A stretch of 64,000 nucleotides of DNA, from positions 771,179-835,178 of the forward strand of contig JAVLUZ010000507.1 of assembly GCA_036768485.1 (NCBI GenBank), in the 5' to 3' direction. Positions 1 to 64,000 of this stretch are shown one piece after another. The position numbers were made by a program, and so were the translations under genes. The notes beneath the pieces were generated by a model. The model was given only the letters and a program-made list of their open reading frames with translations. It did not search any database and was not told where the DNA came from. The stretch is from Mermis nigrescens (lineage: Eukaryota > Nematoda > Enoplea > Mermithida > Mermithidae). The stretch's first letter is position 1. Every line of letters starts with the position of its first letter.

Positions 1-2106
1 AAGTTGTTTGTATAGCGTTACAATGAATTCGACCGAAGCTTTTCAATCCGTTTTACGTTTTAAATTTAAATCATTCCAGCCAGACATGCGTTTGGGGGTT
101 CTAGACCAGGGATCGACCGGGGTCCAGCCGGTCTAATGGCGTCCGGGCCCGGGCTTGAATTGTTACTCTATTTAGCTTTTTTGGAGAATACATGTGCGCG
201 CTTTCTTGCCGATAGAGGTCAATTCAAAAAAATGTAGACAACGTATCGAAAGAAGCGAGAATGAGCTTAGCACCAAATGTAACATGCTGTGTATGATATG
301 ACCGATAATTAGTGTTGTCAGTTACCTTCTCTCTGAATTATTCCTTTTCTGTGCATTTTATGCTATCTTTTTCATATTTATATTTTTATGCACAATATGT
401 TCATGTCTTCTCTTCTAATTATACATTTATTTCCACCATTAATCTCAGCATATAACCAGATTTCAACTTATTATTTTTCAAGGAATTTTAAAAGATTTCA
501 CATTTTCACGACTTCAGTTGAATTTTGATTGCATTTTAAAGTATTCGAGCTATAATATCAAACCTGCCTGCTCAATTCCTCCGTGATGAGACTAGCCTTG
601 TCAAAGGCTTGCGCTCAGCATAACGCAGCTTCATATGTATCTAGTTCGGATTGAACGTCACATTTCTGCCATAGTTTTAAAAGTGTTATTACTCGCCATT
701 TTTTCATAATATTTAAAAATGTTCGATTCTACACAAAATGAATACTATTATACCAAAGTATTACGCACACTTGAAAAATTTTTATTTCTCAACAATGAGC
801 TATTCAATTGATGGATTTCAAAATATAAAATGCTTAATTTCTTATACTAATGATCTTAGTTTGCTCCTCGAGTTCTTTGTTGTACAAATAATGAAAGCAG
901 CGAAATTTCTACACAAAAAGAGAACAACACTTGATTTGCGTTGACCGTTATGCGGAGCACTGGGAGATAAGGGGCCATAGACAAAAATAGGTGAGGCAAG
1001 AAATTTGAAGTAATTTCCATGTGTCGAAGATTCACTTCGATTTCCGCCTATCCTATTTCATTTGTACTCTGAATCAGCTTAAACCGTTTTGGCAAACTCT
1101 TGGAGTGATTAAATTAGGAAATGTTATCACGAAATATCAACCATGCTTCCGAAGTAAAAACTAAGATGCCAGAAATTTTCGGCTGGCATACTGTGAAATA
1201 CGTTTTTCCGAGAACCTAGAAAAAAATAATGCAGAACTGCTTACCTACATATATTTTTTGAAACGTCGCTTCAATCTGGTAAAAAACGCTCAATTTAGAA
1301 TTGATGCAGAAAAATTCTTATAACATGAATGAAAAATAGAGAGTATTTCTATCGTGTTAGAATGGAAAAATTGGAAATTTTTGGGAAAATGAGGCAAAAT
1401 GAAGGCCACAAATGTAGGTATGAAAATTGAAAATCACCAATAGCGCTCAAAATTGGCCAGAAACCGTGAAATAATGTAGTTGAGCGCTATTTTAGCATTT
1501 ATACTAGTTTTTGAGGTCATTCTAGCCTAAAGAAATTCGAGTTTTGACAGCCCCAGATTGGCTATGATGTGCATCGTAGGATTCTGACCACACCTTGGCG
1601 TGGGGGTTTGGGTGTATGCACCCCTCCCCCCCCCCCGAGAAATCAAAGTACCCCCTCAGAATTCGATTTTTGAAAATTTTTCGTTTTCTTCGCAATTTTT
1701 TGATGCCAATGGATAGTGCTCAATAAGAAACGTCGAAAAATCATGTTTTTTTGGTCATACCACCATTTTTAAGCCATTTTTTGACCTTTAAAAAATCTTG
1801 CACCCTCCCCCAGAATTTTCTTGCTGTCCTTGTACGATTCTGACTCATCTGTGTGAGGGCTTAGATCAAAATCGATAGATGACTATCTTAGCTATACGTA
1901 GAAATTTTCGCGTTTGCGCTTGTTAATGATAATTTTAATTTTTCATAAATCAAAGAGAAGGTTTTGTATTCAAAGTAAACTTTGGTCCTGCTGTATACTT
2001 CAAAGGTGCCTTTGTGTTAAGACCTTCGATCACATTAAAACAATTTGACGCAGGTTGTATCCTCGATTTTCGGATATCCGCTCTGCCGTCTCAACGGTTG
2101 GACTAT
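1..2106. other. Upstream region of UPRT, no gene seen
   Basis: I see no supported coding exon apart from the possible 5' extension of the first UPRT exon: its frame stays open back to about 1939 but has no ATG. A family A MITE lies at 1589-1836. The rest is AT-rich unique-looking sequence that presumably contains the UPRT promoter and 5' UTR; no clear promoter motif was recognised. Confidence 0.5.
1589..1836 (-). mobile_element. Family A hAT-like MITE
   Basis: It carries the family core (TTGATGCCAATGGATAGTGC, ACCACCATTTTTAAG) in reverse orientation. It is flanked by an exact 8-bp direct repeat, attctgac, at 1581-1588 and 1837-1844, so its borders are well fixed. The far end is diverged from the family consensus. 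Confidence 0.85.
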
Positions 2107-2201
2107 ATGGCGGGTGAAGTTAGTCAGATGTGTCGCTCTCAGCTTATCGTTGTACCCGAAAATGACCAGATTAAAGAACTAAAAACAATTATACGTGACA
2201 G
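2107..2201 (+). CDS. UPRT: UPRT exon 1 (5' border tentative)
   Basis: Encodes MAGEVSQMCRSQLIVV followed by PENDQIKELKTIIRD, the conserved N-terminal helix of the family. The donor is GACAG|GTATAC, leaving two bases of an Arg codon. The frame is open upstream to about 1939, so the true exon may be longer. Confidence 0.75.
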
Positions 2202-5200
2202 GTATACGTAATTCAGTTTATTATATTCATTCTACAAACATAAAATTTAAAATACAAGTCAATGGGGTGAAGATCGTTTGGTTGAAATAGTTATAGTGTA
2301 TGAACTTAACTTTCTACCTGAAAAAAAGCGGTAATTACTTTAAAAAAACAGTTTTGCATTTGAGTGACGAATTCATTATTAGAGCAGAGTGTGACTGATA
2401 TGAGAATCAAGCAACTACACTAGCAATTTTTTGCCGCAATATCTCGTGTGATTTAATTAGCTACTTTCAGCGTATCGATGAAATACTCATTTTGACTTTG
2501 CATTAATTGGTTCTTTGGGTATTTAACTAAAAATTGCAGTGTTTTATAAAGTTGAATTCGCTTCATAGAAGCGTAGGGGCCGAATTTGGGGTAAGATCCA
2601 TAAGATACCTAAGTCCATGCTACACTACGCAATGATATCGATCATAAGCGCGCAAGGTCGAACTTTTAAAGAGATGAAAATCAAAAACTTGAAGATAGCT
2701 AAGTGCTTTATAGAAAAAGATTCTACAGTGATAACACGATGCTATCGCTTTAAAACTATCGTTTTCGATCATTACTTCCCTAAGCCCACAAAAGGCTACT
2801 ACGGCCAAAATGGCTATAAGGCTATCAGTTTTTTAAAGCTCAGGGGAGTAATACCCCCTCTCATCCCTCTCCATGCCCATGCATGATATTGATGTCTTTA
2901 TTATTTCGTCTGGTCTAAATGTGTTTATCTTCATAAGTTCTGTGGTAAGTGACTCTTTTTTTGGAAGTCGAAAGACATTTTGTGTGTAGATATGATTTTT
3001 CATGACAGTAAAAACACTGGACAAATGACGGTTAAAGAGAAGCATACCTATCAAATAAATATAGATATCAGTGAAGAGCTATAGTCTGTAAATACTTCAT
3101 ATAGTGTATAGTTGGTTACATAATATGTAGTACAATTGAAGTTTATTCTTTTGTAGGACAACAACACCAAGTGACTTTGTATTCTCAGCAGATCGCTTAG
3201 TAAGTGTGGAACTACCTGCAGTACGTATGTATTCGATTTGCAGTTACAATTCATTTTTCCCCCTGTTCTAAGATGAATTGTGATAATAAATCGTTTAATG
3301 AAATCTGACGCGTCGCTTCCCTTACATTTTTCTCACGCTTATTATTATCCGTATGTTAGTCTAATGTATGACTTTTGAATCTTTTGCGACTTTGATTGTT
3401 ATGAAGTCGTTGACTATCGAATCTTTTTTGTGCGATACAAAAATTTTTAGGCTCGTACAATGATGTTCGGAGCCATTTTTGTACGATATACAAAGACTTC
3501 ATGTGACAAAGTGATGGTAATTTTCACAAATTTTTTTTGCCCTTTTTTTCGCAAAATTTTGAAAAATTTACAGCGACACATTTTGTGGATACACATGAGA
3601 TCTTTTTTTCAATAGAGTGATGTATGCGACACTAAATACCTAGTCTGTCCTTCCTATTTCGTCCACCTTTAATGGTAAGCATCTGTGGATTTACTAGTAG
3701 GCAGATATGTAACGCTCGAAATTTGGGAGGGAGTCCTCGGCCATTTTTAGGGGGGGGGGGTAGATGACCTCAAATTTTTGGCCAAAAAACGCCTAAAAAC
3801 GGCCTAAAATTCTATTTTTTCTTAGATCGGGAGTGTGGTCAAACATTTTCTGGCTTTGGGGGATGAAGGGCGGTCGACTGAAAGCGGCGGATTCCTCCCA
3901 TCCCCCTTCTACACGTAGGTAATTGTTTATTGCTATAAATGGCTTAAAATTTTCTAAAGGTGGATTTTTAGGTGAATGGCCTTATTTCTTACCGTAAATG
4001 GCAAAAAAAGCTGAACGTGATCTATAAACATTAGTTTTTGCCCAAAAGTCGGGGGGGGGTTAAAAATCTTAGCTTTTAGGGAATACTTTGGATGGGATCT
4101 CCAAACTACATATACTTTGACTGCATTTACAAATCATTGTTTGCGCTCTACTTTCGCATTACATTTACTGAGTTCGCTAATCTGCGTTGTTTTAGATTCG
4201 GTTGATGGTTGAAGAAGGCTTAAACCAACTGCCATATTCGCCGTGTAACGTTACGACTCCTACAGGTTTTTCTTCGTGTATAAAAGTTGTGGCATCGCGC
4301 ATATATGTATGCATAATTTATAGGACAAATATACCACGGCGTTAAATTTGCCAAAGGCATTTGCGGAGTTAGCGTTAGTCGCAGCGGTAAGTGAGAAAGC
4401 TGTGGTGTGAAAATTTCGTGAAGTTAGGCTGGAAACGTTTATAGGGCAAGATGGGTTCTAGGTCTTTAAGATTATTGGGGTTCAGTCCTTCAGGCTCCCC
4501 TACGTCTGCTTGTGATGCCCTTTTGCAAAGATTCTTTTTTACGTCTTCAAATATCATTAATATCTTTCCTTCAGTGTGGTAAAAGGTCAGTTATGACGTA
4601 CAATATGAAAATAGATTTAATCTCAGAAGGCATTTTGTAGGATCAACTGATTTTGTTGACTTTGTGTTAAGCGGATAGCAACGTTTGTGAAAAATGACTA
4701 ATATTAAAATAAAAATATTATTTTTATTGTAAAGCGACTTAATTGATCGAAAATTTGGAAAACTTGGACATGTCCTCTACACCAAGTTCAGAAATTTTGC
4801 GAAAACTTCGTTATTCTCAAAAATAGCTTATTAGCGAACATCAGTGTTATCCACAAGGCCGTCGTGTATTTTTCAAGCATATGTTTTACAGAGGCTTGAT
4901 TGACCTCTTTCCACTGCCGGTCATCCGTTCATTCGATAATAGCAGAATATTTGTCCACTATTTTTTTCAGCAGTGCTCATTGTTTACCGCTAATTGCTTA
5001 CAGCAGAATAGCATTTGACATAGTATTTAAAAAGTGTTTTTTTGTTATAATATGTACTAACAAATCGTGAAAAACCGGCGAGGACATGCATATTTACATC
5101 TCAACTGTTAATTAAGCTGGTTAGAGCGACTTAATTGACGAAGACATGATAAGGAGCTTAATGCATTCAATATATATCTATGACGAATTTTCGTTTGCTT

Positions 5201-8085
5201 GCACCAACAGTGACTTCGTTTGCTTGCACCAACAGTCACCAACAGCGATAACGTTTTAAGAAATAAATTAATAACATTTCTATGTTCTGAACTGCCGTAA
5301 CTAGAGTTTATTCAAATAAGGAGATTCTCGTACTTGTTGACGAGATTTATCCTTTATTTCTAATAAATCAATGAACTCATGCTTATTTACAAAGTAAAAT
5401 TGCGTTTTTATGTGTACACATATGTCATCAGGAAACATCTGACAGATGCAGATTATATGGAGCATTCGAGAAAAGCTCTGAGCTCTCGCTACACGCTGTA
5501 AAGTAACAAAAAGCGTAAAGCTTAAGCTCACAAGAGCATGTGGGGTGAGGGGCATAGGTGGGCGGTACCAAAGTTCTGGGGGTTGCAAGATTTTTTCAAA
5601 GGTCAATAAATGGCCTTAAAAGTGGTGGTATGGCGAAAAAGCACCGTTTTTCAACGTTTCTCATCAAGCACTATCCATTGGCATCAAAAAATTGCGGAAA
5701 AAACGAAACAAATTTTCAAAATTGAAATCTGGGGGTATTTTGATTTCTGTGAGGGTATTTTTGTTTCTCTGGGGATGCATACCCCCCAAAACCTCCCCAC
5801 ACGTCCAGGTATGGGGGTATTACTCCCCTGAGCTTTGAAAAACTGATAACTCATCATCCATTTTGGCCAAAAAAACATTGCAGCTTTTTTTGCGCTCAGA
5901 AATACTAAATAGTTGTCCTTTCTGAGTTTTAAAGGGATATCTAGCTATTTTCTCGACTTAAAAAAGAGCTGAATAGCTATTTTTTGTCCAAAAAGGCGAT
6001 ATAGCTATGTTTTTAGTCCAAAAACGCTATTTAGCTGGTTTCCTGATACCAAAAAGGCTATATTGCTAATTTTTGAGCCCAAAAATGCTATAGAACCGTT
6101 TTTACGAAGCACGTAGCTATCTGTCAATTTTTGGTCTTCAAACCCCCTGCCCCTGAAAGTTTGACCTTGCGCATCTATGAGCTTAAGTCTCTTCGACTTG
6201 TAGGATATTTATTTAATGTAGAAGTTATTAAAAATTATAGGTGAAGCAATGGAAAAAGGATTGCGTGAATGCTGTCGATCAATAAGAATAGGCAAAATTT
6301 TGATTGATAAGGATCGGGAAGCTGGGCAATGTCGCGTGGTCTACGCTAAATTAGTACCGGATATTGCGCAGCGGAAAGTGTTGCTTTTGTATCCTATTAT
6401 GAGTGAGTCGTTTACACGCCTAAATACACGTGTAAACTTATAATTAGTTCTTAAAGTGAATCATTAATTTAATATTTGAGAATATTTTCGTCGATTAAGG
6501 TATGGTTTTACTTTGCTGCCCTCTAATTCATTTCCAGAATTGAAAAACAATAAGGTATATAATTAATATTTTTTACGGAGGTTAGTTAGTAAAGAAAGCC
6601 TCGATTTCTCGGAACAAAGTAAATAAAAAGCTGCAAAAAATTTCTATTCAAAAATTTGGCCGATGGAAAATTGAATGCCCGGTATTAGCGGTCTTATCCT
6701 CGATCTTCTGCATTCATGGTAGGTGTTCTGTTTATACATGATGTCGTAAATTCACCTAGTCTGGCAATGTTTAAACGCAAACGTAGTAAATACCCCCATA
6801 ATTCCATTCTTAAATTTTTTTGCTTTTTTCGCAATTTTTTGATGCCAATGGATAGTGCTCGATTAGAAACGTTGAAAAATGGTGTTTTTTCGCCATACCA
6901 TCATTTTTAAGGCCATTTTTTGACCTTTGAAAAAAATTTTGCACCCCCCCTACAGAACTTTAGTGGCGCCCACCTATGGTTGTCACTCTTGTGACTGCAT
7001 GTCCTTATTGCGGACGTTGTAGTCGTATATATGTTGTCATGTGTATTATATTTAAGAACTTATTGTCTTTATTGTCTTTTTTATCATAAGTTGCATCGTT
7101 ATTTTATTTGTATGTTTAGCTTAGACTTTGCAATAAATGCTTTGATTTGATTTGATTCAGTCTTTTTAAAGTTGTTGAATGCTGTAGACGTGTTAAAAGG
7201 ACGAAAAATGAGTAAATTATTCTACATTGTCTAAAATAGCCGTTTACATATCTTGAAAAGTTGGCTTTTGAAAAATAAGGATTTCAATTTTCAATGCTTT
7301 AATTTGATTTCAGTCAGTACACTTATGGCCACAGGCACGTAGCTGTGGGGCGGCTGGGGGGTCCGGACCCCCCCCCCCCCAAAATTCAGAAAAAACCGGA
7401 AAAAATAGGACTTTTACACGTTATTTTGTGTTATTTTTGGCTTAGGACGTGTTGGCACCCCCCAAAATAGGAGGGCCAGCTACGTGCCTGCTTATGGCCA
7501 GAAGAATTATATATCAACTCAACGAGATAGATTGACACATGATCTTGGCAATTAATTGTGGTTTTTATTTTTTAGATAGCGGCCAAACTATAATAAAGTC
7601 CATGTCCGTTCTTGCCGAACACAATGTCAGCCAATCTAACGTGATATTATTGAACTTGTTTTGCACCCAGCAAAGTAATTACCTACAATCGCAATATAAT
7701 GCTATAATGCACGTATACTTTTAATTTGTTATAATAATTTTTCAAATTTCACAACTGGATTACATAAAAAAGATAGAGTACGTAAATACGTTTTCTATGT
7801 TCGTATGAGTAAGTTTTCTTTTTTGGTCAAAAATTGTAATGAAACGAAGTAACGAGAAGATATATGCATAAATTTACATACCTTGTACACATACGTTACT
7901 ACATAAATATATTTACCTACCTTTGTTATTATGAATATGTATCATTTGCGTATTAATATATTGAACTTTAATTACCAGGTATCGCCTGCCTGACTGCCAT
8001 GTACCCCGAAATGAAAATTTTGACTTCTGAGTTGGATTCGCATACGCCAACGCATTTTGGGGAAAAATATTTTGGCACTGAGTGA
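2107..8085 (+). CDS. UPRT: Uracil phosphoribosyltransferase homologue (UPRT), seven exons
   Basis: Coding exons are 2107-2201, 3157-3199, 4196-4265, 4324-4386, 6241-6402, 7576-7674 and 7979-8085, together 639 nt (212 aa), close to the bacterial UPRT length. Each intron has GT/AG ends and all phases join. Family landmarks in order are NDQIKELKTIIRDR, SADRLIRLMVEEGLNQLP, GVKF...CGVSVSRSGEAMEKGLRECC, RSIRIGKILI, the PRPP-loop region YPIMNSGQT, and the C-terminal HFGEKYFGTE. Bacterial UPRT makes UMP from uracil and PRPP. Animal members usually lack the Asp of the PRPP loop, and here that position is Tyr, so enzymatic activity is doubtful. The start ATG at 2107 is tentative: the frame is open further upstream without an ATG, so an upstream exon could exist. 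Confidence 0.93.
3157..3199 (+). CDS. UPRT: UPRT exon 2
   Basis: A 43-nt exon between acceptor TTTTGTAG and donor GTAAGT. It encodes TTTPSDFVFSADRL, which joins exactly to the family motif across both splice junctions. Confidence 0.9.
4196..4265 (+). CDS. UPRT: UPRT exon 3
   Basis: Acceptor GTTTTAG. Encodes IRLMVEEGLNQLPYSPCNVT plus TPT, the strongly conserved metazoan UPRT segment. The donor gives a one-base overhang, and the following intron is only 58 bp. Confidence 0.95.
4324..4386 (+). CDS. UPRT: UPRT exon 4
   Basis: Acceptor AATTTATAG, donor GTAAGT. Encodes QIYHGVKFAKGICGVSVSRS. In most relatives the residue before RSG is hydrophobic (Met or Leu); here it is Ser. Confidence 0.93.
5553..5813 (+). 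mobile_element. Family A hAT-like MITE
   Basis: A full-length copy in UPRT intron 4, from CATAGGTGGGCGG to CCAGGTATG, containing the family core. No convincing 8-bp duplication remains. Confidence 0.8.
5890..6120. repeat. Degenerate short tandem repeat
   Basis: About eight imperfect units of roughly 28-35 bp carry 'AGCTATTTTT...CCAAAAA.GC' in UPRT intron 4. It may be a decayed tandem array. Confidence 0.5.
6241..6402 (+). CDS. UPRT: UPRT exon 5
   Basis: The largest exon (162 nt), with acceptor AAATTATAG and donor GTGAGT. Encodes EAMEKGLRECCRSIRIGKIL through QRKVLLLYPIM, the core of the Rossmann-like fold leading into the PRPP loop. Confidence 0.95.
6788..6978 (-). mobile_element. Family A MITE, truncated
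   Basis: A reverse-oriented copy in UPRT intron 5 ending GCGCCCACCTATG. The opposite terminus (CACACCTGGGC side) is missing. Confidence 0.75.
7332..7490. mobile_element. Family B MITE (TIR CAGGCACGTAGCT)
   Basis: Starts CAGGCACGTAGCTG and ends CCAGCTACGTGCCTG, an almost perfect terminal inverted repeat. It is flanked by an exact 10-bp direct repeat, cttatggcca (7322-7331 and 7491-7500). It lies 75 bp upstream of UPRT exon 6. Confidence 0.85.
7576..7674 (+). CDS. UPRT: UPRT exon 6
   Basis: The acceptor is a T-rich tract ending TTTTTTAG and the donor is GTAATT. Encodes SGQTIIKSMSVLAEHNVSQ and NVILLNLFCTQQ, completing the PRPP loop (NSGQT) and the next helix and strand. Confidence 0.94.
7979..8085 (+). 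CDS. UPRT: UPRT exon 7 (terminal)
   Basis: The acceptor is AATTACCAG. Encodes IACLTAMYPEMKILTSELD, then HTPTHFGEKYFGTE and a TGA stop, the standard C-terminus of eukaryotic UPRT (phosphate/uracil site region). No AATAAA signal was found close downstream. Confidence 0.95.
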
Positions 8086-8212
8086 TAGTCGCTTGCTGAT
8101 TGACTTTTAGCTTTCCTGTACGTACATATTTTATGACTGTTTTTGACGCTTTTACTTATTGTTCTGTGAATACTTGCTCACTTATTTAAATTCTTGTAAG
8201 CATTTTACCTAT

Positions 8213-8376
8213 AGTCTGATTCACATAAGTTCAGGTATAAATTTTAAGAATTTTTTGAAAGTGTCGACCGAGTACGATAATACTACATCAAATCGATGCT
8301 ATAATCGTAATCTGTCGGCTTATTGTCTGACGCAGTTTTTAAAATTTATGCCCAAACTCGTGTGAAACAGACTAGT
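8213..8376. mobile_element. Family C MITE (TIR TATAGTCTG)
   Basis: Starts TATAGTCTGATTCACATAAG and ends with the inverse (CTCGTGTGAAACAGACTA). It is the first of at least three similar inverted-repeat elements within 1.1 kb. Confidence 0.6.
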
Positions 8377-8379
8377 GTG

Positions 8380-8614
8380 CATAGGTGGGCAGCACCAAAG
8401 TTCTGGGGGGTGAAAAAAATTTCTGGGGGGGGGGTGAAAAAATTTTAAAGGTCAGAAATGGCCTTTAAAATGGTGGTATGGCGAAAAAAACACCATTTCT
8501 CGACGTTTCTCATCAAGCTCTATCCAATGGCATCAAAAATTGCTAAAAAGCAAAAAAAAATTTTCTGGGGGGGTATTTCAACTTCGGGGGTGCATACTCC
8601 CACGCCCATGTGTG
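8380..8614 (+). mobile_element. Family A hAT-like MITE
   Basis: From CATAGGTGGGCAGC to GCCCATGTGTG, with an exact 8-bp target duplication ctagtgtg at 8372-8379 and 8615-8622. This copy fixes the family termini. Confidence 0.9.
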
Positions 8615-8629
8615 CTAGTGTGTAGTTAC

Positions 8630-8857
8630 TATAGTCTATTTCACGAAACCTTGTACATGGATCGCAAATTCCGGATCGATGTAAATCGATTACAAAAGCT
8701 GTTCAAACTGAAGCAGGAATTACGGTACTGTGCATAGCTATTGACAAGCATATGGAGTTGTATTACGATAAGATGCCTGGAAACTACTGTTGTATCAATT
8801 CGCTTTATCATTTAAAATTGATTTCCATGCGCAAGGTTTCGTGAAATTGACTATATG
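8630..8857. mobile_element. Family C MITE
   Basis: Inverted termini TATAGTCTATTTCACGAAAC and GTTTCGTGAAATTGACTATA, with unrelated interior. Confidence 0.65.
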
Positions 8858-9050
8858 CATGTACATACCCGCCTATTTTTTATATTGAAAGTATTACCTA
8901 GTATAAGGACGCACAGCATAACCGGTCTCGGTGAGCGTCAGCCAGACAGCTCTTTCGAAAACTGAGTATAGATGCTATTTCAAGCACTCGCGAAGAAATT
9001 TAGATTTTCACAATTATCGGCCAAACTTTTCCTTAAATTAGGAATTAAAA

Positions 9051-9128
9051 CCATACATGGGCAGCAAAGAAATTCTGGGGTCTATTGCAACCTGCGGGGC
9101 TATAAACCCCTCTCGCGCCAACGTGTGG
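9051..9128 (+). mobile_element. Short hAT-like MITE related to family A ends
   Basis: Starts CATACATGGGCAGCAAAG and ends near CCAACGTGTGG. The end pattern matches that of the 10639 and 47603 copies. Confidence 0.6.
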
Positions 9129-9131
9129 TTA

Positions 9132-9239
9132 TAGTCTGTTTGACGGAAGTTTTAAGTCAATGCTTTAATCGCAATCTGTCGGCTTATTGTCGAACATGTT
9201 TTTGAAATTTATGCTCTAACTTGTGCGAAACAAGACTAT
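9132..9239. mobile_element. Family C MITE, short
   Basis: Starts TATAGTCTGTTTGACGGAAG and ends ACTTGTGCGAAACAAGACTA. Its interior shares 'cgcaatctgtcggcttattgt' type sequence with the 8213 copy. Confidence 0.6.
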
Positions 9240-9483
9240 AGAGCCTGGCATGAGTGTACCATCGATAGTACTTGTAGTCTATTTCAGAATTCTTGAGACT
9301 TTTTACAGTTAAGTGATTCAAAATATCAGCGTAAGACTTTTCATCCGGTAATGGCTATCGTCTATCGCACGTTATTTTGCTCTTACCTTGTGCTTTGGGA
9401 ATCTGAGTCAATTTGGCGCTAAGAAGCTGTGAGAACGTAACCGGCAGCCTTATGCAAGAAGAATATCTATGTACATATGTAGA

Positions 9484-9563
9484 CCCACGCGCGGAGTCGA
9501 ACTCCGTATTATATTTCTCGCTGTGAAGTGAGCGGTAATACCGCTTCGTAGACCACTTGTGGA
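9484..9563 (-). repeat. tRNA-like sequence, probably SINE-derived
   Basis: On the minus strand a TACGAAGCGG box-A-like segment and a GAGTTCGACTCC box-B-like segment are spaced as in a tRNA. The acceptor stem and T-stem do not pair cleanly, so a functional tRNA is unlikely. Confidence 0.4.
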
Positions 9564-9792
9564 AACGGCGGTGAAATTTAAATGTTACATACATAGCTCA
9601 TTGTACAATTTAGCGCACCTACCTATCAGTTGATGCGATAGGTGGGTACTAGAGAAACTGCTCTTAGGTGATTGGCTGGATAGTTTAGTACTTTCGAATC
9701 ACCATACTCTAAAAAACAGACTATATCCATGTAGATATGTACCTACATAATGCCTCAGTCAAAAGCACATAGGCGTGAAGAAGGGTACCTAA

Positions 9793-10010
9793 CATAGGTG
9801 GGCAGCACCGAAATTCTGGGGGGGTGAAAAAATTTTTAAAGGTCAAAAAATGGTCTTAAAAGTGGTCGTATGGCAAAAAACACCATTTTTCGACGTTTCT
9901 CATCAAGCTCTATCCAATGGCATCAAAAAATTGCTAAATAAGCAAAAAAAATTTTCTGGGGGGGGGTATTTCAACTTCTGGGGGGTGCATACCCCCCACG
10001 CCCATGTGTG
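9793..10010 (+). mobile_element. Family A hAT-like MITE
   Basis: From CATAGGTGGGCAGC to GCCCATGTGTG, with exact 8-bp duplication gtacctaa at 9785-9792 and 10011-10018. Confidence 0.9.
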
Positions 10011-10638
10011 GTACCTAACCCCCTCCCCCGAAATCGGTAGACCTCCAGTTAAATTTTTGATGCTATTCTTTGCCAATTTTTCCCCATCAGACCCCAGAAT
10101 TTGGCTGTTGCCTCTATGCAGTTTGGATTCCCAGAAGACTTCTGCCATTTTTCGATACATATGAAATATATGTAGCGGGCTCAATATGAAACTTCGAAAA
10201 TTGTTTTCCGCTCTTATTGATCTGACACGTTTTAACCCTGGGAAATATTTGACCTCATCGCGAATTCGATCGCTGCCACACGTAATTTTATTTTCGACAG
10301 AATTTTTAAAATCTCTAAGTATTATTTTTGCATCCAACGCGGAGAACCATAATTTGCATTCAGCCCTAAATATGGCGCATTCGCAAAATTGCGGAGCAAT
10401 GAATAGACTTTATATCCAATCAAATCAAGTGACTTTTCTGCAAAGGCATCTGTACAAAAACTTTGTACATGCATATTGTGCATTATGCAGAAATCTGCAC
10501 GGGCAAAAATACTATATAAAAAGTATTTTGCGTGTTTGCACAGTGCAAAAGCCCTGCAATTAATATACATAGGTCATAATTGGTAGATATCAATATTAAG
10601 AACTTATCCGTTGCACACTTGTTAAAATAGATCTCAAC

Positions 10639-10781
10639 CATACATGGGCAGCAAGAAAATTCTGGAAGGGGGCGAAATTGCTAAAAATATAGGTATGCGG
10701 TCTACAGTAATCTGCGGGGGGCTTTTGAACTTCTGCCTCCTGCGGGAGCTGTATACCCCCAGACCAACACGCCCATGTGTG
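10639..10781 (+). mobile_element. hAT-like MITE, family A2
   Basis: Starts CATACATGGGCAGCAAG and ends GCCCATGTGTG, with exact duplication atctcaac at 10631-10638 and 10782-10789. The interior differs from family A. Confidence 0.88.
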
Positions 10782-11626
10782 ATCTCAACTATCCAGCGGC
10801 AGCAGGCATCTGAAACTTAGCTTCAAGTGGAACTCTCGAATGTAAAAAAAGAAGAATGCTTCCATTATAAATTAATATAAAAAATTGTGCATTAAGAAAA
10901 TTTTAAAGTTAGATGAGTTAGATGTTAGATTTTTAGATGTTACATTCTCGAGTTAGATGACGCAATTATCCTCATTGCATTTTCAGTCGCGACAATTTTA
11001 CTGAAGACAGGCTCGCATTACCACATAAATAACACAATATACAAACAATAAATAATAAAGCGCAAAAGCGGTACGTTACATTTAAATACATCTATTTAGG
11101 CTAACACGAAAAAGCTAAATAAAATGAAAAAGAAATGAAATGTTGACTACTGCATAGCACTAAAAAAGCTGCCTAAATTGTACATACACAGCAAAGCAAG
11201 CACGGCAATTGAACGGACAAGTAAAAAATGATGGACGCGACGAAATCAGATAAAAGTTACGGAATCTGCCACCGATATGAGCGAAAATGGAGGACAACAA
11301 AACCCAACTGAGAATGTGATAAAATTATTGCTCAACTCATTTAAGCGTAAAATATGCGGATTGTCGTTATTTGCAGCAGTTTTGCATCCTTCAAGTATAG
11401 GTATGCAGGTTTTAATAAGCTAGGCAAGGCTTTTCAGGAAATAAATTACTTACGAACGATTTCGCAATCAATCAAAGCTAAAAATAGAAGCGTTAGGAAG
11501 AAAATCATATTTTATACATTTGATAGTTTAAAATAATTAAAATTCACGAAGGTAGGAAACAAGAGAAATTTCGGCATTACGTGTTAGAAAGTCCGCACAT
11601 GGGTGTAGGGAGAGGAGGCTTTGAAT

Positions 11627-11865
11627 CACACCTGGGCGTGGGGAGTTTGGGGTGTACACCCCCCCTACCCGAGAAACCAAAATACCCCCAGAATTCGATT
11701 TTTGAAATTTTTTTTGGTTTTTTCGTAATTTTTTTATGCCAATGAATAGTGCTCGATGAGAAACGTTGGAAAATTGTGTTTTTTACGCCGTACCACCATT
11801 TTAAGGCTATTTTTTGACCTTTGAAAAATATAGCACCCCCCAGAATTTTGGTGTCGCCCACGTAT
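11627..11865 (-). mobile_element. Family A hAT-like MITE
   Basis: Reverse-oriented copy, CACACCTGGGCGTG to GCCCACGTATG. The flanks ctttgaat and tttagaat match imperfectly. Confidence 0.8.
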
Positions 11866-13115
11866 GTTTAGAATCCCAGAGAATCCGGTAGATCTCAAGA
11901 ATTGAATTTTCGGCATGTGTCTTAGGATATTGGCCGGTTTTACATCACCATGTCAAGACACCCAGAATTTAGCTCTTGCCCATTCATAGTGTCGTTCCTT
12001 ATCCTCCAAAAAATTGAGATCCCGACTTTTCCATCCAAAATTTCAAGCCATTGAACACGTACGAATTTAACTCAGCGAAATTAAGAATGAAGAAGTTCAA
12101 AAAAACGGACGAATTTAATAAAAATAAAAGAAGTGATAGATGAGGTAAAATATGCGGATTTATCTCGTATTTTAGATTACAGATTTTTTACAGATTTTAG
12201 ATTTTAGATTTTAATTTTAGATTTTTTATTTTCCATTCTTTTTATTTATCTTATCTCTGCAAAGATAAGGCTAAGAATTATAGGAGCAATTATAGTTTAA
12301 TAAAGTAAGACCATAGCGAGCGATAATCTTAATTACCCGCGTGACTGCATGTGAATTAGCGAATTTGATCATTTCAATAAAACGGACTTTTGGCATTTTA
12401 TTGACTTATTAAATATGAACTATCGAAAATTTCAATCTGCACATGTTAATTAGGGCTATCTTGTGTTATATGATTAATAGTCGAGCACGTTCTCAATCAG
12501 CTAATGTTCAGAATAAGCGAAAATATAAAAGATACCAAAAATTGAGACTTTAGAGCGACGAAATTAGGTACTTTTTCAATTTTCATCTTTTCACCAAAAC
12601 TATGATGCCCTTTTCCACGTTGAGACAGGCATCAATTTTCCGATAATCATAATACGATTTGGAAGCCTCGCTGTAATTAATCAATGCAAAATCAGCAAAA
12701 ATCAGCTTAAATTCGGTGATTAAACGTCGAAATAATGCGCTAGCCGGGCCGGGCATTGAAAAATATACGAAGCAGGAAGTTAGACATTAGCAATTCAAGA
12801 TGGAACTTCTCCTTGTTAGATTATATTATGTTTCCGAATGAATTTCGAATAAAAAATTGCAAACTTTTTGGAAAAGTGCCGACTTATCGATTATTGAACC
12901 TCATTTTGGAAAGTATGGAACATTGGCTGGGAACAAAGACGTAACGGTTCCTAATTTTGGGTGAGCGGAGGAGGGTAAATAACCACCAATTTTCGAGTGA
13001 ACAAACCTAAAAACAGCCAAAATATTCGATGTTTTCCTAAAATCGGGGAGGGGATCGAAAATTTTACGGCTTTTGGAGGAAGGGGGACGACTAACCTTAA
13101 GTGGAGATCCCCATC

Positions 13116-13362
13116 CATTGGTGGGCGGCACCAAAGTTCTGGGGGTGCAAGATTTTTTTAAAAGTCAAAAAATGGACTTAAAAATGGTGGTATCGCGAAA
13201 AAACACCATTTTCAACATTTCTCATCGAGCACTATCCATTAACATCAAAAAATTGCGAAAAAAGTAAAAAATTTTCAAAAATTGAATTCTGGGGGTATTT
13301 TGGTTTCTGAGGGGGGTGTATTTTCTTTTCTCAGGAGGTGCATACCCCCACGCCCAGGTGTG
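13116..13362 (+). mobile_element. Family A hAT-like MITE
   Basis: From CATTGGTGGGCGG to GCCCAGGTGTG. The direct repeat atccccatc flanks it exactly (13107-13115, 13363-13371). It lies 151 bp beyond the SH3BGR stop codon, so it may be transcribed in the 3' UTR. Confidence 0.88.
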
Positions 13363-13513
13363 ATCCCCATCCCCTGTTACATTTACGGCTGGGAACCCCA
13401 GACGAGCAGCAGCCGATCAAGTTGCGAAACCTAACTACCAATCAGAATCGTAAACGGAACGCATTGCGGGAGTACAGTAAGACTAGACCTGGTAAGCACG
13501 ACTCGCGTATAAC

Positions 13514-14053
13514 TCAATTTTCCTCTTCCACGACATCCACGTCGTCCACCACTTCCTCTTCTTCTTGTTTATCCTCTTTTTCCAAATTTTGCTGTTTGCG
13601 TTTCATCCTCCGCCGCCAGGCGGCGTCTTCGTCCTCCTCGGTGGCCGTTTGACCCGAATCCGGTTCAGCGTTTTCTTTTTGGTCGGATTCTTCAGAGGCC
13701 TGCTTCTCTTTTTGCTCCTTTTCTTTTTCCTCTTCTTCTTCTCGTTGCTGCTGCTGCTGCTTTCGTTTTTTCATCCTGCGCTGCCACGCCGCGTCGTCCG
13801 CATCTTGCGAATCCAACGCCGACGTTTCTTCTGTCGATGGTATTACTGTAACTTGATCCGGCTCAATTTTTTCATCCGATTTGGTCTTTTGATCCGACTC
13901 GGATTGCTCACCGGCGGCCGCTATTTCTGGCTCATTGGCCCCTTCGCTTCCCCCTTGGGCGGCAGCTAAGAGTTTTTGTTTTTTGGCCCTTTGTCTCCTC
14001 TCCCAAGCTGCATCGGCGTCCGCTTCCGTCGCTTCTTCCGCCTGATTTTCGTT
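13514..14053 (-). CDS. Sh3beta: SH3BGR-like exon 5 (terminal, acidic repeats)
   Basis: Acceptor TAAATTCAG, 179 codons and a TGA stop. It contains DADAAWERRQRAKKQK, DADDAAWQRRMKKRKQ and DEDAAWRRRMKRKQQ, separated by Glu/Lys/Ser-rich linkers with a Q5 run and an E5 run. It is strongly coding in base use compared with its surroundings. The long plus-strand frame over it is antisense. Confidence 0.92.
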   Translation of the reverse strand, partial: NENQAEEATEADADAAWERRQRAKKQKLLAAAQGGSEGANEPEIAAAGEQSESDQKTKSDEKIEPDQVTVIPSTEETSALDSQDADDAAWQRRMKKRKQQQQQREEEEEKEKEQKEKQASEESDQKENAEPDSGQTATEEDEDAAWRRRMKRKQQNLEKEDKQEEEEVVDDVDVVEEEN

Positions 14054-17000
14054 CTGAATTTAGCCGAAGTATAATGGGACCAGGCACGTATCTCTGGGGG
14101 GAATGGGGGGGTTGGGGACTCCCAAAATTCACAAAATTGGAAAAATAGGACATTTTAAACGTTATTTTGTGCTACTACTTGGCCATTTCGGGCTTAGTCC
14201 GCCCAAAATTGGTGTTGGTCCCCCAAAATAGGACGGCCAGCTACGTGCCTGAATAGGACAGACCAGAGTTCTTTTGTCAAAGTCCAAAGATAGTAAGTAG
14301 GTAGACGGGTAGCATATATGCGTGCGAGCGATCCCCTCATAAGTTGGTCGACCTCCAACTACCTTTGAGGCCGGAAAATTTTTAAGCCCTCGATCGTTGG
14401 AAAAAATGTGCGTTTTTTGCCAGTTTTTTTGGTCTTTTTTGGCAGTTTTTGACCAAAAATTAGAGGTCAACCCCCAACTCCCTGAAAATGGCCAAGGACC
14501 CCAATCCAAAAATTCAAGACGTTACATGTATGCATATATGTATGATCTTGGAGGGTATCAGGGATTTTCACCCCCCCCCCCAAGACAGGTTTTGACCCCA
14601 GAAATTATTTCACCTCTCTAGAATTCGCGATTTTCCAAAAAATTCGTATAGAAGGTGTTGTTTTCGTGCACGCTCGATCGCTTGTTTACCTGCCTGCTCG
14701 AAAGTATCAAATTTTCGACGCTTCGCACCCCATACTCATTTTTTAATATATCGTCAATTTATTACATTTGTTCGTTATTTTTCGAGATTTTTCAAATGTT
14801 TTTACATCCTTTCTAGAAAGAAAGCGCATCGTCAGAAACGCCATAAGATTATCTTTTTAACAAGCATCCTCTGCTTTCTAGCCCAAAAAGGCACTGCAGA
14901 AACATTTTTTGGTCTCACCCCAGAATTCCAACGCTGTTTTTATTTTTTAAACAGTACATTTTTTAGTGTACAATATGTACACTAAAGCCACACATCAACA
15001 TGGGAATGGGGGACCCCCACCAAAACTTGGTCGTTCCCCAATCCCCGAAAGCCAGAGAAATTTTGACCCGTCTTCCGATTTTTAGGAAAATGGCCCTTTT
15101 CGGCCAAATATTGGAGGTCATTCACCCCCTCCCCCAAAATGGCCGCAGCGGGGGACTCCCCACCCAAATGCAGCATTTAAGCTAAAATAACGTAGAAACC
15201 GACAAAATTTTATGTTCGGACGTTACGAGTAAACACAAAAGAGAAAATTACTAATTAAGGCGTAAAATCTTTAGAAATTTTGACTTTTTGCGTCGAACCA
15301 AAAAAGAATTGGCGAGATAAAATAAGGATATGTAATTTGCAATGATTTTTTGGCAGTCAGTGATCATAATTTCTCAAGTTTTTCGGCGCTTGCGCCTGAT
15401 TATACCTTAATAACATTTATTTACTTTCTTGGCGGTTCGGAAGCCATATTTTTGCTCAGGGAATAGGTTTTAGACGATTTCAAGAGTAGAAACAGCTTTA
15501 TTCAGCATAGTTTTCCTCTATTTTCAAGCACAACGTTTCAAAATTTCCGACGTTCTATGTCAAATACTACAAATACAGATCGAGCAATAATTCAAGCTTA
15601 TAAAGGTTCTTCCACTTTAATTCCGCAAAATATCCGGCTCTTCGCACCAGATTTTCACTAAAATCAAAGAAGCATAATAATTTTTTCTAGTAAAAATGTC
15701 AAGAATTTCAAAACTTTTCGAAAAAATGTAGCGCCAAAAGCGGTTTTATATAAAAGTGGACAACGCAAAACGCCGAAAACCGCTATTTCGCACAAGAATG
15801 ACAAATTCTTGGAGCGCGACTGTTTTCGGAATGGTTGGGGTACCGACCCCCAGGAAAATCCTAGAATCGCCACCGCCTCAGGTCCAAGAATCGAGTCATT
15901 GTCGGACGATTTTGATTTATCAAACATTTTCTGAATGATTTTTATGGACGAAAGTGTTAAAGATATTGGAATTTTGCGGCCTTTCGCGCTGACTAGTATA
16001 TTTCTGTTTTGTTTACCCATAAAATGCGTAGAATGAAGTAAATATGATCTGAGAAGTCAAAATTTTCTACGATTTCTTACATTTTTTACTTATAAAAAAT
16101 ACGAAACGAATCAGAATTGGATAACAAATTAATTAATGCAGTTTTCCACAACATTTCATATTGGATGTTTAAATCATTTTCCCTATTTAACTTGCAAAAA
16201 AGGCTCGTGCTCTAAATTTACTGGTCCCAAATTTCAGAATTTTTCCCTTCTGAAGTTAAGACATTGGAAAATTATGCAAGTATCTTTTCTAAAAATGACG
16301 GGCTATCCGACCCGATATCATAGAACTATGTAGTACGGTATGTTTACACAAATTGTAGAACTCGGAAAGGATTTGACAGCTGAATTAAATTTGCTCTTTT
16401 CACCTTTCTAGTGGCTGATTGGGGCTATTAATCTTTATCTTAGTCGAAAATCAAGCTTTTTATCACGGAAAAATGGTTTGTTACCATACGTGGGCAGCCC
16501 CAAATTTCTGGGGGGTGCAAGATTTTTCAAGGGTCAAAAAATGGCCCTAAAAATGGCGGTATGGCGAAAGAAAACAATTTTTCCAACGTTTCTCATCGAG
16601 CACTATCCATTGGCATCAAAAAATTGCGAAAAAAAAACAAAAAAATTTTCAAAAATTGAATTCGGGGGGTCATACTCCCCAGACCCCTCACACCCAGGTG
16701 TCTGTTATCAATTTGAAAGCGACTATTTTTCCAACATGTCCGATTACATGCTCGTATGCATACATCAGCAGCAACAAAATTCTGGGGGAGGGGAGATCGA
16801 TAGGACCAAATTGCCCAAAATAGCACCAAAAATATATATTATAGTGTCTATCGATTTTTGGGGGTTCACCTACAGGGTGGCTAAAAAGGTACAAAATGTT
16901 TTGATGGTACGGACTAACAATGGCTGCATTAGACATATGTACGAGAACCTACGTATGTATCGCAAAACGACAAGCGTGCTTCTGAAGCAGCAAATATAGA

Positions 17001-20000
17001 TCAACAAAATTGTGAAGTATTATTGAGTTACCTTTGCTCTCTTGGTCTACACTTCTGTAGTGTGTAAACACTATTTTTCAGTAAGTTACAACGAAAAAAG
17101 TTGTGTTCAAATTTTAAAGCTCCGTCGAGTCGCGCTATTCAAACGAAATAATAATATAAAGCGTAAAATGCAACAACATTTTGTTCAATAATTTTGTAAA
17201 TTCGTTGAATTTTAATTTTTTTAAAACAAAACAAACTACAATTAAATTTGTCAATATTTTATTTCTAAGAATTTCTTTTTGATTCGCACGGTTTTCGATT
17301 CCCTTTCCCTTCTTATAAACAAGGACAAAAATTTGCAGCGAGATAGCACGATAGGTCAAAGTCCAGATTTTTCCGTTTCATTGCAGTAGAGAAGCCAGAA
17401 CGAAAAACTCGAATGTGCAAATGGCATCAAGTTATTCAAATGCATCGTTCGCGCATTCGTAAAACTTCTGTAAACATTTTCTCTCCATTTTTGTATTTTT
17501 TCCGAATTCCTGATGTATCATCACGCAGTGCATACAAGAGAAGAACTTTTAAAGGATGCTTCACTGTATAAAACACAGGACCACTGTATGCTCATCTCAC
17601 CAACGATTAGTTTAAGACATAAGACGGGTTTAGTTTTAAAACGATAGTAGATTGCTTGTTTTTCTGGCACGAAGGGTTTTACACATTCTGTAAACTGGAC
17701 TGATTCTAAAGCTCATCTGATAGAACCAAGAAGGGAAGATCATATCTATTTAAGATACAACAAATGACCCACCGCTGACTCGTCTCTGTCCTCCATTTTT
17801 TTCTCATCGCCAAGCTCACCATTTTCGGTGTGTCCATTCAAAGCTACAGACTCCTGAAAAAATGACGATTATAAGAAATAAATTTAAAAATATTAGAAAA
17901 ATTTCAAAACAAACATACGGTGCTCGCCAGCGATTTTGCACGAGTAGCAAACTACTCAGATTGGTAAGGCCGCGATTTAGCAAAGCGTAACACACATATT
18001 CACACCTGGGCCTGGGGGCTTTGGGGGTTATGCATCCCCCGAGAAACCAAAATATCCCCCAGAATTCAATTTTTGAATTTTCTTTGTTTTTTTTCGCAAT
18101 TTTTTGATGCTAATGGATAGTGCTCGATGAGAAACGTTAAAAAATGGTGTTTTTTCGCCATACCAACATTTTTGAGGCCATTTTTTGATATTCGAAAAAT
18201 CTTGCACCCCCCCTCAGAAACCGCAATAAAGCTTATGCGAACCGTCATAAATCGCATTGCGGACTGCAGTCAAGCTCAGCAAACTTATCGACACTGCGAC
18301 GGTCTGACTGCAGTCCGCAAAGAATTGATAGTGTTGCGTGCATACAGTGCTCGCCATGAAAGTTGACGCACCATTATTGTAAGCTTAATGTTAGATAATG
18401 CGTCGCGAGCGCCGCGTTTTGTCCATTATTTCGTATCAACTTGTTTTTTTAGTATGGGATATTATTCTCTAACATTACGTTAATATAGCGACGCAGACGG
18501 AGCAATTTAGCTATTAATAGCATCAGGAAAACGAAGCGCGCACGTGAACAGCGTTGGAACGTGCGCGTGTCCAACGACATTCACGTGCGCGCTTTTTTAC
18601 CTAATGCTATTGATAGCCAAATTGCTCGGTCCGCGTCACCGCATTAATGGCATGTTAGAAAATAATATCCTATAATTAAATAAACAAGTTGATACAGAAT
18701 AATGGACAGAGCGCGGCGCTCGCGACGCATTATCTAACATAAATAGTACGATAATGGTGGTCAGCTTTCATGGCGAGCAGTGTAGGTGGGCGGCTGGGGG
18801 AGTGCAAGATGTTCCAAAGATCAAAAATGGCCTTAAAAATGGTGGTATGGCGAAAAAACATTATTTTTCAACGTTTCTCATCGAGCACCATCCATTGGGA
18901 TCAAAAAATTGCGAAAAAAACAAATAAAATTTTCAAAAATTGAATTCTGGGGGGGGTATTTTGGTTTCTGGGGTGCATACCCCCCAAACCCCCACACCCA
19001 GTTGTGGTTACGTGTGTTACGCTTGCTAAATCGCGGCCCTACCAATCCGAGTAAATTGCTACTCATGGAAAATTGCTGGCGAGCACTGTACAAAAACTTT
19101 TGCGTTGCTATGCTTCGTATGTCTATTTAGATCCGAAGAAGCTTGCATGCAAAGAGAAAAACGGTCATGCAAGCCCCTCAAAGCAGTCAAGTCTAAATCG
19201 TTCTCTGCCACATATAATTATTATGATCCATAACGAAACAAAGATGGTGTCAAAAAGAAGACAGTAGTGTGCAAGTGAGCCATAATTTTGAAATTTCCGT
19301 GCAACAAAACGAGACAAAAAGATGACATTTTTGATAGTGCAATTGAAAATCTATATTTATCGAATATTTGTTTTCAGATCATTTCTACGCAGGCGTGAAA
19401 AATAAATATTTTATGTAGCTGATAAACTTTAGACAACTAATTTCTATGAAACGCAATAATTCGAAAATTAAATTCCATTCGAAAAAAATTAATTCATTCT
19501 ATCTTGATTTACTAATTCGAAATCTACGTAACAATTAATTTTTAGGCGCCGAACACCTTCACTCTGTTTATTACTTACTAAATAGGCCATGACGATAATG
19601 CTTTGAAGGAAAAAGTGAGTGAACGAAAAACCATCACCGTTAAACGCATGTAAATGTGCAAACTAAAACTTATCAAATAGAAAAAGAATGCTCAGAATAA
19701 TTCCAAGGAATTGTTTTCCACGTGTGCTATGGAATAAAAAGGTAATGCTAGATTCATACCTACCTTTCACATGCAGTAGGTACAAAGAAGATTACAGCTA
19801 AGCCATTAGTCCTGTCTGTGCATAGAAGTAAGAGGGGGTGGAAGGAAATCCCCGCACCCCTCCCCAAAGCCAGAAAATTTTTGACCCCCACCGAGTTTTG
19901 GGAAAAATCGAATTTTTGGCCGTTTTTGGCCAAAAATTGGAGGTCATTCACCCCCCCCCCAAATTGGCCAGGGAGCCTCCACCATACCTGGGCGTGGGGA

Positions 20001-21224
20001 GGTTTGGGGTATGCAACCCCCAGAAACCGAAATACCCCCAGAATTCAATTTATGAAATTTTTTGGTTTTTTCGCAATTTTTTGATGCCAATGGATAGTGC
20101 TCGATGAGAAACGTTGAAAGATAGTGTTTTGTCGCCATACCACCATTTTTAAGGCCATTTTTTGACCTTTAAAAAATCTTGCACTCCCCCAGAATTTCGG
20201 TGCCACCCACCTATGGCCCCCACCCAAATTATGGAGCCGTTGCATGTATAGGTCTGCAGATCTTAAAACCAATTGAAGCTGAAAGTGAATCCGAAATTTT
20301 TATTTTCCGAGAACCAGAACGGGACTGAAATTTTGGAAATTTTAGAACCTTTTATTCTCAAAATAAAAATCCCATATGTGACTACATAAATTTCTAACTA
20401 AACCCCTTATTCCCCTCCACGCAGAGGCGTAGAGGGGAAGTAAGGGTTTAGTTAGACCCTTATAATCCGAATTCCAGGAGAATCCGGTAAACTCAGGATA
20501 GGATTTTTGGCACTTTTTTCGCGATTTTGTTCCACCAGGCCCCTGATTTGGTTGTTGCGTATATACATATTACTGAAACCATCCCTAGTGTTTAGGGAAA
20601 TGTGAAATCCACAATACATTGACATAAAGAGGCGAAATCCATCATCTTTAGCTACATATGTACCTAGAGAAAATTGTTTATTGAGTGCCGTTTGTTGCAA
20701 AATATAAATTTCAATCGCTGATTCTCGAAAAGGCTACAAAATTCAATTTAATAAGACGGCGTTTGATCTGTTGTGATTTAAAGTTAAAAGTGCTTAAAAG
20801 CACTTATTTTAAAAGCAATGGCTATATTAATCGAGCCCCTCTCACACCACCGTATGTGCATTTATGCGGTATTTCTAATCGATTTCGAATTTTCTGGCAT
20901 GAAAAATCGTTTGAAGCAGATTTTTAGACTACAAAAAACAACATAGAAGTACAAAAGTAAAAATTAAACTTAAAAAATAGAAACTGTAAAAAATTGAGAT
21001 AAAAAACTAATTAAATATTTAGAAAAATAAAAATAAGACTAAACAACAAAACGTAAAAGAAAATCATTAAAAGCTGCTTGTTTGCTTGCCACATCTTGTG
21101 GATATAAATTCTCAAAATTGCAATCCCATATGTGATTACACTAAATTTCTAAGCGCAAAAAAATCCACCACCGTACTACAAAGGCTACCAAAGCATCTCC
21201 ATCACTACCGCATTTTGAAACACA

Positions 21225-21256
<32 letters not shown>

Positions 21257-24200
21257 AAAAATTATTCCCATGAAAAAGTGCCTGACAGAGACATGCACAG
21301 CACGGTGACTAGGGAGGGTAAAAACAGAAACTTTTCCTAAAAGGCCTTTTTGGCCTCAAAAACGAAGAATAAGCGTCAAAGGCGCCATTTTTTGACATGT
21401 CTGCCAATGCTTATTCTTTTTCCGAACATAAAATCTTGGGAAAAATTTTTAAAAAAAATGTGAGAAAATCGAGTAAATTGAATAAAATGTGGTCAAAAAA
21501 TTATTATAAGGCGCGAAGCGCCAAAAATTTGACTTTTGAACTAAAGATCGCTCGAAACGCTTGAAACGGCATTTTTTCTACGATTTTTTTCGAAAATCGC
21601 AGGGGGAGGTTGAAAAAGTTTCTGTGGTTGAAAAATCTTCTTGGGGTGAATCTCCAACGATCATTTATGCTGACAGCCATAGCCCGAGAATATTTCCGCT
21701 AGCTTTTATAGGAAAGTTAAGCGAAGCGGTGCAACATTCACACTTACCCTGCAATATCTACTGGTAACGCGAATGATAGAATTTAAATCGACTATATTCA
21801 CAACGCACCGGGAATAATTGTTGAATCACATAGCATGATGATAACGAATGCATATACTGTGCAAGTCAAATCGATGTTAAAATAGATGAAAGAAAAGCAA
21901 CGAAGCTCAGATAACGTTTGTCGCGGCGTATGTACAAAACGGGGTAAAATCTAGGTTTTTAGATGCCCTGTATTAATGAATTCGAATCTCAATTATGAAC
22001 AATTTGGCTGAAAAATTAAAATTTGTGTACCTTTTCTTCCGACTTGCGCTTCAGCTTCAGAAATGAATACAACTCTTCGTTTTCGATCGCTTGCTCGAAA
22101 TCTTCATAGCCCTAGAAGAAAGTGAGGAATAAAAAGCGAAGACAAACATATCAAATAAAGGCTGTGTAGTAGGGCGTATTAGTATGTGATAGGCAAGAGC
22201 AAGCGCAACGTACAGAAAAAGTGATCATTCATATCATGAATGCGTTCAGGAAATAAGGGAGTATTACAATAAGCGGGCGGGCAGCACCAAACTTCTGGGA
22301 AGGGGGTGCAAGATTTTTCAGAGGTCAAAAAATGGTCTTAAAAAATGGTGGTATGGCGAAAAAACACCATTGTTAAACGTTTCTCCTCGAGTACTATCCA
22401 TTGGCATAAAAAAATTGCGAGAAAAAAACGGAAAAATTTTCTAAAAATTGAATTCTGAGGGGGGGTACTTCGATTTCTGGGGGTATTCGGCCTTCAGGGG
22501 GTGCATATCCCCCGAAACCCCACCCACGTGTGTGTATTACCCAGAGCCGGGGCGGGTCGGCTCGCCCCGCAAGCCCGCACGGCCGCGGCGGGTTTTTGCG
22601 GGGTGGGTCAGAAGTCTGGCAGGGCGGGGCGGGCTTAATTTTTCAAAAATTTTGGCGGGGCAGAGCGGGGCGAGCCTTTTGTTGAAAATTTTTTAGGAAT
22701 GATTGAGGAATATCTTCAAGTATTGAAAAAATGAGTAAATGAGTCTAAAAAAGGTGAAGTTCCGAAAAATGAAATGAACTTTTTCAATCTTATTAGTCCG
22801 ATCTATTTCTAATTATATCAGTCACATCTCCACATTTCTATTGAAATTGCGAATGAATGAATGTATGTGTTTACTTTACAAGGTTGCTGAAATTAAATTG
22901 CTTTTGCTTGATTCGAAATATCCTCGTTTTTTTACTTAAAACTGATAACATGGATAACTTTTGAATTCCTTTTGAGCAATGAAGCTCGCTATTTTAAAGC
23001 AATATGAAAAAAGCTTGTGATTTTTTTCTTGATTTAGGATTATCTTGAAGATAGGTAATATGTATAAACATGAAATTTCATAGGAATCTGTGCGTACTTC
23101 CATAGTCAAAGAGTCAGTTAGTTTCATACAATTCTCGATTTTCCAATTTTTTAGCAATGAAATTATTACATTTTTTTCTGCAAGTACAACTTGATTTTTT
23201 AATATTTCAGCTTCAAAACTGCTAATCTGAAATTTCCGTCGTTGTCCAAGTGAAAAATCGAAGTTTATTTAGAAGTAAACAAAAGAAAAAATGCGTGTGT
23301 ATTAATGCATTTTTTCAGTGCCTTCTTTTACCTGATAAGTCATCCAAACTTTATGCAATTCTGCTCTGGCAGTAACCATTTTGACATACTTTTTGTCATA
23401 ATTGGGATTCGAGCACAGGGCGAGTCTGGCAGTCAAACCGGTCTGGGGGACAGCTGAAGAACCTTGCTAAGCGGAAATCGCGTAGAACTGGTATTATTAC
23501 TAGAATAGCGAAAGATGTTGTTTTTAGTAGATTTTACGTATCTTTTCGTCCACTTTAAGAAATTTTAGTTTTCAAATATAATTCCTGTTTTATCTTTATG
23601 GACAAAATTGGTTCAAAAGGATGAAAAAGTCAACGATTTTTGGCGCTTTGAACCAGATATAATTCTTCCCACAAGTGCCAAATTGAGGACATATCCAGAA
23701 TTCGGCCAAGCAGGGGCGTACCCAACATAAATTGGTCTATCTCGGAAAACTTGTCGGAATACATAGCTCGCAAAAACAGCATTTTTTGCTCGAAAACTAA
23801 AGTTTTTGGTCTCGCGCTTGAGTCAAAATTATGGAAAATACTTCAAATGTGGCGCGAAGCGCCGAAAGTTTGAGGATTTCACGTTATAGATAAGCAATTT
23901 TTTCATCTTTTCATGAACTATCTTACCATCCAAAGTTTTTCTTATGGCCAAGGGGTGGGAGCGATCGCCCTACCCCCGTTCTCCCTTACATACGGCCCTG
24001 ATTGCTTTTTCAGAAAGCTGCAAAACTGTGCACAGAGGATTGAAATCTCGAAATTTTATAAAGATTTGCGCCAGAATAAGCTTATTGCTTATTTCCTGAA
24101 GGCTACTAAATTGGGCTTTAAGGGATGAAAATATCAAAATTTACGGAGCTTTGCGCAAGGTTAGCACTTTAATGGATTGTTTGTTTTCGAAAAGGCTGCA

Positions 24201-27200
24201 AACTCAAGTTTAAATGAGTATGTAATTATCAAATAAATTTCATGAACCATTAAATTTTTATTTTTTATTACCGCAAGCTTCAGAAGTGATCCAAAAACGC
24301 AAAGCACATCAGAAACGTTTTCTCACATGTGTATGCAAAAACGCTCAGATTAACGTATTAAATAGATCCTTATCCTATGTATATTTAGAGTTCGCGGTAA
24401 AAGCAATTCAAATTTCTGAGTTAAATAACAGCTTAATTTTTGAATTAAATTCGAACAAAAACTGCGAGTTAATAGAAAAAGACTGTAAATAATTGTTTAT
24501 TCTTGTAAACAAATATCTCTATGCTAGCAAAAAATAGTTTGAGAAGCCATTTTTCAGAAAATTTCTATTTACTAGAAACTTTTCCGGTCAAAACTGATAA
24601 TAGTAAATTTTTCAATCCAAGACTCTAATGTGCGTGCAGTAAAATTGTTTTCATAGCCAAAGTCGGCATGAATGTTTTTGGCTAGATTACAAGTTTTAGT
24701 CATTGCTATAATTTAAATGATGCATCATTTAAAACGTACTGATATAAAACTCACTAAACAATTAGGTATATAAAGTGTAATAACCTAATTAAAACATTGT
24801 TTTAACCAAAATATGCAAAGAATGTCGCAGCCTGTTTTTTGGGTACCTTTTCTGCGTTTTAACGCTTTTTTGACTCGGAAAATGCATATAGCATACAAAA
24901 ACTGTGCGGGCCGGACCTTATTTTGATATTAGTGCTGGCAGGGCGGGCGAGCCTAAGGAGCTACGAGGCAGGGCGGGTTTCGTATTCCCTTTAGCGGGGC
25001 GGGTCTAAAAATGTCGGCTGCGCAAGACTCTGTACCCCGCGAAGGCTCAGCCAGACAGGTACTGTCTGGCGATTTTGAGCTGATGGAACGTTTTTTGCAT
25101 CATTTTTGAGGTCAAAAGCAGTAGAAAGTCAAAATTTTTTAGGCGTACCGCGCCGGATTAGTACTTTTATGTTTTTTGGATAATGAAAAGGTTATAATGA
25201 AATTAATCAGACTTAAACAAATAAATAAATAAATAAATTATGTAAAAAACAAAATAAATAAATATGTCAATAATTGAAAGGACCATTAATAAGAATGCAA
25301 GGTCTCTGGTCACGCCATGCAGTATCTCCCAAGGAGCCACCTTGTTAGCTGGATAAGGTTTAGATAAGTTTTAATGAATCTTTGAACAAGCAATCAAACC
25401 GTTAATCAGCCAGCTACCAGATAAGTAACCAACAAATAAGAATATATAGTAATGCGGACATCGTTCAAATTGAGAAATTTCGATGCATAACGTCAAATCG
25501 TGTACATTTTTACATTGTTAAAAGCGTACCACTTGTGCGCCAACGAATTTTAAACGCATTTGAAGTTTTAACGCGTTGAAATTTCGTTAACTTACAGGTT
25601 AGGACTTATAATCTAATCCCCATTTATGCTCGATACTCAGAAACTATTGTCTGTTATTGATGACGGATTTAATGCAAAAAATATGAAGCGTTTGACCAGA
25701 TAACATATAACGATCGACGCGTTGGCTGATGCCAGACCACTCAAACTTTGTAGCCGCCCGCAAGACATTAGGAGACTTTATTTTGCCATTAATTTGGAGC
25801 AGAATTTGAGACAACGCATATAAATAAGTTACCCCACAGCAAGCTTCGTCAACAAATATTTGCGGCAAACCAGGAGCCGTTCCAACTGGCCTATTTGGAT
25901 CATCCTTACAGTGTGTTTTAAGGAAGTCTAATTCGTTGTTGTGCGACTGAGCTAAATCGATAACTTCGTGCTCAATCCGCTTGCTTTGCAGGACGAAGAG
26001 AACACGCTGGACACGTTTCTTAACCTCAAAAACGATAAGTATTCCTTTAACATTAAAACAGAGTGAGAACTATTTTGCAAAAAAATCCCCAACTAACTGT
26101 ACAACGGCCCACATAAAATCTTTATAGATTTTTCATGTGAATCCGGGCCCCCGGGATTGTTTTGGATAGCGTACTTTGTTAAGGACGACTTGAAGCTTTG
26201 AGTTCAGCAATGTTGCAGATGCTCGGCTCACAGCTTTGAATGAAGGAATAAGCATTGGGATAGGTTACCAACAGTCAACTCACACATGCACATAGGAAGG
26301 TGAGGGGGTATCACCCCTCCCTGAGGGGTCAGCTAGACCGGTACTGTCCGGCGATTTTGAGCATACAGGTCTTGTTCTGCGTCATTTTTGACATCAAAAT
26401 CAGTAAAAATGTCAAAATTTTCCGGCGCTCCGCCACGGATTAGTACCTTTTATATACTTTTTTACCCAAAAAACGCTAAAAATTGATTAATTTCTGTATT
26501 TTTTAGTGTTAAAAGTGATGTAATGCAGTCAACATGGACTACAAATGCTTTAAAAATGCTAAATTACTACGAAAAAAACGTTTTATAGGCTATGTTGACT
26601 ATTTTGGTCGTTTAAACAACAGAAAATTTGTGAACGGTAAATTTACTGTTTTGGATTTCTGGATTTACCCCCCCCGCCGACCCTGACCTTGTGCACCTAT
26701 GAGTCAACTACATATGTATTTTCATTATGAGAAGAGCAAATCTCATACTTTCGATTAGAAAAGAAAAATTGTTGCAAATGGCATAATTTCGAGGATGAGG
26801 GCGAAAGGGGTGCAAACAACATTAGGGATATCCCCGACAAGAGTGCAGACTCTAAACCACAGCTGGGCAATGCCCCATATCGGCCTATCTCCAGAACGGG
26901 CCGAACCAAAAGTTGGACGGGGCGAAGGGGTAACTTGGACGGGGCTATGTTTTGCACAGGGAGAAAATTTTTGGAGATAATATAAGGAAATGCTAGATAC
27001 AGTATATCATGATCAGTTTGCAAAACATGCACAGGAACCATCTTATTACACAGTTCGACACCTTTTTCATGGATGGACCCACCTTTTTCAGTGACTGACC
27101 CACTGATTAAGCTGAACGACCCACCTTTTCCAGGCACGGACCCACCTTTTTCAGAGACAGACCCACCTTTTTCAGGGTCTAGGGACCCACCCACCCTTTT

Positions 27201-30200
27201 GGCTGGAAGTTGGACGGGGCGAACCGTCAGCCATTGCCCAGGTATGCTCTAAACTCTTTTAGAAATGGATAAAGGACTTTAGAAAATTCAGACTTTTTCA
27301 AAACGTGCAAACAAATGCGAAAAAGGCGAGGAAAACATTTCACATTAAATATGACAAATATTAAGGAAGCTACACAGCTTTAAAGTTTGCAAATCAACAG
27401 TGCTTCTGCTTAAGAGTAGGCGATTTCGACATCTATCCTGCAAGTCGGTCATCTCTTCTCTACATTTTTCTCAGGCTTAGTCTTAGTTTTAGATAAAATA
27501 TAATCTTAGACAGCTTACGTTGGTATTACTCCCGCTTAGGTCGGAAAAATGGGCGTTTGAACCAATGTTCGCATACCCGAATTTGGATAGGTACATAACT
27601 GATCCAGAAAACTTTTCATCCCCCTCCGCAACAATTTTTTCACCCCCCCCAGAATTAGAGATTTTTTGAAAGTTCCCAAAACTTCTCTAAAATTTGAAGA
27701 AAAGATGCTTTATAAGCGTTTTCAGCCATTTATTTGCTTAAAAGTGGCAAAGTTTCGGCGCTTCGCGCCATTATACTCATATTTTGACTATATTTTGTTC
27801 AATTTGTTACGACTTTTTTGGTTTTTTTCGATGCTCTAGAAAGATGGAGTATCGTCAGAAACGCTTAAAACGATGTTTTTAACGTGTACCTACCATTTTT
27901 GGACCAGAAAAGGCATTTTATAATTTCACCCTACCCCAGAATTTAAATGCAGTGCATGTATGGATAGATACATATTAAATATATACAGGCAGGCCCGTAT
28001 CCAGAGAGGGGGTAGGGAGGCACGTGTTCCACCCACCCCAAAACGAAATATGAGAATGATTTTTTTCTCAAAAGACGGGGGGATAATGTCCCTCCCGAAA
28101 CGAAATATGAGAATGATTTTTTAAAATCTTCCTTATATTTCGTTTAGGGGGAGGAAACACGTACCCCTTCTGTATTCTCCCCTTCGTTTTTTAGTTGAAA
28201 ATCGCAAAAAAAATTTGGCGCTTCGCACCGAATTTCACAATTACAATTAGAGTCTAAATAGTCCCAAGCGCGCGTTTTGAAAACTCCAATTTTAGTCTTC
28301 ATACAAGCTAAGGCGTATTTCGAGTCTAGGTCTTCATTTTGCACAAACATTATGCAGAAAATGAGGTTTGTTCAAGAGGGTGTCCATTAAATTCTCACCA
28401 TACATGTAACAGAAGGGATGGGGGATCCCTCCCACCCAAAGTCGGATGTCCCCCATCCCCAAAACCAGTAAATTTTTGACCCCCCCCCACGGTTTTTCTT
28501 TGTATTCGGCAAAGATTTTTCGCGATGTACAAAGACTTTTGGGAACCGTCTTTGTACATGTACAAAGATTTTTTGGAAGATAAAAACTGCAAAAAAGGTT
28601 CGAAATTCGCTGAAATTCTCGGTGCTCCGCGCCGAAATGAGCAATTGTGTGTTCTATATATCTTTATAATTTCAGAAATTGCATTTTGAAAGGAAAAATG
28701 CCAAATTTTTCGGCGCTTCGCGCCGTTTTGAGACGATTATTACTGATTTTTGCCCTCAGAAACCTAGAAATTGCTAAAATACGTAACCAAAGGTCGAACA
28801 ACTCTGTTCTTGTCACACTAAAATCGCTACTGTACCATATTATAGTACCCAAAAATTTGTGTGTACGAAATGTACAAAGACTTTTAGGTACCATCTTTAT
28901 ACATGTACAAACGGACCTTGAACAAAAAAAAAACACTGCCCCCCCTATTTTCGGAAAAAATCGAATTTTTTGGCTGTTTTTTGGCATTTTTTGGCCATTT
29001 TCGACCGAAAATTATAGGTCATTTACCCCCCCCTCCACCCTAAAATGGCCAGAACCCCACTCTGGCATACGTGTAGCAGGTTCACATATGTATTAAGATA
29101 GTCATATTATAAAGGCGTATGTATGCAGTTCGTAGCACCCGATAAAGTGGAAGAAAGTCGGTGCCAACCGGATTCGAAATGTGGACCTCTTGCTCGAAAG
29201 TCCAGAACCTTAACCAATCGACTAGCGCTGGTTCATTTCGATAAAGAATGCAAGGTATTCGTAATGTTTTGCATTGGTTTACCTGCTTAGTAGGCTTAGT
29301 CTCAGTATCATGGACTGACCAAAATGTTGGTGCCAGCGTTTAAAATAAGCCTGAGTAATGGGATGCGACGAGCGGAGCGAGCAAAGCGAAGCGACGCGAG
29401 TCGCATCCCATTATTTAGGCTTATTTTAAACGCTGGCACCAACATTTCGGTCAGTCACCACATGAATCTGCAGAAACAATCCGAGCACTGTCTTATTTGT
29501 TTTTCGAACCAGTTAGGTGGCAGCTTTCACCGAATACTACGTGTTGTATACATACTTATAAAGTGGCTATCTTAATACATATGTGAACCAGCTACACCAA
29601 TGCGGCAGTAATTATTTGCAGTCAACTACAGGTAATATAGCACACAATGTAAAATTATATGCAGTCAAAAACCAGCGGCCTAGACTGCAGGTAATATAGC
29701 ACACAATGTGAAATTATATGCAGTCAAAAACCAGCGGCCTAGAAGACTGCAGGTAATATAGCACACAACGTAAAATTATATGCAGTCAAAAACCAGCGGC
29801 CTAGACTGCAGGAAATATAGCACACAATATAAAATTATATGCAGTCAAAAACCAGCGGCCTAGACTGCAGGTAATATAGCACACAAGGTAAAATTATATG
29901 CAGTCAAAAACCAGCGGCCTAGACTGCAGGGTGATATGGAAAGCTGGCGCTTCGCTCGCATTTTAACCTGTAGTAGATGGTTTTAGAAGGCACTTTTATT
30001 TGAGATGGTCTAGCAGATTTGCTTCCTCAATAGGGAATGTTTTCTGCGCTACATGGGTAGCAGCTTCAATAGCTGCCCATCCACCCATTAGCGTATTTTG
30101 ATGGGCCAGCGTAAGCTCTGGTCCTGCATGATAGATATTGCGTAACTGTTGCTATTCTTGCCCTCATTCTGGGGAATTGTTTTACTTTAGTGGAAATAAA

Positions 30201-33200
30201 ATTATACAGCAGATACATATGATACTGGAAAAAATGGTGTGTGGCGACAGCAATTGCTTGCGGATTCAGATTGGTGCCAGACATGGGCTAAGCCTAAGGC
30301 ATAAATGGATCGAAAATTGCTCCACTCGCTCCGCAATTTTCGCTCCATTTATCTCAGGCTTAGCCCATGCGCTGGCATCAATGTGAATGCACATAACTAA
30401 GCCTGGTAACCCCGCTCAGTCACAGTCCCCCAATGCTTTGGAGACTAATCCGAAACATTCCCAAATGCTTTTCGGAATCCTTGTTTCACATTATTGAATA
30501 AACTTTGAAGCATTTTATTTCCACTAAAATAGAAGAATTCCCCAAAATGAAGACAAGAACAGCAACAGCTACTAACTATCTATCATGCAGGACCAGAGCT
30601 TATGCTGGCCCATCAAAATGCGCTAATGGGTGACTGGGCAGCTATTGAAGCTGCTACCCATGCAGCGCAAAAAACTTTCCCTATTGAGGAAGCGAATCTG
30701 CCAGACCATCTCAAATAAAAGTGCCTTCTAAAACAATCTACTAGAAGTTAAAAGGCGAGCGAAGTGCCAGCTTCCCATATCAATAAGCATTCAACTTGGC
30801 TGCATATAAAATCACATTGTGTGCCATATTATCTTCAGTCTAGGCCGATGGTTTTTGACTGCATATAATTTTACTTTGTGTGCTATATTACTTGCAGTCT
30901 AGGCCGCTGGTTTTTGACTGCATAATTATACATTGTGTGCTACATTACTTGCAGTTGACTGCAAATAATTACTACCCACCAACACCGTTTTTTCCATTTT
31001 TTTGGTCATTTTGTCAACCAAAATTTTAGGAAATGGAAAAAATTTTTTGGGAAAATTTTTGTAATCTTAATGTCATGTAAAAACACCATACGCTACTACA
31101 GTAATCTATTGACACATGATGCGCACGTTAGAACATCAGGAATTCATCGCATATATTGAAGGGACATAACATCTGAAGGGAACCGGTCCGAGCTCAGCAC
31201 GTAAAAACTGCTAAGTGAGGAGTCAGCGCTGATAAAGGCTATTGGGTTCGCCCAATAGCACCGGTTTTATTAATGCGTGCGCGCGCAATAATACACAGCT
31301 GCACAATCCGCAAGACAGCTCAGTCCGAGCTGGTGACTATAAACGAACATATGGTTAGCCCGTTAGGTGGTCCAAGTATATTGACCTAAGGATTATTGAT
31401 TGAACTCGACTGACGTGCACTGAGACACGCGGAGTATATTACTAATTGGATATTATATATTATTATTATATTATTACATATATTATTACTAATTATTATT
31501 ATTAATTATTACAGATATTATTACTAATTGGATATTATTATATTACTAATTGGATATTATTAGTATATTATTATATATTACTAATTGGATATTATTATAT
31601 TATGATATTACGGAGTGACCCAAGTGAATATATTAATGATTATTATATATTGACCACTACCGGGCGTGACATATCTGGTGACAGAAGTGGGATAGTCACA
31701 TATCTTGTGGAGTCTGTAGCAGCTATTATTGATCGGGGACGATCAAAGCAAAGGAGGGAGGTGTCATGTTACAGTGGTTGCCATGAAAGATGACGCGCCA
31801 TCATCCTCAGAATTATAATGGATGGTGCGCAGCGAGCACACGTTACGTCCATCATGCGCCATCATCTCTTTTTTCTATTCAGCGCCATTAACCTCCATCA
31901 TCCCGTTAATCTGGCGATGCAGACGGCGCATTTAGCTATTAATAGCGCCAACAAGGAAGCGCGCACGTGAATGCTGGCGCGCTTCCTTCTTGTTGGTGCT
32001 ATTAATAGCTAAATTGCGCCGTCCGCATCACCAGATTAGCGGGATGATGGAGGTTAATGGCGCTGAATAGAAAAAGAGATGATGGCGCATGATGGATGTA
32101 ACGCGGCGCTCGCCACGCACCATCCATTATAATTCTGAGGATGATGGCGCGTCATCTTTCATGGCGACCACTGTAAAACACAATACGCTACTACAGTAAT
32201 CTATTGACACATGATGCGCATGTTAGAACATCAGGAATTCATCGCATATATTGAAGGGACATAACATCTGAAGGGAACCGGTCCGAGCTCAACACGTAAA
32301 AACTGCTAAGTGAGGAGTCAGCGCTGATAAAGGCTATTGGGTTCGCCCTGGGTTCGCCCAATAGCACCGGTTTTATTAATGCGTAAGCGCGCAATAATAC
32401 ACAGCTGCACAGTCCTCAAGACAGCTCAGTCCGAGCCGGTGACTATAAACGAACATATGGTCAGCCCGTTAGGTGGTCCAAGTATATTGACCTAAGGATT
32501 ATTGATTGAACTCGACTGACATGCACTGAGACACGCGGAGTATATTACTAATTGAATATGATTACGGGGCTCGACAGACGTACAATACGCGGAGTGACCC
32601 AAGTAAATATATTAATGATTATTATATATTGACCACTACCGGGCGTGACATTAAAAATGCGTTTTAGAGAGGTAAAACTTCAAAAAATTTCGGCGCTTCG
32701 CGCCTAATTGATTTAATTCTGACTTGTTATTAATCTTTAAGCCGCGCCGCACCAATTGCAGCATTTTTGTCGACAATCTGATCTAGAACTTCACTACGAT
32801 TGAAAATCCTTCTCTTCTGCACGGATTTGGTCAGTTTTTGCCATGCAAAAATGTGTTTTAGAGGTGAAACTACAAAAATGTTCGGCGCTTCACGCCGAAT
32901 TGATTGAATTCTTACTTACTAGTAATCTTTAAGCCGCGCCGCGCCAATTGCAGTATTTTTATGAAAGAAAGAAAGAAAGAAATAGTTTATTGCGACAGAG
33001 ACGGAATTAAAACAATACAAATTCGGTCAAATTAAAAAAAGAATGAATCATACACTGAAATGTCGTCAATGCAATGAAATAATCAAAAACCTGTGCAAGG
33101 ACTATAAAGGCGGTTTGCACTTACTTATAGTCTGAGGTAAAACTAATTTTCTCTAAACGACTGCTGAAGGAGGGAAAGTTTGGGGCTTTTACAACTTCTT

Positions 33201-36200
33201 CTGGCAAATTATTCCAAAGAGGAGGGAGTCTATTTGCAAAACAATACAATTTCAAATTTTAGCGAGATTTAGGTATTTTTAGCTTTACCGAGTTAACTGA
33301 TCGAGTGATGCCATTACACACCGTAAACAACTCGTTAAAATCGATGTCTTTAAGACCATGGTAAATTTTATAGGCCATCGATAGATCATGACGGACTCGA
33401 CGTAACTGAAGTGAGTCTAATTTAAGAAAATCTGATCGTTATCGACAATCTGGTCATAGGAATTCACTACGATTGAAAATCATTACCTTCTGCACGGATT
33501 TGGTTAGTTTTTGTAATGCAAAAATGCGTTTTAGAGAGCTAAAATTCCAAAATTTTCTGGCGCTTCGTGCCATTTGATAAATTATAGTTTTAATTGTCAA
33601 AAGCGACTTCAGATTTGGCTAAAATGCTTTATTGAAGGAAGGAAATTCAAGTTTAAACAGAAATAACGTAGGCATTGGTGTAGCTGGTTCACATATGTAT
33701 TAAGATAGCCACATTATAGGTACGTATACAGCAAGTAGTATCCGGTGAAAGCTGCCACCTAACTGGTTTGATTTGAGTCAAGTCGAAAACAAATAAGGCA
33801 GTCATCAGATTTTTCCCGTAGATTCATGTGACTGACCAAAATGTTGGTGCCAGCGTTTAAAATAAGCCTAAGTATGTAATTGGATGCAACTCGCGTCGCT
33901 CGCTACGCTCGCTCCGCTCGTTGCATCCCATTACTCAGGCTTATTTTAAACGCTGGCACCAACATTTTGGTCAGTCCATGATACTAAGCCTAAGCCTAAT
34001 CAGCTGGTAAACCAGCAAAACATCACGAATACCTTGCAATCTTTATCGAAAGTAACCAGCGTTAGTCGATTGGTTATGGTTCTGAACTTTAGAGCAAGGA
34101 GTCCACGTTTCGAATCCGACTGCCAGCAACTTTCTCTCGTTTCCTCAGATGCTATCGATCGCACACATACGCCCTTATAATATGACTATGTTAATACATA
34201 TGTGAACCAGCTACACGAATGCCATAACGTATACTGATCGTGATATTTCTTGCAGAGTGCGAAATTTTTGTACAAAAAGTGCATCAAACACCGCTATTGC
34301 TTGTGTACATAGGATTTTCTACCTAAAAAACACTAATTTTTCAACCCAGCCGCTCTATTTTTAATGTTTTTAGACCTCCAGAAAAAAGTCGGAAAAGGTG
34401 GAAAAAATATTTTGGGTCTGGTCTATAATGTCAACCAAATCGCTGGGAAAAAACAGTACCCACCAATGCCCCCTCCCCCAATTTCGAGCCCTTACAAGTA
34501 TGATTCTCACCATATTAAGGATGTCTGGGTAGCAAAATTTACAAAATGTTAAGCTCTAGTGATCGTAAGACTTCTTTTTTAATCCATCCTTCGGTCCCCC
34601 CTAACGTTTTGAAAAAAATTTTGATCGTCGTGCCCCGGAAACGGCAGTAATTATTTGCAGTCAACTGCAGGTAATATAGCACACAATGTAAAATTATATG
34701 CAGTCAAAAACCAGCGGCCTAGACTGCAGGCAATATAGCACACAATGTAAAATTATATGCAGTCAAAAACCAGCGGCCTAGACTGCAGGCAATATAGCAC
34801 ACAATGTAAAATTATATGCAGTCAACAACCAGTGGCTCAGACTGCTGGCAATCTAGCACACAACGTAAAATTATATGCAGTCAAAAACCAGTGGCCTTGA
34901 CTGCAGGCAATATAGCACACAACGTAAAATTATATGCAGTCAAAAACCAGCGGCCTAGACTGCAGGCAATATAGCACACAATGTGATATTATATGCAGTC
35001 AAGTTGAATGCTTATCGATATGGGAAGCTGGCGCTCTGCTCGCATTTCAACCTGTAGTAGATGGTTTTAGCAGGCACTTTTATTTGAGATGGTCTGGCAG
35101 ATTTGCTTCCTCATTAGATAATATTTTCTTGCGCTGCATGGGTAGCACATTCAATTGCTGCCCAGTCACCCATTAGCGCATGTTGATGGGCCAGCTTAAG
35201 CTCTGGGGCATACATACATACACACATATTTGATCAATCCGGAATAAATTTATAACTACATACATACACAGACTAGCACTATCACAGCCAATTAATCTTA
35301 TGATGTCAGTTGTATACCATGTCTCCCTAGGGGGCAAAGCTATAACATCGCCTATGTTATAACATAGGCGGAGGGGCTTAGAATCTGCTCCCTGGCTTTT
35401 CTCAGGGAGCAATGCTGCAGCATAGGTTGTGTTGTAGCATAGTGGCCTGACCGGACCTGCCCGGGGAGGGGACCCATGCAAGCCCAGGGCCAAGGGAGGG
35501 GCAAATTTCCAGGGGGGAATTTCCCTGGAGGAAAAATTGAAAGAGCTATAATTCAAGAACCAGCAGCCAGATCGGACTAAAAATTTCATAGTCTGTTAAG
35601 TATATGTTAGGTATGCTACGTACAAAATTTTAGCGCGCAGCCTACAGGATACCAGCATTACTTTACACTTTTGCATAATTCAAAAAGCAATGGCCGGATT
35701 TTGTTCAAATTTTCATGACATGATGTATATAGGCGAGTCATGCTATGCACAGAATTTCAGTGCGCAGCCTACAGTATACCAGTTTACTTTACATTTTCTC
35801 ATTTGGTACTATAACTTTAGAAATAGAGGGCGGATTGGGCTGAAATTTTCATAGTAGGGTGGGTTTATGTTGCATGTGTTATCTTATTGTTATCAACATG
35901 TAATCTACAGTATGCCGATTTTAGTTTACACTTCCTCATATAGGAACGTAAATCAAGAATTAATGGCTGGGTTTTGTTCAGATTTTCAGAATATGATGTA
36001 TATAGGCGAGGCAAGCTATGCATAGAATTTTAGCGCGCAGCCTACAGTATACCAATTTACTTTACACTTGCTCAAATAGTGATATAACTTTAGAAATAGA
36101 GGGCGGATTGGGTTAAAATTTTCATAGTAGGGTGGGTTCATGTTGCATGCTTATCCTATTGTTATCAGCATGTAATCTACAGTATGCCGATTTTAGTTTA

Positions 36201-39200
36201 CACTTCCTCATATAGCACCATATTTCAAGAACCAATGCTTGGATTTTGTTCAGATTTTCAGGATATGATGTATATAGGCGAGTCATGCTATGCACATAAT
36301 TTCAGTGCGCAGCCTACAGTATACCAGTTTACTTTACACTTTCTCATTTGGTACTATAACTTTAGAAATAGAGGGCGGATTGGGCTGAAATTTTCATAGT
36401 AGGGTAGGTTTATGTTGCATGTGTTATCTTATTGTTATCAACATGTAATCTACAGTATGCCGATTTTACTTTACACTTCCTCATATAGCACCATATTTAA
36501 AGAACCAATGCTGTGATTTTGTTCAAATTGTTAGGATATGATGTATATAGGCAAGGCATGCTACATATGGAATTTCTGCGCGCAGCCTACAGTACACCAG
36601 TTTACTTTACACTTTCTCATATAGCACTATTTTTCAAGAACTAGAGGGCAGATTTTGCTCAAATTTTCAGAGTACGTTAGGTTTACGTAGGTATGCTATG
36701 TACAAAATTTTAGCGCACAACCTACAGTATGCTGATTTTTTTACACTGTCTTTACAATGCTTAATTTTTTACCAGTACTTGACTAATGATGCCATTAGGG
36801 GTTATTTTTGCCCAAAAATACGCAACCAGTATAGGCGAACATTGCTCAAATTTAATTATCATGCAATTTTGAGCTTCTCAAAGTTTATCAGAAAATGCCT
36901 GAAAAAGGGCGATCTTTGCCTGCTGTTCAACCTGTGGAAATTTTTAAGCCCTGAAGCTAGGTTTTACTTTACAAACTTCCACACAAAATTCATTAATGAA
37001 AACATAACTTCATCCATGTCATCAGTATTGATCTAAAAATTTGCAAAGTTTGGAATATTTTTTGTAAAGCTTAAAATTTTTTTTTGTAAAATTTGGAATA
37101 TTTTTTGTAAACCTTAAAAATTTTTTTAGTAAAATTAGGAATATTTTTTGTAAAGTTTGGAATATTTTTTGTAAAGTTTGGAAATTTTTTTGTAAAATTT
37201 GGAATTTATTTTACATGCTTAAGCATAGTACTTTTGCAGAGTTTGGAATATTTTTTGTAAAGTTAGGAATATTTTTTGTAAAATTTGGAATATTTCTTGT
37301 AAAGTTTGGAATATTTTTTGTAAAATTTGGAAAATTTTTTGTAAAGTTTGAAATATTATGTATCTAATCTGCATTTCTCAAGCATTGTTGAAACTATTTC
37401 ATATGCTCTGTGCAACTCATGCTCCCGTTTTGCACCTTTAAGGATCAATTTTCCACTGGTGAACAGCAAAAATGTTATATTTCTGAATTTGTATATTAAG
37501 CCAGGAAACAGTTCTACTTCATACATGCATTTTCTTTCCACCAGCTCACAAAATTTGCAAAGATTAATGCGGAACCCTAAATTTGCCGAACCTGCAAACA
37601 TATTGGTTTCACCTTTAAATCATCACTTCTAGCATTTAATGCATCTACAGCTGTTTTTATAGCACTTTCACCAGCTTTCACTGTTTTAGCTCCAACACAT
37701 ACAATTTTACCCGATTCGAAAATCACTAATGTTGCCTGAGGTAGTCAAAATACAATGCCTGGAAATCTCAAATAATTGTATTGTGCAGTCTTTGCTTTGC
37801 TTGTATTTTATATTGTATTTTGTATTTTATTTTTTATTGTATTTTTTATTGTATTGTATTTTACATTTTATTTTTTTGTTTGTTTCAGGACCAACAAGTC
37901 AGGCAAAACAACATTTGTCAAGCGATTAATTGAGAATAGAGCATGCCTGATTGATACTAAAATCAAAAGATTTGGTGGTGCTTCATGGAAAACCAGCCTC
38001 TTCATAAAAAATTAAATGATGTTTTATTCATAGAAGGGCTTCCTGATTTTAATTACCTAAAACAATTTAGTCATATGCCTCAACTTTTGATTCTCGATGA
38101 TCTTATGCAACAGAGCAAGGGTACTGCTCGGATTGTGCAACTTTTTACAAGGACTTGTCATCATTGAAACATTAGCATTATACACATTGTTCAAAACGCG
38201 TTCTTTGATGGTCTGAGAACTTCACACATCCACTCTGATTACATAGTTTTATTCAAACACCCTGCTGATCAGCTACAGGCACAAATGCTTTCCAGACAGC
38301 TCTATCCTGCCAACGCTAAATATTTTCCACAAGCTTATTCTGATGCTACTTCTCAGTCACCTGGTTACCTTTTAATTGATCTAACTCAAAATGCTAGAGA
38401 TGAGATCAGGCTTAAAACAAATATTTTTAGCAGGCATCTAACTGTTTATATGCAGAAAGTTATAAATACTAGTAGAGATATTGTGACAAAAAAGGAAAAA
38501 ATGGGTAAGGAACGATTAACACGCAATATTCATTGTTTACATCTCCTAAGTCGGGCAAAAAACCTCAAAGAACTGCTATTATAAATACTGCAAGCAAAGA
38601 TCAAATCCTTTGTCTCTGTGACTGTGCAAACATTTTTCTGAATTGTAATATTCCTTTTGATAAAAAGGATATAAATAAACTTCACTTCAAAGATATAAGA
38701 ATCAAATAAGATACCTGGCAAACAAAAAGCAGGCGACTACAAAACAAAAGAAAGACATTATAATACGGCAAGGTGGTTTTCTTCCTCTTTTACTTACTCC
38801 CATACTTACAATAGGTTTAGTCCGCTTGCTGATTTCAGCAGGTATACAAATAATTTTTTCAGTATGTTTCATTTACTACCAACTATTGCATCAGCTAGCA
38901 AACTACCAGCTATTGTAAGTATGGGAGTAAGTGAAAGAGGAAGAAAACCACCTTCCTGTATTATAATATATTTCTTTTGTTTTGTAGTCACTTGCTTATT
39001 GTTTGCCAGGTATCTTATTTGATTCTGATATCTTCGAAGTTTATTCATATCCTTTTTATCAAAAGGAATATTACCATTCAGAAAGTTGTTTGCACAGTCA
39101 CAGAGACAAAGGATTTGATCCTTGCTAGCAGTGTTTATAATAGCGGTTCTTTGAGGTTTTTTTGCTTGACTTAGGAGATGTAAACAACCAATATTGTGTG

Positions 39201-42200
39201 TTAATCGTTCTTTACCCATTTTTCCCTTTTTTGTCACAATATCTCCACTAGTATTTATAGATTTCTGCATATAAAGAGTTGGATGCCTGCTAAAAATATT
39301 TGTTTCAAGCCTGAGCTCATCTCTAGCATTTTGAGTTAGATCAATCAAAAGGTAACCATGTGGCTGAGAAGTAGAATCAGAATAAGCTTGTGGAAAATAT
39401 TTAGTGTTGGCAGGATAGAGCTGTCTGGAAAGCATTTGTGCCTGTAGCTGATCAGCAGGGTGTTTGAATAAAACTATATAATCAGAGTTGATGCGTGAAG
39501 TTCTCAGACCATGAAAGAAAATGTTTTGAACAATGTGTATAATGCTAATGTTTCATTGATGACAACTCCTTGTAAAAAGTTGCACAATCTGGGCATTACC
39601 CTTGCTCTGTTGCATAAGATCATCAAGAATCAAAAGTTGAGGCATATGACTAAATTGTTTTAGGTAATTGAAATCAGGAAGCCCTTCTATGAATAAAACA
39701 TCATTCGATTTTTTATAAAGAGGCTGGTTTTCCGTGAAGCACCACCAAATCTTTTTGATTTTAGTATCAATCAGGCATGCTCTATTCTCAATTAATCGCT
39801 TGACAAATGTTGTTTTGCCTGACTTTGTTGGTCCTGAAACAAGGCAGGTAAAAGGATGTTGGAATATCATGGTCTTAGGTATAAATATCAATTATCAAGA
39901 AGTATTTTTAGAAAAATGGTAACTATACAAAATATTTTACTGACTACAGCACTACCCAATCAAAGAAATCTACCAGAAATTACCAAAGACTGCATAATAC
40001 AATTATTTGAGATTTCCAGGAATTGTATTTGGACTGCCTCAGGCAACATTAGTGAATTTCGAATCGGGTAAAATTGTATGTGCTGGAGCTAAAACAGTGA
40101 AAGATGGTGAAAGTGCTATAAAAGCAGCTGTAGATGCATTAAATGCTAGAAGTGATGATTTAAAGGTGAAACCCCATATGTTTGCAGGTTTGGCAAATTT
40201 AGGGTTCCGCATTAATCTTTGCAAATTTTATGAGCTGGTGAAAAGAAAAATGCATGTATGAAGTAGAACTGTTTCCTGGCTTAATATACAAATTCAGAAA
40301 TATAAAATTTTTGCTCTTCACCTGCGGAAAATTGATCCTTACAGGTGCAAAACAGGAGAATGAGTTGTACAGAGCATATAAAATAGTTTCATAATGCTTG
40401 AAAAATGCAGATTAGATACATAATATTTCAAACTTTACAAAAAATTTCCCGAATTTTACAAATAATATTCCAAATTTCACAAGGAATATTTCAAATTTTA
40501 TAAAAAATATTCCAAACTTTACAAAAAATATTCCAAACTTTGCAAAAGTACTATGCTTAAGCATGTAAAATTAATTCCAAATTTTACAAAAAAATTTCCA
40601 AACTTTACAAAAAATATTCCAAATTTTACAAAAAGTATTCCAAATTTTACAAAAAATTTTCTAAGCTCAACAAAAAAAATTCCAAACTTTGCAAATTTTT
40701 AGATCAATACTGATGACATGGATGAAGTTATGTTTTCATTAATGAATTTTGTGTGAAGGTTTGTAAAGTAAAACCTAGCTTCAGGGCTTAAAAATTTTCA
40801 CAAGTTGAAGAGCAGGCAAAGATCGCCCTTTTTCAGGTATTTTCTGATAAACTTTGAGAAGCTCAAAATTGCATGATAATTAAATTTGACAATGTTCGCG
40901 TATACTGGTTGCTTATTTTTGGGCAAAAATAACTCCTAATGGCATCATTAGACAAGTACTAGTAAAAAATTAAGCATTGTAAAGACAGTGTAAAAAAATC
41001 AGCATACTGTAGGTTGTGCGCTAAAATTTTGTACATAGCATACCTAAGTAAACCTACCGTACTTTGAAAATTTGAGCCAAATCTGCCCTCTAGTTCTTGA
41101 AATATAGTGCTATATGAGAAAGTGTAAAGTAAACCGGTGTACTATAGGCTGCGCGCTGAAATTCCATATATAGCATACCTTGCCTATATACATCATATCC
41201 TAACAATTTGAACAAAATCACAGCATTGGTTCTTTAAATAGGGTGCTATATGAGGAAGTGTAAAGTAAAATCCGCATACTGTAGATTACATGCTGATAAC
41301 AATAAGATGATACATACAACATAAACCCACCCTACTATGAAAATTTTAACCAAATCCGCCCTCTATTTCTAAGGTTATAGTAATATTTGAGCAAGTGTAA
41401 AGTAAATTGGTATACTGTAGGCTGCGCGCTGAAATTCTATGCATAGCATGCCTCGCCTCTATACATCATATCCTGAAAATCTTAACAAAATCCAAGCATT
41501 GGTTCTTGAAATATGGTGCTATATGAGGATGTGTAAACTAAAATTGGCATACTGTAGATTACATGCTGATAACAATAGGATAACAATGCAACATGAACCC
41601 ACCCTACTATGAAACTTTTAACCCAATCCGCCCTCTATTTCTAAAATTATATCACTATTTGAGCAAGTGTAAAGTAAATTGGTATACTGTAGGCTGCGCG
41701 CTAAAATTATGAACCCACCCTACTATGAAAGTTTTAACCCAATCCGCCCTCTATTTCTAAAGTTATATCACTATTTGAGCAAGTGTAAAGCAAATTGGTA
41801 TACTGTAGGCTGCGCGCTAAAATTCTATGCATAGCATGCCTCGCCTATATACATCATTTCCTGAAAATCTGAACAAAATCCAGCCATTGGTTCTTGATTT
41901 ACGTCCCTATATGAGGAAGTGTAAACTAAAATCGGCATACTGTAGATTACATGTTGATAACAATAAGATAACATGCAACATAAACCCACCCTACTATGAA
42001 AATTTCAGCCCAATCCGCCCTCTATTTCTAAAGTTATAGTACCAAATGAGAAAGTGTAAAGTAAACTGGTATACTGTAGGCTGCGCACTGAATTTCTGTG
42101 CATAGCATGACTCGCCTATATACATCATGTCATGAAAATTTGAACAGAATCCGGCCATTGCTTCTTGAATTATGCAAAAGTGTAAAGTAATGCTGGTATA

Positions 42201-45200
42201 CTGTAGGTTGTGCGCTAAAATTTTGTACGTAGCATACCTAACATATACTTAACAGACTCTGAAATTTTTTGTCCGATCTGGCTACTGGTCCTTGAATTAT
42301 AGCTCTTTCAATTTTCCCCCAGGGAAATTCCCCCCCCTGGAAATTTGCCCCTCCCTTGGCCCTGGGCTTGCATGCGCCCCCTCCCCGGGCAGGTCCGGGC
42401 AGGCCCCTATGCTACAACACAACCTATGCTGCAGCATTGCTCCCTGAGAAAAGCCAGGGAGCAGATTCTGAGCCCCTCCGTCTATGCTAAAACATAGGCG
42501 ATGTTATAGCTTTGCCCCCTAGGGAGACATGGTATACAACGGACATCATAAGATTAATTGGCTGTGATAGTGCTAGTCTGTGTATGTATGTAGTTATAAA
42601 TTTATTCAGGATTGATCAAATATGTGTGTATGTATGTATGCCCCAGAGCTTAAGCTGGCCCATCAACATGCGCTAATGGGTGACTGGGCAGCTATTGAGT
42701 GTGCTACCCATGCAGCGCAAAAAAATATTTTCTAATGAGGAAGCAAATCTGAGAAGAAAGAAAGAAGAAAGAAAATTTTATTACTAATACCAACAGTTAA
42801 AATACGAAATGACAAGATATATAATAAATGCAATTACGAATTAGTAAAGGGACATGCGAGTCAATGGAATGACAAGTTTTACGCGCGCCCCACAAGATAT
42901 CTAGATAAATCAAAGTTTGCTAATCTAGATTTAAATATGTTTAGGTTAGGGGAAGAAACAATGAAGTCAGGAAGATCGTTCCAAACTGTGATGTATTTGT
43001 AAAAGAAATCAAACTTTTCTAAATTAGAATGTACAGTAGGTATGACTAATTTAAATCTATTAATGCTACGGGTAATATTATGATTAAATACAAAAAAATC
43101 ATCAGCTTCCAAACATGATTTATGACAAATAATTTGATACATCATACACAGACAAATCTGCAAGCGTCTTAATTCAAGTCTGCACAATTTAAGTTGTGTT
43201 AAACGATCCTCGTAAGAAAAAATATTATTATAGCCAAAAATATATTTACGTGAATCTACGTTGAACAGCTTCCAATCTATCTATATCCTTAAGATAAGAG
43301 GGGTTCCATATACTGCAACAATACTCTAATAAAGGTCTAACATAACAACTATAAGCTTTAACAAGATTACCTTTATCACGCGAAAAAAATGATTTGCGTA
43401 TTAAAATACATCTAAAGAAAGCTTTTTTAATCAAAGAATTATAATGTTCCTTAAATTTTAAATTTCGAGGAATCAAAACTCCTAAATCACGGACAAACGG
43501 ATCACTAGAAATAATTTCCCCATTTAGTCTATAAACAGCTTTTTGATTATTATTACCCAAATATAGAACTTGACTTTTGGTTCGAGAAATAGGTAAATCC
43601 CATGCAATTGCCCAGTCAATAATCTTATCTAAATCAGACTGTAATAATTTACAGTTACGACTAATATTGAAAATTTTGATATCATCTGCGAACATATAAA
43701 CCGTACTACAAATATTATCACATATATCATTTATAAAAATCGAAAAGAGCGTAGGTCCAAGGACACTTCCTTGGACGACACCGCTGGTAACAGGCACATA
43801 ATCTGAAAAAGACTGATTAACGCGAACACATTGGGAACGATTAAACAAATAGGCCTTTAACCATGCATACAAATTACCGTTTATTCCATATCCGTTTAAC
43901 TTAATAAGAAGTTTTTCCATATTTACTTTATCAAAAGCTTTAGAGAAATCTAAATATATTATATCAACAGTTTCTTTTTTAGCTAACGACTGAATCCATG
44001 AAAATTTACACTTTAACAATTGTGTTTCACAAGATTTATTCTTTTGAAAACCAAATTGAAAAGGAGATATTAGTTTATTAACCTTAAGAAAGTCTAACAA
44101 TTGACTATTAATAATTCTTTCCATAATTTTGGCAATAGAACAACAAAGAGAAACGGGCCTGTAATTATCCACTAATGCTGGATCCCCCTTCTTTAATATT
44201 GGAATAACATGTGCCATGCTCCAAAGCTCGGGAATATTTCCAGACAGAAAAGATACAGTGAAAATACTAACTAACGGCTTTATCATTTGAAACGACAATT
44301 TTTTAATAAAAAGATTACATATGCCATCGGGGCCAACTGCAATAGACGTATTTAGATGGTTAATGGCTTCCAATACGCGATCCTCACTAAAAATAATGTC
44401 AGAAAGCGAAAAATCACAGCGCTTCTGAAAAAGAAAATTCGCGTTAGTAATGTCACTAGAAAACACTGAAGCGAAATAATCATTAAAAATGTTAGCCTTG
44501 CGTAATGAATCGGTTATAACATTATTATCAGAAAATGTTAGAGGAGGAATTTCACTGCGACTTTTTAACCTATTATTTACAAAAGTATAGAAAGCTTTAG
44601 GATTATTATTCTTGAGCAATTTGTTTTCTTGAGAAGAGAAATAATTATGAATAGTTCTACGTAGAGCCTTACAATGATTTCGATATTTAACTTTAGTTCC
44701 TGGAGTTTTACACCTTTTATACTTATCCCATAGAGAACGTTTTTTAAGAAATAATTTATGTAAGCTTTTAGGGTATTTAAATTTTAATTTAGCCCTAAAA
44801 GTAGGTACAAAACTAAAAAATAAGAGGATTTAATATACTTAAAAAAACATTATACATGTCATTAACTGTTGAGCATGTAGAAAAAATGTCAGGCCAAGAA
44901 ACAGAGGATAAAAAGTAGCTATACTCTCGTAGTCCGCTTTATTGAAATTTAAGCTAGGTTTATCTCCATCTTGAAAAGTTCTAGTTAAAATTTCAAAAGA
45001 AATCGAATTATGGTCGCTTGTTGAAAAAGGAGGAAGAACCTGGATATTAAAAACGTTATATGCAGCAAATCTCAAATTAAAGTGCCTTCTAAAACCATCT
45101 ACTACAATTTGAAATGCGAGCAAAGCGCCAGCTTCCCATATCAATAAGCATTCAACTTGACAGCATATAATATCACATTGTGTGTTATATTGCCTGCAGT

Positions 45201-45630
45201 CTAAACCGCTGGTTTTTGACTGCATATAATTTTACGTTGTGTGCTATATTGCCTGCAGTCTAGGCCACTGGTTTTTGACGGCATATAATTTTTCATTGTG
45301 TGCTATATTGCCTGCAGTCTGAGCCACTGGTTTTTGACTGCATATAATTTTACATTGTGTGCTATATTGCCTGCAGTCTAGGCCGCTGGTTTTTGACTGC
45401 ATATAATTTTACATTGTGTGCTATATTGCCTGCAGTCTAGGCCGCTGGTTTTTGACTGCATATAATTTTACATTGTGTGCTATATTACCTGCAGTTGACT
45501 GCAAATAATTACTGCCCCCGGAAACGAAATCCTGGGCATAGGCCTAGCTACTTCACTAGCACAGAACCCCTAATTTACTCACCTCTGTTCGTCCATTCAC
45601 CGACGACGTATAAACTTTAACGGCACACAT
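13514..45630 (-). CDS. Sh3beta: SH3BGR-family (Sh3beta-like) protein with acidic C-terminus, five exons
   Basis: Coding exons on the minus strand are 45630-45583, 26024-25833, 22111-22031, 17853-17773 and 14053-13514 (942 nt, 313 aa). All introns are GT/AG and all junctions are phase 0. The N-terminus MCAVKVYTSSVNGRTE, then VKKRVQRVLFVLQSKRIEHE, GLPQIFVDEACCG and GYEDFEQAIENEELYSFLKL match the thioredoxin-like SH3BGR domain, including the conserved cis-Pro region LPQIF; there is no CxxC. The remaining 206 residues are charged, Glu/Lys/Gln-rich and hold three repeats of a DAAWxRR motif, which I do not know from other family members. SH3BGR proteins are small cytosolic glutaredoxin-like proteins of uncertain biochemical role. 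The first intron (19,558 bp) carries the foldback, TRIM and LINE insertions. Confidence 0.92.
14081..14251. mobile_element. Family B MITE
   Basis: Termini CAGGCACGTATCT and AGCTACGTGCCTG. The flanks aatgggac/aataggac match 7 of 8. It lies only 27 bp upstream of the 3' splice site of SH3BGR exon 5. Confidence 0.8.
14340..15180. repeat. Repeats with 'CCAAAAATTGGAGGTCATTC'-type core
   Basis: Segments near 14340-14600 and 14990-15180 share blocks (GGCCAAAAATTAGAGGTCA, CCCCCAA) with segments at 19830-19975, 28395-28500, 28930-29060, 54700-54870 and 55400-55580. This is a dispersed family whose termini I could not fix. Confidence 0.5.
16484..16701 (+). mobile_element. Family A hAT-like MITE
   Basis: From CATACGTGGGCAGCC to CCCAGGTGT, in SH3BGR intron 4. 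Flanks tttgttac/ctgttatc are only similar. Confidence 0.78.
17773..17853 (-). CDS. Sh3beta: SH3BGR-like exon 4
   Basis: Acceptor TTTTTTCAG. Encodes ESVALNGHTENGELGDEKK and MEDRDESA (27 codons). The donor GTGGGT is weak, which may allow exon skipping or alternative use; skipping would keep the frame. Confidence 0.82.
18001..18222 (-). mobile_element. Family A MITE, truncated
   Basis: Reverse copy from CACACCTGGGC; its GCCCACCTATG end is missing. Nested within 17918-19088. Confidence 0.72.
18345..18782. mobile_element. Palindromic TA-flanked MITE
   Basis: Near-perfect long inverted repeat with ends CAGTGCTCGCCATGAAAG and CTTTCATGGCGAGCAGTG, flanked by TA on both sides. Same family as 31772-32173 (shared GCGCGCACGTGAA core and 'aatttagctattaatag'). 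Confidence 0.85.
18783..19010 (+). mobile_element. Family A MITE
   Basis: Begins TAGGTGGGCGG directly at the border of the palindromic MITE and ends CCCAGTTGTGG. The outermost CA has been lost. Confidence 0.72.
19983..20215 (-). mobile_element. Family A hAT-like MITE
   Basis: Reverse copy, CATACCTGGGCGTG to GCCACCCACCTATG. Flanks gcctccac/gcccccac match 7 of 8. Confidence 0.85.
21224..21253. repeat. (GA)n microsatellite
   Basis: About 15 consecutive GA units in SH3BGR intron 3. Confidence 0.9.
22031..22111 (-). CDS. Sh3beta: SH3BGR-like exon 3
   Basis: Acceptor TTCTTCTAG, donor AAG|GTACAC, 27 codons. Encodes GYEDFEQAIENEELYSFLKL, the last helix of the fold, then KRKSEEK. Confidence 0.93.
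22271..22533 (+). mobile_element. Family A MITE, diverged
   Basis: Contains the core and a C/G-rich tail ending CCCACGTGTG. The start is degenerate (GGGCGGGCAGCACC). It lies in intron 2, about 160 bp from exon 3. Confidence 0.7.
22547..25062. mobile_element. Candidate 2.5 kb element with GC-rich ends
   Basis: GC-rich stretches at 22547-22680 (CAGAGCCGGGGCGGG) and 24905-25062 (ending GACTCTG) share GGGGCGGG-type blocks in opposite orientation. A hAT-like element is possible. No transposase frame is recognised and the flanks match over only 4 bp. Confidence 0.35.
23700..23880. repeat. Dispersed repeat shared with 56285-56600
   Basis: Shares 'aaattggtctatctcgg', 'agctcgcaaaaac' and 'caaaattatggaaaatactt' blocks plus a GGCGCGAAGCGCCGAAA hairpin with the copy in the how gene. 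Confidence 0.65.
25060..25190. repeat. Dispersed repeat shared with 26320-26460
   Basis: Both contain 'ggtactgtc.ggcgattttgagc' and 'ggattagtac.ttta' blocks in the same order. The family is unnamed. Confidence 0.55.
25833..26024 (-). CDS. Sh3beta: SH3BGR-like exon 2 (thioredoxin-like core)
   Basis: Acceptor TTTTTGAG, donor GGG|GTAACT, 64 codons. Holds VKKRVQRVLFVLQSKRIEHE, DLAQSHNNELDFLKTHC, a Pro-rich stretch and GLPQIFVDEACCG. Confidence 0.93.
26320..26460. repeat. Second copy of the 25060-25190 repeat
   Basis: Similar over its whole length to the copy at 25060-25190, including the block 'ggcgattttgagc'. Confidence 0.55.
26858..27246. mobile_element. Family E hAT-like MITE (TIR ACCTGGGCAATG) with internal minisatellite
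   Basis: Ends CACAGCTGGGCAATG and CATTGCCCAGGTATG, with exact 8-bp duplication ctctaaac (26850-26857, 27247-27254). Inside, 27062-27190 is a tandem array of a roughly 21-bp unit (GACCCACCTTTTTCAG...). Confidence 0.85.
27062..27190. repeat. 21-bp minisatellite
   Basis: About six imperfect units of GACCCACCTTTTTCAG plus 4-5 variable bases. Read on the minus strand they give GGSxxEK repeats, but this is not a gene. Confidence 0.75.
29165..29236 (-). repeat. tRNA-like module inside TIR element
   Basis: Minus strand reads GATTGGTTAAGG (box A-like) then ATTTCGAATCCGG (box B-like). The same module occurs at 34055-34130 on the plus strand in the sister element. It looks tRNA-derived, as in a SINE. 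Confidence 0.5.
29325..29455. repeat. Near-perfect 130-bp hairpin
   Basis: The arm GTTGGTGCCAGCGTTTAAAA and its inverse meet at a centre rich in GCGAGCGGAGCGAGC. The equivalent hairpin in the sister element is at 33838-33977. Confidence 0.85.
29604..30976. mobile_element. Small foldback element
   Basis: Left end GGCAGTAATTATTTGCAG, right end its inverse (one change). The left array has about five copies of the 59-bp repeat and the right array about three. Inner arms carry 'agatggttttagaaggcac' and 'ctctggtcctgcatgatag'. The centre holds another hairpin (about 30270-30385). Flanks caccaatgc/caccaacac match 7 of 9. It shares its ends and inner arms with the large element 34643-45516 but has no gene cargo. 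Confidence 0.82.
31071..31671 (+). repeat. LTR 1 of TRIM, with ATT expansion
   Basis: 601 bp against about 485 bp for LTR2 without its MITE. The difference is mostly a (TATTATTA)-rich expansion at 31440-31610. Confidence 0.88.
31672..31761 (+). other. TRIM internal region (PBS and PPT)
   Basis: Begins TATCTGGTGACAGAAGTGGG, whose TGG suggests pairing to a tRNA 3' CCA, and ends with the polypurine tract. Confidence 0.7.
31762..32650 (+). repeat. LTR 2 of TRIM, interrupted by MITE
   Basis: The first bases TGTCATGT, then a TA and the palindromic MITE 31772-32173, then the rest of the LTR from 32176. Apart from the MITE it is close to LTR1. Confidence 0.88.
31772..32173. mobile_element. Palindromic TA-flanked MITE inside LTR2
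   Basis: Ends CAGTGGTTGCCATGAAAG and CTTTCATGGCGACCACTG, TA duplications at 31770-31771 and 32174-32175, near-perfect palindrome. Its presence in only one LTR shows it is younger than the TRIM insertion. Confidence 0.9.
32690..32950. repeat. Tandem pair of repeats with GCGC hairpins
   Basis: Blocks 'cggcgcttcgcgcc', 'taatctttaagccgcgccgc' and 'ccaattgcag' appear twice in order (32690-32770 and 32880-32955). A third related segment resumes after a LINE tail at about 33440-33600. Confidence 0.6.
32960..33440 (-). mobile_element. LINE 3' fragment (5'-truncated)
   Basis: Read on the minus strand it has the C-terminal tail of a non-LTR reverse transcriptase (LRRVRHDLSMAYKI, DIDFNELFTV, WNNLPEEVV) with in-frame decay, then a 3' end in (GAAA)n (reads as GAAAGAAAG on the plus strand). 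It interrupts the repeat flanking it on both sides. Confidence 0.78.
33671..34223. mobile_element. Intact TIR element with tRNA-like module and hairpin
   Basis: Termini GGCATTGGTGTAGCTGG and CCAGCTACACGAATGCC, exact 8-bp duplication ataacgta (33663-33670, 34224-34231). The inside holds a 140-bp hairpin (33838-33977) and a tRNA-like module (34055-34130, box B-like GTTTCGAATCC). The 8-bp duplication fits hAT or P type transposition. Confidence 0.85.
34055..34130 (+). repeat. tRNA-like module
   Basis: Reads CGATTGGTTATGG then CGTTTCGAATCCG at tRNA-like spacing. It is the counterpart of 29165-29236. Confidence 0.5.
34643..35010. repeat. Left terminal array, 59-bp units
   Basis: About six units; GACTGCAGG starts recur at 34722, 34781 and onward every 59 bp. 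Units differ by a few substitutions. Confidence 0.9.
35330..35530. repeat. GC-rich block of left palindrome arm
   Basis: Contains short hairpins (AACATCGCCTATGTTATAAC; GCTCCCTGG...CAGGGAGC). The mirror block is at about 42300-42540. Confidence 0.7.
35640..36720. repeat. Tandem 250-310 bp repeats, left arm
   Basis: At least four units built around GCGCAGCCTACAGTATACC, 'tttactttacacttt.ctca' and 'agagggcggattgggct'. The mirror array is at 41030-42240. Confidence 0.82.
37040..37350. repeat. 21-bp tandem repeat, left arm
   Basis: About twelve units of GGAATATTTTTTGTAAAGTTT with variants. Mirrored at 40430-40700. Confidence 0.85.
37356..37770 (-). pseudogene. TBP-like gene, left-arm copy
   Basis: Minus-strand frames in two pieces. 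The outer piece (37601-37356) is an open frame with the second TBP repeat: NLGFRINLCKFCEL, ELFPGLIYKF, FTSGKLILKGAK. The upstream piece (about 37770-37600, another frame) has the end of the first repeat: ATLVIFESGKIVC.GAK. TBP is built from two such imperfect repeats, each with a FPG...SGKI.C.GAK signature; here each is seen, in order. The gene is broken by at least one frameshift and its start is not clear. TBP binds TATA DNA to start transcription; what this copy did is unknown. Confidence 0.8.
37780..37885. repeat. Low-complexity (TATTGTATTTT)n insertion
   Basis: An AT-rich run between the divergent TBP-like and ATPase remains, present only in the left arm, so it arose after the palindrome formed. 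Confidence 0.7.
37889..38480 (+). pseudogene. Maverick-type packaging ATPase, left-arm copy, broken
   Basis: Recognisable are the P-loop tail (SGKTTFVKRLIENRACLID), the Walker B region (MPQLLILDDLMQQS) and the tail ATSQSPGYLLIDLTQNARDE typical of A32/FtsK-like ATPases of Mavericks and adintoviruses. Relative to the right-arm copy it has a one-base deletion in the P-loop, another frame change near 38000 and a TGA at about 38165. Such ATPases pump DNA into capsids. This copy cannot make a full protein. Confidence 0.82.
38500..38815 (+). pseudogene. Small basic protein remnant, left-arm copy
   Basis: Follows the ATPase remnant and reads in pieces (MGKERLTRNIHCLHLL, then a frameshift, NTASKDQILCLCDCAN). 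It mirrors the better-preserved right-arm copy. Confidence 0.65.
38816..38905. other. Centre of the palindrome
   Basis: About 90 bp of non-mirrored sequence separates the two arms; the arms begin to match at GGTGGTTTTCTTCCTCTTT and its inverse. Confidence 0.7.
38869..39270 (-). pseudogene. Small basic protein with hydrophobic tail, right-arm copy
   Basis: The open frame 39435-38869 starts within the ATPase tail and runs into a second part: MGKERLTHNIGCLHLL, a Lys/Arg-rich middle, then QEGGFLPLSLTPIL and a short hydrophobic C-terminus. In Mavericks and adintoviruses a small basic protein with this kind of GGFLP tail is encoded near the ATPase and is thought to be a capsid-associated or core protein. 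Here it is fused in frame to the ATPase tail; a native start at the MGKER methionine is likely. Confidence 0.68.
39271..39891 (-). pseudogene. Maverick-type packaging ATPase, right-arm copy, one in-frame stop
   Basis: Starts with a Met at 39891. The P-loop GPTKSGKT is complete at residues 20-27, and LLILDDLMQQ is the Walker B. A single TGA about 39550 interrupts an otherwise continuous frame, after which HIVQN..., LFKHPADQLQAQMLSRQLYP and GYLLIDLTQNARDELRL follow. This is the better-preserved copy. The same TGA occurs in the left-arm copy, so it predates the duplication or is read through. Confidence 0.85.
39916..40394 (+). pseudogene. TBP-like gene, right-arm copy
   Basis: Three consecutive frame pieces. 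The first is TIQNILLTTALPNQRNLPEI. The second (40007-40261) is the first-repeat signature FPGIVFGLPQATLVNFESGK and the linker into NLGFRINLCKF. The third is the second repeat ELFPGLIYKF...GKLILTGAK, up to a TAA near 40394. Together they cover a whole TBP core of about 160 residues with two frameshifts. It diverges from the packaging ATPase; only about 25 bp separate their starts. Confidence 0.8.
40430..40700. repeat. 21-bp tandem repeat, right arm
   Basis: Mirror of 37040-37350 (units like AAACTTTACAAAAAATATTC). Confidence 0.85.
41030..42240. repeat. Tandem 250-310 bp repeats, right arm
   Basis: Mirror of 35640-36720, with about one extra partial unit (a duplicated segment at 41700-41820). 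Confidence 0.8.
42751..45063 (-). mobile_element. LINE (non-LTR retrotransposon), 5'-truncated
   Basis: Inserted in the right arm of the foldback element. Direct repeat agcaaatct at 42742-42750 and 45064-45072 is a probable target duplication, though the flanking arm also lost a few bases. It contains the end of the APE endonuclease (STSDHNSISFEI, about 45030-44990), the RT frame 44619-43246 and the 3' tail in (GAAAGAA)n. Jockey/CR1-like by motif style. Confidence 0.88.
43246..44619 (-). CDS. LINE reverse transcriptase frame (partial)
   Basis: A 457-residue open frame with RT blocks in order: VGPDGICNLFIKKL, PVSLCCSIAKIMERII, ISPFQFGFQKNKSCETQLL, YLDFSKAFDKVN, GVVQGSVLGPTLFSIFIND and the catalytic FADDIKIF. 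It ends at QRRFT by a one-base insertion; the C-terminal domain continues in another frame (43187-42879, LELRRLQICLCMMYQIICH). The endonuclease part is cut off, so the copy is dead but young enough to keep a long frame. Confidence 0.9.
   Translation of the reverse strand: MLKNNNPKAFYTFVNNRLKSRSEIPPLTFSDNNVITDSLRKANIFNDYFASVFSSDITNANFLFQKRCDFSLSDIIFSEDRVLEAINHLNTSIAVGPDGICNLFIKKLSFQMIKPLVSIFTVSFLSGNIPELWSMAHVIPILKKGDPALVDNYRPVSLCCSIAKIMERIINSQLLDFLKVNKLISPFQFGFQKNKSCETQLLKCKFSWIQSLAKKETVDIIYLDFSKAFDKVNMEKLLIKLNGYGINGNLYAWLKAYLFNRSQCVRVNQSFSDYVPVTSGVVQGSVLGPTLFSIFINDICDNICSTVYMFADDIKIFNISRNCKLLQSDLDKIIDWAIAWDLPISRTKSQVLYLGNNNQKAVYRLNGEIISSDPFVRDLGVLIPRNLKFKEHYNSLIKKAFFRCILIRKSFFSRDKGNLVKAYSCYVRPLLEYCCSIWNPSYLKDIDRLEAVQRRFT
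45130..45516. repeat. Right terminal array, 59-bp units (inverted)
   Basis: Mirror of the left array; CTGCAGTC recurs every 59-60 bp up to the terminus. Confidence 0.9.
45583..45630 (-). CDS. Sh3beta: SH3BGR-like exon 1
   Basis: Encodes MCAVKVYTSSVNGRTE and ends at donor GAG|GTGAGT. It joins in phase 0 to VKKRVQRV of exon 2, the same exon border as in family members. CpG-richer sequence upstream (about 45640-45720) is a likely 5' UTR. Confidence 0.88.
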
Positions 45631-45829
45631 GCTTCTTTAATTATTATGGCGCGACGAAGATGAACGCGCATCCGCAACGACTGAAGAACTACGGCCTATC
45701 GTCGTGAGTGCGATTATTTGAGTCTACAGTACAAACAGAAAATTGTTTTATTATTGCTAACTTAATCACTTGCCTAATTTTTAGAGCTTAACTCTCATAT
45801 TGATTCAGCACACTCCGAGAAGATTTTCA

Positions 45830-46462
45830 GGAACATTATAATTCTTTGATTAAAAAACCCTTTTTTAGATGCATTTCAATACGCAAATCATTTTTGTAAC
45901 GTGATAAATGTAACCTTGTTAAAGCTTATATTTGGTATGTTAGACCTTTATTAGAGTACTGCTGCAGTGTATGAAACCCCTCTTATCTGATATAGATCAA
46001 GTGGAAGCTGTTCAACGTAGATTCACTAAATATATTTTTGGTTATAATATTATTCTTTTCTTACGAGGATCGTCTAATACAACTTAAATTGTGTAGACTT
46101 GAATTAAGACGCTTGCAGATTTGTCTGTGTTTGATGTATCAAATTATTTGTCATCATAAATCATGTTTAGAAGCTGATGATTTTTTTATTTAAAAGTTTG
46201 ATTTCTTTTACAAATACATACATCGCAGTTTGAAACGATCTTCCTGACTTCATTGTATCTTCCCCTAACCTAAACATATTTAAATCCAGGTTAGTAAACT
46301 TTGATTTATCTAGACATCTTGTGGGGCACGCATAAAAATTGTCATTACACTGACTCGCATGTCCCGCTACTAATTTGTATCTATTATGTAACTCGTCATT
46401 CCGTATTTTATCACTTTGGTTTATTAGTAATAAAATTTCTTTTCTTCTTTCTTCTTCAGTAG
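45830..46462 (+). mobile_element. LINE 3' fragment, same family
   Basis: Matches the 3' part of the 42751-45063 LINE in opposite orientation, from the HYNSLIKK region to the 3' (TTCTTTCTTCTTC) tail. It has several frameshifts. It lies upstream of SH3BGR exon 1. Confidence 0.85.
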
Positions 46463-47602
46463 TAAGTTGGCAATGTAAAGGAAAAGAATGAAATATGAAA
46501 GATAAAAATTGCGTCTTAAATCGAAAACGAAGAGCTCAAGTTGGTAATTTAACCTCAGTCTGCTAAATGAATATGCGCCTCTTAAACAGCCATAAGTCTT
46601 TTAAATAAAATTGGATCTTTATTTAAAAAATGTTACTATAATTTCAACGCGATGGTTTTTTTTTGACTGGGCACAGTCTAGCGTTATTCATTGATTGCTT
46701 GAGTGTGTGTCAATCTTACTTTTGTTTTGGCTTCGTGAGTTTGAACTTAGTAGGCGTACATGAAGCTTTTTCTACAATCCATATCAACTTTACTAATGAA
46801 CGACTGCTGCATTTTTAATCACGTTTTAACGTAGGTAGCCTTTAATACGATGTATAGGTACCTATCTTTAAGTAAAAAATTTCAGAATATATTATCATCA
46901 GTTTACGGAATTATGAATTACTCTAATGTATTATAGGAATAGTCGTGTCAGCTTTTGTCAGCATGTATTTTTAAACAATATGATGAAACTGACTTGAAAA
47001 GGACTACTGCATGTAAGTACCTCACGCAACGGACGTGTTGCACAACGCATAACATATCTGCACATATGCTATAAATAGCATGTGTAGGGCCTAAATTTTA
47101 TTTTACAAGGCAACCCATCTCAATAGACATAGGCACAATTTACCAATAGCTGCATAGCCAACAAAGTTGTTCATAACGACCAACACATATGATCATATCA
47201 CCTCGGTCTTAAATTGTATGGCACGCGCACGCCTATACACACACGATTATATGCTAAATAAAAAAATAATTTGTTCCGAAGTACCGCCAGTAATATGCAT
47301 GGAAATCAGGTCCTAGTAGGTATCGGAACAACCAAAAACTTAGGCTACGCAGCTTAACAGCACGATTTTTCAGATCTTCAAGCGCACTGCAGGAAATCAA
47401 AAGCATTCAGTTTTGCTAAGATTTTGCCTAGAAAACTTTTAACATAAATTATATATCGTAAAACGCATTGCAAAAGCATTTTAGCCATATGTTAATCAGG
47501 CACCTACCTCCGAAATATTTTTGGACTTATCTAACTCAGACAATTGATAGCTTCTTTTGAAAATCATGTATTCGCTGTTGCGTTAAACAAACGAATCGTA
47601 AA

Positions 47603-47763
47603 CATACATGGGCAGCAACCGAATACTGGGGGCTCCGATGGGGTGAAATGTGCAATTGCCAAAAAAATAGCACCAAAAATTCAACTCTGGGGCTCAACAG
47701 ATTTCGGGAGGGGGGTCCGCCGGATTCTGATGGGTCCAGCCAGACCCCCTACGGCCATGTATG
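47603..47763 (+). mobile_element. hAT-like MITE, family A2
   Basis: CATACATGGGCAGCAACC to GGCCATGTATG, exact duplication atcgtaaa (47595-47602, 47764-47771). Confidence 0.88.
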
Positions 47764-48226
47764 ATCGTAAACAATTATGTTCGCCTTTAAGCTTAATTTA
47801 AGAGAACAATAACGCTGATCCTATGTTAGGTGGGTTCTTATTTTACATGTATTGATTAAATTTCGGCAGGAGTAAAATAGGTCGAAACTCTAATGAAGCG
47901 TACCAAAAAACTTTGAAAAAAGATGTTGATTGACATGCTCCTAAACTGGTATAAATTTTACCGGGTACACTTTTTCACAATTCATGATCGACTTAATTGA
48001 CATTTGTACAAACCGCATAGTTTCTGGAACGTAATGTTAACGTAAAACCGGTCTTTCGCGTTCATCATTTCGCACCACGCATAAAAAGCGGAACATCTCT
48101 CAATGTCAAATAGCGCTATTTTGTTAATTTAACCAGTATCTAACATAATTGTACCTAACGAAATTGGCATCAAATACTATTCATTAAGGACTGCTAAAAT
48201 TTAAAATACTAAAAATTACACACCTA

Positions 48227-48495
48227 CCATACCTGAGCGTGGGAGGTTGGGATCACACCTGGGCGTGGGGGGTTGGGGGGTATGCACCCACCAGAAACCA
48301 AAATACATCTCCCCAGAATTCAATTTTTGAAAATTTTTTTAGTTTTTTTCGCAATTTTTTGATGCCAATGGATAGTGCTCGATAAGAAACGTTGAAAAAT
48401 AGTGTTTTTTGCCATACCACCATTTTTAAGGCCATTTTTTGACCTTTGAAAAAATTTCACACCCCCCCCCAGAACTTTCGTGGCGCCCACCTACG
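48227..48495 (-). mobile_element. Family A hAT-like MITE with duplicated end
   Basis: Exact duplication acacctac (48219-48226, 48496-48503). The CACACCTGGGCGTG end occurs twice in tandem (48227 and 48254), as if the terminus was duplicated. Confidence 0.87.
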
Positions 48496-49042
48496 ACACC
48501 TACTCCCCTAACTATAACTTGTACGCTCAGCGGAAAATTTCCATCTATTGCTTGCTCACATCGCTTCATTTTCACGATACCTATACTGCTTATTCTCTCA
48601 AAAATTTGAAAAAAAAATTTCAAATCCGCAAGTGTGTGAATGGCCGCCCCCCTGGTCAGAGTTGTAAGGCAGAGTCAACTTGAGAATTCTGAATAAGGGA
48701 CGGAGAAATATGATCGAAAGGTTTTCAGGTTATTCAAAATGCGGAACGTCGATAAATCGAATTCAATATTTGGATGTGATTTCAACAATTTTCGTTATAA
48801 AGCTTCGATTTCTTTATCCGTAACTACATAGCAGGCAAATTCGGGATTTTGTCGTGTTTATCCCATAAAATATCGCATTTTTTCTAAGAGCCTAGGCTAC
48901 ACACTTAATCGTACTACTCCGATTACACCTCACGGAAATCTTCTCAATCTCACGGATCAAAATTGATCCGAAACCCCGACGAAAAGCCAAAATGGTTGAA
49001 AATTCGGATAAGTGAAATCTGCAACATACGATGGGTTGAGTT

Positions 49043-49306
49043 CATACGTAGGCAGCAAGAAAATTCTGTGGGGTGCAAGATTTTTCAAAAGTCAAAAAAT
49101 GGCCTTAAAAACGTTGGTATGGCGAAAAAACACTATTTTTCAAGTTTCTCATCGAGCACTATCCATTGGCATCAAAAAATTGCGAAAAAAAACAAAAAAA
49201 ATTTCAAAAATTGATTTCTGGGGGGTATTTTGGTTTCTGGATGGAGGGGGTATTTAGGTTTATCGGGGGGTGTGCATACACCCCAAACCCCCCACCTCCA
49301 GGTGTG
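49043..49306 (+). mobile_element. Family A hAT-like MITE
   Basis: CATACGTAGGCAGC to CCAGGTGTG, exact duplication gttgagtt (49035-49042, 49307-49314). Confidence 0.9.
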
Positions 49307-49792
49307 GTTGAGTTAGGTACATACATGAGCGGCAGTCAAATTCTGGTGGGAGATGTAGAGCCCCCACAGCCCATGTGTGGTTAAGAATACTATTCTGGTC
49401 GGACGTATACGACTTAGTCAGATATTCGTAATGCCACGTAAGCCTATTGAATTAAAAAAACACCAAAAAGCACAACAATGAAGACAGGTCCGACAGAATT
49501 AGTTTGCTTTTCGAATTTTAAAATACTGATTATACCATTTGATTGCGTAACACGTGACAAGGAATAAAGTTGGTCGGAATAAAATACTTATAAATTTTAA
49601 ATACTACATAACTAACGAAGTATAAGCAATAAGTTAAATACAGTCAAACTCGGATAATGCACATCCCGGATAATGCATTTTTCCGGATAATGCACACCCG
49701 CTGACAAGGCCGATGCATATATATCAGTGTGTAAATTCACACGCTTAATGCACACACTCGGATAGTGCATACCTTTAACCTTGGTCCTTGAG

Positions 49793-50052
49793 CACACCTG
49801 GGCGTGGGGTTTAGGAGTATGCTACAACTCCCCGAGAAACTGAAATACCCTCCAGAAACCAATATATCCCCAGAATTAAATTTTTGACAATTTTTTTGTT
49901 TTTTCGTAATTTTCTGATGCCAATGGAAAGTGCTCGATGAGAAACGTTGAAAAATGGTGTTTTCTCGCCGTACCACCATTTTAAAGGTCATTTTTTTGAC
50001 CTTTGAAAAATCTTGCACCCTCCCCCCAGAATTTTAATGCCGCCCACCTATG
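49793..50052 (-). mobile_element. Family A MITE
   Basis: Reverse copy CACACCTGGGCGTG to GCCGCCCACCTATG, probably within the how 3' UTR or just past it. Flanks do not match. It sits inside a 'tcggataatgcaca' repeat-rich stretch (49650-49780). Confidence 0.8.
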
Positions 50053-50559
50053 TCCCAAAAAAGGTGTGCATTATTTGGATTCGACTGTACTTGACGAAGA
50101 AGCCTAGGCACGTAAGTATGTATGAATAAAAATAGGGAAAACACTACGAAGCTATTTCAAACGCCAAATTTAAATACAATAGACATACATATATGTACAT
50201 AAATGAATAAGCATACTTAAAGAAAATGTCATATAGAATTCTATGAAAAAAATATAAGGCCACTAGCGCGCATAAGTACACTTCTTTACGATGCAGGTAT
50301 AGAGAAAATAAAAAATATTATGCATAATGTATCGAGAAACGAAAAGAGTGTAAACAAAAAGCACATCGTTAAGTAGAGGGGCCGAAATTAACGCTTTAAA
50401 TTAGGCGAAATGAAAAAATTGATCGATGAAAGCGAAAGGCTGCTGCACCGTGAAAGGCGGGGTCAATTGATTTGATCGTCATTGACGATTTAGGACTCAT
50501 AAATTGTCGAACGAAAAGCAGCACATAAGTAGTTATATGGGTAGGCGGCTGGATAGAAA

Positions 50560-50645
50560 TTAACTCAAAGTCGCTGACGAGTTTGCCCTCTGATAAGGAT
50601 GCTCCCGAGCCTGTGACAATATTCTTCGTTGATTCAAAATCGCAC
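50560..50645 (-). CDS. how: how exon 8 (terminal, long-isoform tail)
   Basis: Acceptor ATGTTTTGCAG. Encodes [20 protein letters not shown] and NSSATLS, then TAA. The REHPYQR motif is shared with long How/QKI isoforms and carries a nuclear signal in relatives. Confidence 0.9.
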
Positions 50646-53600
50646 CTGCAAAACATGCATTTGCATACATATAACCATACCATGGCACGGGGGGTTTGGG
50701 GTATACAACCCCAGAAACCAAAATACTCCCCAGAATTCAATGTTTGAAAATTTTCTTGTTTTTTTCGCAATTTTTTGATGCCAATGGATAGTGCTCGATG
50801 AGAAACGTTGAAAATGGTGTTTTTTCGCTATACGACCCTTTTTAAGGCAATTTTTTGACCTTTGAAAAATTCTTGCATCCCCCTACAGAACTTTGGTGCC
50901 GCCCACCTATGCGTATAACGATCAGAAAATTACAGACTGATTTACAGCATGAGAATTCAGGGAAAAGAGGTTAAATTCTAAAGTGCCTTTTTTGGGCTGA
51001 TGCGCTTTATTTTCCCAGAACGAAAGAGCATTTTAACAAATTCGAAAAAATATGAGAAAAATTCGAGTAAATTGAATAAATAAAGCCGAAAAACGAGGAT
51101 AGCTAACACTTTTGAGCAAACAAATGGCTAAAAACGCTCAAAACAACAGCTTCTACGAATTTTTTTGGAAAATCGCGGGAAGGGTGAAAAAATTCTGGGG
51201 GTGAAAACCTTTCTGGGGCATTAAAACCATAGGTGGGCGACACCGAAATTCTGGGAGTGCAAGATTTGTCAAAGGTAAAAAATTGCCTTAAAAATGGTGG
51301 TATGGCAAAAAGAACACGATTTTCAACCTTTCTCATCGAGCACTATCCATTGGCATCAAAAAATGCGAAAAAACAAAAAAAATCAAAAATTGAATTCTGG
51401 GGGGTATTTTGGTTTCTCGCGGGTGTTTTGGCTTTCGGGGGGTGCATACCCCCAAACCCGCCCCCATGCCCAAGTACGGTTAAAACCAATCCCCTTAAAC
51501 CAGACATGATCACATATGGTAGAAACCTACCAGCTTGTGAGTCAGAGGCGCCATAATCGCCGGCTAGTAGCTGGGCCGTTAATCCTGCGGTTGACGTGTA
51601 AGGATAGCCTGCGGCCGAAAGGGACAAGAAAGGATCCAACTGGAAACTAAAAACGGTTTATATGTATAGACGTCGGACGGAAAGAAGCACTACGCTAAAA
51701 ATGCTCGCGTTAAATAGATTTGAGCGACTTTCGGTTCTTTTTGAAGTTGAAAATCAAAACTAAAAAGTAAAGGAGAATTAAAGTTTGAAAATTTGGATAG
51801 GAAAATTTCGCACATTCAAATATTTAGAAATACCTTCCTAATATTAAATTCATTTCTGTCACTTTTCGCAGTATAAGTTGAAACCTTTTATGAATTTCAA
51901 TTTAAGAATGTACGAACCTTCTGTCAAATTAAAATATGCATATGTAAAAAATGTGGGAAAATTAAAAATTCTCAAGTAAAAATTTACATGTTTCATTTTA
52001 GGAAAGTACAAAACTTCTGTGAAATTAAACTGTGCACGTGTAAGAATATGGGAAAATTGAAAATTGGATTTGAAATATGCATAATTTAATTACTTCTACT
52101 CGTAAAACACCACAGGAAAAGTGAGAGGCTTGAGCGTCCTTCCATTTTTTCTCCTCAACCCACGAAATCGATATGTTTACCTCCCCCTCCCGACTTTAAT
52201 TTGCATTTTAAGTCATTTTAGGATGCTTTCCTGTCATTTTAAAATCCCTCAGCTCCGATTTTCCAATAGAAAAAGCAGCCGTTTGAGAATGAAGGAACAA
52301 GGGATAAGCGAAGGAATACAAAAAGTGTTTACTGTTATAATTTTTATTTTAAAAAAAATTTAGTATAAAAAGACATACGGCACTAAAGTCCCAGCCCGTA
52401 TTTTTGGCAACTGTTTCAAAATTTGTTATTCCCATTAGACAGCTAACCTTCTAATCTTTTATAACGCGTAAAGACTAGCTTTCTAATTACAAATAAGAAG
52501 CTAGATTCTTAATTGAACATTAGAAAATCGGCTTATGGTCATTACAATACTAAAAAGCGCATAATTAAGTCAAAAGAAGGATAAGATATTCTGCTTATGG
52601 TTCCGAAAAAAGGTTTAAGCGACCGGACGACCAGAGGTGGGAGGCACCAAAGTTCTGAGGGGGTGCAAGATTTTTTTCAAGGGTCAAAAAATGGCCTTAA
52701 AAATGGTGGTATGGCGAAAAACACCATTTTCCAACGTTTCTCATCGAGCGCTATCCATTGGCATCAAAAAATTGCAAAAAAACAAAAAATTTCAAAAATT
52801 GAATTCTGGGGCAGGGGGTATTTCGGTTTCTAAGGGGTGCATACTCCGAACCCCTCACGCTTAGGTATATATGCGGACGACCGATGTTGGGAGAACGAAA
52901 ACGTTAATTGCACAACAGTAAAAGTACGTTTAACAGGGATGGAATATTTCTCACCCAAAAATGGTCATTCCTCTAAAAACCAATATATTTTACCACCCTC
53001 CCCAAAATTTTGAGCAAAAACTAGCGCTTTAGGCCAGTTTTACTGTGTTTTTTTTGTCAATTTTGGTCAAAAAATAGGTCATTCCCCTTCAAATGGTCGG
53101 GTAAACCCCTCCTCCCAAAAAGTTTGACCTGTTACATGTCTGACAGTAAGACTTACAGTAAACCAGCGGTCGCAGCGCTATTTAGGTCATAAGCCGATGG
53201 GGTAGGCAAAAAAGATGGCAGAGCAGTCAGGCCTGACGCACCGGTTAAAGCACTTGCTGCAGGTAAACGACCCGAAGGTGACAGATAAATCGGGGCTCCG
53301 AGACTAGGCGATCTTAACGACTGGGCCATCGACATCGGTGATAATACTTGTTGAACGGCTGTGTATCAAAAAGCGTGCGTGAGATAAAGTGCATTAAATG
53401 GATAAAATCTCTTAAATACGATTTTGTTGCACATGATTTCTTCGGAATGGGAGGTTTTGGCGCCACACTCTTTGTAATATTATTAATTATTTACATTTCA
53501 TTTATTATTAAAGTATAATACAGATTCCGAAAGTCCATTCAATGCTTTACGTGATGGTATAAATTACTTTTAGAATATCTTTGAATCTAGTGCGATAATT

Positions 53601-56600
53601 AAATGCATCTAAAAATAAACTGGATTTTCTACAGTTTTTCAGTCGTACACAAATGGATACTCATCGAATCGCAAAGAACAATATGCTCTTTTGTAGCTTG
53701 TAGAACCTGCTTTCTGAATATGTAATTTATTTTCTGAATTGCTTCAAAATTTATTAAAGTAGAATAATTTATAGGTTGCTGGCGCCAAAACGTCGTAGAC
53801 CCTGATTTCTTATATATATGTAAATAAATATAAAAAATAAATAATATATAATATATAATATAATGAAATACCATAACACGAAAGATTAACACCACCTACT
53901 CAAAGTCTTATTTTGTGCACGTTAAATTCTAATTTACTGTAACGATTAGGTACTTCAGTAATGCTTCTGTGTGCTAAACCTGCGTTTCGCGACATTTGCT
54001 ATCTGCCGTAATTTAGCCAACTTCTGTGCCTTTGACAATGAAAAGTACAAAAATTCATCAATAAGACGCGAAGCGATCCTAATATATTAATATTTTGACG
54101 ATTTTCAAGCCAAATTTGCGGTCGTTTCAATGATGAACAACTATGAGGCTTCGTAAAAACAAAAAAATGGAAAATTTTTGATTTTAAGAGTACCAAAATT
54201 ACCTATTAATTATTTTTAATTACTAATTATTAATCATTGTCAATTACTACATAATTACTAATCGTTAATTAATAATAATTATTCATTATTCCTTATTGTT
54301 AATTACCAAATGTATACAGAAAAATAATTACCAAATTTTTCGTTTTTTTAATTTAGACATTTTTACTGCTTTTGTTACCAAACAAATCTATGTATACATG
54401 CACAAAGACGATCCAAAAGAGTCTCTGCACAGCCGGAAAAGTCTTTGCCGAATTAAGCATTCTATTAATCAAGAAGCATTAGTTCAACTCAACCTTATTT
54501 ATGTCTTTGATATGTTTTTCTGTCAAGATTATCTTTTAAGATTACATCGAAGATTAATTATTAATTCACATTACGAAAATAAAAAGATAATATTCATGAA
54601 ATAATAAGATTAACAATAACAAATTATGTAATTGAGTAATGATATTGAACAATAACATGTAGAATATCTCTCAGTAGCATATGTACATTACGGCTCGATA
54701 TTTTAGGTGGAGATCCCAAGCCATTTGCACGAGGGAAGGGCGGTAAATAACTCCAGTTTTTTGTTGAAAATGGCAAAAAGCATAAAAATTGCCAAAAAAC
54801 GCACATTTTCGCCAAAAATGGGGGAAATCAAAAATTTTCACATTTTGCGGGGGTACGGAGGGCGTTCAACTTTGACATGTACGCTAAGTAATATATTATT
54901 AATAGTCTGCGACACTTACCAAAACCAGCTTTGCCCTGGTTGGCGGGCCGGTAGGTGCCATTCATAATAGCTAATTCCATTAGTTGCTTCCGCTTCAGTT
55001 CATCTTCGCCTTCCGGCTAAAAAGTAATCAAAAATTTACAAAGCAGCTTTGAATTTCTTTTTGATTTTTATACTTTTTCTCAAAAATCTAGGACGTCTTA
55101 AGAAACCATCGTTGGTTTAAGAATATTTATTCAGCACAGGCGATAAAAAATTACTGTATTTCTGGACTATATGAAGGCATAGCAAACAAAAATATGAAAA
55201 AAAACAAAAAATTTAAGCACTTACGGCAGGAACTAGCAAAAGCTTCACTTCTTCTAAAGCGCGTTTAATTTTCAGAGTGGCTCTGTTCTCCGTATCTTCA
55301 CACTGTACTAACACGTGCAGCTCTTCATTTAGGTGTTCCCAATTCGGCTTGCCCTTATTGGCATCCTCCTAAAATGTTAAATATACTGTTGATATCAAGG
55401 GCCAGGTCCATAAATGAAAGAGGGGGTTGAGATTTCCCACCCAAAGTCGAAGGTCCCTCCAACCCCCAAAGCCAGAAAATTTTTGATCCCCCCGATTTTT
55501 GAAAAGAATCGAATTTTTATGCCGTTTGTAAGCGTTTTTTGGCCGAAAATTAGAGGTCATTTGCCCCCCCCTCAAATTCCGAGTCATAAAATGTATGGCC
55601 ATGTCACATACAAAAATTTCCAAATAAACTTTCTAAGAATGAAATGCAAATAAACATGCCAAAAGCGTAATACGTGTGAATGTAGAAGTTCAATATTTTA
55701 TCTTTTTTTTACTTTTAATTCCCAAGTTTATTCAAAACTTCCTAAAACTTTCAAAATTACTTTTCAATTGGAACATTTCGAAGACGAAGCAGAAGAAATC
55801 GAACGGTTCTCCAACCTTCCCTTCCCGCTAAAAATAGCTTAATACCCTTTAGCTCAATCGGTATAACAATGAGTTATTTTTATTTATTTTTATTTATAAC
55901 CGTTCTTTTAATTTTATTAATGAAAAAATTAGTTTTCGGTTCAAAAGCCTACATATAATAGCAATAAAAAAGACATTTCATTTACCTTTTTCTTATCTCT
56001 CATAGAGCCTTTGCCGCGAACCATTATTTTGCAGCCAGTTTCTTGTTCTAGTTGTTTAGCTGTCATTCCCCTGGGTCCCAAAATGCGTCCGACGAAATTA
56101 AACTGTAAAACCAATTCACTGGAATTATCCGATATAAACATAACGTCAGCAATAGCGAGGAAATTCCACAATTCAAAAGCAAAAAAGAAAACAAAAAATA
56201 AAAAGAAATAGGAAATGGCAAAAACATCATATGAAAATATGTACATATATATGCAGGCCCGTATCCAGGATTCAGCTAAGGGTGGCGGTGGGCGGACCCG
56301 ATATAAATTGGTCTATATCTCGGAAAATTCGTCGGTATAGCTCGCAAAAACCGCAGTTTTCCATGCTTTTTGATATGCTTAAATAAGATCATAAAATACG
56401 AACTTTTGGAAAAAAATTTCGCCCTTTCAAAAGGCTATAAAAAGCGACGGTTTTTGGTCGCGCTTGAGCCAAAATTATGGAAAATACTTCATGTCTCGGC
56501 GCGAAGCGCCGAAAATTCGAAGATTTGACCACAAAGACATGCGATTTTTCTATCTTTTCGTGCATTATCTTACCTTTCAAAATTTTTTTCTGGCCAAGGC

Positions 56601-56789
56601 GAGGGGGCGGTCGCCCCCATCCCACCCCCCTAAAAGCGGTCCAGCCTACCTATGTAAATACATAAATGCACACTCTTTTCACGATGCACAGATTACAAAA
56701 CTGACTAAGAAAACGCACTAACCAATAACAAATAATAATAAAGCAATAAGAGTAAATAAAAAGCAATATTAATAATAATAATAACAATG

Positions 56790-56844
<55 letters not shown>

Positions 56845-59800
56845 CAACAACAACAATAAGGATGATAAACAAGAAGCAAAAATAATCATAAGTTATAATA
56901 GTCAAAACTTCCTACACAGAATCGTTTTTTTCTCATTATAAAAATCCTTAAAATTCTTACAAAGTTCCAATTTCAAAATTTAGGTGAGCTTAAACTCTCT
57001 AAATGCAAGCAGACCGAGTAACGCCCGTATTTACTATTTTATGAACCATTTTCGCCTAAATAGCTGACTGCAATAGATTCGATGATGATAAAAGCCACGT
57101 TTTACAAGTGGCAAAATAAAATTCAGATTCGAGGTCGCCTCACCAGCTTACATCTGGAAAATCTTTAACGGGGACAAAGACCTTTTCCTGCAGCGTGACA
57201 ACATTTCCTTGCGGTTCGGGCAGGACCAACTCTTCTTTCGTTGAACTTTCAAAGTGAAATAGAGCGGATCTAACTCTGCTGACTTCTTTAAAATAAGATA
57301 CAGTCGATAAGGCTAAGTTCTAATGCGTATATTATCATGCGATTTTGATTGATCGGTATTTTCACACTGCTCAAAAGTGTTGAATTTTAGGCGCTTCGCA
57401 CCATATACTCATGTTTCCACTATATTTTGTCCAATTTATTCGACTTTTCGAAATTTTTTATGTTTATATGCTCTAGAAAGATAGAGCATCGTCAGAAACG
57501 CCGAAAAATAATGTTTGTGACGCGTACCCACCATTTTTATGCCCAAAAAAGGTACTTTGAAATTTCAATCCCTCCCCCTAGAATTCTCATATTGTGCATA
57601 TCTGCTTGGTTGTGATTGATAAATGAACTAATGATTGTCACTTTTTAGCGTATATGCGAAATGTGGTTATAAGAACGAACCAATTTTTTTCTACAAGGTC
57701 CCTTTGTACATGTGAACAAGATGATAGGGATCTACAGAAGTCATTATACATTGTGATTAAGAGAATATGCTAATTTAAGCAAAGTATACAATGGCACAGT
57801 GGCACTTTAGGGCACGAAATAGTAAAGCTGGCTTTTTTGACCATTGATAGTGTAGCACTAGTTTAGCCATGGATTTCTAATGATGAAGAATACAAAAGTT
57901 TATCGATGTAACGCAAAGCGTCGAAAATTTTGACATTTTTAAAAAACTTAAATCGCGCGAAGCGCCAAAACATTAGTCATTTTACTGCTTTGAACACAAC
58001 TTGAAGACAAACAATATAGCAAATTGCAAATTTTCAAATCTGTACAAACAAAGCAATGCTTACATATTCACCATATATTCAAGTCGAGCAAGGCTTTTAA
58101 CAGACTAACAGTGCAAATTACAGAATCGTATGTTGGCTGATCCCAACGTAGTCTAATATAGAAAAATAAAATAACCAGCGCGAAGCACCGAAATTTGACG
58201 ATTATGCCTTTTAAAACGCAATTTTATTATTATAAAGACACATCGAATCGAACAAACAATTATTAATTCAATTTTTTGGCAATTTCACATGATTTTACAA
58301 TTTTTGTCCTCCCAAAAATCTTTGTGCATTTACAAAGACGCTCAAGAAAGTTCTTCGTACATCTGGAAAATCTTTGCCGAATAAAAAAGCATGGAACGTA
58401 CGCAAAATTAATCTCCTCGCTTCTCAACGTTTTGATGTACTCGATTTTACAATTCATTTCCATAAATACCTCATGTTGTAGCGGGTAAACCATTCAAGCC
58501 TATTTAAAAATTCCATCAAATAGTATTAAAGATGAATTAAGCTATTAAACTGCAATCAGACAAAACACTTCTGAATATGAAAGTACTTCCTTATTTCTAG
58601 CAGCCTAAAAGATGACTATATATTTAGAATGAAGCGAACAGGTTTTATCAGCATAAAAATGGCCAAAAAAGCATACATGCGCACTGAGGGAGGAATATGG
58701 GGGTTCCCCTCCCACAACTTTTGAAAGGCATACTCCGTCAGGCCATTTGCGGACGAAGACCTATTGTTGGAATCATAAAAGAGCGCCAAACGATGCCCAG
58801 CAGTATAATCTGAAGTATTTTCTGAGTAGTACTCTGTCAGCTCATTCATTCAGACACTTTTTGTCCATTATTTTGTGCATATTTGATCGTCTAAGTCATT
58901 CAATCAGGCACGTAGCTGTCCGTCCTATTTTGGGGGGACCAACACCAATTTTGTGGGGTTCGGGGTCCAAAAAGGCCAAAAATAGCACAAAATAACGTTT
59001 ATTAAGTCCTATTTTCCCGATTTTTTCTGAATTTTGGGGGGTCGAACGAACCCCCCATTCCGCCCAGAGCTACGTGCCTGCATTCCATCAGTCTTATTAT
59101 CATTCGTTCTCATGCAAACTTAATCGCGAATATTCAAGGAGACTAAAATATGACGAATTAAAGCATTGTACGGATTTTTGACGGAGGGGGGGGTAAGGAA
59201 CGACATAAATATTGAAGAAAATCAATGCAAGCCCATGATTTTAGCGCCATAAATAGCCGTAAAAATTAATTACTCACCCCCCTTCCCAAGCAAACTCGGT
59301 TTAACTCCCTCCCAGAACTTTTGATCGTGTGCATCTATGTCAAAAAGCGTCACCTTATTAATGGAACAATTTGATTTTTTGAACAAGCTACTGGCAAATA
59401 CGTATTTTAGTTCAATATTTTTGATCTCGTATTTATTTTATACGTAACAAGCATTAGCGAATGCTTTTTGCTCCCGAAAATAAATCAAAACTAGACCTAT
59501 TAGTCAGATATATGCTTCAAGGGAAAGAACAGAACGAATAAAACTGGATTTCTCTTTTTTTAAAATACTCGTAAAACCGCGTGATTTGTCGCAAAACATT
59601 TTTTTGCACTAATCCACACCTGGACAGAAGAAATTCTTTGACCTAGTTATATCTATTGCGACACACACTACCATCAGAAAAGTAATGCCGTAAAGCTTCC
59701 TCCCGAAAATATAATAATTTACGAAAAATAGCCCCCGCTTTTCAGGAAATGCCCAAGTTACCCGAAAGCATAATTTAGCGCTGCATTACTGAAGAACAGA

Positions 59801-60363
59801 ACGAATATTTTGACTTGACTTTGCATCCAATTAAATACAAAAGAGCACTACAAGAAAACAAGATATCACGTATATCATTTAAAATATCACAGAAATAGAC
59901 CCGAACGCAACACCGTGTGCTAAAATGTTAATAATAGCATTAATAATTATTAATTACCGTCATCGATTAAGCGTTCGACGTGCAAGAAAATGTTAGGAAA
60001 CGAAGTCAAACTTTTCTTATCTTTCAGCAATTGCGCCAGATATTCCATGGATACCTTCTGCTGTTTTTGCTGATTATTTGCTGAACTGCAATTCGTGGAC
60101 AAATTAGCCCCGCCTCCAATAGAATCTAACAACTGTTCGTTAGTAGTGCTATTACTGTTGGCTAATGACGTCATCGCGGATCCGGGGCTGAAATGGCTCA
60201 AGGCCGATAAAGGTACAGTGCAGGAAAATGGATAGCCATTTCCGGCCATTACCGAATTTAAGGCAAAGCCAGCCGCTCCATTCGTATTTAAAATGGCCAA
60301 GTCGTTTAGCATGTTATTATTATTACAGTTAATGTTACCGTCCGTTTGTAGTCCGTTAAGCAT
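50560..60363 (-). CDS. how: how/quaking STAR-family RNA-binding protein, eight coding exons
   Basis: Minus-strand exons 60363-59958, 57285-57152, 56102-55986, 55368-55225, 55016-54920, 53358-53157, 51646-51531 and 50645-50560, in all 1302 nt (433 aa). All introns are GT/AG with matching phases. Order of parts: Asn/Ser-rich N-terminus; QUA1 dimerisation helices ([20 protein letters not shown]); KH domain with [20 protein letters not shown] and [19 protein letters not shown]2 ([20 protein letters not shown]); Ala/Ser/Leu-rich linker; and a basic C-terminus [15 protein letters not shown] resembling the long fly How isoform. How binds ACUAA-type sites in RNA and controls splicing and stability in muscle and glia. 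The start ATG at 60363 follows an in-frame stop a short way upstream. Confidence 0.95.
50676..50913 (-). mobile_element. Family A hAT-like MITE
   Basis: Reverse copy in the last how intron; its border is 30 bp upstream of the exon 8 acceptor. Flanks catataac/cgtataac match 7 of 8. Confidence 0.85.
51228..51478 (+). mobile_element. Family A hAT-like MITE
   Basis: CATAGGTGGGCGACACC to CCCAAGTACG; flanks attaaaac/gttaaaac match 7 of 8. Ends 52 bp downstream of the exon 7 donor. Confidence 0.85.
51531..51646 (-). CDS. how: how exon 7
   Basis: The acceptor giving the correct phase is CGTTTTTAG|TTTCCAG, not the AG seven bases further on. Encodes [20 protein letters not shown] and [18 protein letters not shown]. 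Donor CTG|GTAGGT. Confidence 0.82.
52633..52867 (+). mobile_element. Family A MITE
   Basis: AGAGGTGGGAGGCACC to CTTAGGTATAT. The flank repeats 'ggacgacc' on both sides. In how intron 6. Confidence 0.78.
52935..53110. repeat. Dispersed 'GGTCATTCC' repeat
   Basis: Contains CAAAAAATAGGTCATTCC-type core shared with 54700-54870 and 55400-55580. Lies just downstream of how exon 6. Confidence 0.5.
53157..53358 (-). CDS. how: how exon 6
   Basis: Acceptor TGATACACAG, donor TTTACT|GTAAGT. Encodes [38 protein letters not shown] and so on. If the intron is retained, the frame reads CTG TAA at the junction and stops at once. Confidence 0.9.
54920..55016 (-). CDS. how: how exon 5 (QUA2)
   Basis: Acceptor CTTTTTAG, donor TTTTG|GTAAGT. 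Encodes [20 protein letters not shown] then [12 protein letters not shown]. Confidence 0.95.
55225..55368 (-). CDS. how: how exon 4 (KH domain, second half)
   Basis: Acceptor ACATTTTAG, donor GCC|GTAAGT, 48 codons. [20 protein letters not shown] through [16 protein letters not shown] replaces the usual ITVED. Confidence 0.95.
55400..55590. repeat. Dispersed 'GGTCATTTGCC' repeat
   Basis: Shares AAAGCCAGAAAATTTTTGA, a GAAAAGAATCGAATTTTT core and GGTCATTTGCCCCCCCC with 19830-19975 and 28395-28500. Confidence 0.55.
55986..56102 (-). CDS. how: how exon 3 (KH domain)
   Basis: Acceptor GTTTTACAG, donor AAG|GTAAAT, 39 codons. [12 protein letters not shown] holds the GxxG-type loop (GPRG). This is the most conserved exon of the window. 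Confidence 0.97.
56255..56650. repeat. Dispersed repeat beginning GCAGGCCCGTATCCAG
   Basis: Same family as 23700-23880, and its start matches 27990. Contains GGCGCGAAGCGCCGAAAA. In how intron 2. Confidence 0.65.
56772..56850. repeat. (TAA)n/(CAA)n microsatellite
   Basis: More than 20 consecutive AAT-type triplets, ending in a short run of CAA. It gives long poly-Leu and poly-Ile frames on the minus strand that are not genes. Confidence 0.95.
57152..57285 (-). CDS. how: how exon 2
   Basis: Acceptor TTTTAAAG, donor GAT|GTAAGC. Encodes [20 protein letters not shown] and [16 protein letters not shown], the link into the KH domain. Confidence 0.92.
58905..59080. mobile_element. Family B MITE
   Basis: Termini CAGGCACGTAGCTG and AGCTACGTGCCTG; flanks cattcaat/cattccat match 7 of 8. 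In how intron 1. Confidence 0.85.
59958..60363 (-). CDS. how: how exon 1 (N-terminus and QUA1)
   Basis: Encodes an Asn/Ser-rich region then the QUA1 segment and HVERLIDD, ending at donor GACG|GTAATT with one base of a Glu codon. Confidence 0.9.
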
Positions 60364-61681
60364 AACAAACGTATGCAGACAGTAGCTGATGTTGGCTATT
60401 AATAAGGGTTAAATTGGTTAGTCCGACTCTGCATCGTGAAAAAAACATCGCACTTTCAAATTTACATACATACTGGTATGAAAAATAGAAGGTTAATTTA
60501 AGTATACAAAGAATAAACAATTAATTGAATAAATTTGAATAAATATGAATGGTATGTACTCAGCGTTACTGCCAAAACCTCGCAACCCAATTAGCGAACA
60601 TGTTAGAATAATTGCGTTAATCGGAAGTTACTGTAAATAAAACAAAGTACGCTTTGAGCACAGGTCATACTAACTGCAATGGTAAAATTTTAAGACCTTA
60701 GATACGATACGAGTATAAACCAATGTGACAATCGTAAAAGACAGTAGTTTCCCTTAACAAAAAGAAAACGCTAATGTCGTTTAAAAATTAAAGATATGTA
60801 TGTAGGTACCTTTCTGATTGGCCCAATTTCGTCGCAAAAACCAATCTTTCAATGCCACAGCAATAAGACGAAACTTAAATCTTCTTCAGTTACTGTTTAT
60901 CGCGTTTATTATTTATATTGCCAAACTAGGGAAGCGAATTAGAGACACGACGATTGCTTGCAAATTAACGAATATTTAAATACGACATTTCCAACAACAA
61001 ACTGGCTTTTCTTCCAACCGACGCATCGCCGTGTTGCGTTACGAAAATTTTATGCATTATTGGACGAAGAATGTATGGGATAAAATAAGGCACATCTTTC
61101 TCTCTGGTTTGGTCGGACGCGCTTAAGTGTATTACTGCGTCTTAGGACGGGCTGCAATGAAATAAAAAGGAACAGCTCGAATGTTGGGACGAAAGTTTTA
61201 AGCGAATCTTTGGAACAAGTTGGCAACATAAAAAAACGGAACAACACCAAGTTTTACGATGTAGCACTCGCGCAAAGTTAAAAATAGAGTATACGTATGG
61301 GAAAACGTAGGTTATAAGCTGAAGTAGCGGCTTTTTGAAGAACAGCTGGCAAACCCATCATAGAATCGTAACAGACACCGATACGCACAATTGATTTATA
61401 GACCGAGAATTTTGCATGTTTGCGAAGTCAACTTTCAATGAAAATATCCTCACCAGCTCAATATAGGAGAAATGAATACAGCGTGGATGTCGATAAGCTT
61501 AAGATGCTCAACAAGCGAGTACTGTCCCGGTTCACACGAGTGCAATCGTCTGAAACCTGCAACTTGGTCGCAGATGGCTGGGTTTTAGTGATTGCAGCCA
61601 TAGATCAGGTTGGCCTGGGGGGCAAAATCGCGATTTCGGGTTAGGGATGGGTAGAATAGAGATTTCGGAATCAAGGAGGGG

Positions 61682-62086
61682 CATACCTGGGCAATGGCCG
61701 GTCTTACCAAAGATACCAGTAAGAAAAATTTTGGTTGGTGGTTGCTGGTTCGAAGAAGGATTGTTGTATTATTTGATCCTTTGCCTCGCGATTTTTAAAT
61801 AAATAATGCGTTTCTGTATGCATCGTATGTATTATGTTATATTAGTCGAAGTATAGGAAGCTTACACGTTTTTATAGTGCACTAAGTGCTAACAGCTAAA
61901 TCTTTCAAGTGCGTGTTGTGCTTAGGAGTTCGGTATCAATAAGTCTTGCAATGTGTCTAAGTGAGTAGATTTGATTTTTAACAAAAATACTTGTTAATAA
62001 TCGTTCGTGGCATTGACCGTTGATACCGAACGGCCTACCAGTGATACCGGGTTGAATCGAGTTGTAACCGTTGCCCAGGTAAGGCG
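61682..62086. mobile_element. Family E MITE (TIR ACCTGGGCAATGG)
   Basis: CATACCTGGGCAATGGCC at the left and CCGTTGCCCAGGTAAG at the right; same end type as 26858-27246. No clear duplication. Confidence 0.65.
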
Positions 62087-62184
62087 AGGAATAAAATCCA
62101 GGATTTTTACCACAGTAGAGTTTTCGGCTATTTTTGCGTCGAAATTGCTTTAAAGTACATTAGATTCGGTAGGGGTTTGCCGAG

Positions 62185-63996
62185 CAGTGATCGTAAGGGG
62201 TCAGATTTTAACCCCCAATCGGGATCGGGGATGAAAAACCCCGGTTTTGGGGTCGAAGTCGGGGTCGGGGTTGAAGATTAACAGTTAACAACGCAAGATT
62301 ATATACCAGTTTAAAAAGGATAAAAACGAAACTTTCAGTTATTTGTAGAGCAGCATACTAATAAAGCTGGTTATATTCAACATTTTATTTTCATACCAAA
62401 TTCAAACATAATTAAGTAGCGAAATAAATTTTCAATTCAGTCCGAAATATAAATTATTTAAAGCTAGCAGACAGAACGAATGACAAAATGCAAAGCGTTT
62501 TGGCACACTTTATGGCGATAAATATGTGAACGTGTATATAGGCGCGAGGTAAAAAATCAACGTTTTATGAAATATCGCGAGCGTCGAGTTTAACATATTG
62601 ATTATGCTCGTGCAGTCAGGCACGTACCTAGCCCAATTTGGGGGGACTAAAATTTTGAACTCGGATATCTCAACAATGACTTGTAGATAGACAAAAATAA
62701 AAGTGTTTTTGAGCGTTTCTCAGCTGAGCTTTACATATAAGAGAAGAAAAAATTTTAAGAAAAATAAAAAAATTAGTGTCGATTTTACTTGTCTTCAAAA
62801 ATCGCGTTGTATAAAGTGGACACGCAAATGATTTCTCAACATTAAATCCAAGCCTGGCCCTGCTGAATATTCTTTAGCTTGTTGTATAGGTACCTACTCA
62901 ATTCGGGTAGATTGCTAACAGAAGCAATATGGAAAATAAATAATTCTGTGTAAAACGTCAGAAAATTTTGACTTATTTCTTCATTTTTAACACAAACGGG
63001 CTGTTTGGAAGACAAGAGATATGCAACAAAGAATAAATTTAGCGCAAAGCGCCGACAATTTTGGCTAAAAAGTTTGCTAAAAACTATCCTGGCGATTTTT
63101 CAGATAATAGGTACGCTTCAAGGATTTTCAATTTTCCTTTGGGGACCCCTTGTAAAAAATATTCGTTCTTTTCAAAATTTTTGGGGAGGATCAGTCCCCC
63201 TATACCTTCTAAAGCTACGTGCTTGCGTGCAGTGGCGGCTCTAGGATTTTTTGAGGCAGGAAGGGGGCGGTACCCCAACATTTCCGAAAATAGGTCGAAA
63301 AATTCGCAGTTCACGCGTTTGTCTACTTTTATTTAAAATCACTTTTAACGAAACATTTTTCCGAAAAATTTTAAAATCTTAAATAATTTCGTGCGAAAAG
63401 ATCATTAAATTCTCTGATTTTAGCGAAAATCCGGAGTGGAGCGCCGGAAAATTGAGAAAATTAGGCGGAAGGATGCTTAGAAGCTTGATTTACTGATCGA
63501 TTTCCGGCATTTTGATGTGGAACGTAGACAATTTTCAGAACTTATGCTAAAAATAGAAGAAGTCCATGCTGAAATAGTTGTTTCTGGTCTTGAAATTGTT
63601 TTAAAGCCCATTCCATGAGCGAAAAATGACTTCCAGGTCGCCACAAAAGTCAAAGGTCATTAATAGGTATTATCCAGCGCGAAGCGCCGAATAATTTCGA
63701 GAAATTATGATCACTGAGGCCAAAAATCATTGCAAATTGCATACCATTCTTTATCTCGCGCCCCCTCCTTCAATCCGCTCCTGTGCTTTTGAATGAATCA
63801 TCCTTATTTGTTTTTTGCCGAATTTATTTGCTATTTGTGCTACTGCACCAAAAATTAAATGCTATATTTCATCCCCGAAAAAAGTTCAACCCCAACTCAA
63901 AAAATCTTGCCTCCGGTCGAAGATCGGGGTCAGGGTTTTTTGAGGTAGAGGTTTAGGCCGGGGTTTTTCGGGGTCGGGGTCCCCGTATGATCACTG
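62185..63996. mobile_element. 1.8 kb TIR element with GGGGTCGGGG ends, nested insertions
   Basis: Left CAGTGATCGTAAGGGG and right CCCCGTATGATCACTG, with GGGGTCGGGGT tracts just inside both ends. Family B element 62617-63225 and another repeat (about 63231-63790) are nested. The window ends 4 bp beyond, so the duplication cannot be checked. Confidence 0.7.
62617..63225. mobile_element. Family B element, long copy
   Basis: CAGGCACGTACCT to AAGCTACGTGCTTG, exact 8-bp duplication cgtgcagt (62609-62616, 63226-63233). At 609 bp it is longer than the other copies and may be nearer the parent element. Confidence 0.85.
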
Positions 63997-64000
63997 GTGC

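Follow-up and report, generated by a model that had tools for sequence, protein, structure and literature searches.

How does a transposon with foldback ends come to hold virus-like packaging genes and a homologue of the TATA-binding protein (TBP)? This question is raised by one insertion in the window, by which we mean the whole 64,000-nucleotide stretch of Mermis nigrescens DNA analysed here. The original prediction, a foldback element fused to a viral or Maverick-derived cassette, is supported by the data. We consider it very probable that the insertion is a non-autonomous foldback-type DNA transposon, the long arms of which were built from the end of a Maverick/adinto-like provirus.

Architecture of the insertion

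One mobile element occupies 34643-45516. It has a 59-bp array at either end and is flanked by a perfect 9-bp target-site duplication, and in these respects the original prediction was confirmed. Tandem Repeats Finder places the arrays, of 5.7 units each, at 34664-35002 and 45157-45495 with 93% matches. The termini, GGCAGTAATTATTTGCAGT.../...AATTACTGCC, are mirror images, and CCCGGAAAC stands on either flank with 9/9 bases identical. Nearly the entire element is an inverted repeat, with a left arm at 34643-38813 and a right arm at 38910-45516. The arms pair at 96% identity between 34643-35090 and 45069-45516, at 83% between 35098-36751 and 41117-42751, and at 90% between 36026-38814 and 38910-41708. 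Thus, the viral block is present in two copies per element. Each arm runs from the foldback end (564 bp) through a 101-bp block, the viral terminus and a viral end region that is devoid of the integrase region, to the TBP-ATPase-GGFLP genes (Table 1). The end region of the provirus itself makes up most of the inner arm, so that the virus contributes more of the element than was first thought. Features beyond the original prediction include the doubling of the viral block, a LINE in the right arm at about 42752-45068 (RVT_1, Pfam PF00078, 3.5e-34), and a short element with the same ends at 29604-30976. Elsewhere in the window, ORFs within 55941-60408 match KH and STAR_dimer domains and belong to an animal-type RNA-binding gene, which we take to be Quaking.

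Table 1. Features of the composite element and of its short relative in the window
Feature	Positions	Strand	Remark
Left target-site duplication CCCGGAAAC	34634..34642	.	
Left foldback end: terminal motif and 59-bp array (5.7 units)	34643..35004	+	also in the short copy 29604-30976
202-bp foldback subterminal segment	35005..35206	+	two short foldback copies lose homology at 35206
Left-arm 101-bp block, between foldback end and viral terminus	35207..35307	+	
Left-arm viral end region with 136/273-bp repeats and inferred viral terminus AGTTGTATACC...	35308..36760	+	
Left-arm end of small viral ORF (integrase neighbour in the provirus)	36779..37039	-	91% to L033
Left-arm viral 21-bp repeat spacer	37040..37370	.	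present in proviruses L032-L035
Left-arm TBP pseudogene	37372..37790	-	matches L001 TBP, E 4.4e-12
Left-arm ATPase fragment (in-frame TGA) and broken GGFLP frame	37888..38813	+	
Palindrome centre, CAATAG/CTATTG junction	38805..38915	.	right arm extends into the next viral gene by about 95 bp more
Small basic GGFLP protein of the right arm, an open stretch beyond the ATPase stop	38869..39215	-	
Right-arm A32-like packaging ATPase, TGA interruption at 39550-39552	39216..39870	-	
Right-arm TBP pseudogene with frame breaks	39916..40420	+	PF00352
Right-arm 21-bp repeat spacer	40422..40695	.	
Right-arm copy of the small viral ORF end	40696..40955	+	91.5% to L033 through 40955
Right-arm viral end region, up to the viral terminus	40956..42541	-	
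Right-arm 101-bp block	42542..42642	-	
Right foldback subterminal segment, portion before the LINE	42643..42751	-	
LINE inserted later, with a reverse transcriptase ORF at 43246-44829 and AGCAAATCT on either edge	42752..45068	-	
Right foldback subterminal segment, portion after the LINE	45069..45154	-	
Right 59-bp array and terminus	45155..45516	-	
Right target-site duplication CCCGGAAAC	45517..45525	.	
Short foldback element, same ends, no viral block	29604..30976	+	flanking 9-mers match 7/9

Viral cargo and its donor proviruses

The TBP-like gene is borne out by two right-arm pieces, in more than one frame, which match Pfam PF00352 at 1.5e-08 and 2.3e-09. The same profile searches were less telling for the ATPase: the right-arm P-loop piece by itself has Pfam matches under the cut-offs only, and a 227-aa piece spanning the end of the ATPase and GGFLP has no useful Pfam match by itself. 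In a large protein database, the 227-aa piece has 40 homologous proteins with up to 74% identity, many of which carry a precomputed Pox_A32 match and one Adeno_IVa2 in addition, in agreement with the proposed Maverick/adintovirus-type ATPase. The GGFLP protein is a separate gene in a stand-alone relative (P0011) and in L001. Scans of viral contigs with the ATPase piece and with an alignment gave nothing useful, likewise those of phage records, and neither did a protein search with the broken TBP piece.

Two reference contigs carry these genes together, and we therefore regard the TBP/ATPase/GGFLP block as viral and not as assembled by the transposon. On L001, a 3.4-kb contig assigned to a bacterial MAG, the TBP gene is divergent from the ATPase, with an unnamed ORF between them, and GGFLP follows; this is the gene order seen in the element. 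L002 (13.4 kb) has PolB, ATPase, GGFLP, an integrase with chromodomain, a protease, TBP and dUTPase on one contig, where TBP is distant from the ATPase. Among the queries from L001-L003, only ATPase, TBP and GGFLP match the window and loci L004-L031 at E up to 1e-3. The integrase, capsid-like, protease and PolB queries have no match there at the same threshold, and the predicted absence of integrase and polymerase from the element holds.

Where did the viral block come from? The ATPase piece has at least 150 matches in the genome (2572 candidates), many of them in frames of 335-345 aa. One of these loci, L032, reads TBP, ATPase plus GGFLP in one open frame of 345 aa, two more ORFs and a capsid candidate (E 4.5e-49 to ORF 8848 of L002), and it matches the element over 38809-40806 at 93%. 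L033 runs the opposite way: after TBP come a 21-bp array and the "mid" ORF, next an integrase (rve 1.4e-14, Chromo 8.9e-08; E 6.5e-72 to its counterpart in L002), then further ORFs and finally sequence homologous to the outer arm. The layout of L045 repeats that of L033. In all, L033, L034, L035 and L045 represent the TBP side with integrase, and L039 and L040 the capsid side. Both sides are seen within one lineage at 83%, with the integrase side in L035/L036 and the capsid and protease side in L039/L040, and they have a terminal repeat in common (L039 vs L035, 99.8% over 545 bp). Summed from different copies, the provirus is about 10 kb long. Its ATPase is 51% identical to that of L001 (E 2.7e-73). 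Residues 6-171 of the 180-aa TBP of L033 align with solved TBP structures (E 4.1e-29), and the two-repeat domain is present at full length.

The original prediction pointed to a parent with capsid and polymerase genes. The capsid half of this is answered by weakly matched candidates, and as to the polymerase half, PolB queries from L002 and L003 find nothing in the viral pieces L032-L035, L039 and L040. The capsid candidate of L039 matches DJR-like_dom at 0.00079 (19.2 bits, under the cut-off of 27) and has no telling match among solved structures or PHROGs, and the protease candidate matches Peptidase_C5 at 0.00044 (20.4 bits, under the cut-off of 21.3). Both candidates have relatives in L002, where the capsid candidate is without a Pfam match and the protease is above its Pfam cut-off. 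Three more ORFs of L039 (262 aa, 165 aa and 194 aa) have no useful Pfam match. From position 4406 onward, L039 is a genomic repeat that is uninterrupted in L032, L041 and L042.

The donor family is thus characterized by an integrase, TBP, ATPase, and weakly matched capsid and protease genes, and we conclude from the sequence comparisons that the viral part of the element derives from Maverick/adinto-like proviruses in this genome. However, TBP-ATPase is 91-93% identical, whereas in its viral end region the element reaches no more than about 71-73% identity to L033/L045 (71% to L033 over 35288-35939). Because of this difference, the donor provirus was either recombinant or lies outside the sample.

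The packaging genes named in the original prediction are present, but they are dead passengers, interrupted in both arms. The ATPase and TBP are broken in each arm, and GGFLP is broken in the left arm and an open stretch in the right. The ATPase TGA is found in 25 of the 26 arms that cover the site (L017 excluded), and the remaining arm has a 1-bp deletion there. The same site is tryptophan in all four proviruses examined (L032, L033, L034 and L045). Across 50 aligned rows, some of them partial, the fractions of variable sites at codon positions 1, 2 and 3 are 0.30, 0.23 and 0.25 for the ATPase, 0.28, 0.25 and 0.31 for GGFLP, and 0.22, 0.29 and 0.18 for TBP, with no sign in these rows of protein-level constraint since the spread. 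Judged from these reading frames, the cargo is dead and was already broken in the founder. A working packaging cargo was rejected on account of the shared ATPase stop and the flat codon-position pattern.

Junctions, palindrome centre and genomic copies

The viral end of the element, from 35308, aligns from the first base to provirus ends at L036:2845 and L039:4405, which stop at AGTAGT.../...ACTACT. The placement of the viral terminus relies on these two loci, since a loose alignment with L033 extends about 20 bp outward past it. Outside the terminus stands the 101-bp block, which is present in the composite copies; within loci L004-L031, it is 82.8% identical in one arm of L027 and 95-100% in the other matches. 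Neither this block nor the 202-bp foldback segment has a match in L032-L042, the 101-bp block has none in two short foldback copies, and the 59-bp array has none in L032-L034.

These observations bear on the idea that the 59-bp arrays are native viral ends, in which case the element would be a defective virus of snap-back form with an internal deletion, mobilised by the integrase of the virus. Defective DNA viruses with palindromic genomes and internal deletions are known, and the arms and the provirus ends are collinear over most of the arm. However, the viral terminus lies 665 bp inside the element, the proviruses end there without foldback segment or array in the loci just given, and the two short copies have the same ends and no virus. 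The duplication is 9 bp, whereas that of Mavericks is 5-6 bp. We judge this origin very unlikely, and native viral ends were set aside once the provirus ends had been read.

Two further junctions lie within the arm and at its inner tip. At 36760/36779, the viral end region abuts the "mid" ORF, with the loss of about 3 kb that in L033 contain the integrase and further ORFs. At the site of the centre, the sequence of provirus L032 is CTTACAATAG...97 nt...CTATTGATG, and the element reads CTTACAATAG followed by the reverse complement from CTATTG. The arms thus meet tail to tail at an inverted repeat of 6 bp, CAATAG...CTATTG, the two halves of which are about 97 nt apart in L032. Among 21 sequences tested, the centre junction was found with at most 5/35 mismatches in 15 distinct loci and the duplicate L017. 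It is missing from L025, L030 and L031, and L016 and L018 are partial stretches that do not include the centre.

The genome (523,963,438 bases in 860 contigs) contains at least 181 matches to positions 34643-36000, a number from the best 40 scored of 2845 candidates. Twenty stretches were taken as copies. L017 and L018 are the window's own insertion assembled again, and L015 and L016 overlap. Second copies with the same ends and cargo, on which the original prediction depended, are plentiful: in each of the 18 remaining stretches, arms and one or two foldback ends accompany the viral block, whole or in part, and L043 and L044 are of the same make, with foldback end(s) plus viral block. Several composite copies have lost most of the viral block from one arm. 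Their left-end flanks differ between loci, and of the 11 that show both ends, among them the one in the window, 9 are flanked by perfect 9-bp duplications; the exceptions are L023 with 8 bp and L027 with 8/9 after a one-base shift (shifts read by eye). Because the composite copies were chosen by similarity to the window's element, the sample does not give the share of foldback copies that carry virus. Two short foldback copies without virus are in the sample, 29604-30976 and one in L015. They match the element only outward from 35206, have other interiors, and are flanked by poor duplications (7/9 and 3/9).

One apparent copy, at C61:3573217, is identical to the window at 100%, including the compared flanks (33143-46426). 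On this comparison it is the same insertion assembled twice and not a second copy, and the assembly therefore contains duplicated segments. Could the element itself be an artefact of collapsed or mis-joined repeats? Besides this duplicate, identical over all that was compared, the repeat-rich genome speaks for such an error: the available text of its description gives 524.2 Mb in 867 scaffolds with 83.98% repeats and a read N50 of 17.8 kb (PMC10989877). However, that read N50 exceeds the element lengths, and the same chimeric junctions recur at many sites with different flanks and mostly perfect 9-bp duplications. We regard an artefact as almost certainly the wrong explanation.

The junction, the internal deletion and the ATPase stop are shared at many genomic sites by copies bounded by foldback ends. 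Since the junction is shared and the cargo is dead, we suggest that one fold-back event beside a provirus founded a spreading non-autonomous transposon. The age of the palindrome can be read from the divergence of the arms. Divergence in the viral block averages 6.1% between the arms of a single element (n=7) and is 4.3% between the same arms of different elements, and the palindrome is therefore older than the spread. In the outer arm, the divergence is 2.8% within elements (n=14) and 4.2% between them, a likeness that suggests homogenisation. In the "mid" stretch there is no difference (4.3% within, n=13, vs 4.2% between), and the signals from the three regions conflict. In a tree of the ATPase, the two arms group together (93/85), and then with L032 (100/99).

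Origin, known relatives and possible consequences

The element has long inverted repeats with tandem arrays, duplications of about 9 bp at varied targets, and many copies with differing short members, as expected of a foldback transposon. It lacks integrase and capsid genes, and its ends are not viral terminal repeats, so that it is not itself a Maverick; the donor family, with its rve-type integrase and A32-like packaging ATPase, is Maverick/adinto-like. The foldback/MULE assignment of the element is based only on end structure and 9-bp duplications.

We propose the following sequence of events. A foldback end would have come to lie beside a provirus end, either when the virus integrated into a foldback element or when a provirus end was captured with its 101-bp flank. 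The integrase region would then have been lost from the provirus end. A break between GGFLP and the next gene may have allowed the strand to fold back on the CAATAG/CTATTG inverted repeat, and copying would have produced a palindrome with a foldback end at each tip. As far as the ends, the duplications and the copy number indicate, this palindrome could have been mobilised in trans by a transposase of foldback/MULE type, and the dead viral genes would have been carried passively as the transposon spread.

Pack-MULE-like capture of the provirus end, with the virus never integrated into the element, is possible, though we lean against it; this estimate overlaps that for the preferred explanation, as capture is one of its two possible first steps. 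MULE-type elements take up foreign segments, the 101-bp block would then be the genomic flank of the provirus, and the short foldback copies have other interiors. The single fold-back centre junction, on the other hand, explains the symmetry without two captures. Both capture and integration fit the data as the first step.

The closest known ends are those of Tm1, a Mutator/Foldback family of root-knot nematodes. In the available part of its description, 45 of 53 elements have duplications of 8-10 bp, mostly 9 bp, and such ends and 9-bp duplications accompany Mutator-type transposase in nematodes (PMC3169594). Tm1 resembles our element in its composite tandem-repeat inverted ends, 9-bp duplications, MITE-like short members and nematode host. 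However, its tandem units are mostly 14 bp and not 59 bp, its groups have either a histone-hairpin motif or a Mutator transposase of the Phantom type, and viral cargo is not mentioned in that part of the text (PMC3169594).

Transposon-virus associations are known from two other systems, in the portions of the reports available. A nodavirus-like element in a retrotransposon of Bursaphelenchus xylophilus is also a transposon-carried viral sequence in a nematode, but it involves an RNA virus and a retrotransposon and not a palindromic DNA element (PMC5177903). Teratorn is likewise a fusion of a DNA transposon (piggyBac) and a DNA virus (herpesvirus), but it is 180 kb long and largely herpesvirus-derived, whereas only a dead viral fragment is present here (PMC5601938). 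No foldback-Maverick chimera is named in the titles of the foldback, Maverick and Polinton transposon literature, among the matches listed.

The donor family resembles Mavericks/Polintons and adintoviruses in its rve integrase with chromodomain, A32-like ATPase, and weak double-jelly-roll capsid and adenovirus-protease candidates. It differs in having a TBP gene and in the lack of PolB from the viral pieces tested, and the element differs further in lacking integrase and capsid genes and in its other ends and duplications. According to the accessible text of PMC10675990, algal viral elements have sporadic TBPs and are without packaging ATPase and double-jelly-roll capsid genes. TATA or TBP is not mentioned in the available main text of the eukaryotic and animal DNA virus literature surveyed, and adintovirus and TATA-binding protein are not mentioned together in the PMC literature. 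The Maverick/adinto-like proviruses of this group encode a full-length TBP beside the packaging ATPase, an arrangement for which we found no description in the PMC literature.

Could the palindromes also act as RNA? The family might be a self-spreading source of antiviral hairpin RNA that seeds RNA interference against related viruses across the genome, a role that we think unlikely. If true, transcription through any copy would give a stem of up to about 4 kb that matches the TBP, ATPase and GGFLP of the virus, and transposon and host would gain together. The protein frames could decay freely, because only the RNA would matter. For the open ATPase plus GGFLP frame of L032, 606 of the 1014 22-mers are in the window's element and 763 (75%) in any of 19 loci, which makes this reading testable. 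The corresponding numbers are 258 and 343 of 500 for the TBP of L032, and 418 and 558 of 917 for the ATPase part and TBP of L033. By contrast, the next genes and capsid candidate of L032 share 0 of 2267 with the window's element and 10 with the 19 loci, and none of the 1047 22-mers of the L033 integrase is found in the element copies. Two more distant lineages share 2-13%. Silencing of the near virus lineage would be possible on the basis of this sharing if the copies are transcribed.

Fold-back palindrome formation is one suspected origin of long inverted-repeat elements. Here, the sequence of a related unfolded provirus, the hinge and the offspring can be aligned. Two unrelated mobile elements have been fused with junctions that can be read at the level of single bases, and a provirus end, a foldback end and a 6-bp inverted repeat would suffice to make such an element.

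Packaging-ATPase loci and provirus lineages

There are at least 150 packaging-ATPase loci in the M. nigrescens genome, and these fall into several lineages (2572 candidates were seen at first look). Because 23 places among the ATPase matches listed have an identical score, recent spread or a duplicated assembly is suggested. The 83% provirus lineage (L035, L036, L039 and L040) appears short, with a length of only some 10 kb, and no PolB was found in the pieces of it that were tested (L035, L039 and L040). A common genomic repeat adjoins or sits near several of the Maverick/adinto-like proviruses. Since this repeat is unbroken in three loci at the point matching the virus end in L039, it looks like an insertion site.

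Locations of the repeat, TBP genes and 101-bp block
Feature	Sequence	Positions	Strand
Common genomic repeat	L039, 83% lineage	4406-5400	
Common genomic repeat	L032, provirus	1-1039	
Common genomic repeat	L042, genomic stretch	996-1287	
Common genomic repeat	L041, genomic stretch	1026-1101	
TBP	L032, provirus	5111-5631	
TBP	L033, provirus	5264-5803	minus
TBP	L001, metagenome	2-613	minus
TBP	L002, metagenome	10649-11200	minus
101-bp block, copy 1	window	35207-35307	
101-bp block, copy 2	window	42542-42642	

The 101-bp block and its surroundings

Among the composites, the 101-bp block between foldback end and inferred viral terminus, at mostly 96-100%, is better conserved than either of its flanking sequences. 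Elsewhere in the window, further inverted and direct repeats at 29063-34224 (e.g., 29063-29272 with 34015-34224) surround the short foldback copy, which suggests nested transposons; the repeat at 29548-29603 runs right up to the start of that copy. ORFs of a STAR/KH RNA-binding gene, with KH and STAR_dimer domains, lie on the minus strand at 55941-60408.

TBP of the proviruses

TBP is encoded by the Maverick/adinto-like proviruses and by their metagenome relatives. Against solved structures, the top match of L033 TBP is 1mp9 (4.1e-29), an archaeal TBP, with the animal and yeast TBPs ranking behind it (about 3e-22). Archaeal MAGs are among the named protein matches of the provirus TBP, in a database that may be mainly prokaryotic. 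We treat these archaeal-leaning matches of L033 TBP as a lead only.
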